Positions 1 to 42,785 of a DNA stretch of 42,785 bases are shown one piece after another (positions within the stretch are counted from its first letter, which is position 1; each line of letters begins with the position of its first letter). The notes below the pieces were generated by a model, which saw only the letters and a program-made list of their open reading frames with translations, ran no database searches and was not told where the DNA came from. This stretch comes from Planctomycetota bacterium (lineage in GTDB: Bacteria; Planctomycetota; Planctomycetia; Pirellulales; Lacipirellulaceae). The translations under genes were made by a program, and so were the position numbers. Location of the stretch: positions 1 through 42,785 of the forward strand of contig JAADGD010000014.1 of the NCBI GenBank assembly GCA_013152515.1. The letters are read 5' to 3'.

Positions 1-23
1 TGGGCGGGTGAGGGGTGGGAAGA

Positions 24-43
24 CCCCGTGCTAAAGCACGGGG
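24..43. repeat. Perfect short inverted repeat CCCCGTGCTAAAGCACGGGG
   Basis: Self-complementary 8-bp arms around a short loop, in non-coding sequence. Confidence 0.6.
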
Positions 44-184
44 CTATTACCCGCTTCGCGGGGATGGACCATAAATGGCCCAGAAGATGTTGCACCCTTC
101 ATGGGAGACTGAGCCACCGTCGAGCCAACTCGAAAACGAAGATCTGCTTACGCACTTCCAGATGCCCTCTAAAGAACATTAGGA

Positions 185-244
185 GCCGCTGATGAACGCA
201 GATGCGAAAAGCAAATTCAAATATCTACGTCCATCAGCGTTTTT
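185..244. repeat. Diverged inverted repeat of the 'AGCCGCTGATGGACGCAGATAAACGCAG' family
   Basis: GAGCCGCTGATGAACGCAGATG ... TCTACGTCCATCAGCGTTTTT; resembles the better-preserved copy at 41899-41977. Confidence 0.6.
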
Positions 245-355
245 CTTCTTTTTTCCGTGAACGGTTACAATTTATCTGGTGTAGGGACACAAATTGACTT
301 AGGGCACGCCCATTTTTACGGCTGTTCACGCCTGTCTCATTGGTATAATGAGTGG

Positions 356-3300
356 ATGAACCGCATTCGAAGTATAGCGACACTGCTGCTGGTGTTGGGG
401 TCCACGTCTATCGCGTTGGGCGAGGAGCCTCTGGAGTACAATCGCGACATTCGGCCGATTTTGGCGGAGAATTGTTTCGCGTGTCACGGGGCTGATAGCG
501 CTTCGCGCAAGGCGGAGCTGCGCCTTGATCGGCGTGAGGAGGCCGTTGATGCTGGCGCGATCGCGCCGGGCGATGCGGGCGAAAGCGAATTGATCGCGCG
601 GATTCTTTCCGACGACCCCGATCTGCTGATGCCGCCGGCCGAGACGAAGAAAGTGGTGACGCCTCAGCAGCGAGAGTTGCTTCAGCGGTGGATTGACTCG
701 GGCGCGGAATATCAGCCGCACTGGTCTTTTATCGCGCCTCGTTTGCCCGAGCCACCTGCCGTCAACAACGAAATGCAGGTCCGCAATGTCCTCGATCGTT
801 TCATTTTTGCGAGGTTGCAAAAAGAAGGGCTTACGCCGGCAGCCGAGGCCGATGCGCGAACGCTCTTTCGTCGGCTGCACTTGGACATTACCGGACTGCC
901 GCCGAAGCCAACCGACTTGGCGGCGTTTGTTGCTGATTACGAGTTGCGCAAAGACTTGGCACTTTCGGCATGGATCGACCGTCTGATGGAGTCGACCGCT
1001 TGGGGCGAACACCGCGCGCGGTACTGGCTCGATGCGGCCCGCTACGCCGATACGCATGGGCTGCATTTTGACAATTATCGCGAGATGTGGCCCTATCGCG
1101 ATTGGGTGATTCGGGCGTTTAACGCCAATCAGCCGTTTGATCAGTTTATTCTCGAACAACTTGCCGGTGATCTGCTTGCGAAGCCTAGCGACGATCAGCT
1201 GATCGCGACCGGTTTTCAGCGCTGCAACATCACGACGAACGAAGGGGGTACCATCGATGCCGAAAATTTAGCGATTTACGCCACCGATCGCGTCCAGACG
1301 TTTGGCTGGGTGTTTCTTGGTTTGACGACCAATTGCGCGCAGTGCCACGATCACAAGTTCGACCCGCTCACGATGCGCGACTTCTATTCGTTGGCCGCAT
1401 TTTTCGGCAATACGACTTCGCCGGCAAAAGATGGCAACACGAAAGATGGCAAAGGCCCCGTCCTGCTGGTCCCTTCCGAGGCGGACCGCCCGCGTTGGGA
1501 ATCGTTGCCGGCTGAGATCGCCGCCGCCAAGTCGCAACGCGACGAGCGAAAAAAGCAGTCGACCGGCGACTTTGAGAAATGGCTGATAGCGGCGACGCCC
1601 AGCGAAATTCCTGGCGTACCTAACGAGGGGCTGGTGCTTCATCTGCCGCTGGATGAAGGAAAGGGCGACGAGGTGCGAAATCTTGCCGGCTCGACCAAAA
1701 GCTTTCGCGCCGAGAGCGCTGTCGAGTGGCAGGCGGGCGGAAAACTTGGCTCGGCTCTACGAATCAAGGAGGGCAGCACCTTGAATCTTGGAGACCTGGG
1801 CGACTTCGAGAAGGATCAAGCTTTCAGCTACGGGGCTTGGGTCATGACCCCCGAAAAAGTCGCCAAGCGTGGCGTGAATGCTGCGATTTTGGCGCGCATG
1901 GACGAGGCGAACGGCCATCGGGGCTGGGATCTTTGGCAGTCGGGCAACACGCTGTCGGTTCACTTGATCGATTCGTGGGACGGCAATGCGTTGAAGGTTT
2001 CGACGAAGCAAGACGTCGTGGTTCCCGGCAAGTGGCAATACGCTTTTGTGACCTACGATGGCTCTGCGGATCCCAGTGGCATAAAAATTTACTTGGATGG
2101 TGTGGCGCTGCCGCTTCGCGTGGCGAAAAACACGCTGCAAGAGAACGCGACGATTCGAGCGAAAACACCGCTGCGGATTGGTCAGCGAAGTAGCGCAGCG
2201 GTGTTCGAGGGTGGATTGGTCCAGGAGGTGCGAATCTACGATCGCCTGCTCGACGACGACGAAGTCGGCGTTCTCGCCAAAGCGGCCGAGGTTCGCGCAG
2301 TGCTGGCCAAAGCTGCCGGTGACCGTAGCAAGGAAGAGCAAAATGTCTTGCACGATTATTTTTTGGTGACGAGTGACGAAGTCTTTGCTGGATTCGCCCA
2401 AGCTCTCCAAAACCTGGAAGCAGAGCAAGTGGCGATTCGGCAGCGGAGTCCGGTTACTCTCATCCAAAAAGAAAAGTCCGACTCACCCCCAATGGCGAAC
2501 ATCTTGCTGCGTGGAGCCTACGACCGAGTTGGCGAAGAGGTGAATGCTGCGACTCCCGCCGCCCTGCATTCTTGGCCCGAGGGAGCGCCGCACAACCGAC
2601 TGGGGCTGGCGATGTGGGTGGTTGATCGTAGCAATCCTCTCACGGCACGCGTGACGGTCAATCGTTTTTGGCAAGAAATTTTTGGCCGGGGAATTGTGGA
2701 AACGCCCGAGGATTTTGGCACTTCCGGGAGTTTGCCGAGCCATCCCGAGTTAATAGATTGGTTGGCGTGCGACTTTGTGGAATCGGGATGGAATGTCCAA
2801 CGCTTCTTCAAGCAAATTTTCATGAGCGCAAGCTATCGACAGGCAGCCGCAACGACCCTCGAAAAACTAGAGCGTGATCCAGAAAACATCCTGTTGTCGC
2901 GGGGACCGCGGTTCAGAATGGATGCCGAGATGGTCCGCGACACGGCGCTGTCCGTCAGCGGCTTGCTTTCGCCGCGGATGTATGGACCGGGGACGAGGCC
3001 GTATCAACCCAGCGACATCTGGAATGTGGTCGGTTTGTCCAATGGCGACACGCGCATTTACAAGCAAGACCAAGGCGAAAACCTCTATCGCCGGACGCTG
3101 TACAATTTCTGGAAGCGCATGGCCCCGTCGCCCAACATGGAAGCCTTCAACGCTCCCAGCCGCGAAGTTTGCACAGTGCATCGCGAACGGACCAACACGC
3201 CGCTGCAAGCGCTCATCACGCTGAACGACCCGCAATTTGTCGAGGCGGCGCGTCGACTTGCAGAAAACGCTCTTCGCGCAAGTAGCGGCGACGAGAGTAT

Positions 3301-3541
3301 GACCCTGAGCTATATCGTCGAGCGTGTCCTTTCACGGCCTCTGACCCCCAACGAGCAAACGCTCGTCTTGACAGCTCAAAAAGACTATCTCGGCTACTAT
3401 CAAAAAAACCCTGACGATGCCGTGGCGCTGATCCACGTCGGAGATAGCAAGCCCGACGCAGACCTCGGCGCTGCTACCTTGGCGGCATGGACGATGGTTT
3501 GCAACCAAGTGTTGAATCTGGACGAAGCGCTCAACAAGTAG
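356..3541 (+). CDS. PSCyt1 / DUF1549 / DUF1553 planctomycete cytochrome-like protein with internal LamG-like (concanavalin) domain
   Basis: ORF 257-3541; likely start at internal Met (356) giving signal peptide MNRIRSIATLLLVLGSTSIALGEE; CxxCH heme motif (CFACHG), second CAQCHDHK motif, C-terminal PSD1-like '[27 protein letters not shown]'; middle 'LVLHLPLDEGKGDEVRNLAG...VQEVRIYDRLLDDDEV' is LamG-like. Confidence 0.9.
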   Translation: MNRIRSIATLLLVLGSTSIALGEEPLEYNRDIRPILAENCFACHGADSASRKAELRLDRREEAVDAGAIAPGDAGESELIARILSDDPDLLMPPAETKKVVTPQQRELLQRWIDSGAEYQPHWSFIAPRLPEPPAVNNEMQVRNVLDRFIFARLQKEGLTPAAEADARTLFRRLHLDITGLPPKPTDLAAFVADYELRKDLALSAWIDRLMESTAWGEHRARYWLDAARYADTHGLHFDNYREMWPYRDWVIRAFNANQPFDQFILEQLAGDLLAKPSDDQLIATGFQRCNITTNEGGTIDAENLAIYATDRVQTFGWVFLGLTTNCAQCHDHKFDPLTMRDFYSLAAFFGNTTSPAKDGNTKDGKGPVLLVPSEADRPRWESLPAEIAAAKSQRDERKKQSTGDFEKWLIAATPSEIPGVPNEGLVLHLPLDEGKGDEVRNLAGSTKSFRAESAVEWQAGGKLGSALRIKEGSTLNLGDLGDFEKDQAFSYGAWVMTPEKVAKRGVNAAILARMDEANGHRGWDLWQSGNTLSVHLIDSWDGNALKVSTKQDVVVPGKWQYAFVTYDGSADPSGIKIYLDGVALPLRVAKNTLQENATIRAKTPLRIGQRSSAAVFEGGLVQEVRIYDRLLDDDEVGVLAKAAEVRAVLAKAAGDRSKEEQNVLHDYFLVTSDEVFAGFAQALQNLEAEQVAIRQRSPVTLIQKEKSDSPPMANILLRGAYDRVGEEVNAATPAALHSWPEGAPHNRLGLAMWVVDRSNPLTARVTVNRFWQEIFGRGIVETPEDFGTSGSLPSHPELIDWLACDFVESGWNVQRFFKQIFMSASYRQAAATTLEKLERDPENILLSRGPRFRMDAEMVRDTALSVSGLLSPRMYGPGTRPYQPSDIWNVVGLSNGDTRIYKQDQGENLYRRTLYNFWKRMAPSPNMEAFNAPSREVCTVHRERTNTPLQALITLNDPQFVEAARRLAENALRASSGDESMTLSYIVERVLSRPLTPNEQTLVLTAQKDYLGYYQKNPDDAVALIHVGDSKPDADLGAATLAAWTMVCNQVLNLDEALNK

Positions 3542-3548
3542 GTTTCCG

Positions 3549-4982
3549 ATGATGAACGACATGCACACTCGACGACAATTCCTCGCTAGTGGCAAACACC
3601 TCCTGGGGGGTGCCGCCCTGGCGTGCCTTCAAGGCGAGTCTGCCTTCGCGGCAACTGGCGCGCGAGTCCCGGCGCCGCATTTCGCACCGCGTGCCAAGCG
3701 GGTCATCTATCTGCACATGGTCGGCGGGCCTTCGCAAATGGATCTGTTCGACTACAAACCGCAGATGAACGATTGGTACGACAAAGATCTGCCCGAATCG
3801 ATTCGCAAGGGCCAGCGGCTAACGACCATGACGAGTGGACAGGCACGTTTTCCGATCGCGCCGTCGAAGTATCGGTTTCGTCAGGCGGGGCAATGCGGCC
3901 TGTGGATGAACCATGAGTTGTTGCCCCGGCTGTCAGAAAAAGCTGACGAGATTTGCTGGATGCGTAGTCTGCACACCGAAGCGATCAATCACGAACCGGC
4001 CATCTTAGCAATGCAGACAGGCAACCAAGTCGCTGGGCGGCCTTGTCTGGGATCGTGGGCATCGTACGGGCTGGGGGCGATCAACGAAAACCTGCCGGCG
4101 TTTGTGGTGCTGGTTGCCATTCCGAGCAACCGCGATCAGGAACAAGCGATCTCGTCTCGGCTGTGGGGCGCTGGCTATCTGTCGGGCGAACATGCTGGGG
4201 TGTCGTTCCGGAGCAAGGGCGATCCGATTCTTTACATCAACAACCCGCCCGGCGTCTCCAGCGCAATGCGTCGACGTTCGATCGATGGCATTAACGCGCT
4301 GAACGAGATCAACTACCGCCACCTGGGCGACCCCAGTACGCACACACGAATGCAGCAGTACGAACTGGCGTTTCGGATGCAGGCGAGTGTGCCGGAGCTT
4401 ACCGACTTCGCCAGCGAATCGGCACACACGTTTGAGCTTTACGGCGAGGCGGCCAAAAAACCAGGCACGTTTGCCAATTCGGTGCTGATGGCGCGGCGAT
4501 TGGCGGAGCGAGGTGTGCGGTTCGTCCAGATTTATCACAACAATTGGGACCATCACAGCAATGTCAGTGGCCGGATGCCGAGCCAATGCCAAGACGTCGA
4601 CCAACCGTGCTACGCACTGCTCGAAGACCTCAAGCAACGTGGGATGCTCGACGATACGCTCGTGATTTGGGGCGGCGAATTCGGTCGGACGATCTATTCG
4701 CAGGGCCAGCTCTCGATGACCAACTACGGTCGCGATCATCACCCGCGCTGTTTCAGTATGTGGATGGCGGGCGGCGGTGCGAAGGGCGGCACGATTTATG
4801 GCGAAACCGACGATTTTTCGTACAACATTGTGAAAGATCCGGTTCATATCCGCGATTTCCACGCCACGATTTTGCATCTACTGGGCTTCGACCACGAGCG
4901 ATTTTCGTACCGTTTCCAAGGACTAGATCAACGACTGACCGGCGTACTGCCAGCTCGAGTTATTCCAGAGTTGCTAGCGTGA
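3549..4982 (+). CDS. DUF1501 domain-containing protein (sulfatase-like fold), Tat-like N-terminus
   Basis: N-terminal TRRQFLASG; 'VIYLHMVGGPSQMDLFDYKP', '[19 protein letters not shown]', 'GRDHHPRCFSMWMAGGG' typical of DUF1501; 8 bp after the PSCyt1 gene. Confidence 0.9.
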   Translation: MMNDMHTRRQFLASGKHLLGGAALACLQGESAFAATGARVPAPHFAPRAKRVIYLHMVGGPSQMDLFDYKPQMNDWYDKDLPESIRKGQRLTTMTSGQARFPIAPSKYRFRQAGQCGLWMNHELLPRLSEKADEICWMRSLHTEAINHEPAILAMQTGNQVAGRPCLGSWASYGLGAINENLPAFVVLVAIPSNRDQEQAISSRLWGAGYLSGEHAGVSFRSKGDPILYINNPPGVSSAMRRRSIDGINALNEINYRHLGDPSTHTRMQQYELAFRMQASVPELTDFASESAHTFELYGEAAKKPGTFANSVLMARRLAERGVRFVQIYHNNWDHHSNVSGRMPSQCQDVDQPCYALLEDLKQRGMLDDTLVIWGGEFGRTIYSQGQLSMTNYGRDHHPRCFSMWMAGGGAKGGTIYGETDDFSYNIVKDPVHIRDFHATILHLLGFDHERFSYRFQGLDQRLTGVLPARVIPELLA

Positions 4983-5011
4983 ATGGTTTTTAGGTTTGTG
5001 ACTTGATACAA

Positions 5012-5085
5012 CGTAGGATAGGCTTCTAGCCTGTCCGTCCAGGTAGTACGTGCCCTTTACGGACAGGCTAGAAGCCTATCCTACG
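5012..5085. repeat. Perfect 27-bp inverted repeat, family 'CGTAGGATAGGCTTCTAGCCTGTCCGT'
   Basis: Arms 5012-5038 and 5059-5085 are exact reverse complements; a second copy of the family lies at 20860-20953. Confidence 0.95.
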
Positions 5086-5134
5086 ATTGCTCTATGATTT
5101 TAACGCCCGCGAAACAACATTTCTGTATAACCCG

Positions 5135-8100
5135 ATGACCCGAATTAGACTCTTGTTTTGTGCGATCCTGATTGGCTTCCCGACGGTCAGTCAGGCGGAG
5201 TCGCCCATTGATTTCGATCGCGACATCAAGCCCATCCTTTCCGACAACTGCTATCACTGCCACGGTCCCGACAGCGAGAGCCGTGAGGCTGAGCTGCGCC
5301 TGGACCAGAAAGATTCGGTCTTTTCTGAGCGGGATGGCTATTGGATCGTTCAGCCCGGCAATCTCGGCGAGAGCGAGCTGATCGCTCGGCTCGTGACGAG
5401 CGATCCTGACGAGCTGATGCCGCCGGCGGAATCGGGGAAAGAACTGACCGCCGAGCAGATCGAGCTGATGCGTCGTTGGGTTGCTGCCGGTGCACCGTGG
5501 AAAGAACACTGGTCGTTTGTCCCTCCCACCAGACCGCAATTGTCGAACCTCGAACATCTGGAAGGGGCGCGCAACGAGATCGACTATTTCATCGCGCAAC
5601 GTCTCGCAACCGCAGGACTCAAGTCGGAACCGATGGCGGATCGTCGTACTTTGGTTCGCCGGTTGCATCTCGATTTGACGGGGCTCCCTCCTACGGCTGA
5701 GCAAGTCGAGAAATTTCTCGCGGATAACCGTGAGGATGCTTACGAGCGACTGGTCGAAGAGCTGTTGGCTTCGCCCCATTTTGGCGAACGGATGACGGTC
5801 GCTTGGCTCGATCAAGCACGCTATGCCGACACGAACGGTTTTTCGATCGATGGCGGGCGGCATATGTGGCTGTGGAGAGACTGGGTCATTCACGCCTACA
5901 ACGGAAATATGCCGTTTGACCAATTTGTGATCGAACAATTGGCCGGCGACTTGTTGCCGAACGCGACGACCGATCAACTCGTCGCGACCGGTTTCAACCG
6001 AAATCACATGATCACGCACGAGGGAGGTACCATCCCGGCAGAAAATTTGGCGAACTACGCGTCCGATCGCGTGCGGACCACCGCCGAAGTCTTTTTGGGC
6101 CTCACGATGGGTTGTGCCCAATGCCATGACCACAAATACGACCCACTCACTCAGCGTGACTACTATCGCTTCCTCGCTTATTTTAACACGCTCGAAGACA
6201 AAGGCCTCGACGGGAACAGCGGGGTCAACTCCGTTCCCAAAACGCAGGCGACGTCGATTCTCGGTCGCGACCAGATCGAAGCGCGGCAACTACGCCGTCA
6301 GTTGCAGGTTCTCGAGCAGCAACAGCAGTTGCCTCTCGGCAGCCAAGCGGCCTGGGAAGAGCAAGCCCGTCGCGAAATCGCCGAGCTAGGCCAAGACTTG
6401 GTGCTGGTTCCGGCGGAGGTGATTAACGTCTCTTCGCCCAATCGGATCTCGGAGTTCGAGCTGCGCGACGACGGTACGCTGTTTCTCAAAAATGGAGGAG
6501 GACGCTCGCCTTCGATCACAGCCAAAATCACGCAAGAAAATGTGACTGGTTTGCGGCTCGTGTTTTATCCTGATCCGAGTTTCGAGCGAGGGGGGCTGGG
6601 TTATGGCAAGAAAGAGGGTCTGGAAGGAAGCTTCCTCCTAACGTCGATGTCGGTCTCGGCCACGGTTGCGGAGCAAGTCGATTTGTACGAGATGATCGAC
6701 ATTCGCAGCGCCACCGCCACCGCCTCGCATCCCGATCACCCAGCAGTTGATTGTCTTACCCCAACCGATACCGAGGGCTGGTCACCTGGCACCGGTGTGA
6801 CTACGCCGCAAAGCATTACTTTTCAGTTTCAGCGACCGATCCATGCGTCGGAAACTCCGTACCTGACCGTGATGCTGGTTTGGGGAGGCGGCAGAAGCCT
6901 GCAAGGCGGGAAATGTCGGATTTTCACTCTCAGCGGAAATGACGATCAATCAAACATCCCGCTAGAGGTGCGAGAAATCCTCGAGGTCTCCCCCGATCAG
7001 CGTACTCCACAGCAGGGCGAACGCCTCCGCAGTTATCACGTCAGCGTCGCGCCCGAACGGGCGAATCTGCGTTACCAAATAGCCAACCTCAAGGAACGGC
7101 TAGAAACCCTCACAGGCAAGTACGATGTGATGGTGATGAATACCGCCAAAAAACCGCGCAAGACGCACATTCTGAATCGGGGGCAATACGATCAACCGGG
7201 CGAGGAAGTCACCGCCGGCGTGCCTGCGGGCTTGCCTCAGCCACCACCCGGCCTGCCGGACAATCGACTTGGGCTGGCTCAATGGTTGGTTGCCCCCGAT
7301 CATCCGTTGACCTCGCGCGTCGCGGTGAATCGTCTTTGGCAATTGTTTTTCGGTCGCGGGATCGTCGCCACGTCGGCCGATTTCGGCTCGCAAGGCGCAC
7401 CGCCGACGCATCCCGAATTGCTCGATTGGTTGGCGCGCGAGTTCGTCGACAGCGGCTGGGACGTCAAACATGTGGTCAAGACGATGGTGATGTCAGCCGC
7501 TTATCGGCAGAGTTCAGTGACATCGCCCGAAAAGCTTGAAGCCGATCCCTACAATCAATGGCTATCGCGAGGACCACGCTTTCGACTAGAGGCCGAGTTC
7601 GTTCGCGATTCGGTACTACAAGTGAGCGGCCTGCTGGCAAATCGCATCGGCGGCCCCAGTGTTCGACCGTATCAGCCGCCCAATCTGTGGCGAGAAATCA
7701 GCCACTACGGTAGCTCGCCCGCGACGGCTCAGGTGTTTGTCCAAGATCATGGCGAACGGCTTTATCGCCGCAGCATGTATACTTATTGGAAACGAACCGT
7801 ACCGCCCCCTTCGATGATTAGCTTCGATGCCCCCAGCCGAGAAACTTGCTCGATGCAGCGCGAGCGGACGAACACGCCGTTGCAGGCGCTGGTGATGCTC
7901 AACGATCCGCAGTTTGTCGAAGCGAGCCGGAAGTTCGCCGAGCGAATCCTTCATTCGAGTTCCGAAACCGACGCACGCATCCGTTTTGCGTTTGAGCAAG
8001 CGCTCGCACGACCTCCAAGCAACGAGGAATTGGAAATCGTTCGTCAAACCTTGCAGCAAGAGCTACAACGATTTCGCGAAGACCCTGCTGCGGCGGCGGA

Positions 8101-8218
8101 GTACCTTGAATATGGCGAATCTGATCGCGACCCCGATTTGGCAGTCGAAGAACACGCCGCGTGGACGACTGTCGCCACGCTGATTTTTAATTTGAGCGAA
8201 ATGATCACCAAAGGTTAA
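5135..8218 (+). CDS. PSCyt1 / DUF1549 / DUF1553 planctomycete cytochrome-like protein (second paralogue)
   Basis: ORF 5087-8218; likely start 5135 ([22 protein letters not shown] signal peptide); CYHCHG heme motif, [21 protein letters not shown]-terminal [27 protein letters not shown]. Confidence 0.9.
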
Positions 8219-8225
8219 TGGACAA

Positions 8226-9674
8226 GTGAGCATGAACCAACTCAGCCGCAGAGCATTTTTGTCACGACAAGCAGGCGGACTTGGCCAAATTGCCTTGGGG
8301 TCGCTGCTGCTCGGTGGCACCGGCATGGCAAAAGGCGCGCAGGGAAAATCTCTGGGACTCGAAGGGTTGCCTCACTTCGCACCCACGGCGAAACGCGTGA
8401 TTTATTTGTTTCAGTCGGGCGGCCCTTCGCACTGCGACTTGTTTGACTACTCGCCTGCCATCGACAAGCTACAAGGCACCGAATTGCCGCCGAGCGTGCG
8501 TGGCGATCAACGTGTCACGGGCATGACCTCAAGTCAGGGAAGCTATCCGGTCGTCGCGCCGATGTGGAACATGAGCCGGTGTGGCGAACGGGGCACTTGG
8601 ATCAGCGACCTGCTGCCCTATACGCAAAAAATTGCCGACAAGATCGCCATCGTGCGATCGGTGCATACCGAGGCGATCAACCACGACCCGGCTGTCACTT
8701 TCATCAACACCGGTTCGCAACAACCGGGCAATGCCAGTATGGGTGCCTGGCTCAGTTATGGTCTGGGTAGCGAAAACGAAAACCTACCCGCCTACACCGT
8801 TTTGATGTCGCAAGGTTCGGGGAAGAACCCGGGGCAGCCGTTGTTTTCGCGACTTTGGGGAAGCGGTTTTTTGCCGTCCAACCATCAAGGGGTAAATCTC
8901 CGGCCTGGGGCCAACCCGGTCTTGTACTTAGCGAACCCAAAAGGAATCACCTCAGAGAGCCGGCGGGCGATGCTCGACCAACTTGCGCAACTCAACGATT
9001 TGCAGGCTCAAGAGACGGGCGACCCCGAGATTCCTGCTCGCGTGGCGGCTTATGAAATGGCCTTTCGGATGCAGACCTCGGTTCCGAGTCTGACCGATCT
9101 CAGCGACGAATCAGATTCGACTTTCGATCTGTATGGGCCAGAATCGCGGCGTCCAGGCAGCTTCGCCGCCAATTGCCTGTTGGCGCGACGGATGGCCGAG
9201 CGAGGCGTGCGATTTATCCAGCTTTTTCATCGTGGCTGGGACCAGCATATCGCGATCAAACAGCAGCTCCCCAAGCAATGCCGAGATACCGACCAACCCT
9301 CCGCCGCACTCATTGTCGACTTGCATGAGCGGGGGCTGCTCGACGACACACTGGTGATTTGGGGCGGCGAATTCGGTCGAACCGTCTACAGCCAAGGGGC
9401 CTTGGGGAGCCCGCAAGCAGGTCGCGATCATCATGGCCGCTGTTTTTCGGTCTGGATGGCTGGCGGAGGGGTCAAGCGTGGCTGCGATTACGGCCAAACG
9501 GATGATTTTTGTTACAATATCACCGAAAACCCCGTACATATTAATGATCTCAACGCGACGATCTTGCATTGCTTGGGAATCAATCACGACCGGTTTACGT
9601 TCCCCTTCCGCGGACTCGACCAACGGCTGACCGGCGTGGAAGAGTCGCACGTCGTTCACGGGGTGCTTGGTTAG
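8226..9674 (+). CDS. DUF1501 domain-containing protein (second paralogue)
   Basis: [12 protein letters not shown] Tat-like N-terminus; [39 protein letters not shown]; follows PSCyt1 paralogue by 7 bp; start may be 8232. Confidence 0.9.
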
Positions 9675-9706
9675 CATAGAAACATTCTCTCACGGTGGAG
9701 GAAATA

Positions 9707-11692
9707 GTGTTGAAGTATTGGGTCCTTATTGCAATCGCACTGGTGTCAGGTCACAGGCTGAACGCCGACCAAGAATCTACGAATCCACAATTCCCCGTCG
9801 GGCATCAGGTCGATTCCTTCACGTTGAAAGACTTTCGAGGGAAAACTCACTCTCTCGACGACATCAAAAGTCCGTGGATAGTCGTCGCCTTCCTGGGCAC
9901 AGAGTGCCCGCTCGCCAAATTGTATGGCCCCAGATTGATGGCGTTGCAAGAAAAGTATGAACCGCTGGGCGTTTCCTTTCTTGCTATCAACGCCAACTTG
10001 CAAGACTCGGTGACCGAGATTGCGGCTTACGCACGGATCCACGGCATTGAATTTCCGATTCTGAAAGACCTGGGCAACCGGGTCGCCGACCAGATGGGGG
10101 CAGAGCGGACTCCGCAAGTTTTTATTCTCGATCAGGAACGAAAAATTCGCTACAGCGGACGCATCGACGATCAGTACGGAGTCGGCTACATCCGCGACGA
10201 AGCACGACGACACGATTTGACGATTGCGCTCGACGAACTGCTAGCAGGAAAAAGTGTCACGACGCCGCTCACCGTCGCCCCAGGTTGTCATATTGGACGG
10301 CTCCGCGAGCCAAATCCCCAAGCCGAAGTGACTTATTCGAATCGAATCGCCCACATTTTCCAGCAGCGTTGCGTGGAATGTCATCGCGAAGGAGACATCG
10401 CCCCCTTTGCCTTGGCTGACTACGAGGAAGTGGCTGGTTGGGCTGCGATGATTGAGGAGGTCGTCCGCGAGCAGCGCATGCCACCTTGGCATGCAAATCC
10501 TGCCCACGGGCATTTTGTCAACGATCGGCTGCTCAGCGAAAAGGAAAAAAGCGATATTTATCAATGGGTCGCAGACGGCGCTCCCGAAGGCGACCGTGCC
10601 GACCTGCCGGAACCGAGGGAGTTTGTCACCGGCTGGCAACTTCCACAAACCCCCGATGAAATCTACACGATTCAAGACAAGCCGTTCCGTGTCCAAGCCG
10701 AAGGCGAGGTGAAGTATCAGTGGTTTGAAGTGGAGCTAGGTTTTGAAGAGGACAAGTGGGTTCAAGGCATGGAGATATTGCCGGGCAATCGGGCGGTGGT
10801 TCACCATATTTTGGCGTTCGTGAAAGAAGCAGGCAAATCGGGCAGAGAATTGGGAGCGAGTCGAGGATTTTTTGCCGGCTATGTACCCGGGTTGCGAGCG
10901 AAACCGCTACCTGCGGGGATGGCGAAGTATCTTCCCGCCGGTTCGACGCTCGCGTTTCAAGTTCATTACACGCCGATCGGTTCGGTCCAGTACGATCATA
11001 GCAAAATTGGTCTCGTGTTTGCTGATCCCGAGCAGGTGACACATCGGGTCATTTCGTCGAGCGCTGTGAATCACACGTTCGAGATTCCGCCCGGCGATAG
11101 CAATTATCGTGCTGAAAGTGCTTCGCCAAAAATCCCCTGGGATTCGCAATTGTTGTCGATGACGCCTCACATGCATTTACGAGGGAAATCTTTCCATTAC
11201 GAAGCCATCTTACCCGATGGGTCTACCAAAGTTTTGCTCGATATTCCTCAGTACGATTTCAATTGGCAAACCGAATACCGTTTTGCCGAAGGATTGGACC
11301 TACCGGCCAAATCACGAATCCATGCGGTAGCCCATTTCGACAATTCTGCTGCCAATCTGAACAATCCCGACCCTAGCAAAACTGTGCATTGGGGCGATCA
11401 GACTTGGGATGAAATGATGATCGGGTACTTTTTAATTGCCGTGCCGGTAGATTCTGCCGTGGCCATGCCGGAATCGAGATTGCAGACTCCGGCAGGCGCA
11501 CAGGCAGCGTTCGAAAGGCAGATTAAAAAAATGTTCCGACGTGCCGATGCGAATAACGACGGAGAAATATCGAATGAGGAAGCGCCGCCGATTCTGAAAG
11601 CGGCGTTTGCCCTTACCGATACCGACGGCAACGGCACCGTTTCGCTGGATGAACTACGCGTTGCGGTGAAGAAATATATGAAATCGAGATAG
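9707..11692 (+). CDS. Redoxin (AhpC/TSA-like) + CxxCH segment + copper type II monooxygenase-like domain + EF-hand fusion protein
   Basis: ORF 9695-11692; GGAGG Shine-Dalgarno at 9697-9701 suggests GTG start at 9707; 'FLGTECPLAKLYGPRL' redoxin, 'QQRCVECHREGDIAPFALADYEEV', 'AVVHHILAF' and 'MTPHMHLRGKSFHY' copper-ligand-like motifs, two EF-hand loops DANNDGEISNEE and DTDGNGTVSLDE. Confidence 0.8.
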   Translation: MLKYWVLIAIALVSGHRLNADQESTNPQFPVGHQVDSFTLKDFRGKTHSLDDIKSPWIVVAFLGTECPLAKLYGPRLMALQEKYEPLGVSFLAINANLQDSVTEIAAYARIHGIEFPILKDLGNRVADQMGAERTPQVFILDQERKIRYSGRIDDQYGVGYIRDEARRHDLTIALDELLAGKSVTTPLTVAPGCHIGRLREPNPQAEVTYSNRIAHIFQQRCVECHREGDIAPFALADYEEVAGWAAMIEEVVREQRMPPWHANPAHGHFVNDRLLSEKEKSDIYQWVADGAPEGDRADLPEPREFVTGWQLPQTPDEIYTIQDKPFRVQAEGEVKYQWFEVELGFEEDKWVQGMEILPGNRAVVHHILAFVKEAGKSGRELGASRGFFAGYVPGLRAKPLPAGMAKYLPAGSTLAFQVHYTPIGSVQYDHSKIGLVFADPEQVTHRVISSSAVNHTFEIPPGDSNYRAESASPKIPWDSQLLSMTPHMHLRGKSFHYEAILPDGSTKVLLDIPQYDFNWQTEYRFAEGLDLPAKSRIHAVAHFDNSAANLNNPDPSKTVHWGDQTWDEMMIGYFLIAVPVDSAVAMPESRLQTPAGAQAAFERQIKKMFRRADANNDGEISNEEAPPILKAAFALTDTDGNGTVSLDELRVAVKKYMKSR

Positions 11693-11774
11693 GCTCCGGA
11701 GGATAGTGGCGGTTGGTGAGGGCGTATTCAATTTTTGTCGCGGCACTTGGATAGCGCAGAAAAGCAATTTTTTC

Positions 11775-11851
11775 ACCGAACCGCGCCCGTTAGGAAGCGT
11801 TCCAACAGGCGTCTCGCTCAATGGACGCTTCCTTACGGGCGCGGTTCGGTG
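11775..11851. repeat. 27-bp inverted repeat (26/27), family 'CACCGAACCGCGCCCGTAAGGAAGCGT'
   Basis: Arms 11775-11801 and 11825-11851; diverged second copy at 13212-13289. Confidence 0.95.
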
Positions 11852-11931
11852 TTTCGCAGGTGACGCAACTGAAGATTGAATACGGCGAGCCCTTGGTCAT
11901 TTCGCTCGCCTAACCAATCGCGCACGCATGT

Positions 11932-13158
11932 TTATCGCCACTCTTTCGCTGGGCGCGTGTCGACCGACACCGCGATCGCGTCGCGAGAGAGAGGACAGCG
12001 CAACTGCGTTATCTCGGGTTGCCAACTTGGTGAGCAGTGGAATCGACAGTCGTGAAGTTTGGATTGTGCGGGAAAAGAGGTCAGCGCGTTGACGAACTCG
12101 ACACACGGTTCTCGTTCGGAACTTTGGCAACGCACGAGAACTAGGCGAGAAGCAGCGGAGTCGGCCAGCGACAGGCGATCGATTTTGACAGTTCTTCGTT
12201 CGTCGTTCTCGACATCCAGTAACTGATGCAACCGATCGGCTGCCCTCTTGCCAGTCTCCGTATCAGGACATGACAAAAGGCCTTCCGCACAATAGCCGGT
12301 CTGATAGGTCAATCGTACCATCCACTCATCTGCCGTCGAATGGCCAGTAACACCGCACACACAAAAGAGGCCGGGTGATTTTTGCTGCAAGTCGAAAGGA
12401 CCTATCTGACAACTGACATCCGCCTGTCGGATCACTCCGTCGTCCGAAGCGGCCAGTAGAATCTTGGAGAGCATCTCCTGCGGATCAATTATTTCGCCCG
12501 AGGTAGCTTGGACCGTCAGACCGCTGACAGGGTCGATGTCGATGAGCGTTTGCGGCAAATGCGCTGCAACCGCCAGTCGAGCTAAGTCGTCCACCTGCTC
12601 CCACGACCAGTCCAGAGCAATCACCGCAGTAGCAATCGCCGGGGCCGATAAATCGTAGCAACCGGCAACAACAAAGCGTGAGCCTTCGGCTAAGGCGGCC
12701 GACAGCGGCCCGGCCCCAAGTTCAACTTGGGCAGCAAGCAATGGTTGCGTTAATTCGCCGGGCGACTTTCCTGTGGCAATATCTCGCAGTTCAACGTCTG
12801 CAGCTTTCAATTCTTCTGTCAATTCTTCCCAACTCGGCAATACGTTATCGCCACGAATTGCGGTGAGAGGCAACTTCGCGTCTCCATGTTCGCAGAGATA
12901 TTCCGCGACAGCTTCCACACAACCACGCGGATCGCTGCCACCCGCGTTGGTGAGGAGATGTAATTTTGGGTCCAAATACAGCGTTTTGTGTAACGAACGA
13001 AGTTGTCGCAACAGCCCCGGTGCGTAAGACGGGCCAGCAGGACAGACTTGAGGCCAGACGTAGTCCAACTGCAGCACGTCTAAATCTGCCGTCTCGACAA
13101 GCGGACTGAGGATCGGATTGCATTGATCGTAGGTCGAAACTACGCGAGCTAGTCGCAT
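11932..13158 (-). CDS. Acyclic terpene utilisation AtuA / DUF1446-like protein
   Basis: 'LLTNAGGSDPRGCVEAVAEYL' and 'RFVVAGCYDLSAPAIATAVIALDW' resemble AtuA family N-terminal motifs. Confidence 0.6.
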   Translation of the reverse strand: MRLARVVSTYDQCNPILSPLVETADLDVLQLDYVWPQVCPAGPSYAPGLLRQLRSLHKTLYLDPKLHLLTNAGGSDPRGCVEAVAEYLCEHGDAKLPLTAIRGDNVLPSWEELTEELKAADVELRDIATGKSPGELTQPLLAAQVELGAGPLSAALAEGSRFVVAGCYDLSAPAIATAVIALDWSWEQVDDLARLAVAAHLPQTLIDIDPVSGLTVQATSGEIIDPQEMLSKILLAASDDGVIRQADVSCQIGPFDLQQKSPGLFCVCGVTGHSTADEWMVRLTYQTGYCAEGLLSCPDTETGKRAADRLHQLLDVENDERRTVKIDRLSLADSAASRLVLVRCQSSEREPCVEFVNALTSFPAQSKLHDCRFHCSPSWQPEITQLRCPLSRDAIAVSVDTRPAKEWR

Positions 13159-13211
13159 GGGAAGACTTTCTCTATCGCAAAGGGTTCGTACAATGTTTCG
13201 GCGTGACTCGC

Positions 13212-13289
13212 CGCTTCCTTACGGTTGCGGTTTGGCAACTGTAGCGGTTGTACTACACAATCTTACCGAACCGCGACCGTGAGGGAGCG
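13212..13289. repeat. Diverged inverted repeat of the 'ACCGAACCGCGACCGTAAGGAAGCG' family
   Basis: CGCTTCCTTACGGTTGCGGTTTGGCA (13212-13237) versus TACCGAACCGCGACCGTGAGGGAGCG (13264-13289). Confidence 0.8.
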
Positions 13290-13530
13290 ATCAAGGTGGC
13301 TTGTCTGACTCACGTGGTGTTCTGGCAACAACATCCGCTCCTGTACGTAGCTTTTGTTCAACATTGGGGACAGCCAACGACCTTCAATAAATGGCCCGGA
13401 ATGCACGTAACCCTATAGGACCATGAAAGTTACGGCTTGCAAAGGCCTCTTGAAAGCCACCTCGGCACAGCCCCTGCAATGGAGTGACGCCGAGCGAAGC
13501 CAACCCACCGCCGGGCCCAGAGGAAGCACC

Positions 13531-15117
13531 ATGACACATCGAATCAGCAAGACTACCACCAAGAGCGGCAAAACGAAAACGAATGGTACTTCTGCCAACA
13601 AAGAAAATACCACTGGAGCAGCCAAATTCAACGGCAAGGCAAAGCAAGACGATACGAAGAAACAACCAGCGAGCCAAGTCGCCTCAGCAGCGACCGAAGA
13701 AAAAGAACCGAAGGACAGCCCGGCGATCGATGACCCGGTGCGAATGTACTTGATGCAAATGGGCGAGATCCCAATGCTGTCGCGCGACATGGAAGTGAGT
13801 TCTGCGAAACTCATCGAAGAAACTCGCACGCGGTTCCGTCGCACAATGCTTTGTAACGACTTTATGTTGCACGGTGCAGCCGAGTTGCTGCAAAAAGTTT
13901 CCGATGGCAATTTGCGGCTCGATCGTACGATCGAAATTTCGGTGACCAACACCGCCGAGAAAAAGCGTGTACTCAAGCGAATCGGCCCCAACCTCGAAAC
14001 CATTCGGAGCCTCTTAGCTCAAAATCAAGCCGATTATCGTATCGCCGTCAGTCGTCGTGCCACTGCCGCGCAGAAGCAAACCGCTTGGCGTCGAGTGATC
14101 AATCGCCGCAACAAGGCGGTACGGTTGGTCGAGGAACTCAACCTACGTCTGCAACGTCTGTTGCCATTGATGGAACAGCTACACGATATTTCTGAGCGGA
14201 TGGCTACGGTGAAAGAACAACTGGCGCACCCCGAGCAGATGTTGCACTCGGGATTGCAGCACGAATTCACCGAAGAGTTGCGTTACCTGATGCGTATCAC
14301 TTTGGAAACTCCGCAGACACTAGGCCGTTTAACTTCACGAACTGTGCGACGTAAACGGCGCTATGATATCGCCAAGCGTGACCTCTCGGCCGCCAATTTG
14401 CGGTTGGTCGTATCGATCGCAAAACGCTACCGTAATCGAGGCATGAGCTTCCTCGACTTGATTCAAGAAGGCAACACCGGCTTGATGCGGGCAGTCGACA
14501 AATTTGAACATGCTCGCGGCTACAAATTTTCGACTTATGCCACTTGGTGGATTCGGCAAGCGATCACGCGTGCAATCGCCGACCAAAGCCGCACGATTCG
14601 CCTGCCAGTCCATATGATCGACACGATGAGCAAGATTCGTAGCGTCACGGCCGATTATATCCAAGAGTTTGGCCGCGAACCCAACCCTGAAGAAATCGCC
14701 GAACGGGCTGGCCTGTCAGTCGAAGATGCGAAGTGCGTCCACAAAATGACTCGTCAGCCACTGTCGCTTGACCAGCCGGTCGGTGATCACGAAGATAATT
14801 ACTTTGGCGAGTTCCTCGAAGAGAAACGTGACGAAGACCCACTCTACGACAGCAACATGGAAGCGCTCAAAGAGCGGTTAGAGGAGGTGATGACCGATCT
14901 CTCGTACCGCGAACGCGAAATCATCCGCCTCCGCTACGGTCTCGCTGATGGCTATACCTACACGCTTGAAGAAGTCGGCAAAATTTTCTCGGTCACCCGC
15001 GAACGCGTCCGTCAAATCGAATCGAAAGCGGTCCGCAAACTCCAATCGCCGTACCGCTCGCGCATCCTCACCGGATTTTTAGACGGCGTCGAACCGGCCC
15101 CAGTCGAAGCAAGCTAA
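13531..15117 (+). CDS. RNA polymerase sigma factor, RpoD/SigA family
   Basis: ORF 13423-15117, likely start 13531 after AGAGGAA; region 2 '[65 protein letters not shown]' and region 4 '[42 protein letters not shown]'-type sequence. Confidence 0.95.
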
Positions 15118-15124
15118 CGGTAGA

Positions 15125-15205
15125 GTGGCACGCCTCTCCGAGTCGTGAGAAATCAGCTCAACCGTTCGCGACAAAAAAAATCCACGACTCGGAGAGTCGT
15201 GCCAC
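15125..15205. repeat. 23-bp inverted repeat (22/23), family 'GTGGCACGACTCTCCGAGTCGTG'
   Basis: Arms 15125-15147 and 15183-15205 just downstream of the sigma factor stop; short relative at 22247-22270. Confidence 0.95.
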
Positions 15206-15367
15206 AAAGGGGACGTACCGGTGTTTCCTCCCACCGGTGCGTCTCTTTTTTTGTTGCGCAAACGGGTATTGCAGAGAAAAACGCCTCTCCGAATTATGAA
15301 TGCACTACCCAGAAAGAGCTTGGATTTTCTTCTGCAAATTTCTGACCAGATAGACTAGAATGAGAAC

Positions 15368-15622
15368 ATGCAGATAGATATTCCACAATCCGAGCAAGTA
15401 CTCCTTGCGAGGCAAGCGACTGCGGCGGGCTTTGACAATGTTGAGCGGTATGTCACTGAACATGTTCGGGCCTTAGTCTATCAGCCCACGGCTGATGAAA
15501 TTGCTGAGAACTTGGCGCGATTAGAACGTGCGGACGCCTCCATTGACGCAGGCCACGGCATAGACATTGAGTGCGCCTTTCAATCGATCGCTGCCAAACA
15601 TGGTTTCAACCTGCCTCAGTGA
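15368..15622 (+). CDS. Putative antitoxin of a type II TA pair
   Basis: 84 aa ORF 24 bp upstream of a ParE/RelE-like ORF; small acidic protein; call rests mainly on gene neighbourhood. Confidence 0.55.
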   Translation: MQIDIPQSEQVLLARQATAAGFDNVERYVTEHVRALVYQPTADEIAENLARLERADASIDAGHGIDIECAFQSIAAKHGFNLPQ

Positions 15623-15645
15623 CTAAACGCTCAGTGACCAAACGC
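15616..15645. repeat. 15-bp tandem duplication TCAGTGACYAAACGC x2
   Basis: TCAGTGACTAAACGC (15616-15630) followed by TCAGTGACCAAACGC (15631-15645). Confidence 0.9.
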
Positions 15646-15646
15646 A

Positions 15647-15973
15647 ATGACATACCGCCTCATCGTTTCGCTAGAAGCTTTTGAGGCTCTCGATAGTTTC
15701 GTTGATTACATTGCCGTGGATCAACAATCGCCTCTGAACGCTGAACGGTGGCTAGCCAAAGCATTGAAGTCCTTGCGGTCTCTCCGGAAATTTCCGCACC
15801 GCTGCCCACCTGCTCCCGAAAACGATCAATACATACACACGATTCGCATGTTGATAGTCGATCGTTGTTTGTTCGTTTTCCGCGTTGATGAAGAAGCGAA
15901 GGCGGTCCGAGTTCTCGACTTCCGCCACGGAAGTCAATTGCCGCGACCGCTCAACTTGCCTAGCGACGGTTGA
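15647..15973 (+). CDS. ParE/RelE-type toxin
   Basis: MTYRLIVSLEAFEALDSFVDYIAVDQQSPLNAERWLAKALKSLRSLRKFPHRCPPAPEN...VRVLDFRHGSQLPR is typical of the ParE/RelE fold. Confidence 0.8.
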   Translation: MTYRLIVSLEAFEALDSFVDYIAVDQQSPLNAERWLAKALKSLRSLRKFPHRCPPAPENDQYIHTIRMLIVDRCLFVFRVDEEAKAVRVLDFRHGSQLPRPLNLPSDG

Positions 15974-16160
15974 TATTTGCACGCGCTCGGCTCAAGTTTG
16001 CCGATCCTCTCAGAATCGTCTTTGCAACTGGCCAAAAATTCTTGCTGAAGCTGACCACACAATGGAAGTGAAATTACCAAAGTTGGTCCGTTAAAGAACG
16101 CTGATTAACGTTAATAGTGGGATTGCTATGCCTCTCGTACGAAAAGAATACGTACGAAAA

Positions 16161-16253
16161 AATAGCCGGCGAGCTACGCCTCGCCGACGATTTCTTGAGA
16201 AATTCCGATAGCAACCGTGTAGGCATTCGGCGAGACGTAGCTCGCCGGCTATT
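16161..16253. repeat. 27-bp inverted repeat (26/27), family 'AATAGCCGGCGAGCTACGTCTCGCCGA'
   Basis: Arms 16161-16187 and 16227-16253, just downstream of trxA; a solitary half-arm lies at 16806-16830. Confidence 0.95.
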
Positions 16254-16271
16254 GGGAGGATAGCTATGTGC

Positions 16272-16595
16272 TTACGCCTTGGCGGCATCGATCGCTTCTT
16301 GCAGTCGGGCTTTGGGCTGCATGCCGACAAAGCGGTCGACGACTTCGCCCCCTTTGAAGACCATCAGCGTGGGGATGCTGCTGACGCCGTAGTTGCTAGC
16401 CGAGTTGGGCGAATCGTCGATGTTGATTTTCGTCACTTTGGCCGAGCCTTCGTTCTCGCCGGCGATCTCCTCGACCATTGGTGCGATTTGGCGGCAGGGA
16501 CCGCACCAAGGCGCCCAAAAGTCGACCAGCACAGGTTCGGACGCTTGCAGCACTTCGGCTTCAAAGTTGCCGTCATTGATTTCTTGAACACCCAT
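16272..16595 (-). CDS. trxA: Thioredoxin
   Basis: WAPWCGPCRQIAPMVEEIA active site; SNYGVSSIPTLMVFKGGEVVDRFVG. Confidence 0.95.
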   Translation of the reverse strand: MGVQEINDGNFEAEVLQASEPVLVDFWAPWCGPCRQIAPMVEEIAGENEGSAKVTKINIDDSPNSASNYGVSSIPTLMVFKGGEVVDRFVGMQPKARLQEAIDAAKA

Positions 16596-16805
16596 TGATT
16601 TGTTCCTTTTGAATTATATTGCTGAAAGGTCTCGTAGCAGAAAGTCTTATAGCAGGAAGTCGAGCAGTGATGGCCAGTGGCCAGTATGGTCCGATTATTG
16701 GAGATTGCCCCAAAAGTGTCAAGAAAGACTTCAGCCGGATTGATGAATCGGCACGAATACTCGATACTGATGGCCTTGTAGAATTAATTGGATGAGACTT
16801 GAAAG

Positions 16806-16830
16806 TTCGGCGAATCGTAGCTCGCCGGCC
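16806..16830. repeat. Solitary half-arm of the 'AGCCGGCGAGCTACG' repeat family
   Basis: TTCGGCGAATCGTAGCTCGCCGGCC, directly upstream of the redoxin gene. Confidence 0.8.
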
Positions 16831-16851
16831 ATTTTTTGGGAGATATTCGCA

Positions 16852-17433
16852 ATGGTTCGTACGCCTAGTACCATGCTGCCACTGGGGACAATTGCCCCCG
16901 GTTTTTCGTTGATCAATGTCGACAGCCAGACGGTCTCGCTCAGCGATTTCGAGGACGCGCCAGCACTGCTGGTCATTTTCATGTGCAATCATTGCCCGTA
17001 TGTGGTTCATGTGGCCGACCAATTGGCTCAGCTGGCGCACGAGTACATGAGCCGTGGCGTGGCGGTGGTGGGGATTAGCACCAACGACGTCGCCAACTAC
17101 CCGGCCGATTCGCCCGAGCAAATGGTCGCCGAAGCCGAAGCCCGCGGGTACACTTTCCCGTATCTCTACGACGAAACGCAAGAGGTCGCGAAAGCTTACT
17201 GTGCGGCCTGCACGCCCGACTTTTTTCTGTTCGACGCGGACAAAAAACTGGCCTACCGAGGGCAAATGGATTCGAGTCGTCCCGACAGCGGCATCCCGGT
17301 CACCGGCGAAGACCTACGCGCGGCGCTCGATGCGGTTCTTGATGGAAAAAAACCTGCGGAAGAACAGACGCCAAGCCTAGGTTGCAACATCAAGTGGAAG
17401 CCGGGAAACGAGCCGGATTATTTTGGCGAGTGA
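16852..17433 (+). CDS. Thioredoxin family / redoxin domain protein
   Basis: ORF 16792-17433, likely start 16852 (MVRTPSTMLPLGTIAPGFSL); 'FMCNHCPYVVHVADQLAQLA', 'CTPDFFLFDADKKLAYRGQMDSSRP'. Confidence 0.9.
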   Translation: MVRTPSTMLPLGTIAPGFSLINVDSQTVSLSDFEDAPALLVIFMCNHCPYVVHVADQLAQLAHEYMSRGVAVVGISTNDVANYPADSPEQMVAEAEARGYTFPYLYDETQEVAKAYCAACTPDFFLFDADKKLAYRGQMDSSRPDSGIPVTGEDLRAALDAVLDGKKPAEEQTPSLGCNIKWKPGNEPDYFGE

Positions 17434-17438
17434 AGTCT

Positions 17439-18110
17439 TTACGACTTCGCAGCAGCATCACTCTCCGTCGGCAAGGTAAAAAATGCTTTGAGATCGATGG
17501 AAAGTCCGGGGAGTAATTCACCGCCGGTGAGTGTGTCGTTTTCGCCCAGCGTGGTGACGTTTGTCGGCGAGGAGTAAACTTTTACTTCTCGCGGTTTGGG
17601 ATAGACATACCAAACCTGTTGCGTGCCCGCCTCGAAATACTCGCCCAGTTTGCGATCCATTTCTTTGGCGGTATTACTTCTGCTGATGATTTCGACGGCG
17701 AGAGTCGGGGCCATAAAAGGCGCTGGGTTATCAGGAAATCCGCTGTCCTTGAGATGTTCCCACGAGATAAAGGAAACGTCAGGGATGCGGACTTGATCAG
17801 GGAAAATTTGCATCATGCCGTCGGCGCCTGCCACTATGCCAAGTTTGGCTTGAGTGACAAAGAGGTTCAACAAGGTGCCAATTTGGATAGCCAAGAAAGA
17901 TTCATAAACGCCCACGGTTTTCTCCACCAAGGTTCCATCTATTAGTTCACACAGCCGGTTTTCGTGATCGTCGAGCCGCACAACGTCGGCGACGGTGGCT
18001 GTGCCGGGGGCGGGGTCGTGAACGACGCGGTCGAGAGGGATCGCACCGAAGCGATGGACTAAATCCACCGCCGTCCACGTTGTTGAGGTGAAATCGCTTA
18101 ATTGTGCCAT
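17439..18110 (-). CDS. Uma2 family endonuclease (DUF820)
   Basis: C-terminal half of ORF 17439-18815; internal Met MAQLSDF at 18110; 'LCELIDGTLVEKTV', 'VRIPDVSFISWE', 'LAVEIISRSNTAKEMDRKLGEYFEAGTQQVWYVYPKPREVKVY'; upstream part of the ORF overlaps the ligase gene in another frame. Confidence 0.9.
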   Translation of the reverse strand: MAQLSDFTSTTWTAVDLVHRFGAIPLDRVVHDPAPGTATVADVVRLDDHENRLCELIDGTLVEKTVGVYESFLAIQIGTLLNLFVTQAKLGIVAGADGMMQIFPDQVRIPDVSFISWEHLKDSGFPDNPAPFMAPTLAVEIISRSNTAKEMDRKLGEYFEAGTQQVWYVYPKPREVKVYSSPTNVTTLGENDTLTGGELLPGLSIDLKAFFTLPTESDAAAKS

Positions 18111-18184
18111 GACTGATGAAACTTGTGGAGTTTTGTTGGCTTGTCTTTCCATTCTACCCGCTGCAGCCGAGACTTCCAACAACG

Positions 18185-19321
18185 CTAAGATTTGCCAAGA
18201 ATCGGCGATATTCGCGACACCTCGGTCAACTGCCGGACGATCTCTTCGGCGCTGCCCGTTTCGGCGAGGATCGACATTTGCCGGTCGGCCCAACTGGGCG
18301 AAGCGGCAATATGGCGGCAGCGCTCGAGGTGATGTTCGCAGCCTAAGTTGGCCGCGACGGGAGTGAGCCTGTCGACGAGGTTGTCGACTGCTTGGGCAAC
18401 CGTAACGACTTGGTAGGTGAAAGAATCGACCAAATGCGCTCCGGTACCGAAGCGGGTGGCGCGCCATTTGTTTTGACGCACCATCATTGGATGGCAGTCG
18501 TGCTGGTAGGTTCCGCCATCGATTTCGTCGGAGAGCGCCTTGACGAGGCATTGAATCAAAGCGGAGATTGCCAGCGTGTCTTCCAAATTGCCAGGCATGT
18601 CGCAGACGCGCACCTCGACGGTACCAAATGCGTGATGTGGACGGACGTCCCACCAAATTTCGCGGATCGTGTTGATGAAGCCCGTGTCGACCATGTGATT
18701 GACGAGCCAGACGTATTCGCTCCAATTGCGCATCAGTGTCGGCAGCCCCGCGGTGGGCAGTCCTTCCATCACCTTCGAGCGATGCGATTGCAGGCCGGTC
18801 TGGCGGCCTTCCCAAAACGGACTGCTACAACTAAGAGCCAGCAAGGTCGGTAGATGCCGCAAGATGCGATCGCAAATCATGACCGCCTTGTCACCCGAGT
18901 CGACGCCGACATGGACGTGCAGCCCAAAGGTCACTAGCCGCCGGGCCAGTTCTTGCAGCAACTCGACGAGCTGATAATAACGCTCGTCGGGCGTGACTTG
19001 CTGCTCGCGCCAGGAGGAAAACGGGTGCGTCGCTCCCCACCACAGTCGGAGCCCAAGCTCGTCGGTGGCGGCTTCGATGGCGGTGATTTTTTGGGTGAGG
19101 TCAGTTTCAGCTTCGTCGACCGTCTCGCAAACGTCGGTAATGATTTCAATAACGCACTGCATCAACTCGGGCTTGAGCAGTGCCTCATGGTTTTTGGGCA
19201 GTCGCTCGGTCAAGTTGGCAAACGAGCTGGAAAGGGCCATCGTGTGGTCGTCGACTAAACCGAGTTCGATCTCGATACCGAGTGTGGGGCGAGCGTTGGA
19301 AGTAAAATGAATCGTTTCCAT
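18185..19321 (-). CDS. Carboxylate-amine ligase / glutamate-cysteine ligase GCS2 family (YbdK-like)
   Basis: Likely start METIHFTSNARPTLGIEIELGLVDD at 19321; 'LHVHVGVDSGDKAVMICDRILRHLPTLLALSCSSPFWEGRQTGLQSHRSKV'. Confidence 0.9.
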   Translation of the reverse strand: METIHFTSNARPTLGIEIELGLVDDHTMALSSSFANLTERLPKNHEALLKPELMQCVIEIITDVCETVDEAETDLTQKITAIEAATDELGLRLWWGATHPFSSWREQQVTPDERYYQLVELLQELARRLVTFGLHVHVGVDSGDKAVMICDRILRHLPTLLALSCSSPFWEGRQTGLQSHRSKVMEGLPTAGLPTLMRNWSEYVWLVNHMVDTGFINTIREIWWDVRPHHAFGTVEVRVCDMPGNLEDTLAISALIQCLVKALSDEIDGGTYQHDCHPMMVRQNKWRATRFGTGAHLVDSFTYQVVTVAQAVDNLVDRLTPVAANLGCEHHLERCRHIAASPSWADRQMSILAETGSAEEIVRQLTEVSRISPILGKS

Positions 19322-19345
19322 GACCTGTCTCTCGTAAAAATAGAA

Positions 19346-19495
19346 CGCGGATGAACGCGGATAAAACGGATCGACGCTGATGAAACCCGCGATTACAATT
19401 CTTCGACAGTGCAGAGTAGACTCGTAAGGCTGATAGACCGAAAGCCTGGAAGAAATCTGCACATATTCGTTAAATCTGCGTTCCTCCGCGTTCTA
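19346..19495. repeat. Loose inverted repeat 'AGAACGCGGATGAACGCGGAT' / 'AATCTGCGTTCCTCCGCGTTCT'
   Basis: Imperfect complementary ends flanking about 105 bp between two minus-strand genes. Confidence 0.5.
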
Positions 19496-20755
19496 TTCTT
19501 TAACTTCGTCATTTGGCTGGCTAGCCATGATGACTGCCCGGCTCATCACGCGGATGCCGATCGCTAGCGAAGATTCGTCGATATCGAATTGAGGTGTGTG
19601 CAGTGCCGTCATTGTCGCGAGATCGGCGGCACTACCCAGGCGGAACATCACGCCGGGGACATGCTCGAGGTAACAAGCGAAATCTTCGCTGCCCATGCTG
19701 GGGCGGGCGATGAGTTGGACGTTGTCGGTGCCAAGAACTTCCTCCGCTTCTCGCCAAACCAACTGGGTTAGTGTGGGATCGTTTTGTACCGAAGGAATAC
19801 TGGCATGGAATTCAATATCGATCTTCGTGTCGGTGATCTCTCCGACGCCACGTGCGACTTGGCGAATTTTTTCGAGGGTGCGCGTCCGTACTACTGCATC
19901 AAGCGTTCGCAAAGTTCCCGAGAGGCTGACCGCGTCGGGGATTACATTGGGGTTCTTGCCACCACGCACCTGACCAATGGTCAGCACCACGGCATCAAGG
20001 CTGTCGGTCGCGCGGGGCACGAACTGGTAGAGCGTGCTAATCAATTGTGCGGCTGCGGCGATCGGGTCTTTCGATTCGTGAGGCCGTGCGGCGTGGCCAC
20101 CCTGGCCATGCACCAAGAATCTCAGCATATCGCATTGCGCCGTCAGAGGGCCAGAGCGCAACCCGATTTCGCCAGTGCGGCGGGCGGGGTCGACGTGGAG
20201 GCCAAATATTTTTTCGACTCCGTCAAGCACGCCCGTTTCGATCATTTGAACAGCGCCCGAAGCGGTCTCTTCAGCCGGCTGAAAAATGGCTCGCCAGGCG
20301 ACAGGCCAGGGGAGTTTTTCTTTCTGCTGGAGTGTGGTGAGCGCGAGGATCGTGCCGTAGAGGATTGCCGAGTGGGCATCGTGGCCGCAGGCGTGCATGA
20401 TGCCGTCGTGGGTGCTGCGGTAGGGGACTTCTTTTTTGTCCTGGATGCTGAGAGCGTCGATGTCGCCTCGGAAGGCGATGCGGTTTTTGGGTGGGATGGT
20501 TGGCAGCCCGCTCGCTGAAGCGGGCTCGCCTGGGGGGTTGTTGGGAAGGGTGTTTTCGGCGATGACTCCGCAGCCTTCGGGGCCCATGCGAACGTTGAGT
20601 CCGAGTTTGCCGAGTAATTGATAGAGGTGCAGGCTCGTTTGCAATTCCGCGCCGCTCAGCTCGGGATGCGCGTGCAAATGCCGTCGCAAAGCAACGACTT
20701 GGCTAGCATTGTCGGCGACGACATCATCGAGTTGCGTTTTCCAATCGACCGGCAT
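19493..20755 (-). CDS. M20 family amidohydrolase / peptidase (hippurate hydrolase-like)
   Basis: 'LRRHLHAHPELSGAELQT', 'HDGIMHACGHDAHSAILYGT', 'IFQPAEETASGA', 'GQGGHAARPHESKDPI', 'SMGSEDFACYLEHVPGVMFRLG'. Confidence 0.95.
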   Translation of the reverse strand: MPVDWKTQLDDVVADNASQVVALRRHLHAHPELSGAELQTSLHLYQLLGKLGLNVRMGPEGCGVIAENTLPNNPPGEPASASGLPTIPPKNRIAFRGDIDALSIQDKKEVPYRSTHDGIMHACGHDAHSAILYGTILALTTLQQKEKLPWPVAWRAIFQPAEETASGAVQMIETGVLDGVEKIFGLHVDPARRTGEIGLRSGPLTAQCDMLRFLVHGQGGHAARPHESKDPIAAAAQLISTLYQFVPRATDSLDAVVLTIGQVRGGKNPNVIPDAVSLSGTLRTLDAVVRTRTLEKIRQVARGVGEITDTKIDIEFHASIPSVQNDPTLTQLVWREAEEVLGTDNVQLIARPSMGSEDFACYLEHVPGVMFRLGSAADLATMTALHTPQFDIDESSLAIGIRVMSRAVIMASQPNDEVKE

Positions 20756-20763
20756 GGTGAGAC

Positions 20764-21006
20764 GCTAGTTATTAGGCGCTGGGCGCTAGTTTCGGAAGAG
20801 GGGCAACAAACAAACACGAATAGTTCACAAACCAGCGTCCAGCGGCGTGTTGATTTAATCGTGGAATAGGCTTCCAGCCTGTATGTCAGGGAGTCAAGGA
20901 TGAATGGGTGATTGAAACGACGTAATTCGTACAGGCTAGAAGCCTATTCCACGGGTAGGGAACAATTAAATCAACACGCCGCTAGCGCCCACCAACTAAC
21001 GCCTAC
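20764..21006. repeat. Triply nested inverted repeat between the M20 hydrolase and mqnD-like genes
   Basis: Inner arms 20860-20883/20930-20953 (23/24), middle arms 20841-20859/20965-20983 (19/19, AGCGGCGTGTTGATTTAAT), weaker outer arms around 20764-20790/20982-21006 (TTAGGCGCTGGGCGCTAG-like). Confidence 0.9.
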
Positions 21007-21875
21007 AATTCCACGAACTCTGGCACGATCAGCTCGGGCAGAATTCCTTGTTCGTGGCCCATCGCCAAGAACTTCGTTACTGCTTCACGACCCGCAGGAC
21101 CAAAATCGAGTGTGAGGTCGTTGACGTACATGCCGACAAATTTGTCGGCCTTTTGTTGATCGAGGTCACGACCGTATTGCAAAGCGTACGCCAAGGCTTC
21201 TTCGCGGTTGTCGAGGCCGTACTTGATGCTGGCGTAGAGAAGCTTTTGCACTTCTTCAATGGTCTGTTCGCCAAGGTCTTTGCGAATCGCATTGGCTCCA
21301 AGCGGCAGCGGCAGGCCGCCCGTGAGATCTTTCCACCAAACGCCCAAGTCGAGTACGAGCTTGAGGTCGCTCTCGGCGTAGGTCAGTTGCCCCTCGTGAA
21401 TGATCAGACCGGCGTCGACCTGCTGGCCTTCATATTCGCCCGCTTGCACGGCGGGAATGATTTCGTCGAAGGGGACCAAGACGTACTCAAAATCTTGCTC
21501 GAGACACATCCGCAAGCCGAGATACGCACTGGTCAGCTTGCCGGGGATGGCAATTTTCTTGGACTTGAGGTCGTCGACGCTGCATGCATCTCGCGAGACG
21601 ACCATCGGGCCGTAACCTTCGCCCATGCTGGCGCCGCAACTGCACAAGGCGTACTTGTCGTGCAGAAAGGCGTAGGCGTGGATGCTGATGGCTGTGAGTT
21701 CTAGCTCGCCGGTGAACGCCCGCTGGTTGAGCGTTTCGATGTCGACCAGCTCGTGGGTGAACTGGTACGGTCCGGTGTCGAGATGATCGTTGGCGAGCGC
21801 GTGGAACATGAACGCGTCGTCAGGGTCGGGGCTGTGGCCCACACGGATTAGCTGCTTCGTTTTGGCTACGCTCAC
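21003..21875 (-). CDS. mqnD: 1,4-dihydroxy-6-naphthoate synthase MqnD-like (futalosine menaquinone pathway)
   Basis: 'IRVGHSPDPDDAFMFHALANDHLDTGPYQFTHELVDIETLNQRAFTGELELTAISIHAYAFL', 'GEGYGPMVVSRD'; GTG start preceded by GGAG. Confidence 0.88.
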   Translation of the reverse strand: MSVAKTKQLIRVGHSPDPDDAFMFHALANDHLDTGPYQFTHELVDIETLNQRAFTGELELTAISIHAYAFLHDKYALCSCGASMGEGYGPMVVSRDACSVDDLKSKKIAIPGKLTSAYLGLRMCLEQDFEYVLVPFDEIIPAVQAGEYEGQQVDAGLIIHEGQLTYAESDLKLVLDLGVWWKDLTGGLPLPLGANAIRKDLGEQTIEEVQKLLYASIKYGLDNREEALAYALQYGRDLDQQKADKFVGMYVNDLTLDFGPAGREAVTKFLAMGHEQGILPELIVPEFVEL

Positions 21876-21885
21876 GATGAACTCC

Positions 21886-21926
21886 GGGGAGCTGGGGGTT
21901 GGGGGCTAGGAGTTGGGGGCTGGGGG
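21886..21926 (+). repeat. G-run tandem tract (GGGG AGCT GGGGG TT GGGGG CTAGGAGTT GGGGG CT GGGGG)
   Basis: Five G4-5 runs with short loops adjoining the mqnD-like Shine-Dalgarno; complementary C-rich sequence about 21980-22010. Confidence 0.85.
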
Positions 21927-22131
21927 AATGGGTCGTTAAGGCGCGCGGCAGTTGAAAACGTACCCCTACGAAACCGCAGGCTAGCGCCCAGTCCGCAATC
22001 CCTAGCCCCCGATAATAGACGTGGCGTTGCCAGTTCGTCAATCGCTGGCCGTCAATCGCTGGCCGTCAATCGCATGGTAGCGAGTTGCGTGAGAAGCTAA
22101 CCGCAGTGCAGGCGGATAGTTCACCAAAGTC

Positions 22132-22242
22132 GTAGGATGGGTCAAGCGAGTCCCAAGGCTCGCGCCGACCCATCGCACGGAACTCAAAGTAACCCGTGGT
22201 GCTGATGGGTCCGCGACACTTCGCTTTCTTGACCCATCCTAC
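22132..22242. repeat. Inverted repeat family 'GTAGGATGGGTCAAG...CGACCCATC'
   Basis: GTAGGATGGGTCAAGCGAG... at 22132 and ...CTTGACCCATCCTAC ending 22242, with internal GACCCATC / GATGGGTC. Confidence 0.9.
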
Positions 22243-22246
22243 TCCT

Positions 22247-22270
22247 CACGCCTCGGAGAGGCGTGCTACA
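22247..22270. repeat. Short palindrome CACGCCTCGGAGAGGCGTG, related to the 15125 family
   Basis: Compact version directly next to the preceding repeat. Confidence 0.7.
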
Positions 22271-22276
22271 GATGGC

Positions 22277-22762
22277 CTACGCTTCCAGCGAGAATCCCGC
22301 CGAAACCTGTGTCGTGTTGCCAGAATCCATGAGCGGCATGTGCGGCATGGTTGGCTTCGACTGGGCGACTTTGGGAGCTGCTTGTTCGCTCTCCATCTGC
22401 TCGCTGGCCAGATTCCAGGTCTCGCGTTGAAAGCTGAGTATATCCATGCAACCGTCGAGCAGGTCCAGGTTTTCGTTGATGCGGCAGACAGCCAGTTCGC
22501 GATAGACGAAGGCGTATTGCTCTGCTAGCTGCGCGGAGATTTCTCCCTCGCCGCAAGCAAGTCCTTGGAGCAACTCTTCGACAATATCGAACATCCGCGT
22601 TAGTGGTTGCTCGACCAAAGAAAAATCAGATTTCTCGGCCCATATTTCCTTCGCCTGATTGCCAAAACGTAGCGCTCCGTCCAACAGCATCATGTGCAAC
22701 TGTGGCTGCGAAGCGGTGAACACTTTGCTTTCGAGATACTGTTCGCGGGAGGGTTGTGACAT
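22277..22762 (-). CDS. fliS: Flagellar export chaperone FliS
   Basis: 'YLESKVFTASQPQLHMMLLDGALRFGNQAKE' typical FliS; adjacent to fliD. Confidence 0.85.
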   Translation of the reverse strand: MSQPSREQYLESKVFTASQPQLHMMLLDGALRFGNQAKEIWAEKSDFSLVEQPLTRMFDIVEELLQGLACGEGEISAQLAEQYAFVYRELAVCRINENLDLLDGCMDILSFQRETWNLASEQMESEQAAPKVAQSKPTMPHMPLMDSGNTTQVSAGFSLEA

Positions 22763-22806
22763 GATGTTGTGTATTTCTGTCGGGAGTGTTTAGGGGCGAA
22801 AATTTA

Positions 22807-22874
22807 CGTAGCGGGGACGTCCTCGTCACCGCGTGTTTCGTTGATTTTGCGGTGACGAAGACGTCCCCGCTACG
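22807..22874. repeat. 26-bp inverted repeat (25/26), family 'CGTAGCGGGGACGTCTTCGTCACCGC'
   Basis: Arms 22807-22832 and 22849-22874 between fliD and fliS. Confidence 0.95.
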
Positions 22875-22893
22875 TTGCTGTTTACCGAGTTGG

Positions 22894-25800
22894 CTATCTA
22901 CCGATATTCAGTGGCGGAACCGACTGGAACGAGTTTACCGCTTGTTGGGTCGTTTGAAGTCCGGCAATGACTTGCTCTAATTGGAAGAACTGCAGCAGCA
23001 GTCGCTCACGTTGGCGCTCGAGCGATTCGTTGAATCGCTCGATGCGTGCTTCGTTGGCCTCAATGGTTGTTTTTAAGGAGTTGTCTCGTCGGGTCAACAG
23101 ACCGTTTTCTGCTCCGGTTAAGCTTTCAATCGCGGCTTCAAATTTCGCGACGATGCCTTTGTCTTTAGCGGTGAACAGTGTCTGTAAGCTCTGCGAATCT
23201 TTGTCGAAAGCGTCTTGAAGTTTGCCCGAATCGAGTTCCAGCTTGCCCTTTCCATCAACGCTGATGCCGATTTCTTGCAGCGATTGGAAACTACCTAAGC
23301 CAGAATAACGATCGGTGATTAGTCGCGATAATTCCGTATCAACGCGCAGTGCTTCGTTTGTGCCAAACAGCAGCCCAGTCGAGAGGCTCTCTGAGTCGAA
23401 ATCGGTCAGGTTGCTAAGGTCATCACGGAGCGTGTTGTAGGAATCGACAAAGGACTGCACCAAGTCCACGAGCTCTTGGCCGTTTTTTGTGACGCTCACA
23501 TCAACGGCCGCATCACTCGTCGAAGCAGCAGTGAGATCGACGCCATTGATGACCTGCTCGAAGTCGTTGGTCGACGAACTAACCAGCACGCCAGAACCTG
23601 CCGTGTTGCCTGCCCCGACCACCAGCAACGCGTCGCGCGCCGAGCTAGTTTCGCGGAATGCAAAGCCCGAACTGCCCGCGTCGAGCAAAATTTCATTTTC
23701 CGCACCTGTTTTGTCCACCACCAGTTGCAAACGAAAGCCGACGCCATCGTTCAGTACACTGGCGGTTACGCCCGATTCTAGGTTATTGATTTTGGCGGCA
23801 AGATTGGTCAGGGCACCTTGGCTCGCCGTCTGGGCTTCAAAGAGACCGAAGCCGTTGATCGTATTGGTTGTCGAAGCCGTGCTGAGAATTTTGAAGTCAG
23901 CGGCAGCAGTACCGTTGATGTCCTCGACTAGCAAATTGCCATCGCCATTCGCAGTGTCAGTAAGCTTGATACCTGTGCCAGCGCTGTTGATGCTGGCCGT
24001 CAGACCTACTCCCGTTCGGTCGGCCTCGGTGTTGATCGTGTCGATCAATTCGTCGACGGTTTTGATCGTGGAAAATTCGCCGTTCAGGTCTAGGCTAAGG
24101 ACTTTTCCTTGGGAATCGGTGAAGCGAATGTCGCTGAGTGTAACGCCACTGCCGTCGTTAATCGATTCGAGGCTAATCGAGGAGTTTGTCGTACTCAGAT
24201 CGGTCAGATCAATACTGTAGCTGCTGCGGCCGTCGATGACTTGAGTGTCGGTGCCGTTGATGTCGATGGTTTCGCTGGAACGCGTAAGGTTGAGATCTGC
24301 CGCCAATGTGCCGCTGACATCCTCGATCACGATCTTTTCTTCGCCTAACGCAGTGTCAGTGATCAAGATACCATCGCCCGAGTCGTTGATTCTCGCCTGA
24401 ACGCCAATCGTGGCAGCGTTGATTGCATCGATCACATCGCCAATCGTATTGGCTTCGTTGCCCGAGGCATTCAGGTCGATGGCAGTTTGTTTTCCACTAC
24501 TATCAGTAATGCGAATATCGCTGGGAGTGATGCCTTCGCCACCGTTCAGAGACGACAGCAAGGTTGCTTCGCTCAGCGTTTGCCGACCGAGAGAGCCGCC
24601 ATTGACCGAATCGACAGCGGCGTCGATCGTGATTCCCAAAGCATCGGCCAGCGTCTCGGCGCCACCGTTGGCGACAATCAAGTTGCTCGTTGTTTGTCCG
24701 GTGGTATCTGTGAGAACGATCCCGTTGCGACTCGTGTTGATCGTCGCCGTGATCCCAATGGCATCGTTGTTGATCGCGTCGACAACGTCTCCCAACGTTT
24801 CGACTGCGGAAAGATCGACCGTCGAGTTGTCGCCATTGCGATTCGTTAGATCGATATCACCAAGTGGTCCGATTCCTTGTCCACCGTTGAGACTGGAAAC
24901 CAGCGTGTCGCGCAATCCCGAAACCAATCGATTCCCAGTGATCACACCGCCAACTTCGGTCGTGGTTAAGCCGAGGTCGTCAGCAGCAGAACCTGTAGTG
25001 CCATTGGTAACCGTAAACCCAGCACCTACGGTGATGTCGGTCAGTTCTAGGCGATTGCCATCGGCGGAGATCGCAGCAGTCACCTTCCCCGTGAGATCGT
25101 CATCGTTGTTGATCGCATCAACCACATCGCCGAGCGTCGTAGCCCCCGTGAGGTCGACGCCAATGTCGGTTGTGCCGTCATTCAAGGTGAACAGCAGATC
25201 GTCGGGCAGCGTGGTGTCGTCCGTAAATCGTACGCCGTTGCCGTCATTCAAGGCCGTTAGCTTCGTGCCACTGTACAACCCGAAAACATCGGCCCCGGTG
25301 GCCGACGCATTCGTAGTGCTGATGCCCGCCAGACCCAAGTTAGCGGCAGTCGTGCCGCCAGAGACCTCTTGCACGGACAAGGTGCCTCCGCCGCCGACCG
25401 TGTCGGACAACACAAAAGTGTCGCCAACGGTCGAAGCGGTCACGTTGAGCGAAGCTTCGTTGTTGATCGTATCGAGCACGTCGTCCACGGTGCGTGCTAG
25501 GCTGAGGTCGACCGTTGCCGAGTTGCCGGCGAGATCGGTGATTTTAATTTCCCCCCGTTCGACGCCGGCGCCGTTGTTAAGTGCGTCGAGTGAGATGCCT
25601 TTGTCGACAAAGCCGCCAAAGCCGAAATTCAGCGAACCAACACTTTGAATATCGTCGAGAGACTCGAAACGTTGGCTGATGAGTTGCTGTGAACTGGCCG
25701 TTTGCGCCGGGCGGAGCGAAAAATTGCCTAGTGGTGGTTTGCCATCGGAACCAAGTATCGCAGTCAGCACCTCTTCATTTGCTGACGTCACGCTTCGAGC

Positions 25801-26016
25801 CTGAAACGGCGTCGAGACTTTCAGCTTGCCCAAGTCGAACTTCAGGCTGAGAATACGGCTCGATAAGGTGTTGACGGCAATTTGCTGTTGCTGCAACCCC
25901 TGGGTCCGCGACGTCAGCAAGTCGCGCGACCGCCCCGCGACACCGATCAACTGATCGACCGTATCGGTGATCGGTATCCCGGTGATTAGGCCAACATTGG
26001 ATTGTATTCTGCCCAT
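22894..26016 (-). CDS. fliD: Flagellar filament capping protein FliD, enlarged with repeated flagellin-hook-IN-like modules
   Basis: N-term 'LITGIPITDTVDQLIGVAGRSRDLLTSRTQGLQQQQIAVNTLSSRILSLKFDLGKL'; C-term 'YNTLRDDLSNLTDF...LGSFQSLQEIGISVDGKGKLELDSGKLQDAFDKD...ERQRERLLLQFFQLEQVIAGLQTTQQ'; five internal modules of about 90 aa. Confidence 0.95.
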   Translation of the reverse strand: MGRIQSNVGLITGIPITDTVDQLIGVAGRSRDLLTSRTQGLQQQQIAVNTLSSRILSLKFDLGKLKVSTPFQARSVTSANEEVLTAILGSDGKPPLGNFSLRPAQTASSQQLISQRFESLDDIQSVGSLNFGFGGFVDKGISLDALNNGAGVERGEIKITDLAGNSATVDLSLARTVDDVLDTINNEASLNVTASTVGDTFVLSDTVGGGGTLSVQEVSGGTTAANLGLAGISTTNASATGADVFGLYSGTKLTALNDGNGVRFTDDTTLPDDLLFTLNDGTTDIGVDLTGATTLGDVVDAINNDDDLTGKVTAAISADGNRLELTDITVGAGFTVTNGTTGSAADDLGLTTTEVGGVITGNRLVSGLRDTLVSSLNGGQGIGPLGDIDLTNRNGDNSTVDLSAVETLGDVVDAINNDAIGITATINTSRNGIVLTDTTGQTTSNLIVANGGAETLADALGITIDAAVDSVNGGSLGRQTLSEATLLSSLNGGEGITPSDIRITDSSGKQTAIDLNASGNEANTIGDVIDAINAATIGVQARINDSGDGILITDTALGEEKIVIEDVSGTLAADLNLTRSSETIDINGTDTQVIDGRSSYSIDLTDLSTTNSSISLESINDGSGVTLSDIRFTDSQGKVLSLDLNGEFSTIKTVDELIDTINTEADRTGVGLTASINSAGTGIKLTDTANGDGNLLVEDINGTAAADFKILSTASTTNTINGFGLFEAQTASQGALTNLAAKINNLESGVTASVLNDGVGFRLQLVVDKTGAENEILLDAGSSGFAFRETSSARDALLVVGAGNTAGSGVLVSSSTNDFEQVINGVDLTAASTSDAAVDVSVTKNGQELVDLVQSFVDSYNTLRDDLSNLTDFDSESLSTGLLFGTNEALRVDTELSRLITDRYSGLGSFQSLQEIGISVDGKGKLELDSGKLQDAFDKDSQSLQTLFTAKDKGIVAKFEAAIESLTGAENGLLTRRDNSLKTTIEANEARIERFNESLERQRERLLLQFFQLEQVIAGLQTTQQAVNSFQSVPPLNIGR

Positions 26017-26026
26017 GGAAATGAGC

Positions 26027-26106
26027 TGTCAGCGTTTGGCTGTCAGCGTTTGGCTTTTCAGTGGATGGTTATTTCAAAAGCTGACAGCTGATGGCTGAGT
26101 GCTGAA
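26027..26106. repeat. Inverted repeat family 'GAGCTGTCAGC...GCTGACAGCTG...GAAAGCTC' upstream of fliD
   Basis: GAGCTGTCAGCGTTTGGCTGTCAGCGTTTGGCTTTTCAG versus AAAAGCTGACAGCTGATGGCTGAGTGCTGAAAGCTC. Confidence 0.7.
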
Positions 26107-26148
26107 AGCTCTGAAAATATAGGTTGCAAGAATGCACCGCTTCAGAAC

Positions 26149-26156
26149 TTATCGGG
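26149..26156 (-). promoter_or_regulatory. Candidate sigma-28 -10 element (CCCGATAA) upstream of fliD; -35 weak
   Basis: Minus strand CCCGATAAG, 7/8 to GCCGATAA; no good TAAA at the expected 15-nt spacing. Confidence 0.35.
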
Positions 26157-26206
26157 ACTTTTTGCCCAGCCGCTAAAGTTTCTCTGATCGAATGCGATGT
26201 GTGCTA

Positions 26207-26263
26207 GCACTTTGCTAAGCCGCAAGCGGCTCGCTGCTTGCCGCTTGCGGCTTAGCGAAGTGC
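26207..26263. repeat. 23-bp inverted repeat (22/23), family 'GCACTTCGCTAAGCCGCAAGCGG'
   Basis: Arms 26207-26229 and 26241-26263 between fliC and fliD. Confidence 0.95.
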
Positions 26264-26267
26264 AAAC

Positions 26268-26306
26268 AAAAAACCGGCTCGGCCCACCAGGGACCGAACC
26301 GGCTCG
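26268..26306 (-). terminator. Rho-independent terminator of fliC
   Basis: Minus strand GAGCCGGTTCGGTCCCTGGTGGGCCGAGCCGGTTTTTTG: GC-rich stem followed by T-run. Confidence 0.85.
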
Positions 26307-26359
26307 TTATCAGTTTTTTGAAAACTCTATTCTCAAAAACCCTACGGAAAACGCTCAGC

Positions 26360-28858
26360 TTACCGAAGCAAGGCCAAGACGTTCTGCGGGTTCTGGTTGG
26401 CGATACCCAACACGTTCGTGCCCGACTGGACAAGAATTTGAGCCCGTGTCAACTTGGCCGATTCGACGGCGAAGTCAGCGTCACGAATCGAGCTTTCAGC
26501 CTCAGTCAAGTTGACCAAAGTGTCGTTGAGCGCGTTCTTGTTGGTCTCCAGAGTCGTCCGTTGGAAAGCACCCAGTCGACCGCGAAGCGAAGTGACCTGA
26601 TCAATCGCTTCAGCAACAATCTTGGCCGCCCCATTCGGGTCAGCAGTCAAGTCGGCCGAGCCGCCTGAGCCAAGCTGGAACAACTTGCCAGAAACGCCGC
26701 CCAAACGGGCTGTGTTCACACTAGTGACGCCAAGCCGAGCCTGCTGGTTCGACACGACATCTGGACCAAGTTGGAACAAAGCCCCACCGCCGGTGATGTC
26801 GAATTCGATCAAACCGAGGTAATCGGCTTCGACGTTGGCTGTTAGGTCCAAAGTCGCGGTGTTGATCGACAGTTCGTTGCCGTTGCCAGTGGCGGCGATG
26901 CCGTTGACTGTAGCTATGACATCTTCACCGGCGTCCCGCGAACCCGTGCCGATGGCTGTTTTGAAGACACCACCGTCAGCTTCTTCAACCACTTTGAGGT
27001 CGACAAATGCATTCGTACCGTACTCTGTCGAACGTAGTTCAAGGGTTGTGCCATTGGCTGTAGCACTCACACCCGTGGCATCCGATACCAAGTTGACCTG
27101 GTTGATCAGCTCGTTGAGGTTCGTACCAGCTTTGAGATTGAAGACTTCAGCACCGCTGAGTCCTGCGATCTCGATCACGGCGTCTTTGTTCAAACCGCCA
27201 GACGATGCAATACCGCCCGCGATGTTCGATGTACTTGGGCCCGTGTCATCAGTGGTCACATCGGCCTCATAAGTACCACTACCAGCAGTCGAAGTCAATT
27301 CGGCTGTGAAGTCGCCCAATTGGTCGCCGATAGCTGTCGCGATATCTGCCAGTTGATACTGCGAGGTAGCATCGATCGAAACCGTGATGTTGGTTCCGTC
27401 ATCGGCTACCGCAATTTGACCAGCGTTCGTGTTGGTCGTGTTGAATAACAGGTTCCGGTTTAGGTTCGGACCGCTTTTGGTAGCGGAAACCGTGATGACA
27501 TCATCTCCCGCGTCTCGACCACCCGTCAGGTTCGTCAAAGCGGCAGGCGTGTTGTCTAGCGAGCCGTTAAAGCTTCGTGTACTCGCTGTGGTAGCAGTAG
27601 CAACTTCACTGATGGATTGAATCGCAGTGGCGATGTCAGAAACCGACGTCTCCGTGTTACCGGAGTCAACCGCGATTGTGTAACCATCTGTTGCGTTACC
27701 GCTAACCGCAGGCGTTGTGCCAACACCAGCTTGCTCAATGAACGTAATGCTGATGTTGCTATCGGCACCCGCTGTGGCAGTAATCGCAATGCTTTCGGTT
27801 GTGGACGCAGCCAAACCACCCGTTAGCGTATTGCTATCGGTACCTGCATCACCACCCACAGTGACACCTGTACCTGTGGTTACCGTGCCGATAGTAAAGT
27901 CATTAACCGAGCCAACCGTTTGAATCGCACCGATCGCATCAGCGACTTCTTGGACCGTGGCTCCAGGGTTACCGGCAGCCGCATTGTTGAAGTCACCATT
28001 GACGGTGATCGTGTTCGTACCCGAGTCGTACACCGCGGTTGCGATATTGCCCGAATCGTCGTCGTTATCAACAAGCACAATATCGACACCACTGCCTGTC
28101 GCACCTTGAGCACCTGCGGCAGCACCATCGCTGGTTGTGGTGATTTCAATAGCACCATTGGTGAGAGTCAGTGTACCTGTACTTTCACGCTGAGCGACCG
28201 AGAAGCTCACCGAGCCAGAGGCTGTCAACTGTTCGTCAGCGAAGGTGATCACACCCGTAGCGGCGACCGGTGTAACAGATGTCGGAATGTTGGCAACATT
28301 AACCTGAGCCTTTGTTGCAGCAGCGGTGACATTAATGTCGACCGAAGCAACTCCACTGGCACCGAGGTTCGCCTGATCGATCTTGAGATCGCTGAGACGA
28401 CCAAAGTTGGCCGTCGAGTTGGTGATAAAGTCGAGGCTGCCGTCCAGCAACTTACGACCTTGGAACGTCGTCGTCTGGGCGATACGGTTGAGTGCCTCAA
28501 GCGACGAGTCGACTTGCAACTGATTAGCAGAGATCTGCTCTTCGGAAAGGGCACCCGCATTGGCCGACTCGGTGACGAGGCCACGGATATCGTTCAGTAG
28601 CGAGCTGACCTGACCCAACGCACTGTCGGCGGTGGCGATCACTTGGTTGGCACGGTCGGTGTTGCTGATCGCCTTGCGGATCGACGTAATGTCGCTTCGC
28701 AGGTTTTCGCTAGCAATCAAACCGGCAGGGTCATCTTTGCCCGTGTTGATTCGGAGACCGGTACTTAACCGGGTGAGAGCTTCGTTCAAGCTCGCATTCG
28801 AGCGGCCGAGCGTATTTCGGCCAATCAGCGAAGCGACATTTGTGTTAATTCGAGTCAT
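26360..28858 (-). CDS. fliC: Flagellin FliC, enlarged central domain
   Basis: N-term 'MTRINTNVASLIGRNTLGRSNASLNEALTRLSTGLRINTGKDDPAGLIASENLRSDI'; C-term 'LRGRLGAFQRTTLETNKNALNDTLVNLTEAESSIRDADFAVESAKLTRAQILVQSGTNVLGIANQNPQNVLALL'. Confidence 0.97.
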   Translation of the reverse strand: MTRINTNVASLIGRNTLGRSNASLNEALTRLSTGLRINTGKDDPAGLIASENLRSDITSIRKAISNTDRANQVIATADSALGQVSSLLNDIRGLVTESANAGALSEEQISANQLQVDSSLEALNRIAQTTTFQGRKLLDGSLDFITNSTANFGRLSDLKIDQANLGASGVASVDINVTAAATKAQVNVANIPTSVTPVAATGVITFADEQLTASGSVSFSVAQRESTGTLTLTNGAIEITTTSDGAAAGAQGATGSGVDIVLVDNDDDSGNIATAVYDSGTNTITVNGDFNNAAAGNPGATVQEVADAIGAIQTVGSVNDFTIGTVTTGTGVTVGGDAGTDSNTLTGGLAASTTESIAITATAGADSNISITFIEQAGVGTTPAVSGNATDGYTIAVDSGNTETSVSDIATAIQSISEVATATTASTRSFNGSLDNTPAALTNLTGGRDAGDDVITVSATKSGPNLNRNLLFNTTNTNAGQIAVADDGTNITVSIDATSQYQLADIATAIGDQLGDFTAELTSTAGSGTYEADVTTDDTGPSTSNIAGGIASSGGLNKDAVIEIAGLSGAEVFNLKAGTNLNELINQVNLVSDATGVSATANGTTLELRSTEYGTNAFVDLKVVEEADGGVFKTAIGTGSRDAGEDVIATVNGIAATGNGNELSINTATLDLTANVEADYLGLIEFDITGGGALFQLGPDVVSNQQARLGVTSVNTARLGGVSGKLFQLGSGGSADLTADPNGAAKIVAEAIDQVTSLRGRLGAFQRTTLETNKNALNDTLVNLTEAESSIRDADFAVESAKLTRAQILVQSGTNVLGIANQNPQNVLALLR

Positions 28859-29158
28859 TGTTCAAACACCCCTGTAAAAGTAAAACCAGTTTTTCGTGGA
28901 ATGACCGGATTCCTGGGGAGTCAGACGACTCCGGCCTCACATCTCAACTTCATTACACGGCATCACACGGCGCCGAGGACACTTACCTCGCAAAAGTAAA
29001 TTCACCGTTGTCTAATCCTTGTCAGACGTTCCTCGGCATCCTTCCAACTGTCCTAGTGCTTTGTCATCCATCAAATCAACAATGGTCAAAGCACTCGGGA
29101 GCCCACCAATCAACTTTGGCAGACAACTCTAGGCCAGAAACCGTGCAATGCGTATTAT

Positions 29159-29249
29159 TGGGGATCTAGGATTTGGGAATTTGGGGCCGGGGAAAAAGCT
29201 GCTTATCAGCCGTCCCCAGATCCTAGTCTCAAACCCCCAACTCCCAAGC
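29159..29249. repeat. G/C-rich inverted repeat 'TTGGGGATCTAGGATTTGGGAATTTGGGG' within the fliC leader region
   Basis: Left G-rich arm 29159-29185; C-rich complement 29214-29249; same family as 21886 and 40043 tracts. Confidence 0.75.
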
Positions 29250-29282
29250 ACAAGCTTGGCTGGGTGGATCGTCTAAGGGAAC

Positions 29283-29310
29283 TTATCGACCTGATAAATT
29301 GGGTGCTTTA
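29283..29310 (-). promoter_or_regulatory. Candidate sigma-28 promoter for fliC
   Basis: Minus strand TAAA-N16-GTCGATAA (consensus TAAA-N15-GCCGATAA), in the csrA-fliC gap. Confidence 0.5.
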
Positions 29311-29403
29311 AGTTCAATGGGGGAATTTAGGGCGTTTTATTTTGCCTGTTCCGAAAAGAAACATGCAATCGTTGCAACCGGTAAAGGCGGACGGGAAGAG
29401 GAC

Positions 29404-29482
29404 TGAGCCGTCGGCGCTAGCTGCGGGTGAACGTGTGAAAACGTTCAGCGTGCTGCCACCTGCGGCTAGCGCCGACGGCTCA
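29404..29482. repeat. 26-bp inverted repeat (24/26), family 'TGAGCCGTCGGCGCTAGCCGCAGGTG', overlapping csrA stop codon
   Basis: Arms 29404-29429 and 29457-29482; final TCA (29480-29482) is the csrA TGA stop. Confidence 0.95.
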
Positions 29483-29719
29483 CTTCTGCTCGGCGGAACC
29501 TTGGTTCGGGCCCAGCAGCTTGGCATCGTCAGGCTTCAAGAGTGCTGCCTGACGGTTTTCGCGTTGGATTGCCTCGTAGACTTCGCGGCGGTGGACCGAG
29601 ATCTCTTTCGGAGCGTCGATGCCGAGCTTGACTTTGTCGCCGCGCACGTCGACCACGGTGATCACGATATTGTCACCGATGATTATGCTCTCGTCGCGTT
29701 GTCTCGACAAAACCAACAT
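29480..29719 (-). CDS. csrA: Carbon storage regulator CsrA
   Basis: [55 protein letters not shown]. Confidence 0.98.
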
Positions 29720-29845
29720 TTTTTGCTCCTCGCAGGGCGATTCCTCGCCACCGTTTTTGAGAGCCGCAAGCTGGCGGCTACTCTTGTGTGTTCATTCTAT
29801 AGTGGTATCGCCTGCGTAGTGCTATTGGCTCTAGCAGGCGCGCTT

Positions 29846-30325
29846 CTATGCAGTACGTTTCAATGGTAGCGACGGTAGCGATAAGGGAAATTGCACTGGC
29901 AAGTCGTCTTTGGCGATGACTTGGCAGCCCCGACGTCGCTCGACGTTAATCACAAGTGGGGCGCGCAAATTGAGCGTCAATCCCCCTGCTTGGCCCCCAG
30001 CTTGACCGCCCACTTGTTGACCTTGGGCTTGTCGGCTGGCAATCACCACGACCTCGGCATCGCGCGTCGTGGTCAGTTCCAAAAATTGTAGTTCGGCGCG
30101 ATCGATGCGAAGTTGATAGTCGGGCACAAAACGGCGCGGACTCACGACACCTAGCGCGATGTGCCCTTCGTCGAGGCTTTGCAGCCAGCCCAAAGTCGGA
30201 TTCTTCGTGTCGCTCAACACCACCCAACGACGGCAGTGCTCCAACCCGATCAGACCCGATTCAAAGATCAACTCGTCTTGAGAATCGACAGACAGTGTGC
30301 CAAAACGCGTAGTGAATACATCCAT
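29846..30325 (-). CDS. fliW: Flagellar assembly factor FliW
   Basis: 'VDSQDELIFESGLIGLEHCRRWVVL', 'LGVVSPRRFVPDYQLRI', 'LTLNLRAPLVINVERRRGCQVI'; adjacent to csrA. Confidence 0.92.
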   Translation of the reverse strand: MDVFTTRFGTLSVDSQDELIFESGLIGLEHCRRWVVLSDTKNPTLGWLQSLDEGHIALGVVSPRRFVPDYQLRIDRAELQFLELTTTRDAEVVVIASRQAQGQQVGGQAGGQAGGLTLNLRAPLVINVERRRGCQVIAKDDLPVQFPLSLPSLPLKRTA

Positions 30326-30526
30326 GTGACTACCCTGGTGCTTTTGTCATTTGCCCCACGAAAGGGCAAATGGCTAGAAATCGCCAGACCCCGACTGCAC
30401 TCCGCGCAGCTTGAGCCAACTTCTTAGCGTAGTTATCGTCACTGGAGAGATAGGAAGGCCAGTAAAAATGGCGAGAGTTGCGAAGCTGGGGTTTGAGTCG
30501 CGAGATTTGAGTTGCGACTCACAACT

Positions 30527-33106
30527 CTAAAGAAAATCTAGCAGCGAAAGCTGTAAGATATTCGCTGTTGCTCGCAGTGACGCCTCCAGCGAAATCTGCC
30601 GAGCGGTCATCTGCGAAATCGCTTCGACCAGATCGACGTCGATCTCCTCGGACAAGGCCGAACGAATCTGGATCTCTTCGTCTTGCAAGTTGAACTTCGA
30701 AAGTTCTAGGCTACGAAACCGTGTTCCCACATCGGCTTGGGCAAAAGTCACCCGATCGATGTCCTTTTCCAACTTGGCGGCCGCTCGCTCGATCTCAGGG
30801 AGATCGTTCGCAGACAGTGCATCGCGCAGGCGAATCAGCGAAGTGAAGACACTGTCGGTCTCCAGGGCATAGCGGTCTTTGCCCGTCAGCGTGGTCGTAG
30901 GCGAGGACTTGGTGGTTTGACCTTTGTCGAGCAGACCCAAGAACTCGGCTGCCTGACTGCTGCTGATTTTCGTCACGGTCAGATCGCCAACCGAGCTGCC
31001 AGTGTTGTCAATTAGCTCGACTCCATTGCCACTCGCCGCGAGTTGAGCCGTGACCCGTCCCGCGTTGCCTACTGCGTTGTTGATCAAGTCGAGCACATCG
31101 CCAACCGACTCCGCACCGCTCAGATCGATCGCCAAAGCAGTGCCGTCTTTGGCAGTAATGTTAAAATCAATCGAGGGAATCGTCACATCGATACCGCCCG
31201 TCACGGCGAGATCCGCCCCCAACTCCGTGACGGTCAATCGTCCCGTGCCGACGGTGTTGTCGACAAGATCAATGCCGTTGCCGTCGGCGTTTAACTGCGC
31301 AGTGACCAGAACAGGCGCGAGGTTCTCTGCGTCGTTGTTGATCGCATTGATCGTGTCGCTGAGCGTGTTGACGTCTGTCACACTGCTCAGATCGACATCA
31401 AACGCAGTTCCGTCACTGACTGTGATAGTAAGATCGGCCTTTGTAAAGTTCAAATTGACCGCGTCTTTTCTTGGCACGCCGACACCAAAGTTAAAATCGC
31501 TGAGCTTCGTGTCTTCTGTCAACGTGCGAATTCCCAGCTGCGTAGCCGTGGTGCCGCCGTTGATTTCGCCAATCTGAAAATCGTTGCCGCTCAGACGCGA
31601 ACGAATGTTGATGCCCGTGCCCGCAGTGTTGATTTCCGCGAGTAGGCCAGCTTCCGAACGATTGAGCCGATTGAGCAAATCTTCGACCGTCTCGTCGCCG
31701 GTGAATTGGATGTCGTATGTTTCGCCACCGTTAACGACGCGAATGCCTGAACTTTGGTCGAGCGTTTCGCCCGTTCCGCCGGTAGTCGTTGCTGTTGCGC
31801 CAACCGCGACCAAACCGGAGCCTGCCTCGCTCGGAGAACTTGCGTCCCCTTGATCGATTTCAGCGAGAAAGTTCGCATCGGCATTGATCGCGTCCACGAC
31901 TTCTTGAGCAGTCGTATCGCCATCATCGATCGTAATAATGAGCGTCTTGGCGCCGCCATCAAACGCCACACTTACCGGCGAGCCATCGCCACCATCGACA
32001 AAGCTCACCGCCACGTTGTCCAAGCTTGTGCCATTCACACTCGCTTCGATAAGAATATCGTTATTGTCGTTGCTGCCGCCGGAGTTAAGCGAGGCTCGAG
32101 CTTTGGTGCCTAGGAGATCTTCCAGACGAGTTGTCTTGAGCAGCAAAGGATCAAGGTCTTCGCTCACAATTGTCGAAGGGCTTCCAAAGCCGAGCAGCCC
32201 CAACTCGCGCGCCGTGGTACCGGTGCCGACTTCGCTAATCGACAGCGAGTCGCCATCGGACAATTGGATTTGAATCCCATCGCCCGTGATGGTCACGTCG
32301 ACTTGCGAGCCTGTAGGTGGATTGTCTTCGATCAATTTCACCACGTCGCCAATCGTAGTCGCGCGACTCAGGTCCACAATCGCAACTTGGTTGGTGGTTG
32401 TATTCGTAATTTGCAGCGAGCCATTGGGGTTGATCCCACGCCCGCTGCGCAGACTACTAAGCCGTGTCTCCGCATTGACCGGTGGGTTTAGATCGATCGT
32501 GCCCTCGACGGCAGCGGAAATGCCCCCGAAAACCTCTTGACCCGAGATGCTCGACGAGAACAAAACGCCAATATCAGAGTAGTTGCGAATCTGGCGGTCG
32601 TCGCCTTGGTAGACGACATTGTCGCCTTCGAACGTGTAGGGCTGTACGTTCGTCTGCGAACCAGAAAAAAGGTAGCGTCCATTGAATTGTCGATTCCCCA
32701 AAGTCACCAGAGAATCGAGCGCGGCGTTGATCGTGGCAACCGCCGCTTCTCTTTCCTGGTCTGTGGCAATGGTGCCGATAACTCCGAGCGTATCCGCCTT
32801 GATCTGACTGAGCGCATTGGCAACACCTTCAGACCCACCCAACGTCGCATCGGTACTTCCCAAGAAGAGGAGCCCACTGTCGATGTTCGATCCCAACTGT
32901 TCTTTGCGGGAAAGCAATCGTTGAAACGAAATCGCCCGCAGTGCCGAAGGCGCATCCTCGCTGGGCAGCGTAATCCGCAGCCCGGTGCTGATCTGTTCCT
33001 GCAAACGAAACAGATCGAGCTGATCGGCCTGGTACTGCTGCGTCAGCCGCTGTCGGGCTAGCAGCCCAGAGATACGCGTGGTCGGAACAGGAGGAATTCG
33101 GGACAT
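30527..33106 (-). CDS. flgL: Flagellar hook-associated protein 3 (FlgL), enlarged
   Basis: N-term 'TTRISGLLARQRLTQQYQADQLDLFRLQEQISTGLRITLPSEDAPSALRAISFQRLL'; 'GNRQFNGRYLFSGSQTNVQPY'; C-term 'LSEEIDVDLVEAISQMTARQISLEASLRATANILQLSLLDFL'. Confidence 0.95.
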   Translation of the reverse strand: MSRIPPVPTTRISGLLARQRLTQQYQADQLDLFRLQEQISTGLRITLPSEDAPSALRAISFQRLLSRKEQLGSNIDSGLLFLGSTDATLGGSEGVANALSQIKADTLGVIGTIATDQEREAAVATINAALDSLVTLGNRQFNGRYLFSGSQTNVQPYTFEGDNVVYQGDDRQIRNYSDIGVLFSSSISGQEVFGGISAAVEGTIDLNPPVNAETRLSSLRSGRGINPNGSLQITNTTTNQVAIVDLSRATTIGDVVKLIEDNPPTGSQVDVTITGDGIQIQLSDGDSLSISEVGTGTTARELGLLGFGSPSTIVSEDLDPLLLKTTRLEDLLGTKARASLNSGGSNDNNDILIEASVNGTSLDNVAVSFVDGGDGSPVSVAFDGGAKTLIITIDDGDTTAQEVVDAINADANFLAEIDQGDASSPSEAGSGLVAVGATATTTGGTGETLDQSSGIRVVNGGETYDIQFTGDETVEDLLNRLNRSEAGLLAEINTAGTGINIRSRLSGNDFQIGEINGGTTATQLGIRTLTEDTKLSDFNFGVGVPRKDAVNLNFTKADLTITVSDGTAFDVDLSSVTDVNTLSDTINAINNDAENLAPVLVTAQLNADGNGIDLVDNTVGTGRLTVTELGADLAVTGGIDVTIPSIDFNITAKDGTALAIDLSGAESVGDVLDLINNAVGNAGRVTAQLAASGNGVELIDNTGSSVGDLTVTKISSSQAAEFLGLLDKGQTTKSSPTTTLTGKDRYALETDSVFTSLIRLRDALSANDLPEIERAAAKLEKDIDRVTFAQADVGTRFRSLELSKFNLQDEEIQIRSALSEEIDVDLVEAISQMTARQISLEASLRATANILQLSLLDFL

Positions 33107-33177
33107 GGTGGGAAGTAGTTAGTAGATAGAAAAAAAGGTTTGTCGTAGCCGCGAGCGGAAGCTGCGGTGTATCTCAC

Positions 33178-34890
33178 TTACAAATTCACCAGCAAATCAA
33201 GCAAATCAGACAACGTGCTGATGTACCGTGCCGACGCTTGAAAGGCTCGTTGGAGCTGGATCATATCGATCGCTTCTTCGTCGAGGTTCACTCCGCTGAC
33301 CGACTGTGCCTCGGCTTGGAGTGTGCCCTCAAAAATGCGCAACCCATCAGCGACCGAGGCGGTGGTTGTCGCGCCTTGCGTTGTCATGTCGATCAACTCT
33401 TTATAGATCCCGACGATCGATTGCCCGTCTTGACCGCTGAGGATTTTGTCTTGAATCTCAGAGAGTTGAAGTGCATTGTCGGCATCGACGTTGATACCGT
33501 TCAAACTAGCCGCAAACTTCTTGCCGTCGGACAGAATCTCTTGGTTAACGCCTAAGTCTCTCGCATTCGACCCGGTGAAAAAAGTATTGACCCCGAGCGC
33601 TGCCAGGACGCCGCTGCTGTCTTTTTCAAAGCTAAATTCTATGTCTGCCGGAGATTCGGAGTTGATCACCAGCTTGTTGTCGAGCGAAACCGAAGCGGTG
33701 ATGCCACTGATCGCGTCCAGCTGTGCTGCCAGCGAAGTCAGTGTTGTGGGGCTACCGTCTGTGCCGAGTAAATCAACCTTGATCGTTTGTCTTACGGTGT
33801 CACCATTGCCATCGATGTTTTTGTTGTGAATGAGTACGTTGAATTCGCCCTGTTGTGGCGCGAAGTCGAGCCCTGCTGCATCGAGCGCCGCCTGCGGATC
33901 ATCGACTTGATAAGTGCCTGTCAATGACGTAAAACCAACCTCGCCCTGCCCTTGCGAATACGCCTTGTTGAACTCAAACGCTAACGCGCCGGCAAACTCG
34001 TCGAGTCCCGTCAGAAAACCGCCCAGGATGTTGTCGCGTGCCTCGTAAATGCCGCCCAATTCGCCGCCGCTAACGATCAACTCGCCACCATCGTCGGCAA
34101 ACACGATACGGTTATTGACGGTGCCCGAATCACCATTCTGTTCACTGACGACTTCTTGTCGCGTGCCCTCGAAGACAAGGAACCTGCCATTGAGCGAGAT
34201 GTTCACCACGCCCCTGCCACTTTCGTTGATGTCGACGTCGGCGATCTCGGCCAATCGTTTCATGGCATTGCTACGTTGACTCCGCAGTCCGCCCGCGTCG
34301 CTACCCGAAGCGCCACCCCCTTCGATTTGCACGATCCGCAGATTCAATTGTCGGATTTCTTCGGAGACCGTATTGATCTCATCAGCTAGCTGACTCACGC
34401 GCGTGTTGAGATTGCCGAACTCCGTGTCGATGCGCCGCCTTGTGGTGAGGATCGTCTGAGCCAGTTCCTCACCCGCGCTGATTGCTAAGTTTCGATGTGC
34501 GGGTTCTTCGGGCTTCTGATTGATCAGCTGAATCGCGTTAAAAAAGTCGGTAAGCTTCGTCGAGATATTCGCGTCGCCGAGCGGATTAAGAATCACCTCC
34601 AGATTGCGATACGCAGCCTCTTGAGCTTCTGCACTGGCACGATCGCCACCCGCATCGCGCAGACGCTCTTCGGCAAACTTGTCGATGATCTGGACGATCC
34701 CGGTGATCTCGACACCCAGTCCCAGTGTCAAGTTGCCCAGTTTTTGCACTGGCGCAGGCGCAAAAACCGCCCGCTCGCGGACGTAGCCGGGCGTGTTCGC
34801 ATTGGCGATATTGTTGCCGACCACCTGCAGACCGATTTGCATCGCCTGCAGCGTGTTGCCCGCCATCTGAAGTGAGCTGAAGAGTGACAT
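33178..34890 (-). CDS. flgK: Flagellar hook-associated protein 1 (FlgK)
   Basis: 'SLFSSLQMAGNTLQAMQIGLQVVGNNIANANTPGYVRERAVFAPAP'; C-term 'SGVNLDEEAIDMIQLQRAFQASARYISTLSDLLDLLVNL'. Confidence 0.97.
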   Translation of the reverse strand: MSLFSSLQMAGNTLQAMQIGLQVVGNNIANANTPGYVRERAVFAPAPVQKLGNLTLGLGVEITGIVQIIDKFAEERLRDAGGDRASAEAQEAAYRNLEVILNPLGDANISTKLTDFFNAIQLINQKPEEPAHRNLAISAGEELAQTILTTRRRIDTEFGNLNTRVSQLADEINTVSEEIRQLNLRIVQIEGGGASGSDAGGLRSQRSNAMKRLAEIADVDINESGRGVVNISLNGRFLVFEGTRQEVVSEQNGDSGTVNNRIVFADDGGELIVSGGELGGIYEARDNILGGFLTGLDEFAGALAFEFNKAYSQGQGEVGFTSLTGTYQVDDPQAALDAAGLDFAPQQGEFNVLIHNKNIDGNGDTVRQTIKVDLLGTDGSPTTLTSLAAQLDAISGITASVSLDNKLVINSESPADIEFSFEKDSSGVLAALGVNTFFTGSNARDLGVNQEILSDGKKFAASLNGINVDADNALQLSEIQDKILSGQDGQSIVGIYKELIDMTTQGATTTASVADGLRIFEGTLQAEAQSVSGVNLDEEAIDMIQLQRAFQASARYISTLSDLLDLLVNL

Positions 34891-34898
34891 AATGAGTT

Positions 34899-34969
34899 AC
34901 TAGTCGCTAGACGCTAGGCGCTAGTTCACATCAAGAAAACTAGCACCTAGCGCCTAACGACCAGCGCCT
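34899..34969. repeat. Imperfect inverted repeat, family 'GCGCTAGGCGCTAGTT'
   Basis: ACTAGTCGCTAGACGCTAGGCGCTAGTT ... AACTAGCACCTAGCGCCTAACGACCAGCGCCT between flgN and flgK. Confidence 0.9.
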
Positions 34970-34976
34970 TTTCCCC

Positions 34977-35462
34977 CTAAACTGCCCGGTCCATCAACGA
35001 ACCGCTGTTGTCGCTAGATCCGTCTTTTCCATATGTCGGCTGTAGTTGGCCGCCAGTCGCAATAATCTCGAGCATGTGAGAAAGATGTAGCACCGTGCGC
35101 TGAACCACGACCCACTGCGAGATGCTTTGATGCCGAAGCAATTGCGTCCGCCGGTTCGACTCCTCTAGCGGCTGTTGCAGGCTTTGCGCCTTTTCCGAGG
35201 GCAATGCTTGCGTCAACGACTGAATGCTATCAGCTGGCAAACCTTGCTCGGCGGCCCGCTCGAGTAACTGCTGGCGGTACTCGTGACATGCTTGCAGTTC
35301 CGCACAAAGGCTCTCTTCCTGAGAAGCGAGCGCTGTCAATCCTTGGTGATCGCGCTTCATCAGCAGATCATGCTTTTGCGAAAGCAAACTTAGCAGTTGC
35401 TCTTGAGAGGAGGCCAGCCGTTCCAGTAACTCGGCCAATTCCGATTCCCATTGGATGTCCAT
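34977..35462 (-). CDS. flgN: FlgN-like flagellar chaperone
   Basis: Coiled-coil-rich 161 aa protein 'LAELLERLASSQEQLLSLLSQKHDLLMKRDHQGLTALASQEESLCAELQACHEYRQQLLE', between flgJ and flgK. Confidence 0.75.
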   Translation of the reverse strand: MDIQWESELAELLERLASSQEQLLSLLSQKHDLLMKRDHQGLTALASQEESLCAELQACHEYRQQLLERAAEQGLPADSIQSLTQALPSEKAQSLQQPLEESNRRTQLLRHQSISQWVVVQRTVLHLSHMLEIIATGGQLQPTYGKDGSSDNSGSLMDRAV

Positions 35463-35479
35463 CAGTGTATTTCTCGCAT

Positions 35480-35621
35480 GTAGCCCCCGGCTCTGCCGGA
35501 GGATGGTGTGACGTAGGAGGGTGTGACGTAGGATAGTTTGTAGCCCCCGGCTCTGCCGGGGGATGGTATGAAGATCGGTTAAGTGCGCGGGATCTCATCC
35601 CTCGGCAGAGCCGGGGGTTAC
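35480..35621. repeat. Repeat cluster: two direct copies plus one inverted copy of 'TGTAGCCCCCGGCTCTGCCGGGGGATGGT'
   Basis: Direct copies at 35480-35508 and 35540-35568; inverted ATCCCTCGGCAGAGCCGGGGGTTAC near 35597-35621; plus GTGTGACGTAGGA twice at 35507-35533. Confidence 0.95.
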
Positions 35622-35998
35622 CGTCGACGTAATTGTTGGAGGTCGTCCAACCCGGCTTGGGATTTTTCTTCTGCTCGTCGAATCAATTCGGCCTGTTTTG
35701 GAAACTGTTGGCGAAACATCGGGTCGGCGATCTGGTCGGCACTTGCAACGGTCATCTTTTGGGCCAAGGTCTGATCGAGTTGGCCTCGAAAAACCTCTTC
35801 CGCGTGGCCACCGTGAAAATAGGCCGGTTTGTCTTGCGTGCTACGCATCGCTTTCATCATTTGCCCAAAGAACGATTCACCCACAAAGGTACGAAACGTT
35901 TCTTGAACTTCCTTCGCATCGTCAAGCTGTTGCTGTGCCGAGGCAGGCCCCGGACGTAGCGGCTTGATCGCGTTGAGTTGAGCAGGATTGATTTTCAT
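35618..35998 (-). CDS. flgJ: FlgJ N-terminal rod-binding protein (no muramidase domain)
   Basis: 'EVQETFRTFVGESFFGQMMKAMRSTQDKPAYFHGGHAEEVFRGQLDQTLAQKM'. Confidence 0.88.
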   Translation of the reverse strand: MKINPAQLNAIKPLRPGPASAQQQLDDAKEVQETFRTFVGESFFGQMMKAMRSTQDKPAYFHGGHAEEVFRGQLDQTLAQKMTVASADQIADPMFRQQFPKQAELIRRAEEKSQAGLDDLQQLRRR

Positions 35999-36012
35999 GG
36001 GAAAGTTGTTGG

Positions 36013-36076
36013 TTGTTAGGCGCTAGGCGCTAGTTGTTGCCTCATAACTAGCGCCTAGCAACTAGCCCCTAGTAAC
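36013..36076. repeat. Inverted repeat, family 'GTTAGGCGCTAGGCGCTAGTT'
   Basis: GTTGTTAGGCGCTAGGCGCTAGTTGT ... ATAACTAGCGCCTAGCAACTAGCCCCTAGTAAC between flgI and flgJ. Confidence 0.9.
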
Positions 36077-36078
36077 TA

Positions 36079-37146
36079 CTAATAAATAATCAACCGACCA
36101 TGCAGCTTGCCGCTGCGGTCGATGTCTTTGATGATCTGGATCGCGTCTTCGTTGGGCACTTTGAGTGCGTTCAGAGCGTCGACTAACGATTTCAGTTTGG
36201 GGGATTTTTCTTTTTCAATGCTTAGCTGACTAAAGCGGGGCGTTTCTTCATTGGCTTCCACGACGATATTTTTGTGAGAGATCACCACATCGCCGATCTC
36301 TATCTCGCCATGAATGACAATGCTGCCTGTCCGTTGGTTGATGACGACGCGTGCCTCGGGTTCGGGGCTGAAGGTTTGCAGTTCCAAAATTTCTGAAATA
36401 AAGGCAACCGGATCGTCTTGATATGCGTTGGGCAGCGAAATCACGATGTTTGCCGCATTGACGGCTTGTACTTGATCGTGATTTTGTTGATAAAACGTTT
36501 GACGGATGACATGGACGATGTCGGTCGCGGTTTGGAAATTGGCGTGATGCTTTTCCAAGATGAGCGTAATCTGGCCACCCTCGACAAACGGCGTAAAGAC
36601 GTCTTCTTCCATCTGACAGCCATTATGGATGCGGCCAGTTAGCGGTTGATCGGGAGATTCGAGATGAATGTCTCCGGTAGCCAAGGCGTAGACGCGATGG
36701 TCTTTTATGTTAGGCCCTTGCATGGCTGCGAAGGCGAGCGTGCCTCCAGCGAGGCTTTTGCCGTTGATGGCGCTGACTTTACAGTCGAGTTTATCGCCCC
36801 GACGAGCGCCCGTGGCAGGCACGATCGCGGTGACCCAGACCAACGCGGCATTTTTGAGACGGCGAAGTTCTTGCAAACTTTCGGCTCCTGGCAGGACACC
36901 GGTCTGAGGTCGGGCGCTGCCCATAATTTCCATCGAGCGGGCTAAAGCGCGCATCGTGGCGGGGTCGTTCACTTCGCCTGTGCCGGCAAGTCCAACGACC
37001 AAGCCGAGCCCACGCAACACATTTTCTTCTTGGCCTTTGATGCGGCAGATGTTGCGAAGCGTCGTGCGCGCTGATGCCATCGGGCCGGAAATCATAACTA
37101 TCCCGAACACGATCAGCAAACAGGTTTTTGTTTTGTTCTTCGACAT
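36079..37146 (-). CDS. flgI: Flagellar P-ring protein FlgI
   Basis: ORF 36079-37167; likely start MSKNKTKTCLLIVFGIVMISGPMASA; 'RLKNICRIKGQ'-like 'TLRNICRIKGQEENVLRGLGLVVGLAGTGE', 'VVINQRTGSIVIHGEIEIGDVVISHKNIVV'. Confidence 0.95.
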   Translation of the reverse strand: MSKNKTKTCLLIVFGIVMISGPMASARTTLRNICRIKGQEENVLRGLGLVVGLAGTGEVNDPATMRALARSMEIMGSARPQTGVLPGAESLQELRRLKNAALVWVTAIVPATGARRGDKLDCKVSAINGKSLAGGTLAFAAMQGPNIKDHRVYALATGDIHLESPDQPLTGRIHNGCQMEEDVFTPFVEGGQITLILEKHHANFQTATDIVHVIRQTFYQQNHDQVQAVNAANIVISLPNAYQDDPVAFISEILELQTFSPEPEARVVINQRTGSIVIHGEIEIGDVVISHKNIVVEANEETPRFSQLSIEKEKSPKLKSLVDALNALKVPNEDAIQIIKDIDRSGKLHGRLIIY

Positions 37147-37199
37147 CGCTATGCTCCTGGAAAACACTTATTTACTTACGTCCAACTACCAACAACGCA

Positions 37200-37943
37200 T
37201 CAAAACGGTTTGAAGCGGTCGTACCATTTTGCTAGCCAACCGCGGGAGTAACCGTCGCGGACTTGGCCGAGTTCTTCTTTGTCGACGTTGAAATCGTAGA
37301 TCGAGTCGCTGCTCACCGTGCGATCGGCCTGAATCGCTTCGCGGCGCACCACGCCGGTCAGCGAAATCCGCCAGCGTTCTTCGTTGTTGCGTATGGTCTG
37401 GTGGCCTTCGATGACTAAGTTGCCGTTGGGACGGATGTCGACAATTTTGGCTCCGATACGAAACGACAACGAGTCGCGTAGCTCGACATCGGATTGGGCG
37501 CGAAATTGGCTGTTGAGGGTTCCAGAGACGGTGGGGTCGCCATCAGACTGAGGAGCCGGCTTGAGCGCCCCGCTGTCGAGTTTGATCCAATCGGAGAGTA
37601 CTGCCGTGAGGTTCGCCCGCTTGCGGTTTTCTGCATCGCCTTCGCTCAAAAAGCGTGAGCGAAAATCGACGACGACCGTGATGATGTCGTTCGCTTGCAA
37701 CTCACGCGGTCGTGCTTCCGGCGGAAGTTCTCGATAGATAAACGAACTGTTCTGAAGCGTCAGCCGCTGTGACCCCTGCGCTGGAGTCAGGAAAAGACTG
37801 CCGTCTTGGGCTTGAGATTGTGACAAACATTGCAGCCCTAACATTAAAGACAGAAAAAATATGTCGCGAGAAAAACACGGACGCGGAGACGAAATACTCG
37901 CAACTCGCGGCTCGCAACTCGCAACGCTAAATAAATTTCTCAT
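37200..37943 (-). CDS. flgH: Flagellar L-ring protein FlgH
   Basis: 'RPRELQANDIITVVVDFRSRFLSEGDAENRKRANL...LSFRIGAKIVDIRPNGNLVIEGHQTIRNNEERWRISLTGVVRREAIQADRTVSSDSIYD'. Confidence 0.92.
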   Translation of the reverse strand: MRNLFSVASCEPRVASISSPRPCFSRDIFFLSLMLGLQCLSQSQAQDGSLFLTPAQGSQRLTLQNSSFIYRELPPEARPRELQANDIITVVVDFRSRFLSEGDAENRKRANLTAVLSDWIKLDSGALKPAPQSDGDPTVSGTLNSQFRAQSDVELRDSLSFRIGAKIVDIRPNGNLVIEGHQTIRNNEERWRISLTGVVRREAIQADRTVSSDSIYDFNVDKEELGQVRDGYSRGWLAKWYDRFKPF

Positions 37944-37983
37944 AGGATTCTCGCTCTCGAACTAGAGTTTTTATCGGCCGTTT

Positions 37984-39027
37984 CTACCTGCGACGAGTGT
38001 CATCACGACGAAGTGACGCGTAGTCGGTCGCTCGTCCGCCGGTGGCGTGTAGGGAGACTTCGCCTGGACCGCTCACGCTGACTGCCAGCTTTTTTTTGTC
38101 TTCGAGCAGTTCCACAATAATTAAGTCGCCCATCGCGCCGTTTTCTTTGGCAACAGCCCGCGTTCGCACTACGATGCCGCCGGTCCGCACATAGACACTC
38201 ACTGTTTCGCCCCGACGGACCTGCCAGGAAGCACGGAGATGATTTTTTTGCACGATCTCTTCGGGACGAAGCGATCGTTGGGCGACCTTGCCGACGACTT
38301 GCTCGATATCTGTAATCGATCCGCTGGGCAGATTGCCTTCTCGATCGACGACTTCCACGTCCGTCGCACGAACGAGTTGGTCGCGTTCAATCCGTTGACG
38401 GGCCACGACAACCGATCGGATTTGTGTGAGCGTAGCCATAACTTGGACGTCTTTACCGCTGTCCCCAGCACTGAGAAAGAAACGTTGTCTTCCCGTGCGA
38501 AGCTTTCGCTGCCCACGGGCCTCGAAATTGGTACCGAGTTTGGCAATTTTGGCGACGAGGCTTTCGGAGAGCGAAACTTCAACGCTCCAGCGTCCCGTCA
38601 CGTTGCTGTTTTTCAGCAGCCGTTCGATCGCCTGTCGGATGCGAAGTTCTGCGGCTTGATGAGTGAGCTCTGGTGCGGCGGATTTTTTGTGAGACTCGGC
38701 TTGCTTGGTGGCGACACCGATTTCGACGAGGCTAGCCCCTGAAATCGTCAACTGGTCGATTTGAATTCCACGCGCAATCAGCAAGTCGCGAACCTGCGCC
38801 ACGCTCAAAAACTGTTGGGTTCCTGGCGCCGGGGCTGGAAGCAAGGGCGTACTCGCCAGAATTCTCAGCTCGGCGGACGATGCCGACGAAATATCGGCGA
38901 TGTCGCCAAGTCGAATAATCGCCCCTTGCTGCGTTGCACGCTCGCGAAGCACAAGCTCGGCACCCTGACTGGACACATGGACCAGCAAGGTGAGCAGTAG
39001 AGCAAAAGAGTAGGGTAGTGATTTCAT
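37984..39027 (-). CDS. flgA: Flagella basal body P-ring formation protein FlgA
   Basis: Signal peptide; 'RLGDIADISS', C-terminal SAF-like 'VVARQRIERDQLVRATDVEVVDREGNLPSGSITDIEQVVGKVAQRSLRPEEIVQKNHLRASWQVRRGETVSVYVRTGGIVV'. Confidence 0.9.
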   Translation of the reverse strand: MKSLPYSFALLLTLLVHVSSQGAELVLRERATQQGAIIRLGDIADISSASSAELRILASTPLLPAPAPGTQQFLSVAQVRDLLIARGIQIDQLTISGASLVEIGVATKQAESHKKSAAPELTHQAAELRIRQAIERLLKNSNVTGRWSVEVSLSESLVAKIAKLGTNFEARGQRKLRTGRQRFFLSAGDSGKDVQVMATLTQIRSVVVARQRIERDQLVRATDVEVVDREGNLPSGSITDIEQVVGKVAQRSLRPEEIVQKNHLRASWQVRRGETVSVYVRTGGIVVRTRAVAKENGAMGDLIIVELLEDKKKLAVSVSGPGEVSLHATGGRATDYASLRRDDTRRR

Positions 39028-39076
39028 AATAGTTCACAAGTGAAATGCGCAAGTTTTTGAAATGGTTGTCAAATTT

Positions 39077-39155
39077 GCCTCTCGCAGAGTCGCAGAGACC
39101 GCAAAGTGAAGGGACTTGCAGTTTCCTCTGCGGTCTCTGCGCCTCTGCGAGAGGC
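39077..39155. repeat. 30-bp inverted repeat (28/30), family 'GCCTCTCGCAGAGGCGCAGAGACCGCAGAG'
   Basis: Arms 39077-39106 and about 39126-39155 between flgG and flgA; followed by T-run on + strand. Confidence 0.95.
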
Positions 39156-39234
39156 TTTTTTAGTTTTTGGTTGCGGCTATGTCGCGCTGTGTAATCCGTG
39201 GTCTTACTATGCTTGAGCTGTGAGTATGTTTCGA

Positions 39235-40038
39235 TTAACCACGTCGAAGATTCGCCGCGATTTGCATGATCTGGTCGCCTGCCTGCACGACTTGCGAATT
39301 TAGCTCAAATGCCCGTTGCGTGGTGATCAGGTCGATCAGCTCGGTCACTGGTTCAACGTTCGAGGCTTCGAGCGCTCCTTGAGACAGGGTGCCGAAGCCA
39401 GGATCGTCTGGATTTCCAAGGAATTCTGTTCCCGAGGCGGCAGTTTCTTGATAGAGGTTATCACCGACTTTGAGCAAACCATCGGGATTGATGAATTTTG
39501 CAATCTGAAGTTGCCCCGCCGTTTGGAGTTGGGCCTGTCCGGCAACGCGATACTCGACTTGGCCATTGCTGCTGATTGCGATGTCCATCGCGTCTTGTGG
39601 GATATTGACAGGAGGGTCAAGGACCCAACCTTTATAGGCCGAGCCTAGCACGAGGTCGCCATTGGGGTTGATACCGAAATTGCCCGCGCGAGAGTAAAAA
39701 CTTCCGTTCGCAGAGGTGGTCACTTTGAAAAATCCATCTCCCTCGATCGCCAAATCGAGCGGGTTGTCGGTCGTCTGCATAGCACCTTGGACATGGTTCG
39801 TCTGCGTACTAGAAACCCGCGTACCGAGTCCGACTTCAATGCCCGTCGAAGTAAAGTTGCCGTCCGCGTCGATCGAGCCAGGCAATCGCTGCTGGCGATA
39901 GAACAGGTCTTCAAAATTGGCACGGTCCTTCTTGAAGCCGGTCGTGTTGATATTCGCCATATTATTGGCAATCACATCGAGCTTCGTCTCAAGGGCTTCC
40001 ATGCCAGTCGCGGCAGTGTAGAGGGTTTGTACGCTCAT
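39235..40038 (-). CDS. flgG: Flagellar distal rod protein FlgG
   Basis: 'SVQTLYTAATGMEALETKLDVIANNMANINTTGFKKDRANFEDLFYRQQ'; 'LEASNVEPVTELIDLITTQRAFELNSQVVQAGDQIMQIAANLRR'. Confidence 0.96.
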   Translation of the reverse strand: MSVQTLYTAATGMEALETKLDVIANNMANINTTGFKKDRANFEDLFYRQQRLPGSIDADGNFTSTGIEVGLGTRVSSTQTNHVQGAMQTTDNPLDLAIEGDGFFKVTTSANGSFYSRAGNFGINPNGDLVLGSAYKGWVLDPPVNIPQDAMDIAISSNGQVEYRVAGQAQLQTAGQLQIAKFINPDGLLKVGDNLYQETAASGTEFLGNPDDPGFGTLSQGALEASNVEPVTELIDLITTQRAFELNSQVVQAGDQIMQIAANLRRG

Positions 40039-40042
40039 AGTA

Positions 40043-40155
40043 GGGGGCTGGGGGCTAGGGTTTGGGGACTAGGGTTAGGGATTTGGGGACAGAGGCTGGG
40101 GATTAAGGAAAGCTTAGAGACTAGCAATTCCCCCAGTCCCTAGCTCCTAACTCCC
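40043..40155. repeat. G-rich / C-rich inverted repeat, family 'GGGGGCTAGGGTTTGGGGACTAGGG'
   Basis: G-runs at 40043-40102, complementary CCCCCAGTCCCTAGCTCCTAACTCCCAG at about 40130-40156; fills the flgF-flgG gap. Confidence 0.85.
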
Positions 40156-40167
40156 AGACCCTCTCCT

Positions 40168-40923
40168 CTAACTTCTCAAGACTCGGCTTAGCAGTTGACT
40201 TAGCATTCCGTCCTGGTGTTGAATCAGTTTTGTATTCGCTTCAAAAGCTCGTGAGGTTTCGATCATTTCCATCATCGCGATGGTCGAGCTGACGCCCGAT
40301 TGTTCGAGGTAGCCTTGGCGGATATCGCGTTGTTCGGTCGGGACGGGCGTGACCGTGCCGAGCGCGCGGAAGGTGTTGTTGCCGACTTTGACCAAATCGC
40401 CGAGCGACTCGGGCTTTTGCAGACCGAGGGGCGTTTGCGAGCCACCTTGATTGATCATGCCGCCAGGCAAAAACTGCCACGGTTGCTCGGGGTCGATCTT
40501 GATCGCCCCGCCACTGTCGTCGAGCACTTCGTAACGGCCCGTTTGAGTGAGCAATCGTCCTTGAGCATCGATATTAAAATCGCCAGCGCGGGTGAGCAGC
40601 GTCTCGCCCGAGGGTGTACGGACTTGAAAGAACCCTTCGCCATTCACAGCAAAGTCGGTGTCGTTTTTTGTCGAACGCAAAGTGCCGGTCGAAAAGTCGG
40701 TGTCGACATCAATCAATTTTACGCCGCCACCCAAGTCGTTCCGCGATCTGCTGCCGGGGTAATCGCTGCCCTGCTGGATCGCTTCGGCAAACCGTGCCTG
40801 AAAGGTTGGCACGTCGCGTTTGAAGCCGGGCGTTTCGAGGTTGGCCAGATTGTTGGCGATAAATTCTAGCCGTTGGGACTGAACTTTGGCCCCTTCGGCA
40901 GAGAGATACATTCCGTAAGACAT
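40168..40923 (-). CDS. flgF: Flagellar basal-body rod protein FlgF
   Basis: 'SYGMYLSAEGAKVQSQRLEFIANNLANLETPGFKRDVPTFQARFAEAI'; 'GYLEQSGVSSTIAMMEMIETSRAFEANTKLIQHQDGMLSQLLSRVL'; upstream of flgG. Confidence 0.9.
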   Translation of the reverse strand: MSYGMYLSAEGAKVQSQRLEFIANNLANLETPGFKRDVPTFQARFAEAIQQGSDYPGSRSRNDLGGGVKLIDVDTDFSTGTLRSTKNDTDFAVNGEGFFQVRTPSGETLLTRAGDFNIDAQGRLLTQTGRYEVLDDSGGAIKIDPEQPWQFLPGGMINQGGSQTPLGLQKPESLGDLVKVGNNTFRALGTVTPVPTEQRDIRQGYLEQSGVSSTIAMMEMIETSRAFEANTKLIQHQDGMLSQLLSRVLRS

Positions 40924-40975
40924 GACTGTTTCGCGTGCTAGCAGGATCGCCCCCCTGCTGACGGCATTTTACATA

Positions 40976-40991
40976 TGCACGCGGTGTGCCG
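40976..40991 (-). promoter_or_regulatory. Candidate sigma-54 (-24/-12) promoter of flgF operon
   Basis: Minus strand CGGCACACCGCGTGCA; GG-N10-GC spacing as in TGGCAC-N5-TTGCA; about 55 nt upstream of flgF start. Confidence 0.55.
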
Positions 40992-41161
40992 TTGATGATG
41001 CGTGCTCTTAGACGAGAGCGAATTGGAGAGCGTCTCGGCAGTCTCAGCGAAAAATGCGGCAGCGAAAGGGTGTGAGGACAATTCTTGGACCGGACAAACC
41101 ATCGGCAGAAAATGCCGTCACAAGAAAAACCCGCCGGCAATTCTTGCCGCTAGCAGAGGTA

Positions 41162-41827
41162 TCAAGCATCGCCACGAAACCGCTGACGCGATTCCGTGAT
41201 GTCGGTCTCAATTTTTTGGACGATGCTGCGCAGTTCGTCCATATCGCTCGGCAAAAGGTGCTTGGCAAGCTCTTGGAAAATCGGTTCGAGGGGTGGGTTG
41301 AATTTTTCGATCAGTTCCGTGACATCATTCTGGTAGATGCGAACTCGATCGAATCGTGCTTGGCGGTACAATGAAGGAAGAGCAAATAGTTTAAGCATGA
41401 CTAGGCCAGCATGAGTGGCACAAGGGATCTGTCGGCCAACAAACTCTTGGGTTACTGCGTAATCGTTTAGCACCACCTCGAATAATTTGTTCTGAGTAAA
41501 CAAAAAATCAACGCGGAGATCGCCCAGCCAGCCACGGGAAAAATCGTGATTGTCTTCCTCAATTTTAACTTCGGGAAGCCGTTCCAAATCCTCCCGAGCA
41601 ACGATCAAGTCGATGTCTTGAGTATTTCGACCATCGACGTAGGCCAACATGGCGATTCCACCGACCAAGGCGTAGTCGATGCCCCGTTGGTCCAACAGAT
41701 CGAACAATTTCGGCACACTGTCAAAAATTTCGTTCAAATCCATAGCGCGTAGTCGCTCCCCGTTTTTGGGATCGAAAACAATCCCATGCACGATGACTTC
41801 TCCGACATTTACCAATGGCTCGCTCAT
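41162..41827 (-). CDS. Nucleotidyltransferase-like protein (DUF6036-like)
   Basis: 'LFDLLDQRGIDYALVGGIAMLAYVDGRNTQDIDLIVAREDLERLP' matches a GG..A...R.T.DID nucleotidyltransferase motif; likely start MSEPLVNVGE at 41827. Confidence 0.75.
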   Translation of the reverse strand: MSEPLVNVGEVIVHGIVFDPKNGERLRAMDLNEIFDSVPKLFDLLDQRGIDYALVGGIAMLAYVDGRNTQDIDLIVAREDLERLPEVKIEEDNHDFSRGWLGDLRVDFLFTQNKLFEVVLNDYAVTQEFVGRQIPCATHAGLVMLKLFALPSLYRQARFDRVRIYQNDVTELIEKFNPPLEPIFQELAKHLLPSDMDELRSIVQKIETDITESRQRFRGDA

Positions 41828-41898
41828 GCTTTTATTGTACCACGTCGGTTTGCCTGCTAGCACGCTATTTCTGTAACCGCTCGCGAAGAAAAAGAAAA

Positions 41899-41977
41899 AG
41901 CCGCTGATGGACGCAGATAAACGCAGGTATTTGAACTCAGGTTTCGCATCTGCGTTTATCCGCGTCCATCAGCGGCT
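41899..41977. repeat. 28-bp inverted repeat (27/28), family 'AGCCGCTGATGGACGCGGATAAACGCAG'
   Basis: Arms 41899-41926 and 41950-41977. Confidence 0.95.
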
Positions 41978-42104
41978 CTTAGTTTTCCTTGGTGTCGTTG
42001 CAAGAGGATTGTTGGGCATGTTGTTGGCCTTGCGGTGACGGCATGTGAAGGGCCAGGAGACTAGCGCAGACTTACGTACTGTGCGGTTTTTGTTGCCTCT
42101 CGCC

Positions 42105-42413
42105 TCACGCTGGTTTCAGAATTTGGATGGTTATCCCAGTCACGAGGTCTTTTACTTTTTCGCGATTTTCTTGCATGTGTTTAATTTGCAAGTGGGCTTG
42201 CAGGGCTTCGATGCTCTCCCATTTTTCGATCACTGTCACCGTGTTTTCGCACAAGGGCTCTTGGATTTCGATCGGCGTGGCAACATCGATCGCTGGGCCG
42301 TATTCGAGGCACCCCTCTTCCGCTTGCACCAACGGCATCAATTGGTGAAAAGCGTCCAAGAACTCGTCGCGTTTGCCAGACGCAATTTTGATGGCTGCAA
42401 TTACATGAATCAT
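42105..42413 (-). CDS. Antibiotic biosynthesis monooxygenase (ABM)-domain protein
   Basis: ORF 42105-42464; likely start MIHVIAAIKIASGKRDEFLDAFHQLMPLVQAEEGCLEYGPAID; 'VIEKWESIEALQAHLQIKHMQ'. Confidence 0.85.
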   Translation of the reverse strand: MIHVIAAIKIASGKRDEFLDAFHQLMPLVQAEEGCLEYGPAIDVATPIEIQEPLCENTVTVIEKWESIEALQAHLQIKHMQENREKVKDLVTGITIQILKPA

Positions 42414-42785
42414 TGTAGGTTCCTCGTTCGACATGGGGTCTATCGGATGGTCGTCAACTGTCACCCTACTCGATCCGAAAATTCTGCGAAAGGGTTTACG
42501 TCATTTGCTAGTTCTCCTGCGATTTTAGTCGCTATTTTCAATAAACAACAATCTCCGTCCCTTTTCCGAGTAAGAGTTAGTACTACAGCGCTAAGTCAGA
42601 AACCACGGATTGCCCAGCGCGGCCCGAGGCAGCAACCAAATAAAAAGAAAGTCTCTCACAGAGACGCGGAGGCACAGAGGTACAGGTCTTGCTTCTCTGC
42701 ACTGCAAACGTTCAATTTGCGCGCACTGTGCGCGCATTTTTTCGATCAATCCCCCTCCCCGCAAGGTTGCCACGGTTGACTCAGC

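Follow-up and report, generated by a model that had tools for sequence, protein, structure and literature searches.

The hook-filament junction protein FlgL encoded in a contig of a Planctomycetota bacterium is, judged from its sequence, an ordinary FlgL frame with five inserted units. Four of them (modules A, C, D and E) are of the IN type that also occurs in the cap protein FliD, and one (module B) is of a type that occurs in the flagellin FliC. We propose, with a probability of about 0.7, that the IN units are old and separate in FlgL and FliD, that E was copied internally from D, and that B, which is nearly order-specific, was inserted in the lineage of the order and then dispersed. The origins of flagellar outer domains are little understood because the variable regions of flagellins often lack detectable sequence similarity. 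Here, relatives of one flagellin module can be followed to FlgL, FliD and an adhesin, and both an insertion site and an outgroup state are available. For this specific example, it should be possible to reconstruct in what succession domains were gained, nested and lost, and to test the result structurally.

The flagellar locus and the FlgL frame

The window, i.e. the whole stretch of 42,785 nucleotides that was analysed, carries the genes of interest on the minus strand in the order flgN-like, flgK, flgL, fliW, fliC, fliD.

34977..35462, minus strand: flgN-like export chaperone gene (PF05130)
33178..34890, minus strand: flgK, 570 aa; outer part with a remotely IN/B-like core
30527..33106, minus strand: flgL, 859 aa, hook-filament junction protein with five inserted modules (ORF, TIGR02550, Flagellin_N/C)
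32507..33106, minus strand: FlgL N-terminal frame, residues 1-200, D0/D1 (Flagellin_N 39.5 bits; model helices)
30530..30889, minus strand: FlgL C-terminal frame, residues 740-859, D1/D0 (Flagellin_C 24.1 bits)
29846..30325, minus strand: fliW, between flgL and fliC (PF02623)
26360..28858, minus strand: fliC, 832 aa flagellin (Flagellin_N/C)
22894..26016, minus strand: fliD, 1040 aa filament cap protein (FliD_N/FliD_C)

The 859-aa FlgL ORF and all sequence strings quoted in an earlier, sequence-only reading of this DNA are present in the window. The protein matches TIGR02550 (hook-associated protein 3) at 168.9 bits against a cut-off of 127.2, and its ends match Flagellin_N PF00669 (cut-off 26.6) and Flagellin_C PF00700 (cut-off 23). 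Its gene adjoins flgK on the same strand, directly behind it. The N- and C-terminal flagellin-like regions contain long helices in the FlgL model.

It should be mentioned that flgL is split in the related locus L036 (G007:C36, 11393-14344) into two ORFs of 478 and 504 aa; one in-frame TAG is reported at the break, which may be a sequencing error or genuine. Outside the flagellar genes, positions 257-9674 of the window hold a tandemly duplicated gene pair, a PSCyt1/PSCyt2/PSD1 protein followed by a DUF1501 protein, in which the two large PSCyt1/PSCyt2/PSD1 proteins are 44-50% identical. Genes of these kinds mark the DNA as planctomycete.

Four FliD-like units in FlgL

For cross-detection, each profile was built from the repeats of one protein only and was then searched against the other proteins, with reversed proteins, 640 shuffled FlgLs and other ORFs of the loci as controls. 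The FliD-only profile located the following units.

32195..32467, minus strand: FlgL module A, IN-type, residues 214-304 (51.8 bits, E 6e-16)
31529..31780, minus strand: FlgL module C, IN-type, residues 443-526 (37.2 bits, E 2e-11)
31214..31510, minus strand: FlgL module D, IN-type, residues 533-631 (52.8 bits, E 3e-16)
30932..31180, minus strand: FlgL module E, IN-type, residues 643-725 (56.7 bits, E 2e-17); sister copy of D
23665..25596, minus strand: six FliD IN-type units, residues 141-229, 251-350, 371-462, 485-577, 614-710 and 719-784

Two FliD-like units in FlgL had been named from the sequence alone; the search finds four, at 37-57 bits, compared to no more than 12 bits for the controls (maxima of 11.6 for reversed proteins, 8.7 for shuffled ones and 7.5 for other ORFs). 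Alignment of the FlgL and FliD IN profiles with hhalign gave 99.8% probability, in register and over the full length, while reversed or permuted profiles reached 7.3% at most. Based on these comparisons, A, C, D and E are homologous to the FliD repeats. Against the Pfam family Flagellin_IN (PF07196), FlgL scores 18.1 bits, below the gathering cut-off of 22.7; FliD scores 43.4 bits, above it.

A unit common to FlgL and flagellin

Module B was located with a profile built from FliC units. It is listed here with the other units of FliC.

31769..32113, minus strand: FlgL module B, FliC-type, residues 332-446 with flanks, profile match 351-444 (38.1 bits; insertion bounds from two outgroup FlgLs)
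27815..28117, minus strand: FliC B-type unit 1, residues 248-348
27518..27781, minus strand: FliC B-type unit 2, residues 360-447
27212..27487, minus strand: FliC B-type unit 3, residues 458-549
27026..27169, minus strand: IN-type unit in FliC (PF07196, 34 bits)

The FliC-only profile detects a single unit in FlgL (E 1e-11), and its control maxima are 9.5 bits for reversed proteins, 11.8 for shuffled ones and 8.6 for other ORFs. The corresponding hhalign comparison gave 99.3%, pairing columns 1-93 of the FlgL profile with columns 1-94 of the FliC profile, again in register and full length. Both results bear out the single FliC-like unit that had been read into FlgL from the sequence alone, and on them B is homologous to the FliC units. 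Since FliC also has an IN unit, units of the IN type are present in FlgL, FliD and FliC.

The IN and B profiles align to each other at 42-72% probability over 47-71 columns (reversed profiles about 6% at most, permuted ones <1%). A hairpin-helix-strand core common to the two types, which would place them in one superfamily, is suggested by these values. The outer part of FlgK is remotely like the IN units of FliD as well as the B units of FliC (hhalign 93% each), a comparison that is partly circular and was not counted as independent, as its FlgK rows were recruited with the B profile. The kinship of FlgK to both module types is probably real, and it could mean that the outer domains of junction and filament are all connected.

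Searches of module B against Pfam, the PHROG families and PDB sequences gave no credible match, and a PDB sequence search with the IN and B profiles gave nothing significant. A search for a phage or plasmid source of B returned no usable match. One member of the B set is weakly similar to a tail-sheath family of phages (PHROG 279, E 0.003). Foldseek matches of the FliC model include tail-sheath and baseplate proteins, with probabilities up to 0.84.

History of the IN-type units

The terms order and class, as applied to relatives, are the rank codes attached to the genomes; the genomes sampled are mostly MAGs, in which some genes are broken. For 255 IN units, sampled in the order from about 30 genomes, the tree requires three changes of protein label, compared to a mean of 80 and a minimum of 69 when labels are shuffled. 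The units sort by protein and position into clades. For FlgL, SH-aLRT values are 99 for position 1 (A), 100 for position 2 (C) and 95 for positions 3-4 (D and E together). In FlgLs from other planctomycete classes, A, C and D occupy the same slots and follow each other in the same order, and the A, C and D clades take in most of their IN units. Once these outgroups are included, some units of FlgL and FliD intermingle in the unconstrained tree, which then has seven label changes. A single clade of all FlgL IN units is not rejected (p 0.70 and 0.97); with modules of about 90 aa, the deep branching is weak, and a single clade for each protein is neither established nor rejected by AU tests.

Considering that the A, C and D slots are common to other classes, the FlgL and FliD IN units would have been separate lineages before the planctomycete classes diverged, and a swap between FlgL and FliD is not needed. 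The exchange of modules between these two proteins proposed in the sequence-only reading is thus unsupported. The module phylogeny of the IN type is largely that expected if modules diverged before the planctomycetes without exchange, the outcome which that reading had named as contrary to its proposal. Module E is a copy of D made within FlgL, as the tree indicates. A recent transfer of E from FliD into FlgL was considered and ruled out, as E groups with D inside a FlgL clade.

Distribution and nesting of module B

The B profile matches 65 of the 99 genomes of the order. Among 79 genomes sampled across the phylum, strong matches occur only in the window's own genome, with a weak one in one other; in class genomes outside the order, matches come from one genome only, in an ORF of 8800 residues. 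Module B thus appears nearly order-specific and nearly absent elsewhere in the phylum, on a profile built from sequences of the order, which fast-diverged B units elsewhere could escape. No B lies between A and C in the FlgLs of other classes, where A runs straight into C. Aligned to the FlgL of the window, two outgroup FlgLs have a gap at residues 332-446 and 332-441, where module C opens with 'T-L--L-GG-G'. The simplest reading is that B was inserted into FlgL in the lineage of this order.

Module B is also found in the FliD of three families of the order and in a giant ORF, L112 (G196:C64, 5242-18999), which has at least 4586 aa in the stretch fetched and contains GEVED, NIDO, FG-GAP, Calx-beta and SdrD_B domains. 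Of 27 FlgLs of the order, 16 carry a B within a B, the inner copy lying in the β3-β4 hairpin of the outer one (L031, L033-L035, L037, L039, L043, L047, L049, L054-L056, L059, L060, L062 and L063); L063 has two inner copies. The FlgL of L040 is without an inner B, yet the outer one clusters with those of nested forms, suggesting that an inner copy was lost cleanly. On the FlgK tree the nested state changes at least five times. The window FlgL has no inner copy, and a tandem B1/B2 fusion considered for it was dropped, as alignments show the inner B nested in the outer B of relatives.

Part of the proposed module exchange is therefore retained: unlike the IN units, B has dispersed among surface proteins, which is supported in outline by its near order-specificity, its insertion into FlgL and its presence in some FliDs and a giant adhesin. 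It is somewhat doubtful, and put forward here tentatively, that B represents a previously undescribed extracellular domain, nearly restricted to the order, which moves by insertion, including into itself, between junction protein, flagellin, cap protein and giant adhesins. If so, the outer surface of the flagellum would draw on a module pool common to the adhesins of the cell.

Alternative explanations

A different history would have FlgL, FliC and FliD still swapping modules by recombination within the order. The B units of FliD are closest, outside FliD, to FliC units, the adhesin B of L112 is nearest a FlgL B (86 bits) and falls in the FlgL C-terminal-B clade (SH-aLRT 93), and the B tree has nine label changes, all of which such swapping would explain. 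However, shuffled labels give 47 changes, and the nearest relative lies in the same protein for 58 of 59 FlgL, 64 of 72 FliC and all 6 FliD B units. A single clade of all FlgL B units is not rejected by the AU test (p 0.38-0.80), and the IN units show no swaps inside the order. We regard ongoing exchange as unlikely.

Less probable still is that FlgL and FliC each took B from non-flagellar giant adhesins and not from another axial protein. The giant ORFs that hold B, one of them with the adhesin-type domain set of L112, would be the source, but they are few in the 99 genomes of the order, where ORFs of FlgL or FliC size with B are common, and the sole strong copy in a giant ORF seems to descend from a FlgL unit. 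That these β-rich, Gly/Asp/Thr-rich outer domains merely look alike by convergence is very improbable: composition is biased and the repeats are diverged (the other IN units of the window are 21-41% identical to unit A), but the reversed, shuffled and permuted controls fall at least 25 bits short, and the profile matches are full-length and in-register. We therefore favor old, separate IN lineages with internal copying of D into E and a later insertion of the nearly order-specific B. This history also carries a warning that enlarged FlgL and FliD with common IN units need not imply recent exchange.

Predicted structure, enlargement and a possible role of the modules

The AlphaFold2 model of FlgL, computed from 29 sequences (pLDDT 78.9, pTM 0.67), arranges the inserted β-α-β units as a chain. 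The IN units have the order strand-strand-helix-strand-strand-strand, and B has four strands, a helix and a strand. The top Foldseek match of the whole model is Campylobacter FlgL (9gsx). For the FliC model (pLDDT 71, pTM 0.39), matches are to the flagellin of Geovibrio and to D2-D3 structures of FliD.

We propose that the outer (D2-type) region of FlgL grew into this chain of five modules, four of them α/β units of the IN-type family from which FliD forms its outer part. After the split from the FliD units, FlgL would have changed by internal copying of D into E. Module B may then have entered FlgL close to where module C begins, in the ancestry of the order, at the time of its rise in FliC or soon after. 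Later, some lineages may have duplicated it, nested one copy within another or lost it, and in some it may have been copied to FliD and to giant adhesins. Solved junction structures show FlgL as a ring of 11 subunits whose D2 domains point outward (PMC12221982), and D2 has been proposed to stabilise the junction ring (PMC6155364). The modules would likewise project outward from such a ring, so that the filament's decoration would extend onto the junction; they may also form contacts between adjacent subunits or provide a surface that fits the decorated filament. For a role in subunit contacts, as opposed to passive bulk or adhesion, we see a real possibility just short of even odds.

The coordinated enlargement of FlgL, FliC and FliD claimed from the sequence alone holds as a broad trend only. 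Outside the order, FlgL and FliD lengths are correlated (rho 0.72, n=31) and FlgL and FliC lengths weakly so (rho 0.40), both uncorrected for kinship and with some lengths being those of open frames; within the order (n=18) no length correlation is significant. Some genomes outside the order have a FlgL of about 300 aa alongside a flagellin of 740-880 aa. Since giant flagellins are known to form thick filaments (PMC6248924), a thick, decorated filament is plausible in this organism.

Comparison with known systems

Modules A, C, D and E are of the same kind as Flagellin_IN (PF07196) of FliD and flagellins, being repeated and having the IN-motif helix after a β hairpin; the units here are about 90 aa long, compared to a model of 55 positions. 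An exposed outer domain inserted in the D1 frame is likewise found in Xanthomonas campestris FlgL (5ZIZ, PMC6155364), where it is one β-sandwich domain in place of five α/β modules with B common to FliC. The D2 of that FlgL was found alike to FlgK D2 (PMC6155364). Campylobacter jejuni FlgL, in the junction-cap complex 9GSX (PMC12221982), has a similar enlarged size and a bulky outer region, and FliD in that complex has an extra D4. However, the best sequence match to this FlgL is confined to the N-terminal D0/D1 frame and does not extend to the modules.

Giant flagellins with tandem DE regions, which form thick filaments, provide another axial protein that has grown by tandem copying of outer domains, and Planctomycetes are among the lineages listed with giant flagellins (PMC6248924). 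The DE regions were found in flagellins only (PMC6248924), whereas here one module type occurs in FlgL, FliC, some FliDs and adhesins.
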